Part shown: positions 1 through 64,000 of the stretch, piece after piece | Layout: each line of letters begins with the position of its first letter | How positions within the stretch are numbered: position 1 is the stretch's first letter | Assembly (NCBI RefSeq): GCF_014196595.1 | Contig: NZ_JACIEA010000001.1 | Location: 216,085 to 280,084, forward strand | Direction of reading: 5' to 3' | DNA length: 64,000 bases | Source: Sphingorhabdus rigui | GTDB taxonomy: Bacteria > Pseudomonadota > Alphaproteobacteria > Sphingomonadales > Sphingomonadaceae | The notes under the pieces: model-generated | Told to the model about the DNA's origin: nothing | The model's database searches: none | What the model saw: the letters and a program-made list of their open reading frames with translations, nothing else | Position numbers and translations under genes: made by a program

Positions 1-1141
1 TTTCCAATGTCTTTCGCAGCGGCGCCACCAGCTCTTCATCATGCGCACCAAGCACTGGCGGAGCGGTCACTTCAAGAGCACGTTCACCGTCAAAAGTCAC
101 GGGCGATCTAATCGTCCGGAACACACCATGCGGACCGTTAGGATCCTCCACGCAAAGCTGCAGCGCTTTGGCCTGTTCAGATTCAATTGCTTCTTGTGAC
201 GTGTTGACGGGCGCGTGCGGCACTTCCAATTCACGCAGCATATTGCACCATGTCTGGCGATCTCGTGTCTTGAAGATCGGCGCCAAGAAGCCAATCACAT
301 TTTCGTAATTGGCGATGCGTGCCTCGCGGCTTTCAAACATGGGAAGCGACAGCATGTCGGGCTGCCCAACCGCCGTCGCAAGGTTTTCCCAGAATTTGGG
401 CGGCGACGACATGTGCAACGCGATCCAGGCCCCGTCCGCACATTCAAACACATAAGACTGCGACACGTTGGGACGGCTATATGGTCCCATGATTTGGTTG
501 TCAGAAAAATAATGCGTGAAGTCATCAAGATTGAAGTGCGCCATCGATTCAAACATCGACGTTTCCACCAGACGTCCCTTGCCCGTCCGCTCACGTTCGT
601 ACAACGCTGCCAGCACACCATAAGCGGCGTAGAAACCGGTCAGCGAGTCCGCAAGCGCCGGGCCTACGACACGGCGATGCACGGGGTTTACGAGCAACCG
701 CAAAAACCCGCTAACCGCTTGCGCCACGGTGTCGAAAGCGGGTCGATCACGGTCGGGACCTTCATTGCCGAAACCCGAAATAGACGCATAGATCAACCGC
801 GGGTTTAGCGTCTGTAATCGCGATGGCGAAACACCAATTTTGTCGGCAACGCCGGGACGAAAATTCTGAATGAAGACATCTGCGTCCGCCAACAACGCAT
901 CGAAAACCGCCAGGTCTTCGGGCAGCCGTGTATCCAGCGTGATGCTCTTCTTATTCCGGTTGTACGTTTGGAAATGCGGACTGTATAATGCGCCGCGAAA
1001 GGCACGGAACGGGTCGCCGACCTTGGGCTGCTCAATCTTGATAACAGTCGCGCCCAAGTCAGCCAGCAACATTCCGGCCGCAGGCCCAGTGATAAATGTT
1101 CCCATTTCGAGAACAGTGATATTGTTCAGCGGCTTCGCCAT
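1..1141 (-). CDS. CaiB/BaiF family (class III) CoA-transferase, 3' end cut by window edge
   Basis: The frame is open from an ATG at 1141 down to the left edge, about 380 codons. It begins MAKPLNNITVLEMGTFITGP, the usual opening of formyl-CoA/carnitine CoA-transferases, and continues with a GADVIKIE-like strand (LGATVIKIEQP), the NRNKKSITLD motif and a PVLGAHDEELVAPL tail typical of the C-terminus, so little should be missing. Family members move CoA between an acyl-CoA donor and a carboxylic acid; the catalytic residue is normally an Asp in the middle of the chain, which I did not align. It is divergent from a citryl-CoA-lyase-like gene, suggesting one activates an acid that the other cleaves. 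The substrate is unknown. Confidence 0.88.
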   Translation of the reverse strand, partial: MAKPLNNITVLEMGTFITGPAAGMLLADLGATVIKIEQPKVGDPFRAFRGALYSPHFQTYNRNKKSITLDTRLPEDLAVFDALLADADVFIQNFRPGVADKIGVSPSRLQTLNPRLIYASISGFGNEGPDRDRPAFDTVAQAVSGFLRLLVNPVHRRVVGPALADSLTGFYAAYGVLAALYERERTGKGRLVETSMFESMAHFNLDDFTHYFSDNQIMGPYSRPNVSQSYVFECADGAWIALHMSSPPKFWENLATAVGQPDMLSLPMFESREARIANYENVIGFLAPIFKTRDRQTWCNMLRELEVPHAPVNTSQEAIESEQAKALQLCVEDPNGPHGVFRTIRSPVTFDGERALEVTAPPVLGAHDEELVAPLRKTLE

Positions 1142-1175
1142 TTTGTGTCTCCAGACTTGACTTCATCGTAGAAAA

Positions 1176-1207
1176 TTCGAATAACGAAATCAACTTCGAA
1201 ATTCGAA
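1176..1207. promoter_or_regulatory. Three TTCGAA palindromes between divergent genes, possible operator
   Basis: TTCGAA occurs at 1176-1181 (inside the palindrome ATTCGAAT, 1175-1182), 1195-1200 and 1202-1207. All lie within the roughly 80-bp gap between the divergent CoA-transferase and lyase genes. The first and second are 19 bp apart, near two helical turns. A repeated short palindrome here fits a shared operator, but no regulator gene for it is visible in the window. Confidence 0.35.
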
Positions 1208-1220
1208 ATATGGAGCAGCT

Positions 1221-2003
1221 ATGCGTATCGGCAAACAAGACGCACCTTTCACCTCTATCTGCACATCGGATGCGCACAGCATCAACGTGCGCGGCATGGA
1301 TTTGTGCGAAGAGGTAATCGGCAAAGTCGATTTCACCAGCTACTTCTGGATGCTGGTAACAGGCACGCTGCCCACACCGACTCAGCTGTTCTTTTGCAAT
1401 GCGGTGCTCGCTGCGATTGCGGAGCATGGCCTGGTGCCAAGCGTCGTTGCGTCGCGGATGACCTATGCCGCAGCGCCAGAAGCATTTCATGGTGCAGTAG
1501 CCGCAGGCCTGCTGGGTTGTGGCAGCGTCGTCTTGGGCAGCGCAGAAGTCGCCGGACGTTTTTATGCGGAATGCGTTGAGGCGACGGAAGCCACGGGCGC
1601 CAACGCATCAGACATTGCCAAAGAAAAAATCATCGCGCTGCGCGCTGAGAAAAAGGCAATCCCCGGATTTGGGCATCCACAGCATTCGGATGGCGACCCG
1701 CGCGCCAACCTTCTGCTTCGCCTTGCCGAAGAACATGGGATTGTCGGCAAACATATCGGGATGCTCTACGCCATCCGCGATGTTTTACCGGATGCGATTG
1801 GCCGCGCACTGCCCATCAATGTCAATGGCGCGATCCCTGCGGTCATGCTTGATGTGGGCTTCCCGCTGGCGGCGCTGAAAGGCATTTCGCTGCTCGCCCG
1901 CACGGCCAGCATTATCGCCCATCTGCAGGAAGAAACCGAACGGCCAATCGGCTTCATCATGTCCGGCGCGGCTGCGGGCCAGATTGAATTCGTTCCAAGT
2001 TAA
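1221..2003 (+). CDS. Short citrate-synthase-like protein, citryl-CoA lyase family
   Basis: 260 residues, much shorter than the roughly 430 of citrate synthase and matching the citryl-CoA lyase (CCL) type domain of that superfamily. The superfamily active-site stretch is recognisable as PGFGHPQHSDGDPRA (near residues 150-165; compare GxGHxxxxxxDPR), and a C-terminal ARTASIIAHLQEE helix corresponds to the region following the catalytic Asp. GGAGC lies just before the ATG at 1221. Proteins of this family cleave or form a C-C bond between acetyl-CoA and an oxo acid. The exact substrate is not known. It is divergent from a CaiB-type CoA-transferase, which could supply the acyl-CoA it cleaves. Confidence 0.75.
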   Translation: MRIGKQDAPFTSICTSDAHSINVRGMDLCEEVIGKVDFTSYFWMLVTGTLPTPTQLFFCNAVLAAIAEHGLVPSVVASRMTYAAAPEAFHGAVAAGLLGCGSVVLGSAEVAGRFYAECVEATEATGANASDIAKEKIIALRAEKKAIPGFGHPQHSDGDPRANLLLRLAEEHGIVGKHIGMLYAIRDVLPDAIGRALPINVNGAIPAVMLDVGFPLAALKGISLLARTASIIAHLQEETERPIGFIMSGAAAGQIEFVPS

Positions 2004-2220
2004 GTCGCTTGTGTGTCTGCCTGCCATATGGTGGGGAGCGTTGGCATACCTTGTGCCCGCGCACAGGTCGTAGGAGCACCGCGCTGGTGCTGCCGCCGGG
2101 TCGCGTCCAGGTCGCCTCCATGGGCGGCTGGAAGATAACCTACGGCTCGCAGCGAGAGCGTCCGATACATCGGGCCACCGCGCCATCGATAGGGCCCAGA
2201 CGCGGCTGCGCGGGCTTTGG

Positions 2221-3672
2221 TCAGGTTGACCGCAGTCCTGTTGCAACGTGCCAAGCGTCACGTAGCTGGTCAACATCTCCAGTGCCGAAGACGTAGCGGT
2301 CAGGACGGATCAGTACCGCCTCTGCGGCATGGCGATCCAACCATGCACGCAGAGGCTCGGCAAAGGGTGCAAGCTCAGCATTGGCCATATCATCACGAGA
2401 GACAATGCAGTGGTCACTGCCGATTTGATCGTCCATGCGGCGTCCGTCGTCTGCAACGACCTGTGGGAAATAGCGGCCCGCCCCTGCGCTCCCAGCGAGG
2501 ATCACGCCTGTTGACAGCGTGGGATATTCAGGCGGGCCATCGGGTAATTTGCCCAATGCCCGTGCCAGCTTGAATTTTATGTCACGTAGGAACGCGCCCC
2601 ATTTGCTGGTGGTGCAGACCATTTTGCCCATCATGATCGCCATGTCGATCGTCGCGCGCAGATGCGGTGCGCGCTCGGGTTGATAGCTGTCGAGTAAAGC
2701 ATCGTTGGTTTCGCCGTTAACAACAGCTGCCAGTTTCCAAGCAAGGTTGGCCGAGTCTCTTAACCCCGAACACATGCCCTGACCGGCAAAAGGCGGGGTC
2801 TGGTGCGCCGCATCGCCAGCGAGAAGTACCCGTCCCTTGCGCCATTGGCTCGCGATCCGCGCGCGGAAGGTGTATACTGCCTTCCTCTCCATGCGCACGG
2901 CGCCTTTCACATTCCACGGCTCGAGCAGTTTTTCGATGAATACATCGTCGCTGACCTGCTCAGCCGTTTCGCCGGGTTTGATCATGAATTCCCAGCGATG
3001 TCGCCCTTCGCCCATCAGCACGCAGGTGGTGGGGCGCTCAGGATCGCAGATCTGAAGATTCTCGCTCGGCAATCGCGCGTAATCGTCGACCAATACATCC
3101 ACCACCAACCAAGGCTCTTCGAAATTGAGGTCCTCGAACGCAATCCCAGAAGCCTCGCGTACCGGCGAGCGAGCGCCATCTGCGCCGACTAGGTAGCGTG
3201 CACGGATCGTCCGTTTGCCTTCTGGGGTGTCAATTTGGGCAGCTACGCCGTCACCTTCATCCACAAAGGATAGCAGTTCGCACCGACTCTGCAGTTTGGC
3301 ATTGGCACAGGCCGCAAGCGAGCGGCGTAGTGCGGCCTCAACCGAAGGCTGGTGGATCATGTTCGCCGCCGGCCAGCCGCCTGCCGCGATCTGCTCCGCG
3401 CCTTCGAAGCGCAACAGGACTTCGCCTTTGGCATTTCGAAAGTCATAGCGTGATGCCCGCCGACTGCCAGCCATCACTTCATCGGCAGCGCCGGCTTCCT
3501 GCAGGATGCGCATGCATTCATGGTCGATATGCGCCGCGCGGGGCAGTGGATAGATGTCCGCTTCTTTCTCGGCGACGATAACCTTCACGCCGCGTCGCGC
3601 GAGCAGCACAGCGAGCGTCACCCCCGTCGGCCCACCGCCCGCGATTAGGACATCGCAATCAAAGTCTTCCAT
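2221..3672 (-). CDS. FAD-dependent aromatic monooxygenase (MhpA/PheA-like group A flavin hydroxylase)
   Basis: 483 residues. The N-terminus carries the Rossmann motif DVLIAGGGPTGVTLA (residues 7-21), followed by a GADGARS motif (163-169) and RVLLAGDAAHQTPPFAGQG (281-299), the three FAD/NAD(P)H signatures of class A flavoprotein hydroxylases such as 3-(3-hydroxyphenyl)propionate hydroxylase MhpA. Known members use NAD(P)H and O2 to hydroxylate a phenolic ring, usually ortho, making a catechol. It is the last gene of a four-gene operon, 34 bp after the MBL gene. Together with the extradiol dioxygenase and FAH hydrolase it would form hydroxylation, ring cleavage and C-C hydrolysis steps. About 480 residues is shorter than MhpA (about 550), so the C-terminal domain may be reduced. 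Confidence 0.85.
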   Translation of the reverse strand: MEDFDCDVLIAGGGPTGVTLAVLLARRGVKVIVAEKEADIYPLPRAAHIDHECMRILQEAGAADEVMAGSRRASRYDFRNAKGEVLLRFEGAEQIAAGGWPAANMIHQPSVEAALRRSLAACANAKLQSRCELLSFVDEGDGVAAQIDTPEGKRTIRARYLVGADGARSPVREASGIAFEDLNFEEPWLVVDVLVDDYARLPSENLQICDPERPTTCVLMGEGRHRWEFMIKPGETAEQVSDDVFIEKLLEPWNVKGAVRMERKAVYTFRARIASQWRKGRVLLAGDAAHQTPPFAGQGMCSGLRDSANLAWKLAAVVNGETNDALLDSYQPERAPHLRATIDMAIMMGKMVCTTSKWGAFLRDIKFKLARALGKLPDGPPEYPTLSTGVILAGSAGAGRYFPQVVADDGRRMDDQIGSDHCIVSRDDMANAELAPFAEPLRAWLDRHAAEAVLIRPDRYVFGTGDVDQLRDAWHVATGLRST

Positions 3673-3706
3673 CCCACACTCCCCCGGATTTGGCGGTGCT
3701 ATTGTT

Positions 3707-4738
3707 TCAAAGCACCAATATCATCCCATCCTGCGCAACCGTCAGCTTGCCATTATAGTGTTGCGCCATCCCCTCGGTGTACATCTGCCGAATGACGAAG
3801 CTGTCCGGATAGGGAATGAGGTGGGTGAGCAGCAGGTGCTTCACCCCAGCCTGCTGCGCTTGTTTTGCGAGCGCAATATTGTCGGCATGATAGGGGATGG
3901 TTCGCTCGGCCACTTCGGCTTCGAAATCCATGCCCAGTTTTTTCATCTGTGGGATCGCACGCCGCACCATATGCGCGGCGTAGGATTCGTGAACTGCCAG
4001 ATCGGCATTGCGCATCGCGTCCATGTTCACCGGGCTTACCTCGGTGTCGCCGCTGATAAAAACCTTCTTATTTTTATATTTAAGTACATAGCCCAGCGCG
4101 GGCTTAACGGGATCATGCGCGACGAGCGTAGCGTCGATCGTTACCCCGTCCTTGTCATACACCCGCACCGCACGCTGCCCTGCGGCAAAGGCAATCTCCA
4201 TCGGAACGCCAAAGGCGACGGCGCGGCTTTTGGCCAGATGCGGCATATTGGCGCTTCGATAACCCTCATCAAGCGCATAGGCTTGGGCGAAACCGTCGAG
4301 CACCTGCTTAATCCCGACCGGCCCTTGCACCTCCAAAGGCGCCTTGCGGCCCCAAATCCACCCAGCATTGATCAATGTTGCGAGATCGTTGAAATGGTCT
4401 GAATGGAAATGGGTGATAAACACCCGCTCGAGCTGGTTCACAGGAATTTTGGAATATGCGAGTGAGCGTACTGCGCCATCGCCAACGTCGAAGAGAAACA
4501 TCTTGCCGCCCGCTGAAACCAATGTGCACGCTTGCGCTTTGGCCGAGCTGACCTCTGGCGAACCGGTGCCGCAGACCAGCACGCGCACATGCTCCGCGTC
4601 CTCGATAAAGCTATGGTCCAGTGTTTGCTGCAACCTGCCTTGAATGGCTCGATCAACCAAGGCATCCCTATTCAACCACGCCAGCACGAGTATGCCGACG
4701 AGCAGGATCAGGATTGCGCAAATGATTTTGCGAACCAT
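3707..4738 (-). CDS. Membrane-anchored metallo-beta-lactamase-fold hydrolase
   Basis: 343 residues. Residues 5-21 form a hydrophobic segment (ICAILILLVGILVLAWL) that probably anchors the protein with its catalytic domain in the periplasm. The zinc motif HFHSDH is at 110-115, with later ligands expected in the ISGDTE stretch (a GDT motif) and a C-terminal LLLTHL histidine. The layout resembles the RNase Z/arylsulfatase-like branch of the MBL superfamily. It lies 5 bp after the FAH-family gene and 34 bp before the monooxygenase, so it is cotranscribed. A role in hydrolysing an ester, lactone or conjugate of the aromatic substrate is an inference from context only. Confidence 0.8.
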   Translation of the reverse strand: MVRKIICAILILLVGILVLAWLNRDALVDRAIQGRLQQTLDHSFIEDAEHVRVLVCGTGSPEVSSAKAQACTLVSAGGKMFLFDVGDGAVRSLAYSKIPVNQLERVFITHFHSDHFNDLATLINAGWIWGRKAPLEVQGPVGIKQVLDGFAQAYALDEGYRSANMPHLAKSRAVAFGVPMEIAFAAGQRAVRVYDKDGVTIDATLVAHDPVKPALGYVLKYKNKKVFISGDTEVSPVNMDAMRNADLAVHESYAAHMVRRAIPQMKKLGMDFEAEVAERTIPYHADNIALAKQAQQAGVKHLLLTHLIPYPDSFVIRQMYTEGMAQHYNGKLTVAQDGMILVL

Positions 4739-4743
4739 CTACC

Positions 4744-5583
4744 TCAGCCTTCCGCGACCATAGTGCCTTCAATATGGCCCAGTCCGTCGATTTCGCAGCG
4801 GACGATATCGCCGATCTGTAGGAATTGGCGGGGATCCATTGCCGCACCGACGCCCCCCGGTGTGCCGGTGAACAGGCAATCGCCGGGTTCCAGCGTCATA
4901 CCGATCGAAAGATGCTCAATCTGGCTCCAGATGTTGAAAACAAGATGTTCGGTATTCGACTTCTGACGTTGCTGGCCATTGACGTAACAACGAAGACCAA
5001 GACTATGGGGATCCCCGACCTCGTCTGCTGTAACGATCCATGGCCCCATGGGCGCATGGGTATCAAAGCTTTTGCCCAGCGACCATTGGGGGCCACCATG
5101 CTGCCACATCCGCTCGGTTACATCGTTGCCGACGCAGTAACCAAAAATTGCTCCCGCGGCATCGTCCGCGCTGACATGTTTGCCGCCTTTTCCGATGATG
5201 GCTACCAGTTCGACCTCATAGTCATTGGTCATGGTTCCTTTGGCGATTTGTATATCGTCATAAGGTCCGTTGACGCTGGTTTGTGCCTTGGTAAACCAGA
5301 CCTGTCGCTGCGGCGTTTCCATCTTGGATTCAGCGATATGGTCTGCATAGTTGAGCCCGATCGCGAAAATTTTGCCGGGACGTTGCACCGGTGCTTCGAG
5401 CCGAACCGACGTCAGCGGGACACCTCCGCCTGCCGCAGCTCTCTTTTCAAGATCGGGTTTGAGTTGATCCCAATCCCGGATGAGGTCGATCATCGTTCCC
5501 GCGACACCGCTGTCGATAATTTCGTCGCCAACGACGATGCCGGTGCTGGTCCGGCCATGCAGGGTATAAGTTGCGAGCTTCAT
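4744..5583 (-). CDS. Fumarylacetoacetate hydrolase (FAH) family protein
   Basis: 279 residues, the usual length of single-domain FAH proteins. The family core is visible: KIFAIGLNYADHIAES (71-86), the metal ligands E123 and E125 in DYEVELVAIIG, D154 in GNDVTER, and the C-terminal GDCLFTGTPGGVG loop. Members hydrolyse, decarboxylate or isomerise beta-diketo acids and ring-cleavage products, for example HpcE or fumarylpyruvate hydrolase. Its start overlaps the stop of the extradiol dioxygenase by 4 bp (ATGA), so translation is probably coupled, and it would act on the product of that dioxygenase. Substrate not assigned. Confidence 0.87.
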   Translation of the reverse strand: MKLATYTLHGRTSTGIVVGDEIIDSGVAGTMIDLIRDWDQLKPDLEKRAAAGGGVPLTSVRLEAPVQRPGKIFAIGLNYADHIAESKMETPQRQVWFTKAQTSVNGPYDDIQIAKGTMTNDYEVELVAIIGKGGKHVSADDAAGAIFGYCVGNDVTERMWQHGGPQWSLGKSFDTHAPMGPWIVTADEVGDPHSLGLRCYVNGQQRQKSNTEHLVFNIWSQIEHLSIGMTLEPGDCLFTGTPGGVGAAMDPRQFLQIGDIVRCEIDGLGHIEGTMVAEG

Positions 5584-6599
5584 GCGGTGGTTCCTTTGGG
5601 GTTGCGGTTGAAAAGCCGTTTAATTCTGAGTTGTAGTGCGATCACGAACGAAACGAGGCTTGCAGGGGGCGGCATACGGCCTGCGAACATCGGATGGGGA
5701 CTGCCCCATTGCACCGCGAGCAGTGCGCTCATTGGCTGCTTTTGGGGCGGATCGGCTGCGGTAAAGAGGTCGCCGTCGGTCCAGTGCTCCAATTCGTTGC
5801 CGAACGGGTCTTTCCAATAATCGAAAATCTGGCTGCCCATGATGTGTCGGCCAACGCCCCATGCCTGATCGCGCTTTTTCGCTTTGAGATGTTGATGGCC
5901 AAGCATGAGATCATCAAGATCCACCACTTCGAATGCCGCGTGCAGTAGGCCCAATGGGCCGGGCAACTGCGCGAGGAACAGGGTGTGATGGTCAGCTGGC
6001 TTGTCCCCCCGGTCGCAGCGCATGAACGCACCAAGCGGCAGGCCTTCCGCTGCCTCAACCTCGTCCGAGGTCAGGAACCCGAAGCGCGCTTTGTACCAGT
6101 CTTCGGAGCGCAGAAAATCGCGCACTTTGAGCACCGCGTGGCCGATGCGCCGGACCCGCGCAGGCGCTGGTTCCAGACGTACGGTTGTGCCAAGGCGGCG
6201 TTTTGTCATGGCAGTATTTGTTTGCAGATCAGCGGGTAACGATGCCGCCGGCAAACTGGCTTGCCCCGCCACCACTTCGATACGGTAACCATCGGGATCG
6301 ACGAGACGGACCACCTTGCCGCCACCAGGCTCGTCGAAGTCCTCGACCAAAACGCCCTCGTGCGCCGCCAGCAGAGCAAGATCTTCCACCGTCTCAGCGC
6401 GCAAACCCAAGGCCAGGAATTTTGCTTCTCCGGGTTCAGTCACATGCACAAAGGGGCGCCCGTCGCTGCCCTTGCCATAAAGGCGGCCACCTTGCTCGAA
6501 AGGGTTCAGCCCAAAATCTTCAAGAAAAGCGCGCATGGTGGCGAGATCGGGCGCTGCGAAGCGCACATGCGCGATGTCCTCAACCTTGATAACCGGCAC
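5580..6599 (-). CDS. Type I extradiol ring-cleavage dioxygenase, two VOC domains
   Basis: 339 residues with two glyoxalase/VOC modules (about 1-115 and 150-280). The second contains a credible 2-His-1-Glu iron site: H154 (GHAVLKV), H220 (LLHAAFEV) and E271 in DPFGNELEHW, preceded by HIMGSQIFDYWKDP, which approaches the extradiol dioxygenase signature (H-x5-7-hydrophobic-Y-xx-D/N-P-x-G-x2-3-E). The ligand spacings (66 and 51) are close to those of BphC-type enzymes. The first domain lacks the triad, as in known catechol 2,3-dioxygenases. An Arg-rich tail follows the catalytic domain. It is the first gene of the operon, read away from the TetR gene, with operators in between. Confidence 0.85.
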   Translation of the reverse strand: MPVIKVEDIAHVRFAAPDLATMRAFLEDFGLNPFEQGGRLYGKGSDGRPFVHVTEPGEAKFLALGLRAETVEDLALLAAHEGVLVEDFDEPGGGKVVRLVDPDGYRIEVVAGQASLPAASLPADLQTNTAMTKRRLGTTVRLEPAPARVRRIGHAVLKVRDFLRSEDWYKARFGFLTSDEVEAAEGLPLGAFMRCDRGDKPADHHTLFLAQLPGPLGLLHAAFEVVDLDDLMLGHQHLKAKKRDQAWGVGRHIMGSQIFDYWKDPFGNELEHWTDGDLFTAADPPQKQPMSALLAVQWGSPHPMFAGRMPPPASLVSFVIALQLRIKRLFNRNPKGTTA

Positions 6600-6621
6600 A
6601 GTCGATTCTCCCGATTCTTAC

Positions 6622-6664
6622 TTGACTATTTGGTCAAATAAATTGCATTTGACTATATAGTCAA
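6622..6664. promoter_or_regulatory. Paired palindromic operators in the dioxygenase-tetR divergent promoter
   Basis: A perfect 16-bp palindrome TTGACTATATAGTCAA lies at 6649-6664, and a near-copy TTGACTATTTGGTCAA, keeping both TTGAC/GTCAA arms, lies at 6622-6637. The centres are 27 bp apart. With one flanking base more on each side (CTTGAC...CAAAT against ATTTGAC...GTCAAG) the two sites are inverted copies of each other. They fill the 77-bp gap between the catabolic operon and the tetR gene, the usual place for a TetR-family repressor to control both itself and its target operon. Confidence 0.8.
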
Positions 6665-6676
6665 GTAAAACGCGTT

Positions 6677-7312
6677 ATGGCATCTCACCCGGAACTCTCC
6701 CCCCGCGCAGCACGCACCCGAGCAGCTTTGATTTCGGCTGGCTTCGATCTGCTCTCCGCCAAACCCATCGATGGCATCCCGATTGACGAGGTTGTAGCGC
6801 GCGCCGGCGTCGCAAAGGGAAGCTTCTTCAATCACTTCACGGACAAGCAGGCCTTTGCCGAAGCCATTGCCGCAGAAGTGCGGCTGCAGGTCGAGGAGCA
6901 GGTCACGCGCGCCAATGCTGGGGTTATCGATCCGATTGAACGCATTGCCACAGGTATGCGCGTCTGCGCGGCCTTTGCGCTGAGTGATCCTAAACGTACC
7001 TTAGTATTGCTGCGGAGCCATGGCAGCTTTACCGCGCGCACGCACCCCCTCAACAAGGGCCTCGTTGAGGACATTAATGCTGCTTGCGCCGCCGGCCTCT
7101 TGCGCTCCGAAGCGCGGGACGGCGGCGTGCTCTTCTGGCTTGGCTTGTGCCAGATCCTTATGCTCAACCTCGTCGAGCGGAGGCCAGACCCGGAGAGTGC
7201 CCAGCGCCGTATCGGTGACATGATCGTGCTTGGCATCACGGGTTTGGGGATCGATGCAGCGCGTGCCGCTGCTCTGGCGGCCCCTAAACCGCCCGCCCGT
7301 GTTCCCGGCTAA
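6677..7312 (+). CDS. TetR/AcrR family transcriptional regulator
   Basis: 211 residues. The N-terminal helix-turn-helix is clear: TRAALISAGFDLL (helix 1) and IDEVVARAGVAKGSFFNHF (about residues 36-54), followed by KQAFAEAI, the usual start of helix 4. The C-terminal ligand domain is divergent, as is normal. It is transcribed away from the meta-cleavage operon, with two palindromic operators at 6622-6664 in the shared promoter, so it is most likely a ligand-relieved repressor of that operon and of itself. The inducer is presumably the aromatic substrate or a pathway intermediate. Confidence 0.9.
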   Translation: MASHPELSPRAARTRAALISAGFDLLSAKPIDGIPIDEVVARAGVAKGSFFNHFTDKQAFAEAIAAEVRLQVEEQVTRANAGVIDPIERIATGMRVCAAFALSDPKRTLVLLRSHGSFTARTHPLNKGLVEDINAACAAGLLRSEARDGGVLFWLGLCQILMLNLVERRPDPESAQRRIGDMIVLGITGLGIDAARAAALAAPKPPARVPG

Positions 7313-7513
7313 CGGCGACGCAAAGGACCCCACTCGACCGCAAGCGCTTTATAACGAGACGTACGCGTTCTTGGTCGCGTGCCGCACTCCCGAGATCAAA
7401 TAGGGTTGGTCTAATGCGCAACCCAGCGTTGCCCGGTGATTGCTATGTGGTTGCTGGAAATCAAAAGATACCGCGCTTTGCACGAGCAACGGCATGTAAG
7501 CCATTGAAAACCA

Positions 7514-7589
7514 TGGTGGGCGCTAACGGGCTCGAACCGCTGACCCTCTCGGTGTAAACGAGATGCTCTACCAACTGAGCTAAGCGCCC
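7514..7589 (-). tRNA. tRNA-Val (anticodon TAC)
   Basis: On the minus strand a complete 76-nt cloverleaf reads from GGGCGCT (acceptor, 7589-7583) to AGCGCCC, the discriminator base A and an encoded CCA end (7514-7516). The D arm has AGCTCAGTTGGTAGAGC, the anticodon stem TCTCG/CGAGA closes the loop TTTACAC, giving anticodon TAC (Val, GTA/GTG codons), and the T arm has GGTTCGAGCC. All stems pair without mismatch. Confidence 0.97.
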
Positions 7590-7640
7590 CACTACGGGAA
7601 GCGCGCCTTTGCCAAAGCGTTTTGCGTTTTGCAAGCCTAA

Positions 7641-8573
7641 TCAGATGATCGGAGCGGAACGGATGCCGATTGCGACGAAATAATCATCAAGCTTGGCGGA
7701 TGTTTCGTCCGACAGTGCAATGAAAACCCGCCGCGCATCGGCAGGATCCTGACGCCGGACGAGCATACCGCTTTCGGTCATTGCTGTGGTCCACCGCAAG
7801 GCAGTCGTCGGCGGAACCGCAGCGGCGATACACAGGCTAGAAACCGACACATGCTGGCCTTCTTGCCCGGCAGCCTTTAGGTCTAGCAAGATATCCCAGG
7901 CCGGGTCAGCAAAAAGATCAGGTGGAAAAAAACGGTCCCGCATACGGCGCAGTTTGATGATCTCGCGCAGGGTTTGAGCGTCTATCGCGTCCGCGCGTTC
8001 GGGATCGGTGGATGGAAACTCCTGAAACCCACCCAATGGCGCCTGCCGAAAGGGAATAGGTTTGTCGGACACCCCGTCTTTGCGTTCCGAATCGGCCATG
8101 CGGGCAAGGGTTCGGGCAAATTCTGCCAGCTCGTCGCTGATTCGGTGCAGCGATTCGAATGAGACGTCACGGTTCCTGTCATGCAGTCGGTCCATATCGC
8201 CCCGTCCAAACGCCCCCGCTAAAATCGGCATCGCCTCGATGTCGTCGGCGTCGACTAGGAAATGGCACTGGCCTTGCGGAAGCGCTGCATAAGCGTCCTC
8301 GAGCCCTCCCATTTTGGTCCACACCAACGCAGTGCTCCGATGAGTCTGGAGATACTGGGATATGCGTAACAGGAAATCCGTGGGTATGTCCGTTTCGGAG
8401 GAAAAGTCGACCAAAAGGAAATCCGCGCGTTGTGCATCATCCATGGCAAGCGCGGTGTAGCCGGTTACGGACAATAGTCGATTGAGATCAGCGATGCGCT
8501 GAGCCGTGCCGCCTACAATCATGGCCGTGCGGCCATTGATGCTGGAACCAAAAGGGGACGGGCATTCTTTCAT
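7641..8573 (-). CDS. MarR-type winged-helix protein with N-terminal receiver-like domain
   Basis: 310 residues from the ATG at 8573, chosen because GGGAG stands 7 nt upstream; earlier in-frame ATGs exist at 8579 and 8621. Residues about 15-120 look like a degenerate response-regulator receiver (AMIVGGTAQRIADLNRLL, then ADFLLVDFS in the phospho-acceptor strand position). A central helical linker (RISDELAEFARTLARMAD) follows. The C-terminus is a MarR-like winged helix: VSSLCIAAAVPPTTALRW (recognition helix) and MLVRRQDPADARRVFIALSD (wing, with the conserved DxRRxFIxL pattern). The full receiver active site (two acidic residues at the start, Thr, Lys) is not obvious, so phosphorylation is doubtful. 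The target is unknown. Confidence 0.75.
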   Translation of the reverse strand: MKECPSPFGSSINGRTAMIVGGTAQRIADLNRLLSVTGYTALAMDDAQRADFLLVDFSSETDIPTDFLLRISQYLQTHRSTALVWTKMGGLEDAYAALPQGQCHFLVDADDIEAMPILAGAFGRGDMDRLHDRNRDVSFESLHRISDELAEFARTLARMADSERKDGVSDKPIPFRQAPLGGFQEFPSTDPERADAIDAQTLREIIKLRRMRDRFFPPDLFADPAWDILLDLKAAGQEGQHVSVSSLCIAAAVPPTTALRWTTAMTESGMLVRRQDPADARRVFIALSDETSAKLDDYFVAIGIRSAPII

Positions 8574-8773
8574 ATTCATTCTCCCTGCACCCAGAATAGG
8601 CGTTTCATGTGGCGAACACACGATAATTACGGCCCCTGCGATGTAAAATTTCTCTCCGTTTCGGAGGAATCAGTTTTGGCCTACTGGTTGTTTGCAAGGC
8701 GTGCCCGATGCGCTAGTCCCCTGTTCATGGAGCCTGGGCATACGGGCCACAAAATGCAGAGGAGCATATTTAG

Positions 8774-10909
8774 GTGAAAACGCGAAAGATCATGGTGAGC
8801 GCAGCGGCGCTTTTAATGTCAGGAGTTGCGATGACGGCGGTTGCAGAAGCGAAAGAAATGAAGTCCAGCCACATGGCCAGCGAACCCGCGTTGCTTCAAG
8901 AATGGACCGGGCCATATGAAGGCGTGCCGCCATGGGACAAGGTTAAAGTCGCGGAATTCCCGGCCGCGTTTCAAGCCGCGATGCAGGCATCAAAAGCTGA
9001 ATTTGAAGCGATGCTCGCAAAGCCCGAAGCCATCACGTTCGACAACACCATTACCGCCAGCGAACTGTCCGGCGAAAAAATCGGCCGGTTGTTTTCGATC
9101 TGGGGTGTGCATTCATCGAACCTGTCGAACCCTGAAGTCCGCAAAATTCAGGCGGAATGGGAACCAAAGGTTAGCGCGTTCTTCTCCGAACTCGCGCTTG
9201 ATGCCCGTTATTTTCAGCGCGTCAAATATCTGTACGATCAGCGCGCGAATCTTGGCCTAGATGCCAAACAGACGCGGTTGTTGGAACGGACCTATGATGG
9301 CCTTGTCCGCAATGGCGCGATGCTTGACGCGGGCAAGAAGGCGCAGGTCATCAGCATAGAGACCGATCTTTCCAAGAAATTCTCGGCTTTCTCTGAAAAG
9401 GTTCTGGCGGATGAAGAAACCTTCATCCTCATAACCGACGCGGCGGACCTTGCCGGATTGCCCGAAAGCTATGTCGCGGCGATTCAGGCTGCGGCCAAGG
9501 CAAAGGGCCAAACTGGCTGGGCCGTCGTGAACACCCGTTCTGCCGTTCAACCGTTCCTTGAAAATTCAACGCGGCGCGATTTGCGTGAAAAGGTCTGGCG
9601 CGCGTTCACGATGCGCGGTGATAACCAGAATGCGAACGACACCAACGCGACCATCGCGGAAATATTGAAACTGCGTCAGCAGCGTGCCGAAATCCTGGGC
9701 TTCCCGACCCATGCCCATTACCGCATGGCCGACACGATGGCGAAGGATCCGAACAAGGCGATGGACCTGATGATGAAGGTCTGGCCCGCTGCAGTTGCCC
9801 GCGTCAAAGAAGAAGTGGCCGACATGCAGGCCATCGCCAATGCCGACAACATCATAATCGAACCATGGGATTATCGCTTCTACGCCGAAAAGGTGCGCAA
9901 GGCGAAATGTGACCTCGATCAAGAAGCCATTAAACCCTATTTCCAGTTGGATAATATGGTCGCCGCCATGTTCGATGCTGCGGGCAAGTTATATGGTCTG
10001 ACGTTCACCGAAAACACGGGCACAGTCCCTGTGTTCGAACCCAAGGTGCGGACATTTGAGGTTAAGCGCGATGGCAAGGTCGTTGGGCTGTTCTACCTCG
10101 ACAACTTCGCGCGCGCCGGCAAGCGTTCGGGCGCGTGGATGACCACCTATCGCAGCCAGCATAAATTGGGCGGCAAGAATGACATCGTGCTTGCGTCGAA
10201 CAATAACAACTTCGTGCCCGGCGCCGATGGCGTGCCAACGCTGATCAGCATCGATGACGCGTCGACATTGTTCCACGAATTCGGTCACGCCATTCATTAT
10301 CTGAACTACGACATCACATGGCCGGGCCTTGGCGGCACGCCGCGCGACTTTGTGGAATATCCAAGCCAAGTGAACGAAAACTGGTTGCTCACGCCTTATG
10401 TGCTCAACACCTATGCCAAGCATTATAAAACAGGTGAGCCGATCCCGGCAGCCTTGGTCGAAAAGATCCGCGCGAGTGATACGTTCAACCAAGGCTTTTC
10501 GACCGTAGAATATCTGTCGAGCGCCATTTTGGATATGAAACTGCATAACCGCAGCGAACCCGTAACCGACCCGCGCGCATTTGAACGCGATACGCTGGCC
10601 GAAATCGGCATGCCCAAGGAAATGGCGATGCGCCATCGCCTGCCGCAGTTTAACCACCTGTTTGCCGATGATGGCTATTCGGCGGGTTATTACAGCTATC
10701 TTTGGTCCGAAACGATGGACGCCGACACATGGGCGGCCTTCACGGAAAAAGGCGATGTGTGGGACAAGGAAACCGCGGAGCGGTTCCGGTCGATGTTGCT
10801 GGCAACGGGCAATGAAACCGACCGGATCGAAGCCTATCGCGCATTTCGTGGTCGCGATCCTGATGTGAAATATATCATGAAAAAGCGCGGTTTCCCGACC
10901 GGCGAATAA
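8774..10909 (+). CDS. M3 family zinc peptidase, Dcp-like peptidyl-dipeptidase, exported
   Basis: 711 residues from a GTG at 8774 that follows GAGGAG. The first 26 residues form a signal peptide (AAALLMSGVAMTAVAEA), so the enzyme should act in the periplasm; E. coli Dcp lacks such a signal. The thermolysin-type zinc site HEFGH is at 501-505 with the third ligand E528 in VEYPSQ, and the downstream region (HRLPQFNHLFADDGYSAGYYSYLW) is the characteristic M3 end with the substrate-binding Tyr/His residues. Members release dipeptides from C-termini or degrade oligopeptides. It is a single-gene unit followed by a strong terminator. Confidence 0.9.
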   Translation: MKTRKIMVSAAALLMSGVAMTAVAEAKEMKSSHMASEPALLQEWTGPYEGVPPWDKVKVAEFPAAFQAAMQASKAEFEAMLAKPEAITFDNTITASELSGEKIGRLFSIWGVHSSNLSNPEVRKIQAEWEPKVSAFFSELALDARYFQRVKYLYDQRANLGLDAKQTRLLERTYDGLVRNGAMLDAGKKAQVISIETDLSKKFSAFSEKVLADEETFILITDAADLAGLPESYVAAIQAAAKAKGQTGWAVVNTRSAVQPFLENSTRRDLREKVWRAFTMRGDNQNANDTNATIAEILKLRQQRAEILGFPTHAHYRMADTMAKDPNKAMDLMMKVWPAAVARVKEEVADMQAIANADNIIIEPWDYRFYAEKVRKAKCDLDQEAIKPYFQLDNMVAAMFDAAGKLYGLTFTENTGTVPVFEPKVRTFEVKRDGKVVGLFYLDNFARAGKRSGAWMTTYRSQHKLGGKNDIVLASNNNNFVPGADGVPTLISIDDASTLFHEFGHAIHYLNYDITWPGLGGTPRDFVEYPSQVNENWLLTPYVLNTYAKHYKTGEPIPAALVEKIRASDTFNQGFSTVEYLSSAILDMKLHNRSEPVTDPRAFERDTLAEIGMPKEMAMRHRLPQFNHLFADDGYSAGYYSYLWSETMDADTWAAFTEKGDVWDKETAERFRSMLLATGNETDRIEAYRAFRGRDPDVKYIMKKRGFPTGE

Positions 10910-10931
10910 CGCTTTTTATCAAACCAAAACG

Positions 10932-10967
10932 GGGCTGCGCAGGCGAAAATCTGCGCAGCCCTTTTTT
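10932..10967 (+). terminator. Intrinsic terminator after the M3 peptidase gene
   Basis: A perfect 11-bp stem, GGGCTGCGCAG (10932-10942) and CTGCGCAGCCC (10951-10961), with an 8-nt loop is followed by six T. It starts 23 bp after the peptidase stop codon. Confidence 0.93.
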
Positions 10968-11020
10968 GTTGTAGTTTTCCAAAAACGATATAAATATGAT
11001 ATCATGATTCTGAGGAGATT

Positions 11021-11923
11021 ATGATGACCAATGATTCTGCAAACAATCTGACTGCGAGCCGCGAAGTCGGCGCACGCAGCTTCAATGGCTATGTGATGCT
11101 GCTTGTTCTTCTAGGGAGCGTGCTTTGGTTTGGTTGGGCGATGTCGAGTGTGATACCCGGCGCGCCGGATGCGGATTTCCTTGGCATGGGGCTAAGCATC
11201 GCCGTTTTCCTTTTCGTGTCTAGCGGCTTTTACATGCTTCAGCCCAATCAGGGTGTCGCGTTGACATTGTTCGGCGCGTATAAGGGCACGGACCGGAGCG
11301 AAGGCTTGCGCTGGACTTGGCCTTGGATAGGCAAGGCCAAGATATCGCTGCGTGCGAACAACCTGATTTCGGAAAAGATTAAAGTAAACGACTTGCGCGG
11401 TAACCCCATTGAGATGGCGGCGCAGGTTGTGTGGCGCGTGACGGACACTGCGCAAGCGTTGTTCGATGTGGATGATTATAAGGCGTTCGTGCTCGCCCAG
11501 ATTGAGGCAGCGGTCCGCACCATTGGCGCACGCTACCCATATGATGACTTCACGCATCAGGAAGTGACGCTGCGCGGTAATCATGATCAAGTCGGCGGCG
11601 AATTGCGTCTGGAGTTGATGGAGCGCTTGCGCGTTGCAGGCATCACCGTTGACGAATGTGGCTTCACCCATTTGGCCTATGCACAGGAAATCGCTGGCGC
11701 CATGCTGCGTCGTCAACAAGCCGAGGCAGTGGTCGCCGCGCGCAAGACCTTGGTTGAGGGCGCGGTCGGCATGGTCGAAATGGCGCTTGAGATGCTATCG
11801 GCGAAAAATGTCGTTGAGTTGGACGACGAACGCCGCGCCGCCATGGTGTCAAACCTCATGGTCGTTCTATGTGGTGAGCGCGATACGCAACCTGTGGTCA
11901 ACACCGGCACATTGTACAGCTAG
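11021..11923 (+). CDS. SPFH/band-7 domain membrane protein
   Basis: 300 residues. Two hydrophobic segments lie at about 24-46 (YVMLLVLLGSVLWFGWAMS) and 56-75, then a band-7/SPFH domain: PNQGVALTLFGAYKGTDRSEGLRW (about 78-101), NPIEMAAQVVWRVTDTAQALF and a long helical AQEIAGAMLRRQQAEAVVAARK segment. These proteins oligomerise on the inner membrane and organise complexes such as FtsH protease; no protease or NfeD gene is adjacent here. GGAG precedes the ATG pair at 11021/11024. It is followed after 9 bp by a ribbon-helix-helix protein and two small membrane proteins, a compact cassette with all four genes in one direction. Confidence 0.85.
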   Translation: MMTNDSANNLTASREVGARSFNGYVMLLVLLGSVLWFGWAMSSVIPGAPDADFLGMGLSIAVFLFVSSGFYMLQPNQGVALTLFGAYKGTDRSEGLRWTWPWIGKAKISLRANNLISEKIKVNDLRGNPIEMAAQVVWRVTDTAQALFDVDDYKAFVLAQIEAAVRTIGARYPYDDFTHQEVTLRGNHDQVGGELRLELMERLRVAGITVDECGFTHLAYAQEIAGAMLRRQQAEAVVAARKTLVEGAVGMVEMALEMLSAKNVVELDDERRAAMVSNLMVVLCGERDTQPVVNTGTLYS

Positions 11924-11932
11924 GCCAGCTGC

Positions 11933-12133
11933 GTGTCCGCTCCGTCCAAAAAGGCTTTCCCGCTCCGTCTCGATCCAGCACTTTTTGTTGCGGTCGAGCG
12001 GTGCGCAGCCGCGGATTTCCGGAGCGCGAATGCCGAAATTGAGGTATTGCTGCGTGAGGCACTGGCCAAGCGTGGGGTGAAGGTTGGCGTGAGCGAAACG
12101 CCAAAACGCGGACGACCGCCAAAGGAGATTTGA
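11933..12133 (+). CDS. Arc/HicB-like ribbon-helix-helix protein
   Basis: 66 residues from a GTG at 11933. The pattern KKAFPLRLDPALFVAVERCA (strand then helix), then NAEIEVLLREALAKRG (second helix), is that of Arc/MetJ-type DNA-binding proteins, in which the strands pair in a dimer and the basic/polar strand residues read DNA. A basic tail PKRGRPPK, resembling an AT-hook, could add minor-groove contacts. No toxin gene is beside it; instead it is packed between the SPFH gene (9 bp) and a membrane protein gene (1 bp). Possibly an autoregulator of this cassette. Confidence 0.7.
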   Translation: MSAPSKKAFPLRLDPALFVAVERCAAADFRSANAEIEVLLREALAKRGVKVGVSETPKRGRPPKEI

Positions 12134-12134
12134 A

Positions 12135-12473
12135 ATGCGTGATGAAGAAAAACCCTTTGTATATTATAAGTCGGGATCAGGCGTTAAAATATCTCCGCGT
12201 AACGCTGCGGGCTGGCGGGCCTTTGCCGTTTGGATGCTCGCATTATTCTGCGCGACGGGCGTTTTTGTCTGGGCGACGATAGTTGCGGATGAAGCGGGAT
12301 GGGACGACCGCAGCATTCTGCTGTTTCTGACATTGCCGTTTCTGCTTGTAACTGGCGTCTGGGCGCTGGCTATGTTTCGCTACATGAGAGCACGTAGCGA
12401 GATTGTCGACGTAGATAGTCTATTGCAAATAAAGCGTGATATTGACCGCTCCGATAAGCGGAAGCGGCGTTGA
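12135..12473 (+). CDS. Small two-helix membrane protein of unknown function
   Basis: 112 residues. Hydrophobic segments at about 27-49 (WRAFAVWMLALFCATGVFVWATIVA) and 62-84 (LLFLTLPFLLVTGVWALAMFRYM), flanked by a polar N-terminus and a highly charged C-terminal tail (KRDIDRSDKRKRR), suggest both ends are cytoplasmic. The start ATG follows AGGAG by a few bases and lies 1 bp after the ribbon-helix-helix gene. I do not recognise a family. The context (SPFH protein, RHH protein, second small membrane protein) suggests a shared membrane function. Confidence 0.6.
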   Translation: MRDEEKPFVYYKSGSGVKISPRNAAGWRAFAVWMLALFCATGVFVWATIVADEAGWDDRSILLFLTLPFLLVTGVWALAMFRYMRARSEIVDVDSLLQIKRDIDRSDKRKRR

Positions 12474-12490
12474 ATACGGAGGAGCGTAAT

Positions 12491-12751
12491 ATGCTACATC
12501 TGTTTCTGGAAAAGGGCCCTTGGTTCCGTGCGAAACGTTTCGGTTATGGCGCTGGCCTGCCGTTCAAGTGGCAGGGATGGGCCGTGCTCGGCTTTTATAT
12601 TTTGGCGATGACTGGCTTGGGGCTGCTCGCGGACAATGATCAAGCGATACCCACATTTGTCACGGTCGCGCTCATGTTGATCATTACCGGCATTTTCACC
12701 ATCATCGTCCGCAACCACACCGAAGGCGGCTGGAAATGGCGCGGGCTTTAA
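12491..12751 (+). CDS. Small membrane protein of unknown function
   Basis: 86 residues from the ATG at 12491, chosen because GGAGGAG stands 6 nt upstream; a TTG at 12470 would overlap the previous gene by 4 bp. Two hydrophobic segments (WAVLGFYILAMTGLGLLA, then PTFVTVALMLIITGIFTIIV) are separated by a short acidic loop. Family not recognised. It ends the SPFH cassette and converges with the nuclease gene, 3 bp apart. Confidence 0.6.
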   Translation: MLHLFLEKGPWFRAKRFGYGAGLPFKWQGWAVLGFYILAMTGLGLLADNDQAIPTFVTVALMLIITGIFTIIVRNHTEGGWKWRGL

Positions 12752-12754
12752 CGC

Positions 12755-13591
12755 TTAACGCAAGGCTTGGTCCAACAAGCGCGCGAGCCTGATCCCGCCG
12801 CGTTCGACCTGTTGGCGTAATGCGGCGCGTGACGCAGCGATGTCGGCTTCATCAATCACCACAGGCGCGGTTGGCTTTGCGCCACATGGATCGCCATCGA
12901 CCGCGCGGGGATAGGCAATCTCTTTCGATATTGCCCAATTTTCTTCGCTCCACAGGCGCGCATTGCCCTGTTTGACAGCGGCTTTCTCCGCGGGCGAAAA
13001 CGCGCGCACAATCGCCGGTGCGGCAGAAAGCGCGCGGTCGGCGAGCAAGCCATCCCACACCATATGCAAATTATATCCCCGCATATTGCCATATATGACC
13101 TTTAGGTCATTGCCGCCGCGGTCCGCACGGTCACCGGCGTGCAATGGCTGGTGAATGTCACCCACAAAATGCACGAGAAAAGCCAGCGCCTGCAAACGGA
13201 GATGCGCAGGCAGCGCCTTGTTCGACAGTAACGCAAAGTTACGGTCGATTTGCGCAGACACGCAGTTTCCGTCGGCGCACGCGCTGTTCAGATCGAACGG
13301 CTTGCAAATATCGACATTCTGATAATGCCAGCTGTTGGTGTAGCCCCAGCGCGCACGATCGCCCTTGATGCAATCGGCCCAGACGCTGACATCGCCGATA
13401 TTGCGCATTGTGCATTTGGGCGTGCCGAGCATCGGCGCTGCACGCAACAGACGTTGCATATTGGCGCGCGCATTGGATGACATATTGGCCTGCGCAATGT
13501 GCGCCACGGTCTCATGTCCATATTCCCAATAGGCCTGAACAGGGGCAAGCGGTGCGAAAAGGACGAGAAGAGAGATAAGCAAGCGTTTCAT
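12755..13591 (-). CDS. S1/P1-type single-strand nuclease, secreted
   Basis: 278 residues from ATG 13591. A signal peptide (MKRLLISLLVLFAPLAPVQA) is followed by YWEYGHETVAHIAQ, the family N-terminus whose Trp normally becomes residue 1 and coordinates zinc. Further zinc ligands are visible as WADCIKG (Asp), NSWHYQNVD (His), FLVHFVGDIHQPLHAGDRADRGGND (His, Asp, His) and YNLHMVWDGLL (His, Asp). P1/S1 enzymes use three zinc ions to cut single-stranded DNA/RNA and remove 3' phosphates. The frame stays open far upstream into ispG on the other strand, but homology begins at this signal peptide. Many Cys residues suggest disulfides in the periplasm. Confidence 0.9.
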   Translation of the reverse strand: MKRLLISLLVLFAPLAPVQAYWEYGHETVAHIAQANMSSNARANMQRLLRAAPMLGTPKCTMRNIGDVSVWADCIKGDRARWGYTNSWHYQNVDICKPFDLNSACADGNCVSAQIDRNFALLSNKALPAHLRLQALAFLVHFVGDIHQPLHAGDRADRGGNDLKVIYGNMRGYNLHMVWDGLLADRALSAAPAIVRAFSPAEKAAVKQGNARLWSEENWAISKEIAYPRAVDGDPCGAKPTAPVVIDEADIAASRAALRQQVERGGIRLARLLDQALR

Positions 13592-13696
13592 GCGCGCGCC
13601 ATAGTTTGTAACGGCGTGTAAATCAAAGCGGCAATCGCGTGTCGTACGCATAGGATGATGATTGCGGGAATATTCCAAGCCGCCTATATCCCCCAA

Positions 13697-14836
13697 ATGT
13701 CTTCCATTCGCCCTTGGCGCGATATCGCGCGTCGTCAGTCCCGCCAAATCATGGTGGGTAATGTCCCTGTTGGTGGAAATGCCCCGATTGCGGTGCAAAC
13801 GATGACCAACACGCTGACCAGCGATGCCGCCGCGACCATCGCCCAAATCCGCCGCTGCGAAGATGCAGGGGTCGATATCATTCGCGTGTCCTGCCCTGAT
13901 GTCGAAAGCACCGCAGCGCTGAAACAGATCGTGCGCGCCGCCAATGTGCCCATCGTGGCCGACATTCATTTCCATTATAAACGCGCGCTTGAGGCGGCGG
14001 ACGCTGGTGCCGCTTGCCTGCGCATTAACCCGGGCAATATCGGCTCGTCCGAGCGCGTGAAAGAGGTCGTCAACGCCGCCAAGGCCAATGGCTGCGCCAT
14101 CCGTATTGGTGTGAACGCTGGGTCTCTGGAAAAAGACTTGCTCGAAAAATATGGCGAGCCTTGCCCGGAAGCGCTGATCGAAAGCGCGCTGGACCATATC
14201 AAGCTGCTGCAGGACCATGATTTCCACGAATATAAGGTCGCGGTCAAAGCGTCCGACGTGTTCCTTGCGGTTGCGGCCTATATGGGACTGGCCGAGGCGG
14301 TTGATTGCCCGCTGCATCTGGGGATTACCGAAGCGGGCGGGTTGATTGGCGGCACCGTCAAATCATCCATCGGCATGGGCAATATGCTCTGGGCCGGAAT
14401 TGGCGATACCATCCGCGTCAGCCTGTCTGCGGAACCCGAAGAGGAAGTTCGTGTCGGCTATGAAATCCTCAAAGCATTGGGCCTGCGCACCCGCGGTGTC
14501 CGCGTGGTCAGCTGCCCCAGCTGTGCCCGCCAAGGTTTCGACGTTATCCGCACCGTACAAAAGCTGGAAGACGCGCTGAGCCATATCAAGACGCCCATGT
14601 CACTCTCCGTGCTTGGCTGCGTCGTCAACGGCCCCGGCGAAGCGCGCGAAACCGATATTGGCATCACCGGCGGCGGCAATGGCAAGCATATGGTCTATCT
14701 GTCGGGCGTGACCGATCACCATGTCGAAAATGACGACATGGTCAGCCACATCGTCAAATTGGTCGAAGCCAAAGCCGCCGAAATCGACGCCGGCACCAGC
14801 GTCAGCATGGATACGCTGCACGGGAAAGCGGCTTGA
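13697..14836 (+). CDS. ispG: 4-hydroxy-3-methylbut-2-en-1-yl diphosphate synthase (flavodoxin)
   Basis: 379 residues from ATG 13697, where family alignment starts ([20 protein letters not shown]); an in-frame ATG at 13655 would add 14 residues and has a weak AGGA upstream. The TIM-barrel part shows API-VQTMTNT and [11 protein letters not shown], and the C-terminal ferredoxin-like part shows [11 protein letters not shown] and [11 protein letters not shown], containing the three Cys and the Glu that bind the 4Fe-4S cluster. It converts methylerythritol cyclodiphosphate to HMBPP, the penultimate MEP-pathway step of isoprenoid (carotenoid, ubiquinone, bactoprenol) synthesis. The GNAT gene overlaps its stop. 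Confidence 0.96.
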
Positions 14837-15318
14837 GCCTCTCCATCCGTCCCGCCACCCCCGCCGACATTTCACTGATCGGCCAGTTCATCCGCGACCT
14901 CGCGGAATATGAAAAGCTTGCCCATGAAGTGCGTTTTGATGAAGCGGTGATGGCGCAAAAGCTGTTTGGGCCGCGCCCTTATGCCGAGGTGTTGATTGGC
15001 GAGATTGACGGAACGCCGCAGGGTTTTGCCTTGTTCTTCCACAATTTTTCTACCTTTGAAGGGCGTCCGGGGATTTATCTGGAGGATCTGTTCGTCCGGC
15101 CCGACGCGCGTGGGTCTGGCCTTGGCAAGGCATTGCTGGGTAAGCTTGCGGCGCTGGCGGTGGAGCGCGATTGTGCGCGGCTCGAATGGTCCGTGCTCGA
15201 TTGGAATACGCCCGCGATTGATTTTTACAAGGCGCTTGGCGCACGTCCGATGGACGAATGGACGGTGTACCGGGTCGATGGCGATGCCCTGACTGGCCTT
15301 GCGGCGCATAGCATTTAG
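14833..15318 (+). CDS. GNAT family N-acetyltransferase (diamine acetyltransferase-like)
   Basis: 161 residues from a TTG at 14833 that overlaps the ispG stop (TTGA), so translation is probably coupled. The acetyl-CoA site is [21 protein letters not shown] (motif A, about 81-101), then [21 protein letters not shown] (motif B). This arrangement matches the spermidine/spermine or thialysine acetyltransferase subgroup, which starts IRPATPADI and keeps [14 protein letters not shown]. Substrate unproven. It is followed 2 bp later by the DMT exporter gene. Confidence 0.85.
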
Positions 15319-15320
15319 CC

Positions 15321-16223
15321 ATGTCTGAATTGCACCCGCGCCCCTTTATCCCATTCATGGTGGCCGCGGCTGGTGTCGGTACATTTTCGCTGATGGACGC
15401 GGCGATGAAGGATCTGGCGCTCTCCATCGGCGCGTATAATGCGGTGATGTGGCGCAACTGCGTTGGCGCATTGTTGATGGGCGTTTTGTTCGTTGGCACG
15501 CGGCAGAAATGGCCGCCGCTACATCTGCTGAAAATCCATTTGTGGCGCAGCATCGTTGTCGCGGTGATGGCGGTCAGCTTTTTCTGGTCGCTCACGAAAT
15601 TGCCCTTGGCCGAAGCCATTGGCCTGAGCTTCATCGCGCCCGTCATTGCGCTGTATCTTGCCGCCGTGATGTTGAAAGAAACCATTGGTAAAGAGGCGAT
15701 TTGGGCGTCGCTGGCGGGCTTGGGCGGCGTTGCCATCATCATGGCGGGCCGGTTGAGCGGACAGTATACGATGGACCATATCTGGGGCGCTGCTGCGGTT
15801 TTGTTTTCGGCGGTGGTGTTTGCCTATAACCTCATCCTCGCGCGGCAGCAGGCGCAGGTCGCTGGCCCAATCGAAATCGCCTTTTTCCAGAATCTGTTTG
15901 TGGCGTTAACGCTTGGCCTTGCTGCGCCATGGTTTTTGCAGCCCATCGGCATGTTTGATGCCCCAATGGTCGGCGCATCTGCTGCGCTGGCGGTTATCTC
16001 GCTGCTCCTATTAAGCTGGGCTTATGCACGTGCGGAGGCGCAGATTTTGATTCCGGTCGAATATACCGCCTTTGTCTGGGCAGCGTTTTTCGGCTGGCTG
16101 TTTTTCGCCGAACCCGTCACTTTGCCTGTGCTTTTGGGCACGGCCTTGATCGTGGGCGGAAGCCTGATTGCGGCGCGGGCCAAACCCGTTCCGGTTAATC
16201 AGGTGGAGGTTGCGACGGTTTAG
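15321..16223 (+). CDS. DMT superfamily (EamA) transporter
   Basis: 300 residues with about ten hydrophobic segments arranged as two EamA repeats: the first from about 8 to 140 (PFMVAAAGVGTFSLMDAAMK ... SLAGLGGVAIIMAGRL), the second from about 150 to 290 (WGAAAVLFSAVVFAYNLILAR ... LLGTALIVGGSLIAARAKP). EamA proteins export metabolites such as amino acids or nucleobases. It lies 2 bp after the GNAT gene and probably shares its message. Substrate unknown. Confidence 0.87.
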   Translation: MSELHPRPFIPFMVAAAGVGTFSLMDAAMKDLALSIGAYNAVMWRNCVGALLMGVLFVGTRQKWPPLHLLKIHLWRSIVVAVMAVSFFWSLTKLPLAEAIGLSFIAPVIALYLAAVMLKETIGKEAIWASLAGLGGVAIIMAGRLSGQYTMDHIWGAAAVLFSAVVFAYNLILARQQAQVAGPIEIAFFQNLFVALTLGLAAPWFLQPIGMFDAPMVGASAALAVISLLLLSWAYARAEAQILIPVEYTAFVWAAFFGWLFFAEPVTLPVLLGTALIVGGSLIAARAKPVPVNQVEVATV

Positions 16224-16272
16224 GGGGTCGGTTCGCTCCGAACGTTTCTTTTGCCCACCCACAACGTCGTCA

Positions 16273-16354
16273 CCCTGAACTTGTTTCAGGGTCTATTTGG
16301 CCTCTAGACCCTTCGGCCCGCGTGGCACGATGGATGCTGAACCAAGTTCAGCAT
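16273..16354. repeat. Dispersed palindromic repeat (REP-like), two hairpins
   Basis: Two hairpins lie between convergent genes: CCCTGAA/TTCAGGG (16273-16279, 16285-16291) and ATGCTGAAC-CAA-GTTCAGCAT (16334-16354, perfect 9-bp arms). The wording CTGAACTTGTTTCAG and GCTGAACCAAGTTCAGC is that of short intergenic repeats I associate with sphingomonads. They could also end transcription from both sides. Confidence 0.7.
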
Positions 16355-16380
16355 GACGTGGATTTGACGAACGGCGCTGC

Positions 16381-17571
16381 TTACGCCGTCAGCGCCGAAT
16401 AGATCATCGTTTTGATTTCGCGGCGCACCGGATAGGTGGTCGATGGCAGCAATTGCGTCATGAAAATCATGATGATGTCTTCCACCGGATCGATGAAAAA
16501 GGCGGTGGAATACATGCCGCCCCAATAAAAATCGCCGTTGGAACATGGCGCAAGTGTCGCGGCGCTGTCGATGGTCGTGGCAAAGCCAAGGCCAAAGCCA
16601 ATGCCAGCCATATCGGCCTCGCTAAACAAAGACTTCGACATTTGCGTCAGGTCTTGGCCGCCCGGAATATGGTTGGCGGTCATCAATTCTATCGTTTTGG
16701 GGCTCAAGATTTGTGCCCCATCAAGCGCGCCGCCATTCAGCAGCATCCGGCAAAAACGGTGATAGTCGGATATGCTCGACGCAAGGCCGCCGCCGCCGGA
16801 ATTGAAAGTCCAACCCTTGGCCCAGGCACTTTCGGATCCCGCCTTGTCGAGCAGCTTCATTTTGGTGTCGGGGTCAAAGCCAAAGCCGTCGGGGATGCGC
16901 GATGCCTTATCAGCGGGCACTTGGAAAAATGTATCGGCCATGCCCAGCGGCGCAAAGATATGCGTCTGGAAATATTCCGGCAGTGATAACCCGCTGATCC
17001 GTTCGACCAATATGCCGACAATGTCGGTGGCGACGGAATAATTCCACTGCGTACCGGGGTCGAATTCCAGCGGGATTTGCGCGAGCGTGTCGATCATGCT
17101 TTGCGATGTATTTTTGGTCCAGCTTTCCACATCGGTCTTGCGATAGGCCGCGTCGACATTGCCCTGTTCCTGAAAGCTATAGGTAAAACCAGCCGTGTGG
17201 CGCAGCAGATCGACGATGCGCATCTGGGTCGTTGGCGGGCGCGTCATAAACGGCACGTTGCCGCCGCCGCCCATAAATACGCCCAATTTCGCAAATTCCG
17301 GAATATATTTGGAAACCGGATCGGTCAGCGCAACCTTGCCCTGTTCGACCAGCTGCATGAACGCGACCGAGGTGATGGGCTTGGTCATCGATGCAATGCG
17401 GAAGATCGCGTCGTCGGCAACGCCTGAATTCCACTGAAGCGCAATATCATCACCGCGTCCGACCAGCAGCGCCGCAAACGGCAATTTGCCGCTGTCGAGA
17501 TATTCGGTCTGAATGAATGCAGGTATCCGGGCAAGCCGGTCTGGACGGAAACCTAATTCTTCGGCGTTCAT
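16381..17571 (-). CDS. Serine hydrolase of the beta-lactamase/esterase (class C, EstB-like) family
   Basis: 396 residues without a signal peptide. The SxxK motif SMTK is at 61-64 and the YxN-equivalent is Y178-S-V ([14 protein letters not shown]). No obvious HxG triad appears, but a WGGMYST stretch near residue 360 stands in its place, as in family VIII esterases. Such enzymes hydrolyse esters, lactones or amides in the cytoplasm. Its start overlaps the upstream SDR stop by 4 bp, making it the last gene of a seven-gene catabolic operon. Opening a lactone or ester before or after CoA activation is plausible but inferred from position only. Confidence 0.85.
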
Positions 17572-18365
17572 ACGGCTGTTTGTCCTGTTAATTGGCGGGT
17601 TACGGGGTGCGAGCTGGAAAGGCCGCCGTCGACGGCAATCGCTTGACCATTGACGTAGCTGGCCTGATCACTCGCAAGGAACAAGGCGACATTGGCGAGC
17701 TCCTCTGGCTGCGCGCCGCGGCGCAGCGGGTTGAGGCGGCCGATCTTGTCGGTCACGCCCTTTTCCTTTGCATAATCGAATGTCGGCTTGGTCATGCCGG
17801 TTTCGGTCAGGCCGGGGCAAATGGCGTTGCAGCGGACATTGGTGCCCGACAATTGTTGCGCGCTGACTTGCGCCAGATTGATGACGCCGGCTTTTGACGC
17901 CGAATAAGGCGGGCCGCCCGCACCCGAACGAATGCCCGCGACACTTGCGGTCAGGATGATCGAACCGCCATTGCCTGCATCGGCCATGACCTTGCCCGCA
18001 TGCTTGACCATCAGCCAAGGGCCGATGAGGTTGACGCGCAGGACGCTGGTGAAATTTTCGACTGTGTTGTCGAAGATACCTTCCATGCCGCCGGAAATGC
18101 CCGCATTGGCAAACGCGATATCCAGATGCCCGTGCAGTTCGATCGCCTTTGCGACAATCGCGGCGACATCCGCCTCATCGCCTGCGTCCATCTGGACGGC
18201 GGTGGCGGCGTCGCCAATCATCGCTGCAGTGTCATGCACCGATGCGGCCATATCGCCCAAAACGACCTTTGCACCTTCGGCGGCAAAGCGAATGGCCGAT
18301 GCGCGGCCAATGCCGGAACCTGCGCCCGTGATGATGGCTACTTTGCCTGCTAATGCGCCGGTCAT
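17568..18365 (-). CDS. Short-chain dehydrogenase/reductase
   Basis: 265 residues. The NAD(P) motif TGAGSGIG is at about 14-21, the NAG motif in FANAGISG, and the catalytic Ser-Tyr-Lys in [20 protein letters not shown] (YxxxK). An acidic residue follows the second strand (VVLGDM), which favours NAD over NADP. It overlaps both neighbours by 4 bp (SDR before, serine hydrolase after). In this acyl-CoA operon it would oxidise a hydroxyl, perhaps of a hydroxyacyl-CoA. Confidence 0.88.
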
Positions 18366-19123
18366 ACCACTACACCCCCATCAACAACGATTGTCTGCCC
18401 AGTCATAAAGGTTGAGGCATCGGAGGCGAGATAAACGGCGGCGCCTGCAATCTCACGCGGCTCGCCAATCCGGCCCAATGCTGCGCCAGAGGTTGACGCC
18501 TTCAAATTTTCGGGATTTTCCCACAATGCCTTGGCAAAGTCGGTCTTCACCAGACCCGGAGCGATGGAGTTAATGCGCACATTATGTGGGCCAAACTCGC
18601 GGGCGAGATTTTTGGTCATCTGGATATCCGCCGCCTTGGTAATCGCATAAGCGCCCAATATCGGCGATCCGCGCAGGCCGCCGATCGACGACACAATGAC
18701 GATGGACCCGGCCTTGCGTTCGATCATTTCGGGCGCAACCATTTGGATCAACCAATGCTGCGACACGATATTGTGGTCGAGTGTCTTGCGCAGCTGTTCA
18801 TCGGTGATCGTGGCCATTGGGCCGTAATGCGGGTTCGATGCCGCGTTGCAGACCAGAACGTCGACTTTGCCAAATGCCTTGCGGGTTTCATCGACAAGGT
18901 TTTGCAACGACTCTTTGGACGAAAGGCTTGAGGCCACGGCAATCGCGGCGCCCGGATGCTTGGCATTGATGCCCGCGGCGACCGCTTCGCAATCATCGAT
19001 ATTCCGGCTGGAAATCGCCACTTTTGCGCCGTGATCGGCCATTTCCTCGGCAATCGCCTGACCAATGCCACGCGATGAACCTGTGATGATTGCGACCTTA
19101 CCGGTCATATCAAATAGTGACAT
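18362..19123 (-). CDS. Short-chain dehydrogenase/reductase
   Basis: 253 residues. TGSSRGIG (about 14-21), CNAASNP (NAG-equivalent changed to NAA), IVSSIGG with the catalytic Ser, and YAITKAA with the Tyr and Lys are all present. A serine and Arg after strand 2 (AISSRN) suggest NADP(H) preference, unlike the next SDR. The NAAS variant is common in DHRS4-like and 3-oxoacyl reductase-like SDRs. It starts 44 bp after the kinase gene and overlaps the following SDR by 4 bp. Confidence 0.88.
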
Positions 19124-19167
19124 TGATCTCTCTCCTGTTCCTCCCGCTCATGGGGAGGATCTTATTT

Positions 19168-20250
19168 TTACGCCCCGGCTTGTTCCGCAAATTTCCATGC
19201 GGATTGCGCGAGCGGGTACACACGTTCGGCCATCGCTTGTGCATGGGACGAACTTGCGGTGCCATCGATAACGCGTTTTTTGATGCCCTGAATAATCCCC
19301 GCCAAGCGGAAGAAGTTATAGGCAAAATACCAGTTCATATCGGGCACGCCGTCGCGGTTGGTTGCCGCGCAATAACGTTCGACCATCGCGTCCAATTCAG
19401 GGATGCCGAGTGCCGCGCGGTCCAAATCCATGACGCCGGAGCGCCCTTCATTATGCGTGACCCATGCCATTGCGACATACGTGAAATCCGCCAACGGATC
19501 GCCAAGCGTCGACAGTTCCCAGTCGAGCACGGCGACAACATGTGGATCCTTGGCATCGAAAATCATGTTGTCGATGCGGTAGTCACCATGAACGACGCTG
19601 GTGCGTGTTTGTTCGGGCAGCGTTTTGGGCAGCCATTCGATCAACCGCTCCATTTCGGGCATGACTTCGGTTTCTGCCAGTCGATATTGCTTTGTCCAGC
19701 GGTCGACCTGACGTCCGAAATAATTGCCGGGTTTGCCAAAATCGGACAGTCCGGCTGCGTCGACGTCAACATTGTGCAACGCGGCCAGCGTGTCGATCAT
19801 CGCTTCATAGGTTGCTGTGCGCTCGGCCGGGTTAGACCCCGGCATCGCGCCGTCCCAAATGGTGCGGCCCTCGACCATGTCCATGATGTAGAACCAGCTG
19901 CCGATGACGCTGTCGTCGGTGCACAGGCCATAGGGCTTGGCGACGGGAAAGCCTGTGGGATGAAGCCCGGCGATGACTTTATATTCGCGGTCCACGGCAT
20001 GCGCGCTGGGCAACAATATACCCAATGGCTTGCGGCGAAGCACATATGAGCCACTTTTGGCGTTAAGCCGGTATGTCGGGTTGGATTGCCCGCCGGCGAA
20101 CTTCAGCGCCTGCACGGGGCCTTCAAAACCGGCGACATTGGCGGTCATCCATTCGGCGAGCTTGGCTTCGTCCAATATGTCCGTGCCGGTTGGTGCAACG
20201 GTACCGGTAAAGGCCGTCTGTGCATCAATGGGTGTCGGCGCTGCGGTCAT
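19168..20250 (-). CDS. APH-fold phosphotransferase, LvaA/ACAD10-like hydroxyacyl-CoA kinase candidate
   Basis: 360 residues with an aminoglycoside-phosphotransferase kinase fold: GGQSNPTYRL (glycine loop, 53-62), the lysine/arginine strand YVLRRKP (69-75), the catalytic loop HGDYRIDN (221-228) and the metal-binding DWE (243-245). This subfamily is the kinase domain of vertebrate ACAD10/ACAD11 and the bacterial LvaA type, which phosphorylates the 4-hydroxyl of 4-hydroxyacyl-CoA. Supporting this, the ACAD11/LvaC-like dehydrogenase is encoded two genes upstream in the same operon. It overlaps the Zn-alcohol dehydrogenase by 4 bp. Antibiotic resistance is unlikely given this context. Confidence 0.82.
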   Translation of the reverse strand: MTAAPTPIDAQTAFTGTVAPTGTDILDEAKLAEWMTANVAGFEGPVQALKFAGGQSNPTYRLNAKSGSYVLRRKPLGILLPSAHAVDREYKVIAGLHPTGFPVAKPYGLCTDDSVIGSWFYIMDMVEGRTIWDGAMPGSNPAERTATYEAMIDTLAALHNVDVDAAGLSDFGKPGNYFGRQVDRWTKQYRLAETEVMPEMERLIEWLPKTLPEQTRTSVVHGDYRIDNMIFDAKDPHVVAVLDWELSTLGDPLADFTYVAMAWVTHNEGRSGVMDLDRAALGIPELDAMVERYCAATNRDGVPDMNWYFAYNFFRLAGIIQGIKKRVIDGTASSSHAQAMAERVYPLAQSAWKFAEQAGA

Positions 20251-21335
20251 TGGTCAAATACGATAACCGAACGGGCCGCATCACCGCGCTTCATTTGGTC
20301 AAAGCCTTCATTGATACGTTCCAGCGGAATGGTTTCCGAAACGATGCTGTCGAGATCGAGCATGCCGCGCATGTAGAAATCGACGAGGCGCGGAATATCA
20401 ACAGGGAAGCGGTTGCCGCCCATGATCGCACCTTGCAGTTTTTTGCCCGACAGCAAATCCATTGCCGACAGACCGACCGAATGCTGCAGCGGCATCATGC
20501 CCAGTATCGTTGCAGTCCCGCCGCGCTTGAGCGATTTGACGGCAAGTTCACCCGACGCGGGGCGACCAACAGCTTCAATCGCATGATCGACGCCGCCCTT
20601 GGTCAATTCCTGAATTTGCTTGGCTGCATCAGCATCCATTGGGTCAATGACATCGGTTGCACCCAGCTTCATCGCCAGTGCCCGCTTTTCGGGCATAGGG
20701 TCAGCCGCAATGATGCGGCCCGCACCGGCAATTTTCGCCGCGTTAATCGTCGCAAGACCAACGCCGCCACAGCCGATAACTGCAATGGTTTCACCGGGCG
20801 TCACTTTGCATGCGTTGAAAATGGTGCCTGCGCCTGTGGTGACAGCGCAGCCAATGACCGATGCCTTATCAAGCGGCATTTCGGGGTTAATCGCAACGCA
20901 CGCATGTTCATGCACCAGCATCATTTCGGCATAAGCCGACAGGTTCAGCATCTGGTTGACGATGCTGCCGTCGGGGCGTGTCAGGCGTGGGGCTTCGCCG
21001 GGCTTGCGCCGCGTGTCGCCGCCAAGGCACAAGGACATCCGGCCAGAGACGCAATATTCGCAATGGCCGCAGAATGCGCTCAGGCAGGTGACAACGGCGT
21101 CGCCCACCTTAACGGTGCGCACTTCGCTGCCCACGGCCTCAACAATACCCGCCGCCTCATGACCCGGAATCGCGGGCAGGGGGTGCGGATATGTGCCTTC
21201 AATGAAATGCAGATCGCTATGGCAAAGCCCGCAGGCCGCAGTGCGGATAAGCACCTCATGCGGCCCGGGGTTCGAAATATTGATCTGTTCAATCTGAAGC
21301 GGTTTGCCCGCTTCGATCAGGACGGCAGCCTTCAC
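20247..21335 (-). CDS. Zinc-dependent alcohol dehydrogenase (MDR, class III-like)
   Basis: 362 residues. Catalytic zinc ligands are seen in CGLCHSDLH and PGHEAAG; the structural zinc cysteines in [15 protein letters not shown]; the nucleotide loop in [19 protein letters not shown]; and a following acidic residue (IAADP) suggests NAD. The length and the CLGG/TRR insertion match the class III/NDMA-like alcohol dehydrogenase group that oxidises primary or hydroxyacyl alcohols. It overlaps its neighbours by 4 bp on both sides, so it is tightly coupled to the ACAD and kinase. Confidence 0.9.
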
Positions 21336-22615
21336 CGTGCTGCTCCCATGTCACCGCTCGACATGCCTTCTTTGCCGCGGCCGCCATGCTTGCCCAATTC
21401 CATACGGGCAATCGCACGTGCGTGCACTTCGTCCGGACCATCGGCGAGGCGCAAGGTGCGCTGATGCGCCCATGCAGACGCCAGACCGAAATCGTCGGAC
21501 ACGCCGCCGCCGCCATGGGCTTGAATGGCGTTGTCGATGATGCTGAGCGCCATGTTCGGTGCCTGCACCTTGATCATCGCGATTTCCGCCGCCGCTGCCT
21601 TGTTGCCGACCTTGTCCATCATGTCCGCAGCCTTGAGGCAAAGCAGACGCGTCATTTCAATGTCGATACGCGCACGGGCGATGCGTTCTTCCCACACGCT
21701 ATGTTCGGCAACGGTCTTGCCGAAAGCAACGCGCGACTGAAGCCGCTTGCACATTTTCTCCAGCGCTTCTTCAGCGGTGCCGATGGTGCGCATGCAGTGG
21801 TGAATACGGCCAGGCCCAAGGCGCCCTTGCGCGATCTCGAAGCCGCGGCCTTCGCCCAGCAGCATGTTCGATGCCGGAATGCGGACATCCTTGAGTTCGA
21901 TTTCCATATGGCCATGCGGCGCATCGTCATATCCGAACACGGGAAGGTGACGCAGGATTTTAACGCCCGGCGCGTCGAGTTCCATCAGCACCATTGATTG
22001 CTGCGCATGACGCTTCGCTTCGAAATCGGTCTTGCCCATGACAATCGCGATTTTGCAGCGCGGATCGCCTGCACCTGATGACCACCATTTGACGCCATTC
22101 AGGACATATTCGTCGCCTTCACGGCGAATCGATGTTTCGATGTTGGTCGCATCTGACGACGCCACGGCTGGCTCGGTCATCAAAAAGGCCGAACGGATTT
22201 CGCCGTTCATCAGCGGGATCATCCACTTTTCTTTTTGCTCTGCCGTGCTGTACCGCAGGAACACTTCCATATTGCCGGTGTCCGGCGCGGAACAGTTGTA
22301 CACTTCGGATGCAAAACCGATGCGGCCCATTTCTTCGGCGCATAGGGCATATTCCATGTTGGTCAGGCCGGGGCCGTCGAAATGGACGCTGTCATCGACA
22401 TGCACGCGGCCCGACGTTGGCGGCATGAACAGGTTCCAAAGACCAGCGGCTTTCGCCCGTGCCTTTTCCTCTTCAACGACCTGAAGCACTTTCCAACGGT
22501 CACCCACGGCCTGTTCAGCATAATAATCGGCAACGCGCGGACGCAGGAAGCGTTCGTTATGGTCGCGAATGCGGTCCCGCCAGTAAGTTTGTTTGTCGGT
22601 GAGATCGAAATTCAT
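21332..22615 (-). CDS. Acyl-CoA dehydrogenase, ACAD11/LvaC-like
   Basis: 427 residues. It starts directly with the dehydrogenase fold and keeps the motifs [33 protein letters not shown] and a C-terminal GPDEVH in place of the usual [14 protein letters not shown] and the [11 protein letters not shown] stretch are what I recall from ACAD10/ACAD11 and LvaC rather than from fatty-acid ACADs. In ACAD11/LvaC systems the enzyme removes the phosphate from a 4-phosphoacyl-CoA, letting the chain re-enter beta-oxidation. The paired APH-type kinase supports that role. It lies 45 bp after the MFS gene, with a palindrome in the gap. Confidence 0.87.
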
Positions 22616-22632
22616 GACTCAATTCCTCTTCC

Positions 22633-22648
22633 ATATGTAATTGCATAT
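22633..22648. promoter_or_regulatory. Imperfect palindrome between the MFS and ACAD genes
   Basis: ATATGTAATTGCATAT (22633-22648) matches its reverse complement at 14 of 16 positions and lies 18 bp before the acyl-CoA dehydrogenase start. An AT-rich palindrome of this form fits a TetR-type operator or an internal promoter element. There is no regulator gene in the cluster itself. Confidence 0.3.
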
Positions 22649-22660
22649 TTAACTGGCAGA

Positions 22661-24064
22661 CTATGCCGATGTGTTCAAGGCGCGCAAACGTTCATTATGA
22701 CTTTCGCGTGAAATTGGGAAATGCCGCAGGATAAGAACGCCTATAATTCCAAGGACGGCCACTACGCCCATATAATATAGAGCAAGCCCATCAAGGACAG
22801 CGGGGCCAACATTGCCCGGCACGGCGTTTTGGGGAAAATCGGCAAAGCTCAATATCATGCCAGCGGCAAAGGTGCCGATACCAACGGCGCATTTCTGCAT
22901 AAAGAAATAGCCTGCAAAAAACAGACCTTCGGATCGGCGTCCCGTTTCTTCCTGCGATGCCTCCACAACATCGGCCATCATCGACGATGTCAGCATCATC
23001 ATGCCGATAGCCGTGCTGTTGGAAAATATAAGGAAGGAAAACATGAATGCGACCGACGGGTCCGATGGCCCACCGGGCACAAGGTCAAGCAGCCAACTGG
23101 CGTACAAAGCGGTGTTGAAGCTGAGCGATAGCAGCGCCAGCAGGATAGCGGCGTTTTTCTTGCCAAGGCGCGCAGAAAGTGGCGGAACAATGAAAAATGC
23201 GACGATGACCGTGCCGAACAGCAGAAGTGCGTAATAGAGCATTTCCATCTGCTGCAACTGCCACAGAAAGGCGAGCTGATAGTTGCTGAGCGCAAAGGTG
23301 AGGCCCTGATTGATAAGGGCAAACAAAGCGGCCGACACCAGCCAGAGGAAGGCTTTGTTGGACAGGGTTGCCTTAACTTCGGCAAGCGCATGGCCAAGGC
23401 CTGCGCCGCGCGGGGCAGGCGGGGATTGCTTCGCCACATGGCGGTGCTGGCCCAATGCTGAAATCAGCACCGCGCCGGTCATCATCAACGCGCCCCATAA
23501 GGACAGCGAGTCATAGCCATCGGGGTCGCTCACACCCTTTTCGCCGGTGAAAAATATGCCATAGGCGAAAATCAGCATCAGCAAGCCGCCCGCCCAACCG
23601 AACAGAAAACGGTAGCGCATCAATCGCGTGCGTTCGTCATAATCGCCGGTCAGTTCCGGCACCAAAGCGATCGACGGCACTTCGCACATCGCAACCAATG
23701 TGCGCGCCAATACCGCGGTGCAGAACAGCCAGATGATCGTTCCGGTCTGCCCCATTTCGGGCGGGTGCCACAGCAGCATCCAGATAATGCCGAGCGGAAT
23801 CGCCGCGCTGTATAACCATGGAAGGCGGCGGCCCCATTTGCTTTGCGTGCGGTCGGACAGCTCGCCAATGATCGGGTCGGCAAAGGCATCGAAAATCAGC
23901 GCCGCCATAATGACAGTGCCGACCAGCCCTGCGTCAATGCCCAGCACCTGATTATAAAAAATCAGCAGAAAAACCGAAAAGCCATTGTCCTTCACGCCAT
24001 AGGCTACCGAGCCTAGACCATGGATGACCTTCAACGATCGGGGAAGTGGGACTGCTTGGGCCAT
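22661..24064 (-). CDS. MFS transporter, GPH (MelB-like) cation symporter family
   Basis: 467 residues with about twelve hydrophobic segments. The N-terminus (LKVIHGLGSVAYGVKDNGFSVFLLIFYNQVLG) and the loop AFADPIIGELSDRTQSKWGRRLPWL match the glycoside-pentoside-hexuronide:cation symporters, whose first loop reads D-P-x-x-G-x-x-x-D-R-T-x-S-x-x-G-R-R. In sphingomonads this family is common next to acyl-CoA and steroid/terpenoid catabolic genes, so the substrate may be an organic acid rather than a sugar. It appears to be the first gene of the seven-gene operon. No ribosome site precedes the ATG; a strong one sits before a leader ORF at 24071-24115. Confidence 0.87.
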   Translation of the reverse strand: MAQAVPLPRSLKVIHGLGSVAYGVKDNGFSVFLLIFYNQVLGIDAGLVGTVIMAALIFDAFADPIIGELSDRTQSKWGRRLPWLYSAAIPLGIIWMLLWHPPEMGQTGTIIWLFCTAVLARTLVAMCEVPSIALVPELTGDYDERTRLMRYRFLFGWAGGLLMLIFAYGIFFTGEKGVSDPDGYDSLSLWGALMMTGAVLISALGQHRHVAKQSPPAPRGAGLGHALAEVKATLSNKAFLWLVSAALFALINQGLTFALSNYQLAFLWQLQQMEMLYYALLLFGTVIVAFFIVPPLSARLGKKNAAILLALLSLSFNTALYASWLLDLVPGGPSDPSVAFMFSFLIFSNSTAIGMMMLTSSMMADVVEASQEETGRRSEGLFFAGYFFMQKCAVGIGTFAAGMILSFADFPQNAVPGNVGPAVLDGLALYYMGVVAVLGIIGVLILRHFPISRESHNERLRALNTSA

Positions 24065-24070
24065 GGAAAG

Positions 24071-24115
24071 TTAAATGACGCTGCGCGAAAGGGTAGTGTT
24101 TCCGTCGAATCGCAC
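24071..24115 (-). CDS. Possible 14-codon leader ORF before the MFS gene
   Basis: AGGAGAG (24123-24129) stands 7 nt before a GTG that opens a 14-codon frame, VRFDGNTTLSRSVI, ending with TAA 6 nt before the transporter ATG and in the same frame. The transporter ATG has no ribosome site of its own, so it may be translated by re-initiation after this leader. Equally, the TAA could be a mutation in a once longer N-terminus, though the transporter aligns well from its ATG. Confidence 0.3.
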   Translation of the reverse strand: MRFDGNTTLSRSVI

Positions 24116-24276
24116 GTTGTTTCTCTCCTGTTTCCTGCCTTCATGCTAGGCTTGCTTCTTGGCCTGTCAATCGCGATGCAAATGACGTTACGGCATGCTT
24201 CGCTCACCGATAAGCGCTTGCGTTTCTGCGCGTGACCGCCCAAAAATTCATCACGCAATTAAAACAGGAGAGCATG

Positions 24277-25437
24277 ATGTCCGAGCTTGAAACTTTCCGC
24301 GCCGAAGCGCGCGCCTGGCTGGAGGAAAACTGCCCAGCTGAAATGCGCACGCCTGCAAAGGGTGACGAAGATGTCTGCTGGGGCGGCCGCAATTTTGTGT
24401 TCCAATCCGACGCGCAAAAGCTTTGGCTCGAACGCTGCGTGGCGAAGGGGTACACCGTGCCCGATTGGCCCAAAGCTTATGGTGGTGCAGGCCTTAGCCC
24501 GCAGGAAACCAAAGTCTTGCGTCAGGAAATGGCAAAGCTTGGCTGCCGATCGCCGCTGAACAGCTTTGGCATATGGATGCTTGGCCCCGCACTGTTAAAG
24601 TTCGGCACCGAAGAGCAAAAAGTGCATTATATGGGCCAGATCGCGCGCGGCGAAATCCGCTGGTGTCAGGGCTATTCCGAACCCGGCTCGGGCAGCGACC
24701 TTGTATCCATGCAGACCTTTGGCGAAGACAAGGGCGATCATTGGGTCGTCAATGGCCAGAAAATCTGGACGTCCTATGCGGACAAGGCGGACTGGATTTT
24801 CTGCCTCGTGCGCACCGACAAGACCAACAAATATCAGGGCATCAGCTTCCTGTTGTTCGACATGCAAACGCCCGGCGTTACCACCAAGCCCATCAAGTTG
24901 ATTTCGGGCAATTCGCCTTTCTGCGAAACCTTCTTCGACAATGTCGTGGTCCCCAAGCATCAGATCGTTGGCGAATTGAACCGCGGATGGGATGTTGCGA
25001 AATATCTGCTCGGGCATGAGCGCGAGATGATTTCGGGCATGGGCGGCGATGGCGGCGTGACCTCCATCGGTGCGGCGATGAAGGCTGTATTGTCCGAAGA
25101 ACCCGTGCTGCGCGCGCAAATGGCATTGTTTGACGTCGAAAATCTGACATTCCGTGCGCATGGCGAACGGTTCATGGACGAATGGAAAACCGGCAAGGCG
25201 CATCCCGCTTATTCCAACCTGATGAAATATGTCGGGACCGAGCTGAATAAAAAGCGCAACGAACTGGTGATGTCGATTGGCGGAACGCAGGCGCTGGAAT
25301 GGGAAAGCGAACGTTCCAACGGCGGGTCAAAGGCACGCAATTGGTTGCGGACCAAGGCGAACTCGATTGAAGGCGGCACCAGCGAAGTCATGCTGAACGT
25401 CGTATCCAAACGTATCCTCGAAATGCCGGGAGCTTAA
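24277..25437 (+). CDS. Acyl-CoA dehydrogenase family protein (FadE26-like subunit)
   Basis: 386 residues from ATG 24277, 6 nt after AGGAG; the adjacent ATG at 24274 is also possible. Seen: GYSEPGSGSDLVSM (flavin/substrate loop), NGQKIWTSYADKADWIF and the C-terminal IEGGTSEVMLNVVSKRILEMP, all intact, so the FAD site is complete. It is followed 4 bp later by a second, less typical acyl-CoA dehydrogenase. Such adjacent pairs in sterol and bile-acid degraders form alpha2beta2 heterotetramers acting on bulky or branched side chains. It is divergent from the MFS-ACAD-kinase operon. Confidence 0.88.
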   Translation: MSELETFRAEARAWLEENCPAEMRTPAKGDEDVCWGGRNFVFQSDAQKLWLERCVAKGYTVPDWPKAYGGAGLSPQETKVLRQEMAKLGCRSPLNSFGIWMLGPALLKFGTEEQKVHYMGQIARGEIRWCQGYSEPGSGSDLVSMQTFGEDKGDHWVVNGQKIWTSYADKADWIFCLVRTDKTNKYQGISFLLFDMQTPGVTTKPIKLISGNSPFCETFFDNVVVPKHQIVGELNRGWDVAKYLLGHEREMISGMGGDGGVTSIGAAMKAVLSEEPVLRAQMALFDVENLTFRAHGERFMDEWKTGKAHPAYSNLMKYVGTELNKKRNELVMSIGGTQALEWESERSNGGSKARNWLRTKANSIEGGTSEVMLNVVSKRILEMPGA

Positions 25438-25441
25438 GAAT

Positions 25442-26578
25442 ATGGCGATGACATTGAACGACGACCAGAATATGCTGCGCGAAAGCGCGCGCGATTTCAT
25501 GGCGAGTGAAGCCCCCGTCACCCATTTCCGCAAATTTCGCGACATGGGGTGCAAGGATGGTTTCAGCCATGGCCTGTGGAAGCAGTTTGCCGAAATGGGT
25601 TTCACCGGCATCCTCATTCCCGAGGCGGAAGGCGGCATGGGCATGGGCCAGATTGAGGCTGGTATCGTGCTGGAAGAAATTGGCCGCAACCTGTCACCTT
25701 CGCCATTTCTGACGACATCGGTTGCCGCTGTCGAGGCGTTGAAGCTAGCCGACAAGGCGATGCGTGACCGCTGGTTCCCCGGAATTTTGGCGGGCGAAAC
25801 GGTTATCGGCATTGCGATTGAAGAAGGCGTAAAGCACCGGCCCGAAAAAATTGCTTGCGTCGCCGAACGCAGTGGCAATGGCTTCAAACTGACCGGGCAC
25901 AAGCAATTTGTTGTGCAAGGCACGTCGTCGGATATGCTGATCGTCGCCGCACGGACCGCAGGCGCGGTGGGAGAGACCGATGGCCTGACATTGTTCGCGG
26001 TCGACAAGGATGCGGCGGGCCTGTCGATGGAGGCGGCACGTTTGGTCGATTCCGCCATGGCGGCGCATGTGAAACTGGAGGGCGTTCAGGTGAATGCCGA
26101 CGCTGTCATTGGTGACGTTGACGGCGGCTGGGCGGTGCTTTCCAAGATGCTGGACGCGGGCCGCGTTGGGGCGGCCGCCGAAATGGTCGGCGTTGGCACC
26201 GGCGCCATGGACATGACGTTCGATTATCTGAAAACGCGCAAGCAGTTCGACCGCGTCATCGGCGAGTTCCAAGCGCTTCAGCACCGCGCCGCGCATCTTT
26301 ATGGTGAAATGGAAGGCGCGCGTTCGATTGTGCTGAAGGCGCAATCGTTAATGGACGAAGGCCATGCCAAGGCAGAGCTATATGTTGCGGCGGCCAAGGC
26401 GAAAGCAGGCCTCGCATGCAATCTTGCGGTACGCGAAGGCGTGCAGATGCATGGCGGCATTGGCATGACCGATGAATATGACATCGGCCTTTATATGAAG
26501 CGCGACCGCGGGCTGAATGAATTTTTCGGCGATGCATATTATCACGCAGACCGCGTGGCGACGATGAACGGTTATTAA
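25442..26578 (+). CDS. Acyl-CoA dehydrogenase family protein (FadE27-like partner subunit)
   Basis: 378 residues, ATG at 25442. The fold is recognisable (GFTGILIPEAEGGMGMGQIEAGIVLEEIGRN at about 53-83; LDAGRVGAAAEMVG; YLKTRKQFDRVIGEFQALQHRAA; REGVQMHGGIGMTDEYDI). The middle-domain SEP-x-GSD signature of the neighbour is absent, replaced by IAIEEGVKHRPEKIA, as expected for one subunit of a heteromeric enzyme. It lies 4 bp after the first ACAD and 13 bp before the SDR, so the three form one transcription unit. Confidence 0.87.
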   Translation: MAMTLNDDQNMLRESARDFMASEAPVTHFRKFRDMGCKDGFSHGLWKQFAEMGFTGILIPEAEGGMGMGQIEAGIVLEEIGRNLSPSPFLTTSVAAVEALKLADKAMRDRWFPGILAGETVIGIAIEEGVKHRPEKIACVAERSGNGFKLTGHKQFVVQGTSSDMLIVAARTAGAVGETDGLTLFAVDKDAAGLSMEAARLVDSAMAAHVKLEGVQVNADAVIGDVDGGWAVLSKMLDAGRVGAAAEMVGVGTGAMDMTFDYLKTRKQFDRVIGEFQALQHRAAHLYGEMEGARSIVLKAQSLMDEGHAKAELYVAAAKAKAGLACNLAVREGVQMHGGIGMTDEYDIGLYMKRDRGLNEFFGDAYYHADRVATMNGY

Positions 26579-26591
26579 AAGGACACCGAAA

Positions 26592-27386
26592 ATGGACATT
26601 CAAACTTTATTCAACCTCAATGGCCGCGTTGCCCTGGTCACCGGCGGATCGCGCGGAATCGGCAAGATGATTGTCGAGGGCTATTTGAAAGCAGGCGCGG
26701 CACGCGTGTACATAAGCGCGCGCAAGGTCGACCAAATTGAAGAAACCGTTGCCGAGTTTGGCAATCAGGTCATTGGCCTGCCTTGCGATCTGTCGACCGT
26801 TGACGGTTGCCTTTCGCTGGCTGCACAAATTGCCGAGCGTGAGGAAAAGGTCGACATTTTGGTGAACAATGCAGGTGCGGCATGGGGTGCCGACTTTGGT
26901 CAATTCCCCGAAGCCGGCTGGGACCGCGTGATGGACCTGAACGTCAAATCCTTGTTCTTCCTGACGCAAGCTTTGCATCCGCAGTTGAAAGCGGCCGCGA
27001 CATTTGATCGGCCCGGCAAGGTCATCAACATCGCGTCGATTGACGGCCTGCGCATCAACCCATGGCAAACCTACAGCTATCAGGCATCAAAGGCTGCGGT
27101 CATTCACCTGACCCGCCGTTTGGCCGCCGAGCTGGTCAAGGACAACATCCTCGTGTCGGGTATTGCGCCCGGTGCGTTCCAGTCGGACATGAACAAAGCG
27201 GCGCGTGACCATGCCGATGCGGTCGGCAAAAATATCCCGTTCCCGCGCATCGGAACACCCGAAGATATGGCGGGACTCGCGATTTTCTTGGCGGCGCGCG
27301 CTGGCGATTATATCGTTGGGGAGACAATTGCGTGCGACGGTGGCATCGTCAACGCATCGCTTCCCGGTAATGGAATTGCGCCTTAA
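26592..27386 (+). CDS. Short-chain dehydrogenase/reductase
   Basis: 264 residues. TGGSRGIG (about 17-24), VNNAGAAWG, INIASIDGLR with the catalytic Ser, and YSYQASKAA (Tyr, Lys) are present. An Arg after strand 2 (ISARK) suggests NADP(H). AAAGGA-type spacing precedes the ATG. As the last gene after two acyl-CoA dehydrogenases it may reduce or oxidise the beta-position of the acyl-CoA. A strong bidirectional terminator follows 50 bp downstream. Confidence 0.88.
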   Translation: MDIQTLFNLNGRVALVTGGSRGIGKMIVEGYLKAGAARVYISARKVDQIEETVAEFGNQVIGLPCDLSTVDGCLSLAAQIAEREEKVDILVNNAGAAWGADFGQFPEAGWDRVMDLNVKSLFFLTQALHPQLKAAATFDRPGKVINIASIDGLRINPWQTYSYQASKAAVIHLTRRLAAELVKDNILVSGIAPGAFQSDMNKAARDHADAVGKNIPFPRIGTPEDMAGLAIFLAARAGDYIVGETIACDGGIVNASLPGNGIAP

Positions 27387-27435
27387 CGGCTTTTTTGCCC
27401 GTAAATACGAATGCATTTGACGCATTTCTGCGCAA

Positions 27436-27472
27436 AATAGGGTGAGTTGCAAAACGTGCAACTCACCCTATT
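27436..27472 (+). terminator. Very strong hairpin terminator after the ACAD-ACAD-SDR operon
   Basis: AATAGGGTGAGTTGCA (27436-27451) and its exact complement at 27457-27472 form a perfect 16-bp stem with a 5-nt loop, followed by CTTTTC. A short A run on the other side could make it work in both directions. It ends the operon that finishes at 27386. Confidence 0.85.
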
Positions 27473-27593
27473 CTTTTCGCAATTGCAGCATAAACACTCG
27501 GCCCCTATTTGGGCGTCAACGGCAAGCGATTGCCGAAACACAGATTGACCGGGCGGCACCCTCCTCCTCTCTCCCTCGCCCCCGGACAATATT

Positions 27594-27632
27594 ACGGCCT
27601 CCATGCACAGCGTGGAGGCCGTTTCTGTTTTG
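27594..27632 (+). terminator. Second hairpin terminator in the gene-free stretch
   Basis: ACGGCCTCCA (27594-27603) pairs exactly with TGGAGGCCGT (27613-27622) around a 9-nt loop, followed by TTCTGTTTTG. No gene ends between this hairpin and the strong one at 27436-27472, so it implies either a short untranslated transcript starting near 27480-27590 or a redundant stop. Confidence 0.6.
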
Positions 27633-27719
27633 CCCAAAAAGTTGTTCTCCATATTGTCCACCGCGAAGTGGCCCGCCTGTGGATAACTCCGCGTTTACAG
27701 CTTTGTGCGACTCGAAAAG

Positions 27720-28063
27720 CATGAGACCTTCAAGTCATCAGGCAGACAGGCTGAGACGCAAAGTGGAACCGGAAACGGGAAAGCAGAGCGGACCGGAGTG
27801 GATGCAGGATCACCAAATCAGCAGGCAATCGGTCGCAAGACCGGGAATGTGGCAGAGGCGGTGGGTACGAAGAAAACGAATATCATGTGCGGCTGATCGC
27901 AAGAAAAGCAACGCCAGATAGGATACCCAAGGTACCAAGGTGAACTGAAATGACTTTCGGGTCAGATTGGGGAACCGGACGTCAGAAAGCGGAAAGAATG
28001 GCCCTGGTGGCCAAGGACTTCCAAAATCAGACGCAGTGGGCGCTGGTAGCAATACCAGCGCCC
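27720..28063 (+). ncRNA. Candidate structured purine-rich RNA or long purL leader
   Basis: This 340-bp stretch has no convincing gene on either strand. The + strand is strikingly rich in G and A, with about a dozen GGA triplets, and holds hairpins: CGGTC-GCAA-GACCG (27830-27843, a GNRA tetraloop), TGAC-TTTCGG-GTCA near 27950, a GGCC/GGCC hairpin near 28000, and a final 11-bp stem also closed by GCAA. It ends in a terminator only 37 bp before the purL start. It could be an independent small RNA or an attenuating leader of purL. I cannot match it to RNase P, tmRNA, 6S or SRP RNA. The 5' limit is uncertain. A small frame (27705-27896) is open here but looks non-coding. Confidence 0.4.
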
Positions 28064-28074
28064 ATTTATTTTAT
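28038..28074 (+). terminator. Intrinsic terminator just upstream of purL
   Basis: GGGCGCTGGTA (28038-28048), loop GCAA, TACCAGCGCCC (28053-28063), then ATTTATTTTAT. The stem is perfect. Only 36 bp separate the T-rich tail from the purL ATG, too little for a full promoter plus leader, so readthrough or attenuation into purL should be considered. Confidence 0.88.
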
Positions 28075-28110
28075 GTGGCACAAAAATCGCCGCATCGCTA
28101 AGGCCGTTTC

Positions 28111-30309
28111 ATGTCTGAAATCACGCCCCAAATCGTCGCCGACCATGGTCTCAATGAAGAAGAATATGCGCGCATTTTGCACGCCATGGGCCGTGTGCCC
28201 AACATGGTTGAACTCGGCATATTTTCGGTGATGTGGTCGGAACATTGTTCCTACAAATCCTCACGCATCCATTTGAAGAAACTGCCGACCGAGGCGCCTT
28301 GGGTCATTTGCGGCCCCGGCGAGAATGCCGGCGTTATCGACATTGGCGAAGGCCCGAACGGCAGCAAGCTTGCTGCGATCTTCAAAATGGAATCGCACAA
28401 CCACCCATCGTATATCGAACCCTATCAGGGTGCAGCGACCGGCGTTGGCGGTATCTTGCGCGACGTGTTCACAATGGGCGCGCGCCCTGTGGCGAATATG
28501 AACGCCCTGCGCTTCGGACGTCCCGACCATCCCAAGATGAAGCATCTTGTGCAGGGCGTGGTTGCGGGCATTGGCGGCTATGGCAATTGCGTTGGCGTTC
28601 CCACCGTGGGCGGCGAAACCAATTTTCATCCGGCTTATGATGGCAATATCCTTGTCAACGCAATGACCGTTGGCGTCGCGGATCAGGACAAGATTTTCTA
28701 TTCGGCGGCAACCGGCGTTGGTAACCCGATTGTCTATGTTGGGTCCAAGACAGGCCGCGACGGTATTCATGGCGCGACCATGGCATCGGCGGATTTTGGC
28801 GCAGACATTGAAGAAAAGCGCCCGACGGTTCAGGTCGGCGATCCATTCACCGAAAAGCTGCTGATTGAGGCATGCCTTGAACTCATGGCGTCGGATGCGA
28901 TTGTCGCGATTCAGGATATGGGCGCGGCTGGCCTGACCAGCTCAAGCGTCGAAATGGCGACCAATGGCAAGGCGGGCATCATCCTCGACATGGACAAGGT
29001 GCCATGCCGCGAAGAGGGCATGACCCCCTATGAAATGATGCTGTCGGAAAGCCAGGAGCGCATGCTCATGGTGCTCAAGCCCGGTCGTGAGGAATTTGCG
29101 AAGGCCATTTTCGACAAATGGGAACTGGATTTCGCGGTCATCGGCGAAGTCACCGACACGGGCCATATGGTGCTGACGTGGAAGGGCGAGGTCGTCTGCG
29201 ACATTCCGCTTGGACCATTGGCCGAAGACGCACCTTTGTATGACCGCCCCGCGGCGTCGAAGGAAGAATATACGGCTTGGGCCAATGTCAAACCGCTTGG
29301 TGATGTTCCCGCCAGCAAAGACCTAGGCGCGGATTTGCTCACGCTGATGGCAAGCCCCGATATCGCTTCGCGTGCGTGGATTTGGCAGCAATATGATAGT
29401 CAGGTCGGCGGCGACACGGCGCAGCTTTCGGGCGGTGATGCAGCCGTCGTGCGTATCCACGGCACCAACCGCGCGCTCGCGATGAGCACCGATTGCACCC
29501 CGCGTTATTGCTATGCTGACCCGTATGAAGGCGGCAAGCAAGCGGTTGCCGAAACCTATCGCAACATCAGCGCGGTCGGCGCAACGCCGCTTGCGATCAC
29601 CAACTGCCTGAACTTCGCCAACCCGCAGCGGCCAGAAATCATGGCGCAGATTGTCGGCTGCCTCGAAGGGATGGGCGATGCGTGCCGCGCGCTCGATTAC
29701 CCAATCGTGTCGGGCAATGTGTCGCTCTACAATGAAAGTAAGGCCACCGGCGGCGGCAGCGCGATTTTGCCGACCCCAGCCATTGGCGGCGTGGGTGTGC
29801 TTGAAGACGTCGGCAAGATGGCGACGATTGGGTTTAAAACCGACGGCGACGGCATTTTCGTCATTGGCCACAATAATGGGCATCTGGGCCAGTCATTATG
29901 GCTGCGCGAACTGCATGGCCGTGAAGACGGCGCCGCGCCATCGGTCGACCTCGGCCAAGAACGCGCGCACGCAGAATTTGTCCGCCAGCTCATTCAAGAT
30001 GGCAAGGTCAATGCGGTGCATGACGTTGCCGACGGTGGATTGTTGGTGGCCTTGACCGAAATGGCGTTGGCCAGCGGCAAGGGATGTGCGCTCGAAGAAA
30101 TCGGCGACGCCTTCACCGCATTTGGTGAAGATCAGGCGCGCTATGTTGTGACCAGCGCCGCTGCCGACCAAATACAGGCCGCAGGCATTCCTATGACGCG
30201 GATTGGGACGGTTGGCGGAACGTCAGTCGCAGGGCCGGGCTTTGACGTGCCCATTGCAACATTGCGCAATGCCCATGACAGCTTCTTCAAAAACTGGATG
30301 GAAAGCTAA
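28111..30309 (+). CDS. purL: Phosphoribosylformylglycinamidine synthase subunit II
   Basis: 732 residues, the size of the small-type PurL that works with separate PurQ and PurS. Family motifs: [12 protein letters not shown] near residue 39-50 with the catalytic His, [24 protein letters not shown] (ATP site), and VGGETNFHP. It converts FGAR, ATP and glutamine-derived ammonia to FGAM in purine synthesis. AAGG lies upstream of the ATG. It has a terminator-ended purine-rich segment immediately before it and no purine gene beside it in the window; guaA is 14 kb away. Confidence 0.97.
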
Positions 30310-30347
30310 GGCTTCCCGCTATCCTTCGGCTTCTGTCGAAGCAGGCG

Positions 30348-31124
30348 TTAAACGGCAGGCGCCAGCAGATTATACGGATCAATACCGCCGGAACGCATCG
30401 CGGCATGCGCGGCTTTATAGGTCACTGGCTCTGCGATGCCCAAACGCTTGCGTGCGTCGGCCAAAGGCTCGCGTAACAAGGCTGCGATATCTTCCTGAAC
30501 GATGTTCTTCGCTGCTTTGCCGATGCGATAGCCTTCGTGGACGGCTTTCATAATCGGCGCGGATTTTGCGACGCGATATTTCAGTTCCAGTCCGCCGGCA
30601 TAAGCAATGAAGCCAACGCCCAGATTGTGATTTTGCGCATAGGTAAAGCCAAGCACGCATTGTTCACCCAGCGCGTCACGGCCATATCCGGTGAGGATGT
30701 GCAGCATGTCATGGGTATCGCGCAAGCGGTCGCCATAACGTTCAACCACATCGCCAAAAACGGGATAGGATGACTGGAATTGGGCGTATTCCGCCTCAAG
30801 CCCCGCCGCGCTCAAGCCTTCGCGCTCCATGAATTCGACATAGGCACGGCCAACGGTACCCGCTGGCAGCTTCTTGATGCTGTCATGGTCATCGAGCATG
30901 TCGATGAGGCGTTCATTGCTTTCAAGCAATGCCTTACCCTTGGGTGTTTCCCAAAACTTCCGCGCCATTTCGCCGAACTTGCGGCCGCTGAGCGCCGCGA
31001 TGATGTGAAACACCTGCTCGGTGTCTTCTTTGTTGGCAATCAGCTTGCGAAAATGACGCCACGCTTTCAGCGGCTGAATCTTCGCAGGTGGGCGATCAGG
31101 ATGGGAAAAATACAGTTCGGTCAT
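30348..31124 (-). CDS. coq4: Ubiquinone biosynthesis protein Coq4 family
   Basis: 258 residues. The defining Coq4 motif HDxxH-x11-E is present as H138-D-M-L-H142 and E154 (THDMLHILTGYGRDALGE), a metal site. Eukaryotic COQ4 scaffolds the ubiquinone complex and has been linked to C1 decarboxylation/hydroxylation of the ring; in alphaproteobacteria it is a presumed aerobic ubiquinone factor. The gene converges with purL (38 bp apart) and is divergent from the DUF418 gene. Confidence 0.88.
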   Translation of the reverse strand: MTELYFSHPDRPPAKIQPLKAWRHFRKLIANKEDTEQVFHIIAALSGRKFGEMARKFWETPKGKALLESNERLIDMLDDHDSIKKLPAGTVGRAYVEFMEREGLSAAGLEAEYAQFQSSYPVFGDVVERYGDRLRDTHDMLHILTGYGRDALGEQCVLGFTYAQNHNLGVGFIAYAGGLELKYRVAKSAPIMKAVHEGYRIGKAAKNIVQEDIAALLREPLADARKRLGIAEPVTYKAAHAAMRSGGIDPYNLLAPAV

Positions 31125-31249
31125 GGCGAATCCAAAGCTAATAATGCGATAGGGATATTTACTACCTACATTCGTGTCAATAACAAAAGCTTAACGCGCT
31201 GGACGGGTTTCGCGGACTTCTGTATTAATCGAATAACACAGGGGACGTT

Positions 31250-32479
31250 ATGCAGACATCGGAAAGCAGATACATCACGCTGGACGCCATGCGCGGCTTT
31301 GCGGTGATGGGCATATTGGCGATGAACATCATCGGCTTTGCGATGCCCGAATGGGCTTACATTACCCCTGCGGCCTATGGCGGTGAAACCTTTGCCGATC
31401 GGATGGCGTGGCTGTTTTCCTTTGTGTTCATCGATGGCAAAATGCGCGGGCTGTTCTCGCTTTTGTTCGGCGCGAGCCTGATTTTGATAACGGAGCGTGC
31501 GTCGTCCAACGGCGAAAGCGCGGCGCATGTGCACTATCGCCGCATGGCGTGGCTCGCTGTCTTCGGCCTCGTGCACTATTTCTTCATTTGGTACGGTGAC
31601 ATATTGTTCCTGTACGCCATGGCCGGGATGGTCGCCTTTCAGTTCCGCGACTGGGCGCCCGCGCGCTTGGTCAAATGGGCGTTGATTATCTTCGGCCTGG
31701 GGCTTGTCTTTTGGGGGCTGCAATTTGGCGGACTGCAAATCCTGCAATATATGGCGACCCAGCCCGACGCGTCGGCGGATTTGGTGCGGCAGTATAATGA
31801 CGTGAAGGCGAGCCCTGGGTTCAACTTTGATATCCCGGCGCAGGTCGATCTGCACCGCGGGCCATATGCACAGACTGTCGCGGACAAGCTGACCGATTGG
31901 CCAGCTTTGTTTGGTTTGACCGTCATGTCGATTGCCGAAACGCTGCCGCTGATGATGGTCGGCATGGCGATGAACAAAAGCGGGTTTATTTTGGGCCTTT
32001 GGTCGCCCGCGGATTACCGCCGCTGGGCATGGCGGTTGGTGCCGGCGGGGCTGATCGCGACTGGCCTGCTCGCGCTGTGGATGATCGTCAGCCAATATGA
32101 CGCGATTACGGCGCTCGCGATTTTCTTCTTTTGGGGGGCGATACCGCGTCTCATGCTGACCATCGGATATGCGGCGGTGCTGATTTTACTCACCGCGCGT
32201 TTTGGCGGCAGTCCGCTGATGTCGCGTGTCGCCGCCGCCGGACGCGCGGCTTTTACCAATTATCTTGGTACCAGCATCATCATGACGACCCTTTTCTATG
32301 GCTATGGCTTTGGCCTGTTCGGCGAAATCAGTCGTCTTGGGCTGTGGGCATATGTGCTGATGATGTGGGGGGTCATGCTCTCATGGTCGCAACCATGGCT
32401 GCAACACTATCGTTACGGCCCGTTGGAGTGGCTGTGGCGCAGTCTGGCCCGCGGGCAGATGCAGCCGATGCGCCGCTGA
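31250..32479 (+). CDS. DUF418 (YeiB-like) multi-pass membrane protein
   Basis: 409 residues with about ten hydrophobic segments. The start RYITLDAMRGFAVMGILAMNI is the typical opening of DUF418/acyltransferase-3-like proteins, and the C-terminal part (AAAGRAAFTNYLGTSIIMTTLFYGYGFGLFG ... WSQPWLQHYRYGPLEWLWRSL) is the DUF418 signature region. Function unknown; members are suspected envelope-modifying transporters or acyltransferases. It stands alone between coq4 and the convergent Hpt gene. Confidence 0.88.
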   Translation: MQTSESRYITLDAMRGFAVMGILAMNIIGFAMPEWAYITPAAYGGETFADRMAWLFSFVFIDGKMRGLFSLLFGASLILITERASSNGESAAHVHYRRMAWLAVFGLVHYFFIWYGDILFLYAMAGMVAFQFRDWAPARLVKWALIIFGLGLVFWGLQFGGLQILQYMATQPDASADLVRQYNDVKASPGFNFDIPAQVDLHRGPYAQTVADKLTDWPALFGLTVMSIAETLPLMMVGMAMNKSGFILGLWSPADYRRWAWRLVPAGLIATGLLALWMIVSQYDAITALAIFFFWGAIPRLMLTIGYAAVLILLTARFGGSPLMSRVAAAGRAAFTNYLGTSIIMTTLFYGYGFGLFGEISRLGLWAYVLMMWGVMLSWSQPWLQHYRYGPLEWLWRSLARGQMQPMRR

Positions 32480-32489
32480 ACCGAAGGCT

Positions 32490-32921
32490 TCAGCCGTAAC
32501 GCATGCCGCCAAGGACATTGCGTTGGACCGCCGCCACCGGACGGCGCTCGACCAAGGGACTGGTTTCGGATTCCAGCGCCAACAATGTCGCTTCGAACAA
32601 CGGACGCAGGCGAACGACCTTTTCAACAAGTTCAGACGGGTCGATCCGGATTTCCACATAATGCCGCGCGGCGACTTCAATTTCTTCGGCCAACAATGCC
32701 AAACGATGCCCGCCAAATTGCCACGCCTCGCCTTTTAACGTGTGCGCAGGGATCACCAGCTTCGCCGAATCTTTCAGGCGGATGGCTTCTTCGATTGCGG
32801 CCACGGATTTCGTGCCGTCTTCACGGAAATAGCCCAAAACGCGCATGAAGCCTGTACCCAATAGGGTGCGGGTTTCGCCAAAGGCTGCCCAGTCAATCAG
32901 TCCATCCGTTTCGTTCGTCAA
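32490..32921 (-). CDS. Histidine phosphotransfer (Hpt) domain protein
   Basis: 143 residues. The phospho-accepting motif HTLKGEA (H60 followed by xxKG) is embedded in a helical bundle (FREDGTKSVAAIEEAIRLKD, then LALLAEEIEVAARH), as in Hpt proteins that relay phosphate between receiver domains. No hybrid kinase is adjacent, so its partners are elsewhere. The C-terminal 30 residues (ESETSPLVERRPVAAVQRNV) are probably disordered. It follows der after 106 bp on the same strand. Confidence 0.82.
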   Translation of the reverse strand: MTNETDGLIDWAAFGETRTLLGTGFMRVLGYFREDGTKSVAAIEEAIRLKDSAKLVIPAHTLKGEAWQFGGHRLALLAEEIEVAARHYVEIRIDPSELVEKVVRLRPLFEATLLALESETSPLVERRPVAAVQRNVLGGMRYG

Positions 32922-33027
32922 CTATTCGCTCCCGGGACGCGGAAATACGGTCCAGCACGATAGTACACCGACAGAGGTAAACAGAGCGTTGACGTGGCCC
33001 GCCCGGCAGACCGGGCTGCGTGCGTGC

Positions 33028-34425
33028 TTAATCCGCGAACGGGTTCTTTGATGAACGGAAATTGATGCGCACGGGTACGGCACCGAAATCCAAATCGCGG
33101 CGAATACCGTTGAGCAAATAGCGCGCATAGCTGGCGGGCAATTCGTCGGTCCGGTTGCCGAAAATGACAAACGTCGGCGGGCGGTTGCGCGCCTGCGTCA
33201 TATAACGCAATTTGATCCGCTTGCCGCCGGGGGCAGGTGGCGGGTTTGCAGAAATCGCGGCTTCGAACCAGCGGTTGAGTATGCCGGTGGGCACGCGCTT
33301 GTTCCACGCCTCGCGCGCGTCAAACGCGGCAGAAATCATCTGGTCCAGCCCCTTGCCGGTCAGCGCAGACACGGCGATCATCGGAACGCCCTTCAACTGC
33401 GACAGGCCTTCTTCCAGCGCGGCACGAATGCCCTTGAACAGGCCGCTACCGTCGACCGCAACGTCCCATTTGTTGATCGCGATAATCAGCGCGCGGCCTT
33501 CTTGAATGACATGGTCGGCAATTTTCAGATCTTGGACTTCCAACCCTTTGGTCGCGTCCAAAAGCAGCACGACGACTTCCGCAAAGTCGATGGCGTGGCG
33601 GGCGTCGGCCACCGACAGCTTTTCAAGCTTGTCCTGCACTTTGGCGCGCTTGCGCATCCCCGCCGTATCGATCAGGCGCACGCGCCGTTCGGTTAGCATC
33701 GGGGGGATATTACCTTCTTCATCGGGCTCGCGCTCTTTCGGGCTTGGGTCGTTCCAGATCCAGTCCACCGAAATACTGTCGCGGGTAATCCCGGCCTCAG
33801 GGCCGGTAATCAAGCGGTTCTCGCCCAAAATCTTGTTAATGAGCGTTGATTTGCCTGCGTTCGGGCGGCCAACAATGGCCAGTTTCAATATCGCGTCAGG
33901 GGCTTCGGGGTCGGGCACTTCAAATGCACCGCCGTCAATATGCGGCAACAGCGATTGGAACAGGTCGGCCATGCCCTCGCCATGTTCACCGCTGATCGCA
34001 ATCGGGTCGCCAAAGCCAAGCGCGTAGCTTTCCAATATGCCGTTATCGCCCTGCTTGCCTTCGGCCTTGTTCACGGCAAGAACAACCGGGGTTGCACTGC
34101 TGCGCAGCCAACGGGCGATTTCTTCATCGAGCGGGGTGACGCCAACACGGCCATCGATCAGGAACAATGCAACCTGCGCGCCTGCAATTGCGGCCTCGGT
34201 TTGCATGCGCATCCGGCCGGGCAGGGTATCGGGATCTTCATCCTCATAGCCTGCGGTATCGACAATGGTGAATTCAAGATCGAACAAGCGACCTTGGCCC
34301 TCACGCCGGTCGCGCGTGACGCCGGGTGTATCGTCGACAAGCGCCAGCTTCTTGCCAACCAGACGGTTGAACAAAGTTGACTTGCCGACATTGGGCCGAC
34401 CGATAATGGCTACCGTCGGCAACAT
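33028..34425 (-). CDS. der: Ribosome biogenesis GTPase Der (EngA)
   Basis: 465 residues with two tandem GTPase domains and a C-terminal KH-like domain. P-loops: GRPNVGKS (9-16) and GRPNAGKS (near 187); DTAGYED and DTAGMRKRAK as G3; NKAE and NKWD as G4. Der acts in 50S subunit assembly. It is 23 bp downstream of bamB, the classical yfgM-bamB-der order. Confidence 0.98.
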   Translation of the reverse strand: MLPTVAIIGRPNVGKSTLFNRLVGKKLALVDDTPGVTRDRREGQGRLFDLEFTIVDTAGYEDEDPDTLPGRMRMQTEAAIAGAQVALFLIDGRVGVTPLDEEIARWLRSSATPVVLAVNKAEGKQGDNGILESYALGFGDPIAISGEHGEGMADLFQSLLPHIDGGAFEVPDPEAPDAILKLAIVGRPNAGKSTLINKILGENRLITGPEAGITRDSISVDWIWNDPSPKEREPDEEGNIPPMLTERRVRLIDTAGMRKRAKVQDKLEKLSVADARHAIDFAEVVVLLLDATKGLEVQDLKIADHVIQEGRALIIAINKWDVAVDGSGLFKGIRAALEEGLSQLKGVPMIAVSALTGKGLDQMISAAFDAREAWNKRVPTGILNRWFEAAISANPPPAPGGKRIKLRYMTQARNRPPTFVIFGNRTDELPASYARYLLNGIRRDLDFGAVPVRINFRSSKNPFAD

Positions 34426-34448
34426 GCCGGCATTACTCCTTTAAAGAC

Positions 34449-35798
34449 TTAACCCCGGAACGCGGAAATGCGGCCGGAGTCGTCCAAGATATACAATGTG
34501 TTGTTCGCCACGATCGGGGCGAGCGACACGTCACTCTTTACATCGAATACTTCGGTGGCGGCGCCTTCGTCGGGGGAAATCGACCAGACAGCTCCATGCG
34601 AATTGGCAACGATCAGACGCCCACCGGCGAGGATTGGACCATACCAGCTGATCGGGCCCTTTTTCTTCTTTTCATTTTTGAAACGCTGAAGCTTTGAAAT
34701 CCACCGGACCTTGCCGGTCGACCGCGCAACGCACAGAAGCTTTGCCTCATCCGTCATGACGAATACCCATTCGCCAACCGCAACAGGTGTCGAAATGCCG
34801 GCAATGTTGATTTCCCAAATGCGCTGGCCGCTGACCAGTTCATAGGACGCCATGCGGCCGCCCTTGCCAAGCGCAAAGACGCGGCCACGGTCAATGACAG
34901 GGTCGGCGTCAATATCGGTCAATGTCGATACCGATGTCGACATCGCCGTGCGCGACAATGTGTCGCTCCACAGGCTGCGGCCATTTTCATAACGATAGGC
35001 CGCAAGCTCGCCGCTGGAATAGCCAGCGATGACCGTGCCTTGCGCCGCCGCAGGTGCGCCAACGCCAAAGATACCCGATGCGGCCACCGGGCCAGCTTCG
35101 TTCCATTGGGGTTCACCGTCGCTTTGACGCAAAGCGTAAATCTGATTGTCCTGGGTCATGACATATAAATTGCCATTGGACAGTGTCGGCGCACCGCGCA
35201 GCGGCCCTGCAGGACGCTTTTTCCATACAAGCGCGCCGGTATCGGCGGCGAGCGAAGCAACATCGCCAACGCCGTTGGTCGCAAATACGTTGGTGGCGGT
35301 TGCGCTTACGCCGCCGCCATAGCGTGATGACTTGCCGTCATCTTTGACTTCAAGCGCATTGGTCCAGATTTGCGCGCCGCTATTGGCGTCAAAGGCTGTG
35401 ACCCGCGCCGTGGTGTCGACAACATATAACCGGCCGTCGCTCATCACCGGGCTCGCGGCGAGGCGCGCACGCGGGTTGGCGCCAGCGACGCGTGCGGTCC
35501 AAATGCGGGACAGACCTTGACCCAGTTCAACATGGCCAGGTGATTTTGATGCGTTGCCGCCGGGCTGCGCCCATGCTTCGTTGATGGTTGCTGGTGGCAA
35601 GGTCACCGCAACACTGGCCAGCGCGGCGTCAATGTCGGTATCGCGCTCGGTGCCCAATATGGCGACGCGACTGCCGACGGTCGGGGTGTTGTTTTTCTTT
35701 CCGGCATCGCCGCGCACGCCGTCCAAAACGGCACAGCCGCCAAGGGTCGTGGATGCAGCGAGGACCAATAAAAGCTTAGTGACAGTCTTCAATTTCAC
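34449..35798 (-). CDS. bamB: Outer-membrane assembly lipoprotein BamB-like beta-propeller
   Basis: 449 residues. A lipoprotein signal peptide ends in the lipobox LGGC (Cys22), so the protein is lipidated and sits at the outer membrane. The rest consists of PQQ-like beta-propeller repeats, for example DGRLYVVDTTARVTAFDANSG, NGNLYVMTQDNQIYALRQSDG and NNTLYILDDSGRISAFRG. BamB supports BamA in outer-membrane protein insertion. Its start overlaps the yfgM-like stop by 4 bp and der follows. Confidence 0.93.
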   Translation of the reverse strand: MKLKTVTKLLLVLAASTTLGGCAVLDGVRGDAGKKNNTPTVGSRVAILGTERDTDIDAALASVAVTLPPATINEAWAQPGGNASKSPGHVELGQGLSRIWTARVAGANPRARLAASPVMSDGRLYVVDTTARVTAFDANSGAQIWTNALEVKDDGKSSRYGGGVSATATNVFATNGVGDVASLAADTGALVWKKRPAGPLRGAPTLSNGNLYVMTQDNQIYALRQSDGEPQWNEAGPVAASGIFGVGAPAAAQGTVIAGYSSGELAAYRYENGRSLWSDTLSRTAMSTSVSTLTDIDADPVIDRGRVFALGKGGRMASYELVSGQRIWEINIAGISTPVAVGEWVFVMTDEAKLLCVARSTGKVRWISKLQRFKNEKKKKGPISWYGPILAGGRLIVANSHGAVWSISPDEGAATEVFDVKSDVSLAPIVANNTLYILDDSGRISAFRG

Positions 35799-36559
35799 TC
35801 TCCCTTGGAGGCGGTTTCATCCGCCTTCGATGCCGCATTGCGCTTTGCGTCAACCTGAACAGTATCTACGCCAAGCGCGCCAGCCATTTGTTGCGAACGG
35901 CTGCGCAGCGACTCCGGCAGGTCCTCCTGCTTGGCAATTTGGGCAAAAATCGGGCCAGCCAAATTGTCCTTACCCATCTTCAGATAGGCCAATGCCGTCA
36001 GTTCACCCGCGCTGCCGAACCATGCATTGCCGGGGGTCGCAAGTGGCTTCAACCGGTCAATAACCTGTTGCGGCGGGATCGAATCAAATTCAGCGCTGAC
36101 TTGGCGAATGAGCGCGAGATCGCGGAATGTCTGCGGCAGGCTGCTGTCTGCCGCGACCTTTGCATATAATGCGACGGCTTTCTTAGTCTCGCCGTCTTCG
36201 CCGAGCAAATTGGCTTCGACCAGCTGCGCCATCGCGCGATATCCGGGCTGGTCCGCCTTGGCGAGTGTTGCCAGCTGCGCGCGGGCTTCTTTTTCCTGAC
36301 CGGCGCGCAATTTGTCCATCGCGTCCACGAACAGTTCGCTTTGCAAATCAGCCGCCGCCTGCTTTTGATTGTGATAGACAATCCAGCCGCCAAAGGCGAG
36401 CAAGCCCGCGGCAATTGCGGCCAATAACCAGCGTCCGTAACGTGTCCAGAAATGGGTCAGATCGCTTGCGCGGACGGCATCATCCACTTCGCGCAAAAAC
36501 GCTTCGTCGCTTCCGCTCCGGTCTTTTTCAGGGCGCTGTTCTGTCGGTGTCAAAGCCAA
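35795..36559 (-). CDS. YfgM/TPR-type inner-membrane protein
   Basis: 254 residues: a soluble N-terminus of about 40 residues (EAFLREVDDAVRASDLTHFWTRYGRW), one membrane segment at about 43-62 (LLAAIAAGLLAFGGWIVYHN), then TPR-like helices in the periplasm (AADLQSELFVDAMDKLRAGQ ...). This is the layout of E. coli YfgM, a periplasmic chaperone partner (PpiD/SecYEG) encoded before bamB. A charged, Ala-rich tail ends the protein. It is coupled to bamB by an ATGA overlap. Confidence 0.85.
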   Translation of the reverse strand: MALTPTEQRPEKDRSGSDEAFLREVDDAVRASDLTHFWTRYGRWLLAAIAAGLLAFGGWIVYHNQKQAAADLQSELFVDAMDKLRAGQEKEARAQLATLAKADQPGYRAMAQLVEANLLGEDGETKKAVALYAKVAADSSLPQTFRDLALIRQVSAEFDSIPPQQVIDRLKPLATPGNAWFGSAGELTALAYLKMGKDNLAGPIFAQIAKQEDLPESLRSRSQQMAGALGVDTVQVDAKRNAASKADETASKGE

Positions 36560-36636
36560 GAGGGCCTCCGATTGTAAATAGTCTTGATCAGTTGGAGCCG
36601 TCCTTAGCCCGACTTGGCCGGATAGGCCAGCCTGCT

Positions 36637-37503
36637 TTACGCAGGTTGATACAGCTGTTCGGGTCCGGGGAAGCTGCGGTCACGCACGCCCGCGGCATAT
36701 TCGCGCACAGCATCTTCAACGCTGACGCCCATATTGCCGAATTTTTTGACGAACTTTGGCACGCGGTCGAACAGGCCCAGCATGTCTTCGGCGACCAACA
36801 CTTGCCCGTCACATTGCGCGGACGCACCAATGCCAATTGTCGGGCAGGCAACTTTCTGCGTAATTTCAATGGCGATAGGTTCCAGCACGCCTTCGATCAC
36901 CATCGCAAAGGCACCGGCATCGGACATGGCGATGGCGTCTTCGACAATCGATTTGGCTTCTTCGGGGCTCTTGCCGCGCACGCCATAGCCGCCAAGGATG
37001 TTCACGGCTTGCGGGGTCAGGCCGACATGCGCCATCACCGGAATGCCGCGTGACGTCAGGAATTCGACCGTAGGGGCCAAAACCTTGCCGCCTTCCAATT
37101 TGACCGCAGCCGCGCCGGTTTCCTTCAACAGCCGCGATGCGTTCACAAATGCCTGCTCGGCCGAGGCTTCGTAAGACCCAAAGGGCATGTCGACGATGAC
37201 GGCGGCGTGATAGCTGCCGCGTACGACCGCTGCGCCATGCGCGGCCATCATTTCCATCGTCACCGCCACCGTGTGCGGCAGGCCGTAAATCACCTGACCC
37301 AGCGAGTCGCCGACGAGCAGCATGTCGCAATGCGGATCCATCAATTGCGCCATGCGCACGGTGTACGCGGTCAGCATGACGAGCGGTTCCTTGCCCTTTT
37401 GCTGACGGATGCGCGGCACGGTCAGCCGCTTCATCGGCGACGGCGTCGGGTTCGCACGGCTGGTTGATGTGTCGAACGTGAGCGTTTTTGAATTTGTAGA
37501 CAT
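36637..37503 (-). CDS. panB: 3-methyl-2-oxobutanoate hydroxymethyltransferase
   Basis: 288 residues. The TIM-barrel motifs are clear: KGKEPLVMLTAYTVRMAQLMD, DMLLVGDSLGQVIYG with the Mg ligand, VIVDMPFGSYEAS, VKLEGG and GIPVMAHVGLTPQ, and GIGASAQCDGQVLVAEDMLGL. It transfers a hydroxymethyl group from methylene-tetrahydrofolate to ketoisovalerate, making ketopantoate for pantothenate and CoA. An N-terminal extension of about 25 residues precedes the core. It lies upstream of yfgM-bamB-der on the same strand, with 77 bp between. Confidence 0.97.
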   Translation of the reverse strand: MSTNSKTLTFDTSTSRANPTPSPMKRLTVPRIRQQKGKEPLVMLTAYTVRMAQLMDPHCDMLLVGDSLGQVIYGLPHTVAVTMEMMAAHGAAVVRGSYHAAVIVDMPFGSYEASAEQAFVNASRLLKETGAAAVKLEGGKVLAPTVEFLTSRGIPVMAHVGLTPQAVNILGGYGVRGKSPEEAKSIVEDAIAMSDAGAFAMVIEGVLEPIAIEITQKVACPTIGIGASAQCDGQVLVAEDMLGLFDRVPKFVKKFGNMGVSVEDAVREYAAGVRDRSFPGPEQLYQPA

Positions 37504-37568
37504 GGGCCGAGGACTTAGCCGCTAAACGCACCGCACGAAAGGAAGAACGGGCGGTGTGTATGTTATAT

Positions 37569-37617
37569 TTGACTCTATGTTAAAAATAACTAACATTAAG
37601 TGCGAATCACCTAACAT
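37569..37617 (+). promoter_or_regulatory. Putative promoter with repeated TAACAT operator
   Basis: TTGACT (37569-37574) and TAACAT (37591-37596) form a possible -35/-10 pair with 16 bp between. TAACAT recurs at 37612-37617, 21 bp away (two helical turns), and inverted as ATGTTA at 37577-37582. Overlap of the repeats with the -10 element and the small XRE regulator encoded two genes downstream suggest autorepression. Confidence 0.45.
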
Positions 37618-37628
37618 GGAGTGCGGAT

Positions 37629-38051
37629 ATGTCGTTTCGTGAGAAGATTTTGTGGGCCACTTTGATATCGGGCACCGCGCCGTATTTGTGGTATTTCGGA
37701 TCTGCGGGTCTCGCTTTAGCCGCAGGGAACGGCGACACATCGCTGTCGATAGGCGGGTTGGTGAACGCGCTCTTCGTTGGCCTGATCGTCATGATTGTTG
37801 CGGTCGTTGTGGTTGCGGTCGCCAACCGAGGGCGTGGAAGCATGATTCCTGACGAGCGCGAACATCGCATCGAAAGCCGCGGTATTTCAATCTCCTACCA
37901 TATGCTCTGTACTGGCGTTGTTTTAACAATCGGCGCGGCGTGGATGGGCTGGAGCATTGTCATCATTGTTCATATGATTACCTTCACGTTCATTTTGGCC
38001 GAACTGACACGCCTGATTGTCGAAATTTATGGCCTTCGCCGTGGCTACTGA
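37629..38051 (+). CDS. Membrane protein of unknown function paired with an XRE regulator
   Basis: 140 residues with four hydrophobic segments: about 8-31, 42-65 (GGLVNALFVGLIVMIVAVVVVAVA), 86-108 (SISYHMLCTGVVLTIGAAWMGWS) and 110-132. Between segments 2 and 3 is a charged stretch RGSMIPDEREHRIESRG; DEREHxIE is found in small membrane proteins (DUF2178-like) often encoded next to small helix-turn-helix regulators. ATGGAGTGCGG precedes the ATG. The regulator gene starts 4 bp after its stop, so the pair is one unit. Confidence 0.7.
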   Translation: MSFREKILWATLISGTAPYLWYFGSAGLALAAGNGDTSLSIGGLVNALFVGLIVMIVAVVVVAVANRGRGSMIPDEREHRIESRGISISYHMLCTGVVLTIGAAWMGWSIVIIVHMITFTFILAELTRLIVEIYGLRRGY

Positions 38052-38055
38052 CCCG

Positions 38056-38271
38056 ATGGCGCAAACACCCTTCACCAACGACATCAGGACGCTGCGCTTC
38101 CTCGCTGGCGAAATGACGCAGGGCGATTTGGGCGACAAGGTGGGCGTCACGCGCCAGACCATCGCCGCCATTGAGCAGGGCAAATATTCACCCTCGCTTG
38201 AGGTCGCGTTTCGCATCGCGCATGTCTTTGGAAAGCCGCTGGAGGCGGTTTTCCAGTGGCAGCAGGACTGA
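38056..38271 (+). CDS. Small XRE/Cro-type helix-turn-helix regulator
   Basis: 71 residues from ATG 38056, which gives the usual length of this family; in-frame starts at 38029 (ATG) and 38017 (TTG) would overlap the membrane-protein gene. The motif MTQGDLGDKVGVTRQTIAAIEQGKYSPSL is the helix-turn-helix, and AFRIAHVFGKPLEAVFQW the dimerising end of YozG-like regulators. It probably controls its own operon through the TAACAT repeats upstream of 37629. Confidence 0.85.
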   Translation: MAQTPFTNDIRTLRFLAGEMTQGDLGDKVGVTRQTIAAIEQGKYSPSLEVAFRIAHVFGKPLEAVFQWQQD

Positions 38272-38301
38272 CGCGGCTGGCCTTCGTTATTGGCCTGATC
38301 G

Positions 38302-39354
38302 TTACTGGCCCCGTGCCGAAACGGCCTCTGCAACATTATCGCTGAAAATGCCGTCAATGCCGGTGGCCAAAAACGCCTTCATCTCGGCCTCTACGTCGCC
38401 AATGCCGCGCGGGTCGATGCCGGATTTTTGCGCCAGCGGCAGGAAGTAATTTTCGCGGCGGAATGTCCATGGGTGGACGGCAAGGCCGACCTTATGCGCA
38501 TCTGCCACAAGCGTCGTGGGCGTGCCCAGATTGCCGATCATCGTGCGCGGGATGACCATCGCCTTGTTCGGGCCAACGCCATCGGCATAGGTCGCGACAA
38601 TTTTCAGGCCCTCGGCAGTCGCCATTTGCGAATAGGTTAAATCGCTGCGGTCGGCGGGGCTGCCGGTGTCATCCATCAGCTGGATCAGCCGCAATTTCGT
38701 CTTGGGCCGCAATGCTTTTAGATTTTCGACCTCGAACGATTGGATGAAAATCGGCGCGTCTTTTGTGACATGGCCAAAACGGGTCAGCAGCGCCAGCAAC
38801 GGCGCCTCATGCGGCAAGCCAATCGACGCGAAATAGCTTGGGTGCTTGGTTTCGGGATAGACACCGACATTGTGCGCCTTGGCGAGCGTCAGTATCTCTT
38901 CAAAGGTCGGGATTTCAAACTGCCGGTCAAACGCCATATTGTCCTTGCGCAATTGCGGTAGGCGTTCCTTGGCACGTAGGGTCTTGAGTTCGTCCAGCGT
39001 GAAATCTTCGGTGAACCATCCGGTCATTTTCTCACCATCGATGGTCTTGCTTGTCTTGCGGTCGGCAAATTCGCGTTTCTCGGCAATATTGGTGGTTTCC
39101 GAAATCTCATTCTCATGCCGCGCGACCAGCACGCCGTCTTTCGTCAGCACCAGATCGGGTTCGATATAATCCGCGCCCTGTTCAATCGCGAGCGTGTAGC
39201 TCGCGATGGTATGTTCGGGCCGCTCACCCGATGCGCCGCGGTGGGCGATGATGATGGCTTGGCCGTTTAAGGGTTTTTCCATGGCGTGACTCTCCGGTGT
39301 CGTGCAGGCGGGCAATAAGAATAAGGCGATCAAGAGGGCGCGCAGGTTTTCCAT
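38302..39354 (-). CDS. Glycerophosphodiester phosphodiesterase, lipoprotein
   Basis: 350 residues from the ATG at 39354; an ATG at 39378 gives 8 more residues. The leader ALLIALFLLPACTTPE carries a lipobox (LPAC), so it is likely lipid-anchored. Catalytic elements of GDPDs: IIIAHRGASGERPEHT (His, Arg), ADYIEPDLVLTKDGVLVARHE (Glu, Asp, His) and YPETKHP (Glu, Lys). The GlpQ-like length and inserts suggest a calcium-type periplasmic enzyme cleaving glycerophosphodiesters into glycerol-3-phosphate and an alcohol. It follows the ArsC-like gene after 25 bp. Confidence 0.9.
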   Translation of the reverse strand: MENLRALLIALFLLPACTTPESHAMEKPLNGQAIIIAHRGASGERPEHTIASYTLAIEQGADYIEPDLVLTKDGVLVARHENEISETTNIAEKREFADRKTSKTIDGEKMTGWFTEDFTLDELKTLRAKERLPQLRKDNMAFDRQFEIPTFEEILTLAKAHNVGVYPETKHPSYFASIGLPHEAPLLALLTRFGHVTKDAPIFIQSFEVENLKALRPKTKLRLIQLMDDTGSPADRSDLTYSQMATAEGLKIVATYADGVGPNKAMVIPRTMIGNLGTPTTLVADAHKVGLAVHPWTFRRENYFLPLAQKSGIDPRGIGDVEAEMKAFLATGIDGIFSDNVAEAVSARGQ

Positions 39355-39379
39355 GCCGCCGTCATGGCCGCGCAGCATT

Positions 39380-39736
39380 TCATTTCGGCGACAAGACCGC
39401 TTCCCATTCGGATTCCTTGAAACCCACCAGCAAAGCCGTGCCGCCTTCGACGACGGGCCGTTTGATCATCGACGGGTTGGCGACCATCAAGGCAATGGCT
39501 TTGGCCTCATCAATGTCGGCCTTGTCGGCATCGGGCAATTTCTTGAACGTCGTGCCCGCCTTGTTCAGCAGCTTTTCCCAGCCAACTTGGCCAGCCCAGC
39601 GCGCCAGATGTGCTTCGGTCACGCCTGCCTTTTTATAATCATGAAAGACAAAGCTAACGCCGCGCGCATCAAGATAATTCCGCGCCTTTTTGACGGTGTC
39701 GCAATTGGGAATGCCGTAGAGGGTGATGTGTGACAT
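39380..39736 (-). CDS. ArsC/Spx-family thioredoxin-like protein (YffB-like)
   Basis: 118 residues from ATG 39736. The fold start ITLYGIPNCDTVKKARNYLD has a single active-site Cys (GIPNCDTVKKA), and the end has KRPVVEGG (the Arg-Pro cis-loop). IPNCDTVKKA is typical of the YffB/ArsC-like subgroup, which is not a proven arsenate reductase and may use glutathione. No ars genes are near. It overlaps nothing upstream; the sterol-desaturase gene ends 44 bp upstream on the same strand. Confidence 0.87.
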   Translation of the reverse strand: MSHITLYGIPNCDTVKKARNYLDARGVSFVFHDYKKAGVTEAHLARWAGQVGWEKLLNKAGTTFKKLPDADKADIDEAKAIALMVANPSMIKRPVVEGGTALLVGFKESEWEAVLSPK

Positions 39737-39780
39737 GGTTTTCTTTCTGGTGCGCCTTCGTTGGGCTGGTGACGCGCCCT

Positions 39781-40596
39781 TTAGTTTTTCTGTGGGGCTT
39801 TCGCCTCGGGAAACAATGGCCACGCCAATTGTTGGCCCAAAGTCGCGTCTGGCAGATTTTCCACCCCATAGCTTTGCGGATAGGTGCGGGTGATTTTCGC
39901 GGTGCCGAACAGGATGTCCCAAAAGAACAGCAGATTTCCGAAATTGCCTTTATAGTTCACGGCAGGGTCGCTGTAATGACGCCCATGATGGGCATGGTGG
40001 GTAGCAGGCGTTGATATCGTGCGTTCAACCACCCACATGATGGGCGAAAGCCATTTGATTTTGAGCAGCTTCGCATCCCAGGCCACATCGCTATGCGCCC
40101 CGATGATCACAAGTTGTTTGACCACAACATAGCCAGCATACACCCAGCCCAAGCCCATGTAGACCAACACGGCCGAGAACCAGATGCTTGGCATCAGCGC
40201 ATAATAAAAAATGTTGTTCCGGTAGACCAACCGGATGCTCATATAGCGGGCGTTGTGGTGCGCACGGTGCATATTGTAGAGCCACGCGAAGCTATGCGAT
40301 GCGCGGTGCTGCCAATATTGCATCATGTCATCCAGGATCAGGAACAACCCGATCGCCAGGAATATATTGATACCCGACAACATCCCACGCCATTCGGGAC
40401 GCACCGCGCCGAGCGCATAGTCGACAAATATCAAAATGGCGGGCTGGGTGAAAACCAACAACAAAATTGTGCTGACAATTTCGACAATGCCGTCGTCGCG
40501 GGTTTGCTCATTTTTCGAAAAAAGGCGGGTGCGAAATAATTCAAGCAGGCCAAAGCCTATATAAATGGCCAGAATGGCGTAGGTTGAAGTTGGCAT
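39781..40596 (-). CDS. Sterol desaturase/fatty acid hydroxylase family membrane protein
   Basis: 271 residues with about four hydrophobic segments and the histidine clusters of membrane di-iron enzymes: HRASH (QYWQHRASHS), HRAHHN (NMHRAHHNARY) and HHAHHGRH (ATHHAHHGRHYSD), with an additional His in IGAHSD. These clusters bind two irons that activate O2 to hydroxylate or desaturate lipids. Candidate substrates are hopanoids, carotenoids, fatty acids or sphingolipids. Ubiquitous in sphingomonads; substrate not assignable from sequence. Confidence 0.88.
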   Translation of the reverse strand: MPTSTYAILAIYIGFGLLELFRTRLFSKNEQTRDDGIVEIVSTILLLVFTQPAILIFVDYALGAVRPEWRGMLSGINIFLAIGLFLILDDMMQYWQHRASHSFAWLYNMHRAHHNARYMSIRLVYRNNIFYYALMPSIWFSAVLVYMGLGWVYAGYVVVKQLVIIGAHSDVAWDAKLLKIKWLSPIMWVVERTISTPATHHAHHGRHYSDPAVNYKGNFGNLLFFWDILFGTAKITRTYPQSYGVENLPDATLGQQLAWPLFPEAKAPQKN

Positions 40597-40787
40597 CTTA
40601 GTCGTGCTTTCTTGGAATGATTACGGTCTAGGCCCAGTACCCATGCACGGACGCCGAAGGCAATAACAACAGCGATGCGAATGACGAACAAAAAGGCATC
40701 ATACGAGCTAACATAGGTTTTGGACCACCCACAAGGGTGCAGATCAATTTGGTCGCCGCAAGACGAGAAGCTAGCGGTCGTGATGTC

Positions 40788-40861
40788 CGCACTGCCTGAG
40801 AATTACTTATGATGCTCCCGCCGGTCGCCGAAATCGCGCGCGCGTTTGCGCCATGCGTGAT
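40788..40861. repeat. Left copy of 74-bp imperfect direct repeat flanking the betC-MFS insertion
   Basis: Aligns with 43784-43857 at a constant offset of 2996 bp, with about 8-9 mismatches and no gaps. The similarity stops abruptly at both ends. It contains the last 17-18 codons of a DUF2805-type gene plus about 15 bp of downstream sequence. The rest of the 305-bp gap (40597-40902) holds no gene I can support. Confidence 0.85.
40803..40861 (-). pseudogene. 3'-terminal fragment of a DUF2805-family gene
   Basis: Read on the minus strand the fragment gives AWRKRARDFGDRREHHK and a TAA, against AWRKRVRDFGDRREHYK in the intact gene at 43799-44008. Of four codon differences two are silent and two conservative, so it looks like a natural allele from a related strain rather than random decay. 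Upstream of AWR the similarity ends at once, so no start or N-terminus remains. Confidence 0.75.
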
Positions 40862-40902
40862 TAATCTGCGAGGATCTGGTTTGCCGCCGAGACGGACTGC
40901 CT

Positions 40903-42084
40903 TCAATGTTGCGCACCGCGCGCAGTTGAGGCCTTGGCCGCGTCGAAGCGGCGGGCGAGAGGCCATACCACCGCGATGGCGGCTATGCAGGTCAGCGCCC
41001 CCAGTGGGCCGATTGCGGCATAGCCGCCAAAACGCTGCGCGATTGCGCCTGCAGCCAGTGACCCCATCGACTGGGCGAGAAGCCAGGTTCCGGTGGTCAT
41101 CACGGCCAAACGTCCGCTTTCGTCGCAATCATAAGCGAGACCCAGCAACATGGGATAGGTCAGGAACCAACTGACATAATAGCCCATGAAGGCCGCAGCG
41201 AAGGCCATTGGCGTGCCCACGGTGGTCAACAGGGCACAGGTCACCCCGCACGCGCCCAAAACCAAGGCCAACGGCCGGGCGCGTGTCAGCCGTGTGCTGA
41301 TCGCGGCAAGCCCCGCATTGCCAAGTGCGCTCGCCAGGGTGGCAAGCGACTGATAGCGACCAAATTCGGTCGCCGGAATGCCGATCGCGTGGGCGGTGCG
41401 TTCAATGAAGGGCCAGAGTGCCAGAGTACCAAATGCGAACAATGCCATGGCGGTGAGAACGCGCAGGCCATCCGCGCCTATCGGTGATTTGGGTTCGCGG
41501 GTATCACCGTTTGAAAGATCCGTCCCGCCAGGAAGCAGCAAAGACATCATCCCAAGGCCAGCAGAGATCGCCGCGAGGGCAAGAAACATGCCCTCCACCC
41601 CGTAACGTGCGCCAACCTGCGGCAGGCCAAGCGCAATCGCTGCAAAGAGAACCGTCTGGAACGCAATGCCGAGCGAAATCCAGCGCGCGGGATGGCTTGT
41701 TCGCCCTGCCGCAAGATTGACCGCGGAATTGAGGATGCCAAAGCCGAGCCCGGTGCCGATCCGTCCGATAAGAAGAAGGCCGAAACTGCCGGTCAGCGCG
41801 GACCCTGCCTGAGAGAGGATCACCAGCAGACTTGCCACCAGCGCCAGCAGTCGCGGATCAAGCCGCCGCGCGCGTGGCGCGATGATGAACATCGCCGCGG
41901 CATAGCTCAGCGTTTCGGCCATGTTCCAAGCGCCCATCGCAAAGGGCGAGAAGCTGAACCGATCGATGAGGCCGCCGACCAGATAGGTCGTGAAATTGTT
42001 TCCGAGATGCGCTGCGGTCGACGCCGCGCCTATGCCGATGAACGTGAAGGCAAAGGGGCGTTCCCCCAGCGCGCGCTTAGTCAT
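40903..42084 (-). CDS. MFS transporter, partner of the choline sulfatase
   Basis: 393 residues with about twelve hydrophobic segments. The start FTFIGIGAASTAAHLGNNFTTYLVGGLID and the loop RIGTGLGFGILNSAVNLAAGR are MFS-like, but the subfamily is not clear. Its ATG overlaps the TGA of betC by one base (TGATG), so the two are translationally coupled. The obvious role is uptake of choline-O-sulfate, or exchange of a product. Both lie inside the direct-repeat-bounded segment and there is no homologous transporter elsewhere in the window. Confidence 0.8.
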   Translation of the reverse strand: MTKRALGERPFAFTFIGIGAASTAAHLGNNFTTYLVGGLIDRFSFSPFAMGAWNMAETLSYAAAMFIIAPRARRLDPRLLALVASLLVILSQAGSALTGSFGLLLIGRIGTGLGFGILNSAVNLAAGRTSHPARWISLGIAFQTVLFAAIALGLPQVGARYGVEGMFLALAAISAGLGMMSLLLPGGTDLSNGDTREPKSPIGADGLRVLTAMALFAFGTLALWPFIERTAHAIGIPATEFGRYQSLATLASALGNAGLAAISTRLTRARPLALVLGACGVTCALLTTVGTPMAFAAAFMGYYVSWFLTYPMLLGLAYDCDESGRLAVMTTGTWLLAQSMGSLAAGAIAQRFGGYAAIGPLGALTCIAAIAVVWPLARRFDAAKASTARGAQH

Positions 42085-43598
42085 CAGCCCCTGACCCGCG
42101 GGAATCGGGCCATGGCCTCGAGTTCCTCGAGGTCCATATGCGCGCGCACATATTCCTCACCCGCGTTGCGCGGCGGTTGGTAATCCCAAGCCGTGGCCTT
42201 GCCGACCGCATTGGCCGCACCCACCACACGGCGAGAGCGCTGGCTCTCGATGACGGCCTTGGTGATGGCGTCGAAATCCCACCGCTGGGCAACCTCCGCC
42301 CTCAGCTCGGCGATCATCTGCGCCAATTCCGGGTCGCCCGCACGGTTGGTCAATTCTTGCGGGTCTTCCGCCAGATTGAAAAGCAAATCAGGGTCGACGC
42401 GCGAATGAATGAACTTCCAAGGTCCGCGGCGGATCATCACGAGCGGGGCGATTGTGCCCTCGCCCATATATTCACCGATCACCTCGTCATGCCCGCCCGT
42501 CCCGTTGAGGTGCGGCACCAAACTGCGCCCATCGAACGACAATGCTGGATCGACATCCAGCCCGGCGATGTCGAGCAATGTCGGTGCCAAGTCGACCAGC
42601 GAGACACTGGCGTCGACTGCGGCGGCACGATAGCGCCCGGGCGCGTGAATGATCAACGGGATGCGCGCTGCACCTTCGAAATAGTGCATTTTGTACCAAA
42701 GGCCGCGCTCCCCCAGCATGTCGCCATGATCGCCACAGACGATGACGACAGTGTTGTCCGCCATGCCCGTTTCTCGAAGAGTCTCGAGGATCGCTGCGAA
42801 CTGGTCGTCGACAAAGCTAATCGATCCAAAATAGGCACGACGCGCCGTAATGATCATTTCGTCGGTCACTTCAGACGCATCAAGGTCGCAGACGTGACGC
42901 AGGCGTTCCGAATGCGGATCCTGCTCAACGTCCGTGCGCCTGACGGTCGGCAGCGGTATGTCCACACCTTCGTACCGGTTCCAATAGTCTTCATGGATCG
43001 CATAAGGATCATGTGGGTGGGTTAGAGACACCGTCATGAAGAAGGGCCGCTCGTCCTTGTCGCGCGCGATGTCGTAAAGCTTGCGACGGGCTGTAAAGAC
43101 CACTTCCTCGTCAAAATCGATCTGATTGGTGCGGATCGTCGGTCCGGCCCCCAAAACGGAATCGAGCGAGTGGTACCAGGTCGGCCGTGTGGGAAAATCG
43201 GTCCAATCCGGTGTCCAGCCGAAGTCTGCGGGATAAATGTCGGTCGTCAGCCGTTCTTCATAGCCATGCATCTGGTCAGGCCCGGCGAAATGCATTTTGC
43301 CGGTCAAGATCGTGCGATACCCGCCAAGCCGCAGGTAATGGGCCATGGTCGGGGTTGAGGCGGGAAATTCACTGGCATTGTCAAAAGCGCCGATCCGCGA
43401 CGGCAGCACACCGGATTGCAGGGTAAAGCGTGCCGGCGCGCAAAGTGGGCTGTTGCTATAGGCGGAGCGGAACAGCACGCCTTCCTCGGCCAAGCGCGAC
43501 AAGGTTGGGGCCTTGACCGGTGAAGGGCCATAAAAAGGAAGGAAAGGCGCGGCCATCTGATCGGCCATAAGAATGAGGATGTTTGGCGGTTGGGTCAT
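42084..43598 (-). CDS. betC: Choline-sulfatase
   Basis: 504 residues. The formylglycine site is C53-A-P-A-R57, in SPLCAPARFTLQSG, with the Cys-type signature. Metal and substrate residues: ILMADQM at the N-terminus, THPHDPY and GDHGDMLGERGLWYKMHYFEG. Long stretches agree with my memory of Sinorhizobium BetC: GKMHFAGPDQMHGYEERL, TTDIYPADFGWTPDW and the C-terminal HMDLEELEAMARFPRG. BetC hydrolyses choline-O-sulfate to choline and sulfate in the cytoplasm, feeding sulfur supply and, in other bacteria, glycine betaine synthesis; betA/betB/betI are not here. No sulfatase-maturing enzyme is adjacent. Confidence 0.9.
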   Translation of the reverse strand: MTQPPNILILMADQMAAPFLPFYGPSPVKAPTLSRLAEEGVLFRSAYSNSPLCAPARFTLQSGVLPSRIGAFDNASEFPASTPTMAHYLRLGGYRTILTGKMHFAGPDQMHGYEERLTTDIYPADFGWTPDWTDFPTRPTWYHSLDSVLGAGPTIRTNQIDFDEEVVFTARRKLYDIARDKDERPFFMTVSLTHPHDPYAIHEDYWNRYEGVDIPLPTVRRTDVEQDPHSERLRHVCDLDASEVTDEMIITARRAYFGSISFVDDQFAAILETLRETGMADNTVVIVCGDHGDMLGERGLWYKMHYFEGAARIPLIIHAPGRYRAAAVDASVSLVDLAPTLLDIAGLDVDPALSFDGRSLVPHLNGTGGHDEVIGEYMGEGTIAPLVMIRRGPWKFIHSRVDPDLLFNLAEDPQELTNRAGDPELAQMIAELRAEVAQRWDFDAITKAVIESQRSRRVVGAANAVGKATAWDYQPPRNAGEEYVRAHMDLEELEAMARFPRVRG

Positions 43599-43783
43599 GG
43601 ATTGAGGCTATCGAGCCGATTTCGCACTGTCCAAGCAATCCTTCAGAAAAAGCTGAACCAATAGCGATCATAAGCGCCGCTAATCCTGTACGCCAGTTTT
43701 GCAACCATTTCGGGTAACATCCAATTCGCATGGCACATTTCGGAAAAATACTGGTGGCCGGGAATGACCTATTTTCGGTGGCG

Positions 43784-43857
43784 CGGACTGCCCGAGAATT
43801 ACTTATAATGTTCGCGCCGGTCGCCGAAATCGCGCACGCGTTTGCGCCATGCGCGAT
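43784..43857. repeat. Right copy of 74-bp direct repeat, 3' end of intact DUF2805 gene
   Basis: Partner of 40788-40861. It covers the C-terminal codons, stop and 15 bp downstream of the gene at 43799-44008. The betC gene begins 186 bp to the left. The two copies have the same orientation. Confidence 0.85.
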
Positions 43858-44008
43858 AGCTGCCGGGTTTCAGCTGCGTGCGCATGATTGCTTTTATCTG
43901 GTCCGGCGTAACGCCATGCTGCGCCGAAATCTGTGTGAAACTGATATGGTCGGACAGCGCCATTTCGACGATTTCGCTGAGCTGCGCGGGTGATAATTCT
44001 GCCGCCAT
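43799..44008 (-). CDS. DUF2805 (TIGR03643) family small protein
   Basis: 69 residues from ATG 44008, 4 bp after the stop of the GNAT gene; a TTG at 44023 would overlap that gene. The sequence AELSPAQLSEIVEMALSDHISFTQISAQHGVTPDQIKAIMRTQLKPGSYRAWRKRV fits this family, which looks like a single helix-turn-helix unit similar to transposase/regulator N-termini but is a stand-alone conserved protein. Its last 17 codons are duplicated at 40803-40861. Confidence 0.8.
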   Translation of the reverse strand: MAAELSPAQLSEIVEMALSDHISFTQISAQHGVTPDQIKAIMRTQLKPGSYRAWRKRVRDFGDRREHYK

Positions 44009-44012
44009 GCGT

Positions 44013-44285
44013 TCAGAGCCCAAACAGATCCTGCCAACGCGGGTCCGACTTTGCGACCTTTACCAAAAACGGACAGGTCGGCCGCGCTTTGATGCCCATG
44101 GCTTCGATTTGTTCGAACACGCCCGTGGCGAGCCGCGCCCCCGCGCCCGTCCCGCGCAAGGCGGATGGCACTTCGGCGTGCGGCAATATCATGACATCTC
44201 CGTCCCAGCGGATGGTGACATAGGCATCGCCCGCGTCCGTCGGCATGTTGAACCGGTTGCGTTCGGGGTCGTAGGCGATGGTCAT
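44013..44285 (-). CDS. Small GNAT-like acetyltransferase (YjdJ type)
   Basis: 90 residues from ATG 44285, where the family pattern begins (MTIAYDPERNRFNMPTDAGD). It has VMILPHAEVPSALRGTGAGARLATGVFEQIEA, a motif-A acetyl-CoA loop (RGTGAGAxL), and the family end RPTCPFLVKVAKSDPRWQDLF. Such minimal GNATs lack an identified substrate. It is 13 bp after guaA and 4 bp before the DUF2805 gene. Confidence 0.87.
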   Translation of the reverse strand: MTIAYDPERNRFNMPTDAGDAYVTIRWDGDVMILPHAEVPSALRGTGAGARLATGVFEQIEAMGIKARPTCPFLVKVAKSDPRWQDLFGL

Positions 44286-44298
44286 GGCTGTGTAAGCC

Positions 44299-45873
44299 TT
44301 ATTCCCACTCAATGGTTCCCGGTGGCTTTGATGTATAATCATAAACCACGCGGTTGATGCCTTTGACTTCGTTGATGATGCGCGTCGACACGCGGCTGAG
44401 GAAGGCGCTGTCGAAGGGGTAGATGTCGGCGGTCATGCCGTCGGTCGACGTCACCGCGCGCAAGGCGCAGACATTGTCATAGGTGCGGCCATCGCCCATC
44501 ACGCCGACGGTGCGGACGGGCAGCAGCACGGCAAAGGCCTGCCAAATCGCGTCATATAGCCCTGCGTTACGGATTTCTTCGAGATAGACTGCGTCCGCCT
44601 TGCGCAACACGTCGCACCGTTCCTTGGTCACTTCGCCCGGAATGCGGATGGCAAGGCCGGGGCCGGGGAAGGGGTGGCGGCCGACAAATTGGTCATTCAG
44701 GCCCAGTTCGCGGCCCAAGGCGCGTACTTCATCCTTGAACAGTTCGCGCAAGGGTTCGACCAATTGCATGTTCATCCGTGCGGGCAGGCCGCCGACATTA
44801 TGGTGGCTTTTGATCGTGACCGAAGGCCCGCCGGTGAAGCTGACGCTTTCGATCACGTCGGGGTAAAGCGTGCCTTGTGCCAAGAAATCAGCGCCGCCGA
44901 TTTTCTTGGCTTCTTCTTCAAACACGTTGATGAATTCGCCGCCGATGAATTTGCGTTTCTTTTCGGGGTCGGTGACGCCCGCGAGGCCAGCCATGAAGCG
45001 TTCTTCGGCGTCCACCACGACGAGCGGGATATTATAATGGTCGCGGAACAAGGTTTCGACCTGTTCGCGTTCATTCATACGCAGCAGGCCGTGGTCGACA
45101 AAGACGCAGGTAAGCTGCGCGCCAATCGCTTCGTGAATGAGGATGGCCGCAACCGAGCTGTCGACGCCGCCCGAAAGGCCGCAAATGACGCGGCCTGACC
45201 CTACTTGCGCACGGATTTCGGCAATCTTGGTCGCGCGGAATTCCGCCATCGTCCAATCGCCCGCAAGGCCGCAGATTTTATGCACGAAGTTGGAGATTAA
45301 TTTCGCGCCATCGGGGGTGTGCACGACTTCGGGGTGGAATTGGATGCCATAATATTGCCGTGCTTCATCGGCGATAAAGGCAAAAGGCGCGCCGTCGCTG
45401 GTGGCGACGACTTCAAAGCCGGGGGCAAGGCTGGTGACCTTGTCGCCATGGCTCATCCACACCTGATGCTTGTCGCCGGTCGCCCACAATCCGTCAAACA
45501 AAGCGCAGGGTTTTTCGACCTCAATAAAGGCACGGCCAAATTCGCCGCCGTCGCCTTCGCTGACATGGCCGCCCAGCTGCATCATCATGGTTTGTTGGCC
45601 ATAGCAGATGCCAAGGATAGGCAGGCCGCTATCGAAAACACATTGCGGTGCGCGCGGCGAATCGGCTTTGGTCGTCGATGCGGGGCCGCCCGACAAGATG
45701 ATGCCCTTTGGCTTCATACGTGCAAATGCGGCTTCGGCGGAATTGAATGGCGCGATTTCCGAATAGACCCCGGCCTCGCGCACGCGGCGCGCAATCAATT
45801 GAGTCACTTGTGACCCGAAATCGATGATCAGGATGGAATCGGAAGGGTGGGCGTGTGTTTTGGATTCAGGCAT
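44299..45873 (-). CDS. guaA: GMP synthase (glutamine-hydrolysing)
   Basis: 524 residues. The class-I amidotransferase half has [15 protein letters not shown] with the catalytic Cys and FHPEVVHTP with the His. The ATP-pyrophosphatase half has the PP-loop [13 protein letters not shown] and YPDVIES, and the C-terminal dimer domain ends [14 protein letters not shown]. It aminates XMP to GMP. It heads an operon with GNAT and DUF2805 genes into which the betC segment has been inserted. Confidence 0.98.
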
Positions 45874-45973
45874 GGTCAGCCGATAGTGATTGCCGCCGCC
45901 GCTGTCCAGTTACCGCGGTGACTTTGGACTTTGCCCTTTGCCCTGACCTGTTTCGGTGCGCTATAGCGTCGGC

Positions 45974-46498
45974 GTGATAAAACCCGACACCAAACGCGCC
46001 GATATCATCGAGCGATTGACCGCCTACGTCCTTGCGCAAGGGCTTTCGGCGTCGAGCCTGCGTCCGTTGGCCAAGGCCGCGGGCACCAGCGACCGGATGC
46101 TGCTTTATTATTTCAAGGACAAATCCGAGATTATCACCGCGGTGTTGGAACAGATTTCCGCGCAGCTGGTGGAGATGATCAGTGCGCACACCGCCGCCGA
46201 GCCGCTGCCCGTGGATGCGCTGCGCCGCAAATTGGCGGGCATTGTCTTTGAAGACGCATTGTGGCCCTATATGCGGATCTGGCTTGATGTCGCGGCACGC
46301 GCGGCGATGGGCGACCCGTTTTACCGCGCGGTGGGGGAACAAATTGGTCGCGGATTTCTGGAATGGGGCAAGGCGCAGCTGCAGTCCGACAGCGAAGCGC
46401 AGCGCGACATTGATGCCGCGCGGCTTCTGGTCAGCATCGAAGGGATGCTGTTCCTGAAAAGCGTCGGCCTTGACGATATAAACGCCAAGGCGCTTTAG
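45974..46498 (+). CDS. TetR family transcriptional regulator
   Basis: 174 residues from a GTG at 45974; a GTG at 45956 would add six. The helix-turn-helix is ASSLRPLAKAAGTSDRMLLYYFKDKSEII (about residues 24-52). The body is short for a TetR protein. Its stop overlaps the stop of the opposite-strand membrane gene by two bases, so the two units converge. Targets unknown; the two membrane-protein genes convergent with it are the nearest candidates. Confidence 0.85.
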   Translation: MIKPDTKRADIIERLTAYVLAQGLSASSLRPLAKAAGTSDRMLLYYFKDKSEIITAVLEQISAQLVEMISAHTAAEPLPVDALRRKLAGIVFEDALWPYMRIWLDVAARAAMGDPFYRAVGEQIGRGFLEWGKAQLQSDSEAQRDIDAARLLVSIEGMLFLKSVGLDDINAKAL

Positions 46499-46845
46499 CG
46501 CGCGCGTTCTGCCCGCGTTGGTCCGAGCAACATGGCAGCAACGTCACCCTTGGTGCGATAGCTTTGCACGAGCAGATAGGTGGCCAAAAATGGCGCGCCA
46601 AGGTTAAAGGCCGCAAATCCGAGAACGAGCCCGGCCACCGAAAATTCGTGACGCCATGCGACCCAGAATCCGGAAAAGATCAGAAAGCATAAAAAGTCGA
46701 GATTGAACTGCCCGGGCCATGCCATGTCCGCAATGTCACCGAAAAATATTGGGAAAAGCCCCATGCCATGATTGGCGATGGTAACGCTGGTATAGGCGCC
46801 GACAATGGCAATGACGGCAACGAGGAAAAGGCGAAAGGCGTTCAT
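46495..46845 (-). CDS. Small three- or four-helix membrane protein, unknown function
   Basis: 116 residues from ATG 46845, which overlaps the stop of the preceding gene (ATGA). Hydrophobic segments: RLFLVAVIAIVGAYTSVTIA (4-23), NLDFLCFLIFSGFWVAW (about 46-62) and VAGLVLGFAAFNLGAPFLATYLLV (about 68-91). No recognised family. It is coupled to the membrane protein at 46842-47255. Confidence 0.65.
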   Translation of the reverse strand: MNAFRLFLVAVIAIVGAYTSVTIANHGMGLFPIFFGDIADMAWPGQFNLDFLCFLIFSGFWVAWRHEFSVAGLVLGFAAFNLGAPFLATYLLVQSYRTKGDVAAMLLGPTRAERAR

Positions 46846-47255
46846 TTTTCTGCTCCACGGTTGAAGATTGATGCCAACAACATGCCGACACCAGCGCCCC
46901 ACAAGATGATGGCGGCGCAATTGGTTATGTGTGGCAATGTGCTGCCGTACACGGACGGAAAATAGGCGATGACGATGCCGTCTGTGATTAAAGCTGTTGT
47001 GGTTGCAATGCCAATGCCGGTGAACAACTGATCCGGCCGAAGCTTTGCGAGTTTACGCACAAGGAAGATAAATGGCACGGTACCCGGGATAACAAGGGCA
47101 TAGGTCACCGCACGCATACTGCCTTCGAGGGCGCCCATCGGCGCAATGACGCTCAGGATGATGGCGGCGCAAAACCAGAGCGCAGCTCCTAGCCCAATGA
47201 GCAGAAAAGTCTGCCCATATGTGAGGCCAATACGGTTTATCTGCACGCTGGACAT
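46842..47255 (-). CDS. Small four-helix membrane protein, possibly DUF5367-like
   Basis: 137 residues from ATG 47255, 6 nt after AAGGA. Four hydrophobic segments: about 12-33 (FLLIGLGAALWFCAAIILSVIA), 45-63, 75-96 (FTGIGIATTTALITDGIVIAYF) and 104-125. The pattern with a conserved TTTALITDGIVIAYFPSVYG resembles DUF5367 proteins as I remember them, with low certainty. First gene of a two-gene unit. Confidence 0.6.
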   Translation of the reverse strand: MSSVQINRIGLTYGQTFLLIGLGAALWFCAAIILSVIAPMGALEGSMRAVTYALVIPGTVPFIFLVRKLAKLRPDQLFTGIGIATTTALITDGIVIAYFPSVYGSTLPHITNCAAIILWGAGVGMLLASIFNRGAEK

Positions 47256-47318
47256 AGACACATCCTTCCATCGATTGGATAAGCCTAACAAAATGTAGCG
47301 ACTGCTACAATATCTATT

Positions 47319-48092
47319 TTAGTCGGTCAGTTCGACCCAAGTCGGCGCGTGATCGCTGGCTTTTTCACGGCCGCGATATTCCTTGTCCACGCCGCAGGAT
47401 GACAAGCGGTCGGCAACAACGGGGCTCAGCAACAGATGGTCGATGCGAAAGCCATGGTCGCGTTGCCATGCACCGGCCTGAAAATCCCAAAATGTCCAAA
47501 TGCCGCCTTGCGGATAATGCGTCGCCAGCGCGTCAGTCCAGCCTTGGCCCAATAAAGCGCGATAGGCGGCAATGCTTTCGGGTTGGCGCAAGGCATCGTC
47601 CAACATCGCGGCTGGCGCCCAGATATCATGCGTGTGCGGAATGACATTATAGTCGCCCGCCAGCACGGCGGGGATTTCCGCCGCCAACAATTCGGCGGCG
47701 CGGTCGTACAAGCGTTTCATCCACGCAAGCTTATAGTCAAATTTCGGTCCGGGTTGGGGATTGCCATTGGGCAGATAGATAGTGGCAACGCGCATGCCGA
47801 AAACATCGGCCTCCAGATAACGGGCATGTTCGTCTTCGGGGTCGCCGGGCAAGGTGCGCTGTGCTTCGACAGGCTGCGTGCCCTTGGCGAGGATGGCAAC
47901 GCCGTTGAACGATTTTTGCCCGTGCCAGATCGCGCCATAGCCCGCGCGTTCAAATTCTTCGACGGGAAAGCCCTCGTCCTGCGACTTGACCTCTTGCAGA
48001 CAGGCAATGTCGGGTTGGGTTTCTTCCAGCCACTCGAGCAGGCGGGGAAGGCGCGCTTTGACGCCGTTGATGTTGTAAGTCGCGATACGCAT
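47319..48092 (-). CDS. xth: Exodeoxyribonuclease III (AP endonuclease)
   Basis: 257 residues. Exo III motifs: ATYNINGVKARLPRLLEWL, IACLQEVKSQDE (Glu metal ligand), GDYNVIPHTHDIW (Asp/Asn) and SDHAPTWVELTD (Asp-His pair). The enzyme nicks abasic DNA and degrades 3' ends in base-excision repair. It lies 32 bp downstream of the ErpA-like gene on the same strand. Confidence 0.95.
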   Translation of the reverse strand: MRIATYNINGVKARLPRLLEWLEETQPDIACLQEVKSQDEGFPVEEFERAGYGAIWHGQKSFNGVAILAKGTQPVEAQRTLPGDPEDEHARYLEADVFGMRVATIYLPNGNPQPGPKFDYKLAWMKRLYDRAAELLAAEIPAVLAGDYNVIPHTHDIWAPAAMLDDALRQPESIAAYRALLGQGWTDALATHYPQGGIWTFWDFQAGAWQRDHGFRIDHLLLSPVVADRLSSCGVDKEYRGREKASDHAPTWVELTD

Positions 48093-48124
48093 GCCCGCGA
48101 CCCTAGCCGCGCATGGCTATTGCA

Positions 48125-48478
48125 TCAAACCGAAAAGCTGGAGCCGCAGCCACAACCGGCCTGCGCTTGCGGATTGGTCACCTTGAAGCTCTTGCCGCCA
48201 AGCGATTCGACGAAATCCACCGCAGAGCCACGCACCAGATCAAGGCTGACGGGATCGACAACCAAAGACGCGCCTTCGCTGTGCGCGGTGATGTCATCTG
48301 CCTCAACGCTGTCGGCGAGGCCGAAACGATATTGAAAGCCCGAACAGCCGCCACCTTCAACCGACAACCGCAGCACAGGATCTTTTCCAAGCTTGGTTGC
48401 GATTTCGGCCACGCGGCGCGCGGCATTGGCGGTCATGGAGATGACTTCGGTTTCGCTCATATCGGATATGTAGGCCAT
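48125..48478 (-). CDS. erpA: Iron-sulfur cluster carrier of the HesB/IscA family (ErpA-like)
   Basis: 117 residues. Three conserved Cys are present: GGGCSGFQYRFGL (first) and AGCGCGSSFSV (last two), the A-type carrier pattern. Homology starts near residue 7 (MSETEVISMTANAARRV), so the start may be the ATG at 48460. It passes Fe-S clusters to apo-proteins such as IspG, also encoded in this window. Whether ErpA or IscA is the better name cannot be decided without alignment. Confidence 0.9.
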   Translation of the reverse strand: MAYISDMSETEVISMTANAARRVAEIATKLGKDPVLRLSVEGGGCSGFQYRFGLADSVEADDITAHSEGASLVVDPVSLDLVRGSAVDFVESLGGKSFKVTNPQAQAGCGCGSSFSV

Positions 48479-48490
48479 GCAGCAGTTAAA

Positions 48491-48524
48491 GAAAAGGGGC
48501 GGCGCAGTATCCCGCGCCAGCCCC
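48491..48524 (-). terminator. Intrinsic terminator for the M23 peptidase gene
   Basis: On the minus strand GGGGCTGGCGC pairs with GCGCCGCCCC (48514-48524 and 48496-48505, one bulged base) and is followed by TTTTCTTT. It lies downstream of the gene ending at 48570 and just upstream of the ErpA-like gene. Confidence 0.8.
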
Positions 48525-48569
48525 CAAGATTACACCCTCTCCCAAAGGTGATATGTTTGGCCTGTCTGC

Positions 48570-49301
48570 TTACTCGCCTTCAGCAGGGCCGCCGATGGCA
48601 GTGCTATCAACAGTTTTTGCAGCGAGCAAGATCTTTGCGCTGTTTGCGTCAAATTTCACTGGCGACAGGAATGCGGTTGGGTTGATCGCTTCACCGGCAA
48701 TGCGGACTTCATAATGCAGGTGGCTTCCGGTGGAACGGCCAGTTGAGCCCATATAGCCCAGAATGTCGCCCTTGCGGATGCGCTGGCCTGGTGCAACATT
48801 CATCGCCGACAAATGGCCGTAGCGTGTCTGTACAGCGCTGCCATGGTTGATTTCTACGAATTTGCCGTAACCGCCAACCCATTCAGCGCGGCCAATGATG
48901 CCATCTGCTGTTGCGTAAATGGGCGTGCCAATGGCGCCGGGAATATCGATACCTTGGTGATTGCGGCTGGCGCCACGCGTCGGTGCGTTGCGATAACCAT
49001 AGCCGCTGGAGAATTTCATGATTTCAACTGGGTTGATCGATGGAACAGCAACTTCAACCTTGGCAGGGGTGCCATTGATGCGGCCCCAGCTGTCATTCAA
49101 CGCGCGAAATTCAGGGTCCGACACGCCAAGCGCGCTCTGGTTCGCCTTCAAATCTTCTGGGGAAATGCGGAATGTGTCTGATGAGGCGGCGGCTGAGTTG
49201 GCGAATGATGGTGTTGCTGCTGTGAAAGCGGCGACCATTACCAAAGCAGATACAGCTTTAAGGATCAGTGATTGGCAATGTGCCAAAGCGCTGGATACCA
49301 T
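48570..49301 (-). CDS. Exported M23 peptidoglycan endopeptidase
   Basis: 243 residues with a signal peptide (ALVMVAAFTAATPSFA, cleavage near residue 35). The LytM domain has its zinc ligands in NHQGIDIPG (His, Asp) and GSHLHYEVRIAG (HxH), and the usual RYGHLSAMNV and GSTGRSTG loops. No coiled coil is present, unlike EnvC. Such enzymes cut peptide cross-links in murein. It is a single-gene unit with its own terminator. Confidence 0.92.
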   Translation of the reverse strand: MVSSALAHCQSLILKAVSALVMVAAFTAATPSFANSAAASSDTFRISPEDLKANQSALGVSDPEFRALNDSWGRINGTPAKVEVAVPSINPVEIMKFSSGYGYRNAPTRGASRNHQGIDIPGAIGTPIYATADGIIGRAEWVGGYGKFVEINHGSAVQTRYGHLSAMNVAPGQRIRKGDILGYMGSTGRSTGSHLHYEVRIAGEAINPTAFLSPVKFDANSAKILLAAKTVDSTAIGGPAEGE

Positions 49302-49822
49302 AATGTGTCTTTACCTTATGATGCGACCCGCGCTTTTACGCAGTTCCGAAGTTTGACCGTGACAGTTGATCTGCCCACCCCTTGTGAACAGGGTGGTGTC
49401 CGATGGTTCAAACGAATGCAACATCCCTGTAATAATCGCGGGACAAACCGCCGCTCAAACGCGTTGAGTCGTTAAATGGACGGTTAAACGGCGCACCAAA
49501 GTGGCGGTTTCCCGACAATTTCCAAACTGGCGGAGGTGCTATTCGGCGCTCGGACCAACCCGTCATACACCCGTTTGTTCCCGCCAAGACCCGCAAAATT
49601 TCGTTATTATTGGAGCGATAAAACGTCCGAACGGTCACCGAATCGGTTGCCGTTTCGATTCGTCCGTTGGTCGCAAGCTGCGCGGCTCAACGCACCGCAG
49701 CCCTGAGCAGCAGACGCGCAGCGTCTGCGACCGTCGAAGGGCGGCAAGGGCGGGAGGCGCGAGAACGGTAACCGCCCTTCGACAGGCTCAGGGCTTCGGT
49801 TTTAAAGAATGACTCGCGCGGT
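49302..49822. other. Gene-free stretch with one palindromic repeat
   Basis: About 520 bp. Nothing coding is convincing; the minus frame at 49408-49638 has no homology-like features. The right part (49701-49793) carries a REP-like repeat. Promoters of the M23 gene should lie near 49302-49400. Confidence 0.6.
49701..49793. repeat. Palindromic intergenic repeat
   Basis: Nested arms: CCCTGAG (49701-49707) with CTCAGGG (49787-49793), and GTCGAAGGGCGG (49733-49744) with its exact complement at 49772-49783, plus an AGACGC/GCGTCT hairpin inside. The phrase CCTTCGACAGGCTCAGGG is a common proteobacterial intergenic repeat. It may stop transcription from bcp. Confidence 0.75.
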
Positions 49823-50284
49823 TTAGCCGAGCGCTTTGGCCGCGGCCAAAACCTCTGCGGCGTGGTCCTTGACCTTTACCTTGCGCCACACGTGCGCAAC
49901 CTTGCCGTCTTTGCCGACCAGATAGGTTGACCGGTCAATGCCCATATAGCTTTTGCCGTACATCGATTTTTCGACCCACGCGCCCATTTGCTCGGTGGCA
50001 TCGCTGGCTTCGTCGGACAGCAAAGTGACATTGAGGTCATATTTCGCCGCAAATTTCGCAAGCTTGGCGGGCTTGTCCTTGGACATGCCATAGACGGGGC
50101 AATTGATCGCGGCGAAATCCGCCGACAATGCGGTGAAATCCTTGGCTTCGTTCGTGCAACCCGGCGTGTCCGCCTTGGGGTAGAAATAGAGCACCAGCGG
50201 GCCTTTGAGCGCCGCCAGATTGACCGCATTGCCAGCGCTATCCGCCACATTGACGTCGGGCAGGGTGTCGTTGATATCGGTCAT
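49823..50284 (-). CDS. bcp: Peroxiredoxin of the BCP/PrxQ type
   Basis: 153 residues from ATG 50284. The peroxidatic motif is FYPKADTPGCTNEAKDF. E. coli BCP has a second Cys five residues after the first; here that place is Lys (NEAKDF), so the enzyme is 1-Cys or uses the later Cys in AINCPVYG. It reduces hydroperoxides with thiol donors in the cytoplasm. It follows glnE by 13 bp, ending the tgt-glnE-bcp unit. Confidence 0.92.
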   Translation of the reverse strand: MTDINDTLPDVNVADSAGNAVNLAALKGPLVLYFYPKADTPGCTNEAKDFTALSADFAAINCPVYGMSKDKPAKLAKFAAKYDLNVTLLSDEASDATEQMGAWVEKSMYGKSYMGIDRSTYLVGKDGKVAHVWRKVKVKDHAAEVLAAAKALG

Positions 50285-50297
50285 GTTGGGTTCCTTT

Positions 50298-52982
50298 TCA
50301 AAAATCGCGTTGGCCAAATAGCCGTTGCCATTCGTGCATGACAACCCCGCGATAATCCCTAATCGCAGCCATCAGGCCATCCCAATCGGCAAAGCCAAGG
50401 CTGTCTGCAATCAACGCCTGCGCGGCCAATGGCGGGGTGACGCAATCGGGCGCGACGAGGCGTACCATGACCAACAGCCGCGCGAACAATGCATAAGCCG
50501 TGGCAAAGTCTGCAGGCAGATGTCTGGCTGTCACCAGCGCATCAATTGCGGGGTCAAGCTGCGGCACCAGCCCGTCATGTGTTTCCAACTGAAGCCGGTG
50601 GATGATGAACTCCATGTCCACCAAGCCGCCGGGCAAAAGCTTCACATCCAGATCGCCCTTTGGCGGTTTATGCGCCGCCATATCCTTGCGCATGCTGGCG
50701 ATATCAAAGCGCAGTTTTTCGGGGTCGCGTTGGCCATGCAGCACATCCGCGACAATAATATCCACCTGCGCACGGGCATCGGCCGAGCCAAACAGCACGC
50801 GCGCCCGCGTCAACGCCATATGCTCCCACGTCCACGCATTTTCGTGCTGATATTGGTCAAAGCTTTTCACCGACGCGCAGAGCAATCCATCGGCGCCCGA
50901 TGGCCGAAGCCGTGTGTCGACCTCATATAAAGCGCCCGATGCGGTGGGCACCGACATTGCGGCAATCACGCGCTGCGCCAGCCGGTTGAAATATTGCGTC
51001 GCACCCAAGGCACGCGGCCCATTGGATTCGGCGAGATTGCTGCCGGTGAACAATAAGATCAGGTCAAGGTCCGACGCATGCGTCAATGCCTCTCCGCCCA
51101 ATCGGCCCAATGCCAAAATGACCAGCTCGCCGCCGTCAATGCGGCCATGCGCTTTTTCAAATTCGGCGACCGTCGCGGCGGTCAGCGTCTGCAACGCGGC
51201 CTCTGCCAAATGGGCGTAGCTGCGCGCGATGTCGCTTGCGTCGCTGCGGCCCTCAATCAACTGCACGCCCAGCGCAAAGCGTTTTTCGCCGACATAATCG
51301 CGGACAATGTCGAGCATGGATTGATAATCGGCATCGCCAATCCGGCGCGCCATCGCGTCGTGCAGCGCCGCCATATCGCCGGGCAATTGCATCGCGCTCG
51401 TGTCAATCAACGCGTCCAGATAGCGGCTCTGCCGGCCAAGATCGTCGGCCAGCGTCGGCGCATAGCTCAATATGTTGGCGACCAAATGCAACAGCCCGGG
51501 CCGCGCCTCCAGCAAGCGGAAGACGTTGATGGCACTGGGTATCGCCTCGATCATATTTTCGAACCGCGCGATGGCACGGTCCGAATCGGGGGCCAGCGCC
51601 AATGCTTTCATGATCGCGGGCAAGACGGCTTCAAATGCGTCACGCGCCGATGCGCTGCGGATCGCGCGAATCTTGCCGCTGCGCCACCGGGCCATGCGCT
51701 GCATGATTGCGGCGGGGTCAGTATAGCCCAAATCGGTCAATTGTTCTTCAAGCGGCAGGCCTTCATCGGCCATGCGCGGCCCTTCGCTGCCGCCTGCGTC
51801 CACCATCCGGTCATAAATCGCCGCGACGTGTTCCGTGACTGGGCGGATCGCGTCGAGTAACGCGTCGGCGTCCGCCAGCCCATGCAAGCGCGCGACGGCA
51901 TCGGCGGTTTCGCGGTTCTGCGGTATCTCGTGCGTTTGCCGGTCACTGTGCATTTGCAGACGATGTTCAAATGTCCGCAACTGTTCATAGGCCGATGATA
52001 ATGTCTCCGCCTCTTGCGGGCTAATCGGGCCAGCCGCCGCCAACCGCGTCAGCGCCTCACGGGTGTCGGGCACGCGCAGCACCGGATCGCGTCCGCCATG
52101 GATCAGCTGATGCGCCTGCGCGAAAAATTCACATTCGCGGATCCCGCCATGACCACGTTTCAGGTCGAACCCAAGGCCCATTTTCTGACCTTTGGCATAA
52201 TGGTCACGGATTTGCGCGGTCATGGCGGTGATGTTCTTCAACTGCCCGAAATCGAGCGACTTGCGCCAGATGAAGGGCTGAATAGCGTTCAGGAAATATG
52301 CGCCCAGCGCGCGGTCGCCTGCGCAGACCCGCGACCGGATGAAGGCCGCTTGCTCCCACGCCAGCGCGCTTGATTCATAATAGCCAATGGCCGCTTCAAC
52401 GGGCAGGGCGATCGGGCTGACCTCCGGCGATGGCCGCAGCCGCATGTCGACGCGAAAGACATATCCGTCGCCATCCAATGCGGACAAGAGTTCGATGACG
52501 CGGCGGCCATAGCGCACGGCAGCCTCTGCCACATCGTCGCGTTCGCGGTGGGGCAGGGTCTTTGGATCGAACAGGAAAATCGGGTCAATGTCCGACGAAT
52601 AATTCAACTCGCGTCCGCCATGTTTGCCCAGCGCAATGACGGCAAAGCCTTGGTTGGGCGCGCCGGGCACGCGTTCTTCAATGGCGGCAGATATGGCTTG
52701 GTCGAGCGCATGGTCGGCAAAGTCGGAAAGTATGCCTGTGACGCGGCTGAGGTCCCAAACGCCGGCGAGGTCCGCAATCGCGGTGACCAGCGCGACCCCC
52801 TGACGCTGTTGGCGCAAGGCGGTGCCGACATTGTCCGCCGTTCGGGCAAGGGATTGCGCCAGCGCCGCGTCAAATTCGCCCGCCGCGACCATCGCCATCA
52901 ATTCGGGGTTGCGGTCCATCAGTCCGGCAAGAAACGGACTGTTGGCCTGTGCGCGTGCGATGGCTTGTGCGACGCGCGTCAT
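50298..52982 (-). CDS. glnE: Bifunctional glutamine synthetase adenylyltransferase/deadenylase
   Basis: 894 residues from ATG 52982, 4 bp after the tgt stop with AGGG upstream; an ATG at 53012 would overlap tgt by 26 bp. Two nucleotidyltransferase modules are seen: FAVIALGKHGGRELNYSSDIDPIFLF (deadenylase half) and ELVILALGRLGGEALTHASDLDLILLF (adenylylase half), each with a GxxGxxE...SDxD signature, followed by GlnD-type helical domains. GlnE adjusts glutamine synthetase activity under PII control, so it connects to the glnK-amtB genes nearby. Confidence 0.95.
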   Translation of the reverse strand: MTRVAQAIARAQANSPFLAGLMDRNPELMAMVAAGEFDAALAQSLARTADNVGTALRQQRQGVALVTAIADLAGVWDLSRVTGILSDFADHALDQAISAAIEERVPGAPNQGFAVIALGKHGGRELNYSSDIDPIFLFDPKTLPHRERDDVAEAAVRYGRRVIELLSALDGDGYVFRVDMRLRPSPEVSPIALPVEAAIGYYESSALAWEQAAFIRSRVCAGDRALGAYFLNAIQPFIWRKSLDFGQLKNITAMTAQIRDHYAKGQKMGLGFDLKRGHGGIRECEFFAQAHQLIHGGRDPVLRVPDTREALTRLAAAGPISPQEAETLSSAYEQLRTFEHRLQMHSDRQTHEIPQNRETADAVARLHGLADADALLDAIRPVTEHVAAIYDRMVDAGGSEGPRMADEGLPLEEQLTDLGYTDPAAIMQRMARWRSGKIRAIRSASARDAFEAVLPAIMKALALAPDSDRAIARFENMIEAIPSAINVFRLLEARPGLLHLVANILSYAPTLADDLGRQSRYLDALIDTSAMQLPGDMAALHDAMARRIGDADYQSMLDIVRDYVGEKRFALGVQLIEGRSDASDIARSYAHLAEAALQTLTAATVAEFEKAHGRIDGGELVILALGRLGGEALTHASDLDLILLFTGSNLAESNGPRALGATQYFNRLAQRVIAAMSVPTASGALYEVDTRLRPSGADGLLCASVKSFDQYQHENAWTWEHMALTRARVLFGSADARAQVDIIVADVLHGQRDPEKLRFDIASMRKDMAAHKPPKGDLDVKLLPGGLVDMEFIIHRLQLETHDGLVPQLDPAIDALVTARHLPADFATAYALFARLLVMVRLVAPDCVTPPLAAQALIADSLGFADWDGLMAAIRDYRGVVMHEWQRLFGQRDF

Positions 52983-52986
52983 AGCT

Positions 52987-54135
<1,149 letters not shown>

Positions 54136-54237
54136 TTAGAGGTTGGCGACCAGTTTGTCATTCCGGGCTGCGCGCGAATGACAAGAATGTTTGAATTATT
54201 CCTTTTCGCGGCCGCTTCGCTACCCCATATACGCAAA

Positions 54238-55665
54238 ATGACTTACACCGATCCCCGCTCATATCTTTACCAACCCGGCCTTCTCGACCCTGACGCAGCG
54301 CAGCGTATTACGCGTGATGCGTTGAAGGCGTGCGATGATGGCGAGCTTTATTTGCAATATAGCGCGACCGAGAGCTTTGGTTTTGACGATGGCCGTTTGA
54401 AAATGGCGGATTATTCGACGGGTTCGGGCTTTGGCCTGCGCGGTGTGTCGGGTGAGATGACCGGGTTCAGCCACGCCAATGACATGAGCGAAGCCGCGAT
54501 TCGCCGGGCAGGGGAAACGTTGAAGCTGCTCGATCCTGCAAAGGAACAGCCCGCCCCGCCGCCGCGCCAGAACAACCGGCATTTATATACCGACGGCAAT
54601 CCGCTCGAACTTGTGCCATTCGCGAAAAAGGTTGCTTTGTGCCAACAAATCGACGCCGCCGCCCGTGCCCGTGACCCACGCGTCGCGCAAGTGAGCGTCA
54701 GCCTTTCGGGCAGCTGGAGCGTCGTCGAAATCGTGCGTGCTGATGGCTTTGTCGCCACCGACGTGCGGCCGTTGGTCCGTCTGAATGTCTCCATCGTTGC
54801 GCAAGACGGTGACCGCCGCGAAACCGGCACTTATGGCTTTGGCGGGCGTTATCTCTACGACAAATTGTTTGAAGATCATGAATGGGAACATGCCATTGAT
54901 GAAGCATTGGCGCAGGCGCTGACCAACTTGCGCTCGGTCGCCGCGCCCGCGGGCGAAATGACCGTGTTGCTTGGCCCCGGCTGGCCCGGCGTATTGCTGC
55001 ACGAGGCTGTCGGCCATGGTCTTGAAGGCGATTTCAACCGCAAGGGCAGCAGTGCCTTTTCCGGCAAAATTGGCCAGCGCGTTGCTGCGCCCGGCGTGAC
55101 CGTTGTCGATGATGGCACGATGATGAACCGCCGTGGTTCGCTGTCGATTGATGATGAAGGCACGCCGACGCAGGAAAATGTCCTGATCGAAGACGGCATT
55201 TTGCGCGCCTACATGCAGGACCGCATGAACGCCCGCCTGATGGGTGTTGCCCCCACCGGCAATGGTCGCCGCGAAAGCTACGCCCATGCACCCATGCCGC
55301 GCATGACCAATACATTTATGCGCAGCGGCAATGACGACCCCGCCGAACTGTTGAGCCGCGTCAAAAACGGCATCTTCGCCAAAAGCTTCGGCGGCGGGCA
55401 AGTGGACATCGTGTCGGGCAAATTCGTGTTCAGCTGTACCGAGGCTTATTTGGTCAAGGACGGCAAGCTTGGCGATCCCATCAAAGGTGCGACGCTGATC
55501 GGCGACGGCCCAACCGCGCTGAACAAGGTCATCGGCCTTGGCAACGACATGGCATTGGATGATGGCATCGGCGTGTGCGGCAAAGGCGGCCAAAGCGTTC
55601 CGGCGGGCGTCGGGCAACCCACAACCTTGGTCAGCGCGCTTACGGTAGGCGGCACGGCGGGTTGA
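54238..55665 (+). CDS. tldD: TldD metalloprotease
   Basis: 475 residues from ATG 54238; the frame is open much further upstream but the known N-terminus begins here (YLYQPGLLDPDAAQRI). The zinc motif is HEAVGHGLEGDF (HExxxHxxE), and FKGST-like loops follow. TldD works with TldE/PmbA to digest unfolded peptides, and in some bacteria processes microcin B17 or RiPPs and CcdA. No TldE or precursor peptide gene was seen in the window. Confidence 0.95.
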   Translation: MTYTDPRSYLYQPGLLDPDAAQRITRDALKACDDGELYLQYSATESFGFDDGRLKMADYSTGSGFGLRGVSGEMTGFSHANDMSEAAIRRAGETLKLLDPAKEQPAPPPRQNNRHLYTDGNPLELVPFAKKVALCQQIDAAARARDPRVAQVSVSLSGSWSVVEIVRADGFVATDVRPLVRLNVSIVAQDGDRRETGTYGFGGRYLYDKLFEDHEWEHAIDEALAQALTNLRSVAAPAGEMTVLLGPGWPGVLLHEAVGHGLEGDFNRKGSSAFSGKIGQRVAAPGVTVVDDGTMMNRRGSLSIDDEGTPTQENVLIEDGILRAYMQDRMNARLMGVAPTGNGRRESYAHAPMPRMTNTFMRSGNDDPAELLSRVKNGIFAKSFGGGQVDIVSGKFVFSCTEAYLVKDGKLGDPIKGATLIGDGPTALNKVIGLGNDMALDDGIGVCGKGGQSVPAGVGQPTTLVSALTVGGTAG

Positions 55666-55722
55666 TCGGTGCATATTTCGGTCCAAATTGCGATATGGCC
55701 GAATTAACTGCATGACCCCGAT

Positions 55723-56427
55723 ATGAGCCACGCACTCAAGGTTGCGACCTATAATATCCGCAAGGCGGTTGGCCTTGACCAAAGGCGCAACCCCGAACGC
55801 ATATTGGCGGTGCTGAAAGAAATCGACGCCGATATCATCGCGCTTCAGGAGGTAGATCGCCGGTTCGGCGCGCGTGTCAGTGCATTGCCGCTGGCGATGC
55901 TGGAGGCGGAGACATCGTGGATGCCCGTGCCCTTGCATTTCCGCCCCGCCGCCATTGGCTGGCACGGCAATGCGATTTTGGTGCGCAAGGGCATGGAGGT
56001 GCGGCATTGCCAGCCGATTGATATGCCAACGTGGGAACCACGTGGCGCGGTGATGGCGGAACTGTCGGTTGCTGGCCATGCATTGCGCGTCATTGGCGTG
56101 CATCTCGATTTGTCCGGGCTGTGGCGGCGCAGGCAAATCCGCGCATTGCTGGCGGCGATTGATGCCAGCCCGCGCCATATGCCCACGATTCTGATGAGTG
56201 ATTTTAACCAATGGTCGGACAGCGGCGCATTGAACGAACTTGCGTTCCACCATCACCGGCTGGTGCAAACCCCCAAAAGCTTTCACACATCGCGTCCAGT
56301 CGCCCGATTGGACCGGATCATTGTCAGCCACGAGGTGAAAGTGACCGCGGCGGACAGCCATATTTCAACATTGTCCAAACAGGCATCGGACCATCTGCCC
56401 TTATGGGCGTCGATCCGCATTGGGTGA
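55723..56427 (+). CDS. Endonuclease/exonuclease/phosphatase (EEP) family protein
   Basis: 234 residues. The EEP fold is recognisable: VATYNIRKAVGLD, IIALQEVDRRF (Glu), RVIGVHLDLSG, ILMSDFNQW (Asp/Asn) and SDHLPLWASIRI (Asp-His). It has no signal peptide. Substrate could be DNA, a phosphoinositide-like lipid or a nucleotide phosphodiester; not decidable. It stands between tldD and the glnK promoter. Confidence 0.85.
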   Translation: MSHALKVATYNIRKAVGLDQRRNPERILAVLKEIDADIIALQEVDRRFGARVSALPLAMLEAETSWMPVPLHFRPAAIGWHGNAILVRKGMEVRHCQPIDMPTWEPRGAVMAELSVAGHALRVIGVHLDLSGLWRRRQIRALLAAIDASPRHMPTILMSDFNQWSDSGALNELAFHHHRLVQTPKSFHTSRPVARLDRIIVSHEVKVTAADSHISTLSKQASDHLPLWASIRIG

Positions 56428-56428
56428 T

Positions 56429-56474
56429 TGCCTAATATTTAGGCAGTGATACTTTGCTGATTAAATTTTAGGCA
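56429..56474 (+). promoter_or_regulatory. Two NtrC-like enhancer palindromes upstream of glnK
   Basis: TGCCTAATATTTAGGCA (56429-56445; arms TGCCTAA/TTAGGCA) and a weaker copy TGATTAAATTTTAGGCA (56458-56474) are spaced 29 bp centre to centre, about three turns. They lie some 80-120 bp before the -24/-12 promoter, where NtrC dimers usually bind. The half-site resembles, but is not identical to, the enterobacterial TGCACNA. Confidence 0.7.
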
Positions 56475-56550
56475 TATCAAAGAGTGGTGGCGCTTATATG
56501 CGCTGCCCATATCGCCTATAATCGGGGCATTTACGTGCATTTCCCGTTTC

Positions 56551-56566
56551 TGGCACGGTGTTTGCT
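56551..56566 (+). promoter_or_regulatory. Sigma54 (-24/-12) promoter of glnK-amtB
   Basis: TGGCAC-N5-TTGCT is a textbook RpoN site with the required GG and GC spacing. Transcription should start near 56578, giving a leader of about 20 nt before the glnK ATG at 56600. RpoN promoters need NtrC-type activation, consistent with nitrogen limitation control. Confidence 0.93.
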
Positions 56567-56599
56567 TATTGCACTGCACAACCACTATTGGGGGCGTGC

Positions 56600-56938
56600 A
56601 TGAAATATATTATTGCCATTATTAAGCCGCACAAGCTGGACCCGGTGCGCGAAGCGCTCACCGCGCTCGGCGTGTCGGGTATGACTGTGACCGAGGTCAA
56701 AGGCTTTGGCCGACAAAAAGGGCAGACCGAAATCTATCGCGGTGCCGAATATGCAACCAACATGGTGCCCAAGGTGAAAATCGAGATCGCGTGCGCGTCC
56801 GATCAAGCCCCTGCCGTGGTCGAGGCCATTCAGCAGGCCGCGGAAACAGGCGCCATTGGTGACGGAAAGATATTTGAATTCGAACTTGCCGGTGCCCTGC
56901 GCATCCGCACGGGCGACACCAACGAAACCGCGCTTTGA
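56600..56938 (+). CDS. glnK: PII nitrogen regulatory protein (GlnK/GlnB)
   Basis: 112 residues from ATG 56600. PII signatures: MKYIIAIIKPHKLDPVREAL, VTEVKGFGRQKGQ, the T-loop with Tyr51 (EIYRGAEYATN) for uridylylation, and the C-terminal GDGKIFEFELAGALRIRTGD. PII trimers sense 2-oxoglutarate and ATP/ADP; when paired with amtB, GlnK blocks the ammonium channel in nitrogen excess. amtB follows after 31 bp and a sigma54 promoter precedes, so this copy is the amtB-linked type. Confidence 0.96.
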   Translation: MKYIIAIIKPHKLDPVREALTALGVSGMTVTEVKGFGRQKGQTEIYRGAEYATNMVPKVKIEIACASDQAPAVVEAIQQAAETGAIGDGKIFEFELAGALRIRTGDTNETAL

Positions 56939-56969
56939 CGCGATCATATCAAGCTAGGGGAACCAGATA

Positions 56970-58334
56970 ATGTCAAAGACACTAAAATTTTTGGGCGCGG
57001 TGGGGGCGACAATGTTCGCCGCCTTGCCCGCCTTCGCGCAGGAGGTGGCGGTGGAAGCCGTCGCTGTTGCGACAGAATCGGCCGCTCCGGTTGCCGATAA
57101 GGGCGATACTGCATGGATGATGATATCGACCGTGTTGGTCATGCTAATGATCATCCCTGGACTTGCGTTATTCTATGGCGGCTTAGTGCGCGGGAAGAAT
57201 ATGCTTTCAGTGCTTACTCATGTGTTGGGCGCAGCATCGCTCGCCATGATCATTTGGGTGATGTACGGCTATGGCCTCGCTTTCGGTGGTGACGCTAACC
57301 AATTCATCTCGAATGGTAAATTTATGCTGGCTGGGGTCACGGCAGATTCGACTGTTGCGACGTTCACTGACGGCGTTGTTATTCCGGAATATGTGTTCAT
57401 TGCTTTTCAGATGACCTTTGCCGCTATTACGCTGGCACTTGTTGTTGGCGGTCTGGTTGAACGCATGAAATTCTCGTCGATGATGGCCTTTGGCGTTATT
57501 TGGCTTACCATCGTTTATTTCCCCATCGCCCACATGGTCTGGTATTTGGGGGCTGACGACGCATCGACTGGACTGCTGTTTGGTTGGGGCGCGCTTGATT
57601 TTGCTGGCGGTACCGTTGTGCACATAAACGCCGGTGTTTCCGCTCTTGTTGGATCCATTATCTTAGGCAAGCGCCTTGGCTATCAAAAAGAAATCATGAC
57701 CCCGCATTCCTTGCCCATGACACTCATCGGCACGGGCCTTTTGTGGGTGGGCTGGTTCGGTTTCAATGCTGGCTCGGCGCTTGAGGCCAATGGCGCTGCC
57801 GGACTTGCGATGATCAACACATTTGTTGCGACCGCCGCCGGTGTTCTCTTCTGGATGCTCACCGAGCTCGCTTTGGGGCACAAAGGTTCGATGCTCGGCG
57901 CCTGTTCGGGTGCCATTGCAGGATTGGTTGCCGTGACCCCTGCCGCAGGTAACGCGGGGCCTTTTGGTGCGATTTTGCTTGGTGCTATTGCGGCCACTCT
58001 CTGCTGCGTCTTCGTGATGAAGTTGAAAGCCAAACTCGGCGTCGATGACTCGTTGGACGCTTTTGGCATTCACGGTGTGGGCGGGATTATTGGTTCGGTT
58101 GGTACGGCCTTCACAATGCTTCCCATTTTGGGTGGTCCTGGTGCCGAAGATTACGCCCTGGGGGTCCAATTGTGGATCCAAATTAAGGCAGTGCTGGTCG
58201 CTATCGCATGGGCAGCTATCGGTTCGGCTATTGCTTTCTACCTCGTCAAGTTCACGATCGGACTTCGGGTGACAGAAGAAGTCGAGCGCGAAGGCCTCGA
58301 CCTTGGTGAACATGGCGAGCGTGCCTATAACTAA
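56970..58334 (+). CDS. amtB: Ammonium transporter
   Basis: 454 residues: a signal-like N-terminus (FLGAVGATMFAALPAFAQ) then about eleven membrane helices, as for AmtB. The twin-histidine pore residues are in GGTVVHINAGVSALVG and FGIHGVGGIIG, and the first periplasmic helix carries DTAWMMISTVLVMLMIIPGLALFYGGLVR. It conducts ammonium/ammonia. It uses more T-ending codons (GTT, GGT, GCT) than its neighbours. Cotranscribed with glnK. Confidence 0.97.
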   Translation: MSKTLKFLGAVGATMFAALPAFAQEVAVEAVAVATESAAPVADKGDTAWMMISTVLVMLMIIPGLALFYGGLVRGKNMLSVLTHVLGAASLAMIIWVMYGYGLAFGGDANQFISNGKFMLAGVTADSTVATFTDGVVIPEYVFIAFQMTFAAITLALVVGGLVERMKFSSMMAFGVIWLTIVYFPIAHMVWYLGADDASTGLLFGWGALDFAGGTVVHINAGVSALVGSIILGKRLGYQKEIMTPHSLPMTLIGTGLLWVGWFGFNAGSALEANGAAGLAMINTFVATAAGVLFWMLTELALGHKGSMLGACSGAIAGLVAVTPAAGNAGPFGAILLGAIAATLCCVFVMKLKAKLGVDDSLDAFGIHGVGGIIGSVGTAFTMLPILGGPGAEDYALGVQLWIQIKAVLVAIAWAAIGSAIAFYLVKFTIGLRVTEEVEREGLDLGEHGERAYN

Positions 58335-58483
58335 ACTGGAGTGCGGCAGAAAAAGTGGGAACCGGTTTTTCGCTTCGTCCGCACGACCCAACTAAAATTT
58401 CACGACTTGGCGGCGGGGCGTTCTCTCCTTTCCTAATACGCTCCGCCTCCTCCCGATGTTCCTCCCGCGAACATCCAACTCAT

Positions 58484-58515
58484 GGCCCGGACCCGCGATG
58501 GTTCGGGCCTTTTTT
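58484..58515 (+). terminator. Terminator after amtB
   Basis: GGCCCGGACC (58484-58493) pairs with GGTTCGGGCC (58500-58509, one G-U pair), loop CGCGAT, followed by TTTTTT. It lies about 150 bp after the amtB stop, leaving a long 3' UTR. Confidence 0.88.
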
Positions 58516-58969
58516 GTGCGCGGGTAAAAACAACTTTCCTACAAATAACCATATGGGTTATTCGAGTCGCGTCATGCAGGCGGCGGTCTAGAACGCTGAT
58601 CGGGATGACGGGAACGCTGGCGGGGCAACCCGTCGGCACGGTCGGCGCGATAGGGTGCGTGCTTCAGCCTGAAAAAAGGGCCTGTTGCATCAAGCTCTGA
58701 ACAGCGCAAACATGGCTGGATGTGGCGGGAAACCGTCCTGTCCGTGCGGACAGCCTTTGGGGGTTTACGAACCTTACCCCGGATGGACAGCATGCCAGCC
58801 AATAAAGGCGGCCCGGGGGCAATAGCCTGATGGAACAAGCGGGCCTTAATCAACCAACACCATCAGCCGGAAGCACGCACCAGCGCTTCCGCGCCGGCCG
58901 TCCCCCTTTTGCACGCCGCATGGCCGCGTTCATTTTCTGTAGGAAATAATCTTGCCGATGTTGGAAAGA
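58516..58969. other. Gene-free stretch with several hairpins, possible RNA
   Basis: About 450 bp without a convincing gene. Seen: AATAACC/GGTTATT (58544-58550, 58556-58562), CTGTCC-GTGC-GGACAG near 58740, and GGTT-TACG-AACC near 58765, the last two in a G-rich segment. These could belong to a structured RNA or to the 3' region of the bactofilin transcript. A minus-strand frame of 93 codons (58572-58853) has no protein-like features. I cannot match it to a known RNA family. Confidence 0.35.
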
Positions 58970-59452
58970 TTAGATGACTTTGGATTCGGCCCCAAGGATC
59001 AACGGATCGGCTTGCTTGGCAACATTGGCGGTCGGGCGCGCGGTGGTTGGCGCTCCCTTCGATGATTTGTGCCGGAACTTGCCGTCAATCTGTCCGCCCG
59101 GGGCGATTGTCAGATTGCTGTAAACCACATCGCCCACGATACGCGCAGTGGATTCGATCACCAGATCATTGGCCTCGATTGAACCTTCGACATGGCCGGA
59201 CAGTTTCGCCGATTCGGCAATAACCTTGCCTGCAATAATGCTGCCTTCGCCCTGCACCAGATTGCCGCATGTCACGTCGCCCTGCACCTTGCCATCGACG
59301 TGCAGATCCACGCGGGCGGTGAGGTTGCCGACGATTTCGACATCGGAAGCTATGACGGAAAATGTATGACCCGAACTATTGCGCACGTTGTTATAATTCC
59401 TTTGCGGCGTTGCCGGCGCGGTTTCCGGCGACTGTTTGGACTTTGAGAACAT
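58970..59452 (-). CDS. Bactofilin (polymer-forming cytoskeletal protein)
   Basis: 160 residues from ATG 59452. The central beta-helix repeats are visible (VEIVGNLTARVDLHVDGKVQGDVTCGNL, IIAGKVIAESAKLSGHVEGSIEANDLVI), with disordered tails at both ends. Bactofilins form filaments that localise cell-wall enzymes. The first 62 bp overlap the end of the M23 peptidase gene, so the pair is translated together, as in other M23-bactofilin pairs. Confidence 0.92.
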   Translation of the reverse strand: MFSKSKQSPETAPATPQRNYNNVRNSSGHTFSVIASDVEIVGNLTARVDLHVDGKVQGDVTCGNLVQGEGSIIAGKVIAESAKLSGHVEGSIEANDLVIESTARIVGDVVYSNLTIAPGGQIDGKFRHKSSKGAPTTARPTANVAKQADPLILGAESKVI

Positions 59453-60569
59453 CAGGGTTGGCCTCCAAAAACTTTCTCGGGTTGATCGCCCGACCATTCA
59501 GGCGCACCTCGAAATGCAAATGGCTGCCCGTCGATCGCCCTGTGCTTCCCATTCTTCCGATTTGCAAGCCACGATGCACCATTTGGCCCTGTGTGACATG
59601 CACACCGGAAAGATGGGCATAACGCGTTAATAGTCCGTTGGCATGTGTAATTTCAACTGTCTTGCCATATCCGCCGTGGAAGCCCGCAAATGTCACACGG
59701 CCTTCGGCTGCAGACAGGATGGGCGTGCCAACAGGACCTTTGAAATCCAAACCGGCATGCATTGCGCCCCCACCGGTGAAAGGATCGCTGCGGAAACCAA
59801 ATCCGCTCGACATCATCATGACGGCGGCGGGCATCGAAGTCGGGATCGCGGCCAATGCGCGCTCCATGGCATCCATCCGGCTCAGCGATGCGGCCAGTTT
59901 CAAAAAGCGCGGGTCGCGAACATCTTTTTTGGCGCTGCCGAAAAAGGGTTCAAACACGCCGCCCTGTGCGCTCCGCGCCTGCCGTGCGAGCACATCCGGG
60001 TTCAGCCCGAACTGGCGGATCGCAGCCTCTGCCTTTGACGTGCGGGTCAAGGCAACTTTGGTCATTTTTTCGGCGAACTGGATTTGGCGGACTTCGACAC
60101 GCGCGAGGCCAGCGGCCTCTGGTACCACGGCACTGATGGTTTTTACGGTCTGGTCTTCATCGGTTGGCTTGGCAGTGGCCGGCGTTTGGGCCTTGGCCTC
60201 AGGAACATCGCCCAGATATTGATCGCTCAGGCTTTCCAGCATTTTCTGCCGCCGTTCGAGATCTTTGGCCACTTCATCGATGGAGCCGCGATAATTGGCG
60301 ACGCGTTCTTCGGCCGATTCGACCTTCGCCTCTTGCTGGCTCAGCGCCATGCGCTGCGCGGTAACGCTGACTTGATTGATGGCCATGCCCAGCGTGACGA
60401 CCAGCCAAAGGCCTACAACGCACGCGACGGTACCCACAACGCGGCGTTGCAATTGCGCACTCAGTTTCAAGAACCGGACTTGGCCATTGGCCCGCATGAA
60501 AAATTCGCGGTCAATAAACCATCCAGCTATCCGGTTTTTCCACCCGGACATTCTGGTCTTAAGCGACAC
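59391..60569 (-). CDS. Membrane-anchored M23 peptidoglycan endopeptidase
   Basis: 392 residues. N-terminal cytoplasmic part, one membrane helix at about 46-66 (VGTVACVVGLWLVVTLGMAI), a coiled coil (QQEAKVESAEERVANYRGSIDEVAKDLERRQKM is part of it), then a LytM domain with GAMHAGLDFKG (His, Asp), RYAHLSGVHV and GSHLHFEVRLNGRAINP (HxH). This is the architecture of the divisome/cell-shape endopeptidases such as DipM/LmdC-like enzymes. It overlaps the bactofilin gene, its likely scaffold. Confidence 0.92.
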   Translation of the reverse strand: MSLKTRMSGWKNRIAGWFIDREFFMRANGQVRFLKLSAQLQRRVVGTVACVVGLWLVVTLGMAINQVSVTAQRMALSQQEAKVESAEERVANYRGSIDEVAKDLERRQKMLESLSDQYLGDVPEAKAQTPATAKPTDEDQTVKTISAVVPEAAGLARVEVRQIQFAEKMTKVALTRTSKAEAAIRQFGLNPDVLARQARSAQGGVFEPFFGSAKKDVRDPRFLKLAASLSRMDAMERALAAIPTSMPAAVMMMSSGFGFRSDPFTGGGAMHAGLDFKGPVGTPILSAAEGRVTFAGFHGGYGKTVEITHANGLLTRYAHLSGVHVTQGQMVHRGLQIGRMGSTGRSTGSHLHFEVRLNGRAINPRKFLEANPDVLKVQTVAGNRAGNAAKEL

Positions 60570-60858
60570 GTCCCACCCCGTTTTTGTTCTGTTGCGCGGC
60601 CGTAGCAGAGCAAAATGGCAGGCGCGAATCGGCGAGGCCGGACTCGTGACGAGTCGAATGAGTCACACGATGAGCTGTGGAAAACTGTATTGAAATGTCA
60701 CAAATCGTGAACTGCCTGTGCCTACACATGCCGCGCGCGCGGCGTAAAAAGCCGCAGAATCAACGTTTTTCCGGCGATTCGCTATATCGGCGCACCTGAC
60801 GCCCTTGAATTGAACGGCACCTTTCCCTTTTGCGGGCACTTCTCTACGGGTTGATATT

Positions 60859-62112
60859 ATGACCGATTATCAGCCCCTGATGGCATCGATAGCCAGCAAA
60901 GCGCGCGCCGCATCGCGGCTGTTGGCGGCGGCGGACGACGCGGCGAAGGCGCGCGCCTTAACCTATGCTGCGCAGGCTCTGCGCGACCAATCCGCCGATA
61001 TCCTCGCGGCCAATGCCATCGACCTTGCCGCAGGGACCAAGGCTGGCCTGTCCCCCGCCATGCTGGATCGCTTGAAACTGGACGCGGCGCGCGTTGCCGC
61101 CATGGCCGCGGCGGTGGAGCAGGTTGCTGTGCTGGCCGACCCCGTCGGTCACATCATCGACAGCAGCACGCGGCCCAATGGTTTGCAGATGGCGCGTATC
61201 CGCGTGCCCATCGGCGTGCTTGGTATCATTTATGAAAGCCGGCCCAATGTCACGGCGGATGCCGCGGCCTTGGGGCTGCGTTCGGGCAACGCCGTCATCC
61301 TGCGCGGCGGTAGTGAGGCGGTGCACAGCAACCGCGCGATATATGCCGCGATGCTGGCTGGCATTATAGAGGCCGGATTACCGGCCGACGCGGTGCAGCT
61401 TATGCCCACGCAGGATCGCGAGATGGTCGGCCTGATGCTGCGCGCGCAAGGTGCGATTGACATGATCATTCCGCGTGGCGGCAAATCGCTGGTCGCGCGG
61501 GTGCAGGATGAAGCCCGCGTTCCGGTGCTCGCGCATCTCGACGGCATCAACCACAGCTATGTCCATAAGGACGCCGACCCGGCGATGGCGCAGGCGATTG
61601 TCGTCAATGCCAAGATGCGGCGCACCGGCGTTTGCGGGGCAACCGAAACGGTGTTGATTGATCAGGATTATCCAGCCGCTGCCGAACTGATTGGCGCGCT
61701 GATTGATGCCGGATGCGAAGTGCGCGCGGATGATGTGCTGATGGAACTCGATGCCCGCACGGTGTCTGCCGACGCGGATGATTGGGACACCGAATATCTC
61801 GATTCCGTCATTTCGGCGCGCGTCGTGTCGGGACTGGACGAAGCGATGGAACATATTGCCCGCCACGGATCGCACCATACCGACGCGATCATCACCGATA
61901 ATGCCGATGCCGCAGCGTGCTTTTTGGCGGAGGTCGACAGCGCGATTGTGATGCACAACAGCTCGACCCAATTTGCCGATGGCGGGGAATTTGGCTTGGG
62001 CGCGGAAATTGGCATTGCGACGGGGCGGTTGCACGCCCGCGGCCCGGTCGCGCTTGAGGGCCTCACGACCTATAAATGGGTTGTGCGCGGAAACGGGCAA
62101 ATCCGGCCTTGA
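60859..62112 (+). CDS. proA: Gamma-glutamyl phosphate reductase
   Basis: 417 residues. Aldehyde-dehydrogenase fold: PIGVLGIIYESRPNVTADAAAL, ILRGGSEAVHSNRAI and the catalytic Cys in RRTGVCGATETVLI, with FADGGEFGLGAEIGIAT near the end. It reduces glutamyl-5-phosphate in proline synthesis; proB is not in the window. It begins the proA-nadD-rsfS-rlmH-envC row typical of alphaproteobacteria. Confidence 0.97.
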   Translation: MTDYQPLMASIASKARAASRLLAAADDAAKARALTYAAQALRDQSADILAANAIDLAAGTKAGLSPAMLDRLKLDAARVAAMAAAVEQVAVLADPVGHIIDSSTRPNGLQMARIRVPIGVLGIIYESRPNVTADAAALGLRSGNAVILRGGSEAVHSNRAIYAAMLAGIIEAGLPADAVQLMPTQDREMVGLMLRAQGAIDMIIPRGGKSLVARVQDEARVPVLAHLDGINHSYVHKDADPAMAQAIVVNAKMRRTGVCGATETVLIDQDYPAAAELIGALIDAGCEVRADDVLMELDARTVSADADDWDTEYLDSVISARVVSGLDEAMEHIARHGSHHTDAIITDNADAAACFLAEVDSAIVMHNSSTQFADGGEFGLGAEIGIATGRLHARGPVALEGLTTYKWVVRGNGQIRP

Positions 62113-62738
62113 AAACCATTGGCCTCATGGGGGGATCGTTCAACCCCGCGCATGGTGGCCACCGGGCGATTAGCCTGTTCGCGATGGATTCGCTGTGCCT
62201 CGACGAATTTTGGTGGCTGGTGTCACCGGGCAATCCACTAAAACCCACAAAAGGCATGGCGCCTTTGCCTGCGCGCTTGGCATCGGCGAAGGACCAGACG
62301 CGGCGCACACCGATTAAGGCCACCGCCATTGAACGCGAGTTTGGCACCGTGTACACCGCAGAAACCCTGAAAAATCTGGTCGCGCGATATCCCAAAGTCC
62401 GCTTTGTCTGGATCATGGGCGCGGACAATTTGTTGCAATTTCACCACTGGAAACGGTGGCGCGACATTGCGCGATTGATGCCGATTGCAGTTATCGCCAG
62501 ACCCGGCTATGATGCACGTGCTGTTGCGGGTCCCGCAATGGCCTGGTTCAGACGGTTTGTCCGGCGTCCGGACCAGCTTCATCACTGGACAAAATGGAGT
62601 ACGCCAGCGCTTGTCTTTTTGCGCTTTCGTCCAGATCCGCGTTCAGCAACCGCAATTCGGCGTGCTGACCCATATTGGTTTCACCGATATAAGGAACATG
62701 GAACGCGTGACGGCGTTACCCGAAATATTGTGCTTTAA
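62109..62738 (+). CDS. nadD: Nicotinate-nucleotide adenylyltransferase
   Basis: 209 residues from a TTG at 62109 overlapping the proA stop (TTGA); an ATG at 62127 would cut the first strand of the fold. Motifs: IGLMGGSFNPAHGGH (nucleotidyltransferase HxGH equivalent) and RSATAIRR near the C-terminus (the ISSTxIR element). It makes deamido-NAD from NaMN and ATP. Confidence 0.94.
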   Translation: MKTIGLMGGSFNPAHGGHRAISLFAMDSLCLDEFWWLVSPGNPLKPTKGMAPLPARLASAKDQTRRTPIKATAIEREFGTVYTAETLKNLVARYPKVRFVWIMGADNLLQFHHWKRWRDIARLMPIAVIARPGYDARAVAGPAMAWFRRFVRRPDQLHHWTKWSTPALVFLRFRPDPRSATAIRRADPYWFHRYKEHGTRDGVTRNIVL

Positions 62739-62747
62739 GGAGCAATC

Positions 62748-63155
62748 TTGATCGATACCGCATCCGTTCCGACTGCCGGCAATCTGGCCGCCAAGTCCAA
62801 GGAACCCACTTTGACCCCGGACGCCCTCCACGCGCTTATCCTGCAATCGCTCGACGATGATCAGGCGCAGGAAGTGGTGACCATTCCGCTTGAAGGCAAA
62901 AGCAACATTGCCGACCATATGGTCGTCGCATCCGGCCGTTCATCGCGGCAGGTGGCGTCGATGGCGCAAAAGCTTGCCGAGCGTATCAAGAAAGCCGGAC
63001 GTCATGCCCGCATCGAAGGTTTGCCATCGGCTGACTGGGTGTTGATCGACGCCGAAGATGTCATCGTGCATTTGTTCCGTCCCGAAGTCCGCAGCTTCTA
63101 CAATCTGGAACGCATGTGGGCCTTTGGCGACGCGCCCGAAGTTCCGGCCCAATAA
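62748..63155 (+). CDS. rsfS: Ribosome silencing factor RsfS
   Basis: 135 residues from a TTG preceded by AAGGAG (62737-62742, spacing 5 nt). Family motif: ADHMVVASGRSSRQVASMAQKLAERIKKAG, then GLPSADWVLIDAEDVIVHLFRPEVRSFYNLERMW. RsfS binds uL14 and blocks subunit joining in starvation. An N-terminal extension of about 25 residues precedes the core. Confidence 0.95.
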   Translation: MIDTASVPTAGNLAAKSKEPTLTPDALHALILQSLDDDQAQEVVTIPLEGKSNIADHMVVASGRSSRQVASMAQKLAERIKKAGRHARIEGLPSADWVLIDAEDVIVHLFRPEVRSFYNLERMWAFGDAPEVPAQ

Positions 63156-63173
63156 GCCCGAACGTCCGCGCCG

Positions 63174-63602
63174 ATGGCGATGCGCCTGCACATCATCGCG
63201 CGCGGCAAAATCGGCCGCTCTGCTGAAGCGGAGCTGGTCGACCGATATCTGAAACGGATCAGCTGGCCAACGCGGCACAGCGAAATGCCCGATAAGGGCG
63301 GCGATCTGCCCAGTTCGGACAGCCCCTGCAAAACCATCATCTTGGATGAAAAAGGCGAACAGCTTGGCTCGGTCGAACTCGCGCGCTTGCTGGAACGCTG
63401 GCGCGATGATGGCGTGCGCGAAGTGCGTTTCCTCATTGGTGCTGCCGACGGCTTTGATGACGAAGCCCGCGCTGGCGCGGATAAGCTAATCGCATTTGGC
63501 AAAGCGACATGGCCGCATTTGATGGCCCGCGCGATGCTGGCCGAACAATTGTTCCGCGCAACATCGATCATTGCCAACCACCCTTATCATCGGGAAGGAT
63601 AG
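63174..63602 (+). CDS. rlmH: 23S rRNA pseudouridine-1915 N3-methyltransferase
   Basis: 142 residues; start at 63174 (MAMRLHII) or 63180 (MRLHII). The SPOUT knot is evident: FLIGAADGFDDEA and the C-terminal MLAEQLFRATSIIANHPYHREG. It methylates a loop of helix 69. Follows rsfS by 18 bp, as in most bacteria. Confidence 0.97.
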   Translation: MAMRLHIIARGKIGRSAEAELVDRYLKRISWPTRHSEMPDKGGDLPSSDSPCKTIILDEKGEQLGSVELARLLERWRDDGVREVRFLIGAADGFDDEARAGADKLIAFGKATWPHLMARAMLAEQLFRATSIIANHPYHREG

Positions 63603-63606
63603 GGGC

Positions 63607-64000
63607 ATGCGGTTCTGGTCCGTCCTTTTGCTCTTGGCGCTCACGCCCTTTGCCATTGCGAGCAGCCTGCTGGCGCAAAGCGCGGGCAGCAGCGCGCAAC
63701 AGGACGCCCTGCGCGCTGCACAGGAAAAAGCGCTGCGTGCCGAACGGCGCAGCGAATTGTTGCGGCAGGAGGCCAGCAACGCTGCAAGCACGGCGGACCG
63801 GCTGGTCGCGCAACGGGCGGTGCTGTCCGCTGAAATCGACGCCGCCGAAGCGCAGATAGCAGCGGCGACCGCGCGTATTGCCATCATTAGCCGCCAACAA
63901 GAACTTCAGCGCGCACAGCTTGGTGTTGAAAGCGAACCGGTGCTGCGCCTGAACGCCGCGCTTCAGCACATGACGGGCCGCCCCACGGTGCTGATGATGC
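63607..64000 (+). CDS. EnvC-like murein hydrolase activator, cut by window edge
   Basis: At least 131 residues from ATG 63607, 4 bp after the rlmH stop. A signal peptide (SVLLLLALTPFAIASSLLA) is followed by a long coiled coil (QQDALRAAQEKALRAERRSELLRQEASNAA and onward). The position after rsfS-rlmH and the coiled coil match EnvC/M23 proteins that activate septal amidases; the LytM domain would lie beyond the edge. Confidence 0.8.
   Translation, partial: MRFWSVLLLLALTPFAIASSLLAQSAGSSAQQDALRAAQEKALRAERRSELLRQEASNAASTADRLVAQRAVLSAEIDAAEAQIAAATARIAIISRQQELQRAQLGVESEPVLRLNAALQHMTGRPTVLMM

Follow-up and report, generated by a model that had tools for sequence, protein, structure and literature searches.

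A conserved divergent locus of sphingomonads with an ACAD10/11-like kinase and acyl-CoA dehydrogenase, proposed to feed 4-hydroxyacyl-CoAs into β-oxidation

Introduction

Mammalian ACAD10 and ACAD11 are 4-hydroxyacyl-CoA kinase-dehydrogenases whose two catalytic domains are fused in one chain; according to PMC11342911, they typically carry a helix-breaking proline. The Pseudomonas lva operon and its citronellolis counterpart hold a kinase, an acyl-CoA dehydrogenase (ACAD) and an SDR set, as described in PMC6692424 (see also PMC12440821). Operons on plasmids of Novosphingobium capsulatum (NZ_CP140001) and Sphingobium sp. TomMM15 (AP027316) carry an ACAD11-type dehydrogenase, an APH-fold kinase, two SDRs and a FadB-like gene in one direction, together with an AMP-forming ligase, further ACADs and a thiolase.

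Here, we describe a locus of Sphingorhabdus rigui that resembles each of these systems and differs from each. Its kinase (KIN) and one of its dehydrogenases (AC11) represent both catalytic domains of ACAD10/ACAD11, with the published active-site residues and with these proteins as the closest solved ACAD structures, whereas the two are encoded by separate genes with an alcohol dehydrogenase gene between them, the equivalent of Pro463 is a serine, and the operon also includes ADH, SDR, ACAD pair, esterase and transporter genes. It shares the kinase, ACAD and SDR set with the lva operon but not LvaB, LvaE or LvaR, and the partner genes are different. Unlike this locus, the plasmid operons have no Zn-ADH gene between those for KIN and AC11 and no divergent arrangement.

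Results

Layout of the Locus. The locus occupies positions 16381..27386 of a 64,000-nucleotide stretch of contig NZ_JACIEA010000001.1 (herein the window), with features as follows.

16381..17571, minus strand: esterase of family VIII type (β-lactamase-fold, S-x-x-K), optional (Pfam, PDB)
17568..18365, minus strand: SDR oxidoreductase S1, optional (Pfam)
18362..19123, minus strand: SDR oxidoreductase S2, optional (Pfam)
19168..20250, minus strand: KIN, APH-fold kinase resembling the ACAD10/11 N-domain and LvaA in kind (PDB matches, residues)
20247..21335, minus strand: Zn-dependent medium-chain alcohol dehydrogenase, core (Pfam, NCBIfam, PDB)
21332..22615, minus strand: AC11, acyl-CoA dehydrogenase resembling the ACAD10/11-LvaC kind
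22661..24064, minus strand: MFS_2 / GPH-type transporter (Pfam)
24183..24195, no strand: predicted operator, conserved near-palindrome TGACGTTACGGCA in the divergent promoter region
24277..25437, plus strand: ACL, acyl-CoA dehydrogenase, large subunit of a PimC/FadE26-like pair (Pfam, PDB)
25442..26578, plus strand: ACS, acyl-CoA dehydrogenase, small subunit of the pair (Pfam, PDB)
26592..27386, plus strand: SDR oxidoreductase S3, core (Pfam)

The ten genes form two divergent operons, and the positions, strands and folds given for them in the initial annotation all hold: Pfam finds a β-lactamase-fold hydrolase, two SDRs, an APH-fold kinase, a Zn-ADH, an ACAD and MFS_2 among the seven minus-strand products, and two ACADs and an SDR among the three on the plus strand. 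The 4-bp overlaps described for the operon occur at four of six minus-strand junctions; the SDR and kinase genes are separated by 44 bp and the ACAD and MFS genes by 45 bp, the largest gap within the minus-strand set, and the divergent gap measures 212 bp. The start of ACL is most likely the ATG at 24277 rather than the GTG at 24232 of the frame first drawn, because several close relatives have 1- to 2-bp indels just upstream. Pfam bears out that the cluster has no acyl-CoA ligase; the genome has 10 ligase-like matches elsewhere (best, 34% identity). Neither the cluster nor those flanking genes that were scanned showed an LvaE-type ligase, no LvaR-like regulator was found in the cluster by Pfam, and no gap at the locus could hold the gene for the 12-kDa LvaB.

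Conservation among Sphingomonads. The search for the conserved gene set that had been suggested from the sequence shows that it recurs: the kinase, Zn-ADH, ACAD11-type ACAD, ACAD pair and last SDR occur together in 50 of 53 named loci whose flanks are complete. These 53 are what remains of the best 80 among 594 confirmed loci once 27 with truncated flanks are set aside. AC11 and ACL are divergent neighbors in 115 of the 118 loci that have both, a count in which a few genomes enter twice. A further 60 loci were picked from the kinase matches listed (203 of 249 genomes with a match), so this sample leans toward higher kinase identity; some genomes are in both locus sets (e.g., L024 and L085). 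The locus is kept across many genera, including in a 2.47-Mb genome, and this conservation rejects a local chance assembly of genes. Judged from these comparisons, the combination is not unusual but a unit found widely among sphingomonads, although the earlier remark that it matches no nameable pathway still stands. Recurrent flanking genes scanned for a clue to the substrate were mostly housekeeping and named none (guanylate kinase, a dapD-like gene, SspB, imidazoleglycerol-phosphate dehydratase, PEP carboxylase and peptidases); loci of the Sphingopyxis type adjoin a 3-hydroxyisobutyrate-dehydrogenase-like gene and an enoyl-CoA hydratase gene.

KIN and AC11. The best solved relatives of AC11 are ACAD11 and its bacterial homologs, which score far above other ACADs, and no other kind of ACAD comes as near to AC11 as ACAD11 does, whether sequences or structures are compared; its modeled fold is predicted to be equally close to ACAD11 and to bacterial 4hr3. 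The phosphate-site and catalytic residues R626, R631, H634-C-M-R637 and D753 (mouse ACAD11 numbering) are kept in AC11 and in 151 of 151 orthologs read (146 distinct sequences), and in the alignment they are missing, as a set, from the other ACADs of the genome. Where human ACAD11 has proline 463, AC11 has Ser103 (among the 151 orthologs: S, 137; A, 6; P, 8); in the model, one helix is predicted to end at residue 96 and a short helix to follow at 102 through 105. Because that proline is a reported trait of ACAD10 and ACAD11, we file AC11 as the bacterial kind and not as ACAD10/11 proper.

KIN matches 3dxp best in the PDB (384 bits) and mouse ACAD11 at 251 bits. The catalytic D220 and N225 and the CoA-contacting R86 and R176 of the ACAD10/11-LvaA kinase type are kept wherever orthologs cover the position (143 to 146 of 146 sequences, of which 141 are distinct), and the gene is present in 52 of 53 full named loci. 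In the proteins of the window, the catalytic aspartate is D223 in KIN and D392 in AC11. An aminoglycoside-resistance APH was rejected: NCBIfam scores reach at most 34.3 bits against cut-offs of 205 and up, while ACAD11-type relatives score 202 to 384 bits. A kinase tree with ACAD11, 3dxp, 9o56 and relatives has weakly supported deep branches and long branches for the other APHs of the genome, 3ats, one relative, ACAD11 and 9o56, and was therefore used for its sphingomonad part only.

In a sample of 150 genomes of the phylum, all 37 AC11-positive genomes also carry KIN and one genome has KIN without AC11; the two genes lie within 6 kb in only 21 of the 37. Among the kinase-picked loci, AC11 is present at ≥60% identity in 48 of 60; the remaining 12 do not have it in the stretch read, so KIN may have other partners. 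The comparison with LvaA/LvaC and ACAD10/11 proposed at the outset was made against mouse and human ACAD11 and bacterial relatives. The initial reading of an ACAD10/11-LvaA/LvaC-type pair, from which phosphorylated acyl-CoA chemistry would follow, draws support from residues, bit-score gap, structure, co-occurrence and gene set, with the proline as the exception. Its suggestions of a lactone, a secondary alcohol or a bulky chain stay conjectural, and we regard the reading as a whole as partly supported.

The ACL/ACS Pair. The description of the second ACAD pair as FadE26/27-like was fair without being exact. The nearest solved proteins are Tcur3483 and Tcur3481 (6wy8/6wy9), the best PDB match being 6wy9 for ACL and chain A of 6wy8 for ACS; 4x28 is also matched. 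Among NCBIfam models, pimC and pimD score highest, both well under their cut-offs. Each subunit matches the corresponding subunit of these pairs best or among the best. Scores against the Tcur and 4x28 enzymes are modest (142 bits), with pimC and pimD higher. A missing catalytic acid in one of two adjacent ACADs marks heteromeric (α2β2) pairs; in the alignment, ACL keeps IEGGTSE and ACS has no Glu or Asp at the catalytic column. Both genes are found in 53 of 53 full named loci.

Accessory Genes. The product first called a serine hydrolase is a hydrolase, of a kind that we correct to a family VIII esterase (Pfam Beta-lactamase, 195.6 bits; best PDB match 7pp3, esterase EH7, 370 bits; family assignment after PMC9795927). 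Of the 53 full named loci, 24 carry it. Of the three SDRs, S3 is present in all 53, S1 in 26 and S2 in 21; S1 adjoins KIN and S2 in the plasmid operons, and S2 could possibly be an LvaD-like 4-keto/4-hydroxyacyl-CoA reductase. The Zn-ADH (51 of 53) matches the NCBIfam model for NDMA-dependent ADH at 307.9 bits, below the cut-off of 440, and 1hdy and other class I ADHs best in the PDB. The MFS transporter (Pfam MFS_2, 379 bits) recurs at ≥38% identity in 45 of 53.

A Shared Promoter Motif. Of 108 distinct intergenic regions between the divergent genes, 97 hold the near-palindrome TGMCGYTACGGMA with at most one mismatch, compared with 0 of 108 coding controls and 2 of 1080 shuffles; the 108 are what is left of 118 intergenic regions after removal of repeats, lengths outside 60 to 450 bases and nondivergent cases. 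It also lies upstream of a MaoC-thiolase gene pair and of a TonB receptor gene, so thiolysis and uptake are probably unlinked members of the regulon of the locus, whose expression appears to be induced jointly with that of other genes for fat breakdown. For these two sets, 30 loci each were taken, high-scoring among the matches listed and one per genome; the TonB-receptor orthologs have the motif at ≤1 mismatch in 11 of 30 and do not in 19. Over whole genomes, the motif does not exceed its reversed control in number (4 vs. 10 in the S. rigui genome; 92 vs. 153 over 39 genomes, 11 of which have none). In the motif-site work, for which nine genomes were chosen partly for their many motif matches, no acyl-CoA gene was present among the neighbors scanned at 22 of 40 sites elsewhere, and a regulator gene, sought among a few neighbors of the sites only, was not found. 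In single genomes the motif adjoins citrate and malate synthase genes. The literature searched did not return any of five 13-base forms of the motif, and returned the 11-base core only in papers that are, by title, on other subjects.

Discussion

The evidence assembled here consists of family, residues, co-occurrence, gene order and a shared promoter motif. Taken together, it suggests that the locus is probably a module that lets CoA-activated 4-hydroxyacyl compounds, and through an SDR 4-ketoacyl compounds, enter β-oxidation by phosphorylation and phosphate elimination. By analogy with the published enzymes, KIN would phosphorylate the 4-hydroxyl of the acyl-CoA and AC11 would carry out an FAD-dependent, redox-neutral elimination of phosphate to give the 2-enoyl-CoA. 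An unlinked FadB-like enzyme and the unlinked MaoC-thiolase pair would complete the cycle, and the heteromeric ACL/ACS pair would dehydrogenate the remaining acyl-CoA. We would guess that hydroxyls are brought to the right oxidation state, and perhaps the right stereochemistry, by the Zn-ADH and the SDRs, that the esterase releases the acid from an ester or lactone, and that the MFS protein serves uptake alongside the putatively co-regulated TonB receptor. Acting at the shared operator, a regulator at whose nature we can likewise only guess would tie the locus, the MaoC-thiolase pair and the TonB receptor together. The serine in place of the proline counts against this proposal, as does the absence from the cluster of an LvaB-like gene, a ligase and a thiolase. 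Also against it stand the genomes in which KIN and AC11 lie more than 6 kb apart, the kinase-picked loci and the one genome that have KIN without AC11, and, for the motif, its genome-wide frequency, the sites with no acyl-CoA gene among the neighbors scanned and the TonB-receptor orthologs that do not have it.

The same chemistry might instead serve housekeeping, clearing 4-hydroxyacyl products of lipid peroxidation or unusual lipids of the cell itself, with no growth substrate involved. Retention of the set in numerous genera, seen at 50 of the 53 fully flanked named loci, and also in the 2.47-Mb genome, would fit such a role, and PMC11342911 names lipid-peroxidation products among the mammalian sources of 4-hydroxy fatty acids. 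However, the transporter in the operon and the motif-bearing TonB receptor (11 of 30 orthologs) point to uptake from outside, and clean-up has no obvious need for an esterase, an ADH or an ACAD pair; we consider it a possible but doubtful explanation.

Degradation of a steroid, bile-salt or terpenoid side chain, with the ACAD pair acting on the bulky chain, appears unlikely. ACL and ACS do match both subunits of Tcur3483/Tcur3481 and of 4x28, which we take to be steroid enzymes, but the modest 142-bit scores lie below those of the pimC and pimD models, the cluster is more widespread than we would expect of a specialized steroid pathway, and the same motif stands beside the citrate and malate synthase genes. 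The Tcur names were not found in the literature searched.

We give little credence to an action of KIN and AC11 on another position or substrate, such as a 5-hydroxy group or a ring hydroxyl, by the same elimination logic: AC11 departs from ACAD11 at the proline and the partner enzymes differ from those of Lva, but the phosphate-contact and catalytic residues are all unchanged and the modeled fold is predicted to be as near to ACAD11 as to bacterial 4hr3. Although KIN, AC11 and the SDRs are of the same kinds as LvaA, LvaC and LvaD (PMC6692424), the levulinate operon proper is very improbable and was rejected, since LvaB, an LvaE-like ligase and an LvaR-like regulator are absent from the cluster and a Zn-ADH, an ACAD pair and an esterase are added.

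Extending the 4-hydroxyacyl module, we tentatively picture a dedicated and widespread sphingomonad pathway that would take up, through the TonB receptor and the MFS protein, and degrade a lipid-like compound, branched or bulky, that bears a γ-lactone or an acyl chain with a 4-hydroxy or 4-keto group. Phosphorylation and elimination would be an obligatory step between two rounds of β-oxidation that use different ACADs, and one regulator recognizing TGMCGYTACGGMA might govern both the locus and the MaoC-thiolase pair, with central acetyl-CoA genes added in some genomes.

No paper on the sphingomonad locus was found among the matches listed, a weak negative as most subscription journals lie outside the search. 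The analysis suggests that the phosphorylated 4-hydroxyacyl-CoA chemistry of levulinate catabolism and mammalian ACAD10/11 is a common and co-regulated part of the acyl-CoA metabolism of many environmental bacteria that form one large group. The analysis also provides a concrete gene set, a promoter motif and candidate unlinked partners (MaoC-thiolase, TonB receptor and FadB), and with these named, the substrate and the regulator should be findable by ordinary genetics.

Organization of the divergent locus

The acyl-CoA locus of the ACAD10/11-LvaA/LvaC kind is real and conserved, and is probably co-regulated. All ten open reading frames (ORFs) lie where the initial annotation placed them, and Pfam finds in each the fold that had been named; the plus-strand ACL is present as described, although its start is probably 24277. 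The 4-bp overlaps claimed for the minus-strand operon occur at four of its six junctions; at the remaining two, the genes are separated by 44 and 45 bp. The gene order of the minus-strand set, the predicted operator and the plus-strand set are as follows:

22661-24064 (-), MFS_2/GPH-type transporter (MFS)
21332-22615 (-), ACAD of the ACAD10/11-LvaC kind (AC11)
20247-21335 (-), Zn-ADH (ADH)
19168-20250 (-), APH-fold kinase (KIN)
18362-19123 (-), SDR (S2)
17568-18365 (-), SDR (S1)
16381-17571 (-), beta-lactamase-fold esterase
24183-24195, divergent intergenic region, predicted operator, TGACGTTACGGCA
24277-25437 (+), ACAD, large subunit (ACL)
25442-26578 (+), ACAD, small subunit (ACS)
26592-27386 (+), SDR (S3)

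The assembly comprises 2.47 Mb in 8 contigs. Among the best 80 of 594 AC11 loci, the closest (L084-L092) come from Sphingorhabdus or sphingomonad MAGs and share 93-99% AC11 identity with the window. Downstream of S3, a 159-aa, Pfam-negative ORF (27442-27921) has a tandem double match in some close relatives (L024, L085, L086). Elsewhere in the window, a 520-aa ORF (12755-14317, -) carries an S1/P1 nuclease domain only at residues 263-519, its N-terminal part, antisense to ispG (13655-14836), being probably non-coding; at 40903-43598, an MFS gene adjoins a sulfatase whose C-terminal domain is of the choline-sulfatase type.

A gene set retained as a unit

Full flanks were available for 53 of the 80 named loci. 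AC11, ACL, ACS and S3 each occur in all 53, KIN in 52, ADH in 51 and MFS in 45; the combination of KIN, AC11, ADH, ACL, ACS and S3 is complete in 50. Less constant are S4, a further SDR with no counterpart in the window (37/53), S1 (26/53), the esterase (24/53), S2 (21/53) and a FadB-like gene (17/53). The divergent AC11/ACL arrangement is found at 115 of 118 loci. When family loci were picked by the kinase instead (n = 60), AC11 was present in 48 and KIN, AC11, ACL and ACS together in 41; at kinase identities ≤57% the kinase often stands alone. The surrounding genes vary between genera: close Sphingorhabdus loci are flanked by ispG/EamA and purL, those of other genera by guanylate kinase, a dapD-like gene and peptidase genes, and Sphingopyxis-type loci by PEP carboxylase, 3-hydroxyisobutyrate-dehydrogenase-like and enoyl-CoA hydratase genes. 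The set thus occupies different genomic places and is retained as a unit. At L037, L040, L042 and similar loci, the cluster adjoins genes for a subtilase and a dapD-like product, in many cases accompanied by an M19 dipeptidase.

A shared promoter motif

The motif consensus, TGMCGYTACGGMA, is a near-palindrome (TGCCG/CGGCA). Allowing ≤1 mismatch, it occurs in 97 of the 108 distinct divergent intergenic regions, a count that is descriptive only because the consensus was derived from those very regions (88/99 once the near relatives L024 and L084-L092 are removed; controls, 0/108 length-matched coding stretches and 2/1080 shuffles). A looser pattern matches the window genome four times, versus ten for a reversed control; genome-wide counts alone are therefore uninformative. 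One match is that in the divergent promoter; two others precede a TonB receptor gene (C2:190403-193183) and a thiolase gene (C2:357627-358802), and the fourth falls within an HhH-GPD plus NUDIX domain gene.

Tests at the thiolase and TonB receptor concern other genes than those that gave the consensus. For the thiolase, 1 kb of upstream sequence was read from each of 30 orthologues: 15 have the exact motif and 21 have it at ≤1 mismatch (downstream, 0/30; shuffles, 2/300). For 30 TonB-receptor orthologues, the 500 bases upstream hold it exactly in 7 and at ≤1 mismatch in 11 (downstream, 1/30; shuffles, 5/300). As a MaoC-like gene lies immediately 5' of the thiolase in 28 of 30 orthologues, including the window genome, and the motif-to-thiolase distance is mostly ~570-700 bases, the motif precedes a MaoC-thiolase pair; L278 and L300 lack this arrangement and likewise a good site. 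Of 40 further sites read across nine genomes, 15 adjoin a thiolase, TonB receptor, ACAD, ACAD pair or SDR relative, and three others adjoin citrate synthase, malate synthase and SDR genes; for the remaining 22, no such gene was found among those of their neighbors that were scanned. The predicted operator is common to the locus, the MaoC-thiolase pair and the TonB receptor in many sphingomonads; a TetR-like dimer might, speculatively, bind it.

Co-occurrence of the kinase and dehydrogenase

In a phylum sample of 150 genomes (AC11, E ≤ 1e-80; KIN, E ≤ 1e-20), AC11 was found in 37 and KIN in 38. KIN is present in all 37 AC11-positive genomes (Fisher p 2e-34, which overstates independence, the genomes being related), and the two lie within 6 kb in only 21. 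Since they are kept together without being neighbors, sequential steps are the simplest explanation. Within the window's family, KIN (E ≤ 1e-20) occurs in 203 of 249 genomes. Another ACAD of the window genome (L011, C1:1427774-1428931), located among several ACAD genes, carries Asp in the catalytic column and Arg in that of R626, without HCMR.

Related operons and proposed chemistry

In Novosphingobium capsulatum and Sphingobium sp. TomMM15, plasmid-borne loci (L164, L165) have AC11, KIN, S2, S1, a FadB-like gene and an AMP ligase in a single series, after which come genes for ACADs and a thiolase; we regard these as a more complete predicted 4-hydroxy acid operon. In Azoarcus sp. KH32C, KIN clusters with a histidine phosphatase, an SDR and an AC11-type ACAD, an arrangement closely resembling the levulinate cluster that PMC6692424 describes for P. 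citronellolis. The window genome has an unlinked FadB-like gene (C2:466083-468092; 79% identical), a 676-aa open frame in which the single TAA of the match is its end, and unlinked ligase-like genes (best identity, 34%).

In the published enzymes (PMC12440821, PMC11342911), the kinase places phosphate on the 4-hydroxyl of an acyl-CoA and the ACAD eliminates it, with redox-neutral use of FAD, to give a 2-enoyl-CoA; for the ACAD10 kinase, PMC11342911 reports a preference for the R form. The SDRs beside KIN could conceivably interconvert R and S forms via a 4-keto compound. Roles for FadB, MaoC, thiolase, the ACAD pair, ADH, SDRs, esterase and uptake are putative, drawn from family and linkage. 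By analogy, KIN would phosphorylate a 4-hydroxyacyl-CoA and AC11 would eliminate the phosphate to yield a 2-enoyl-CoA.
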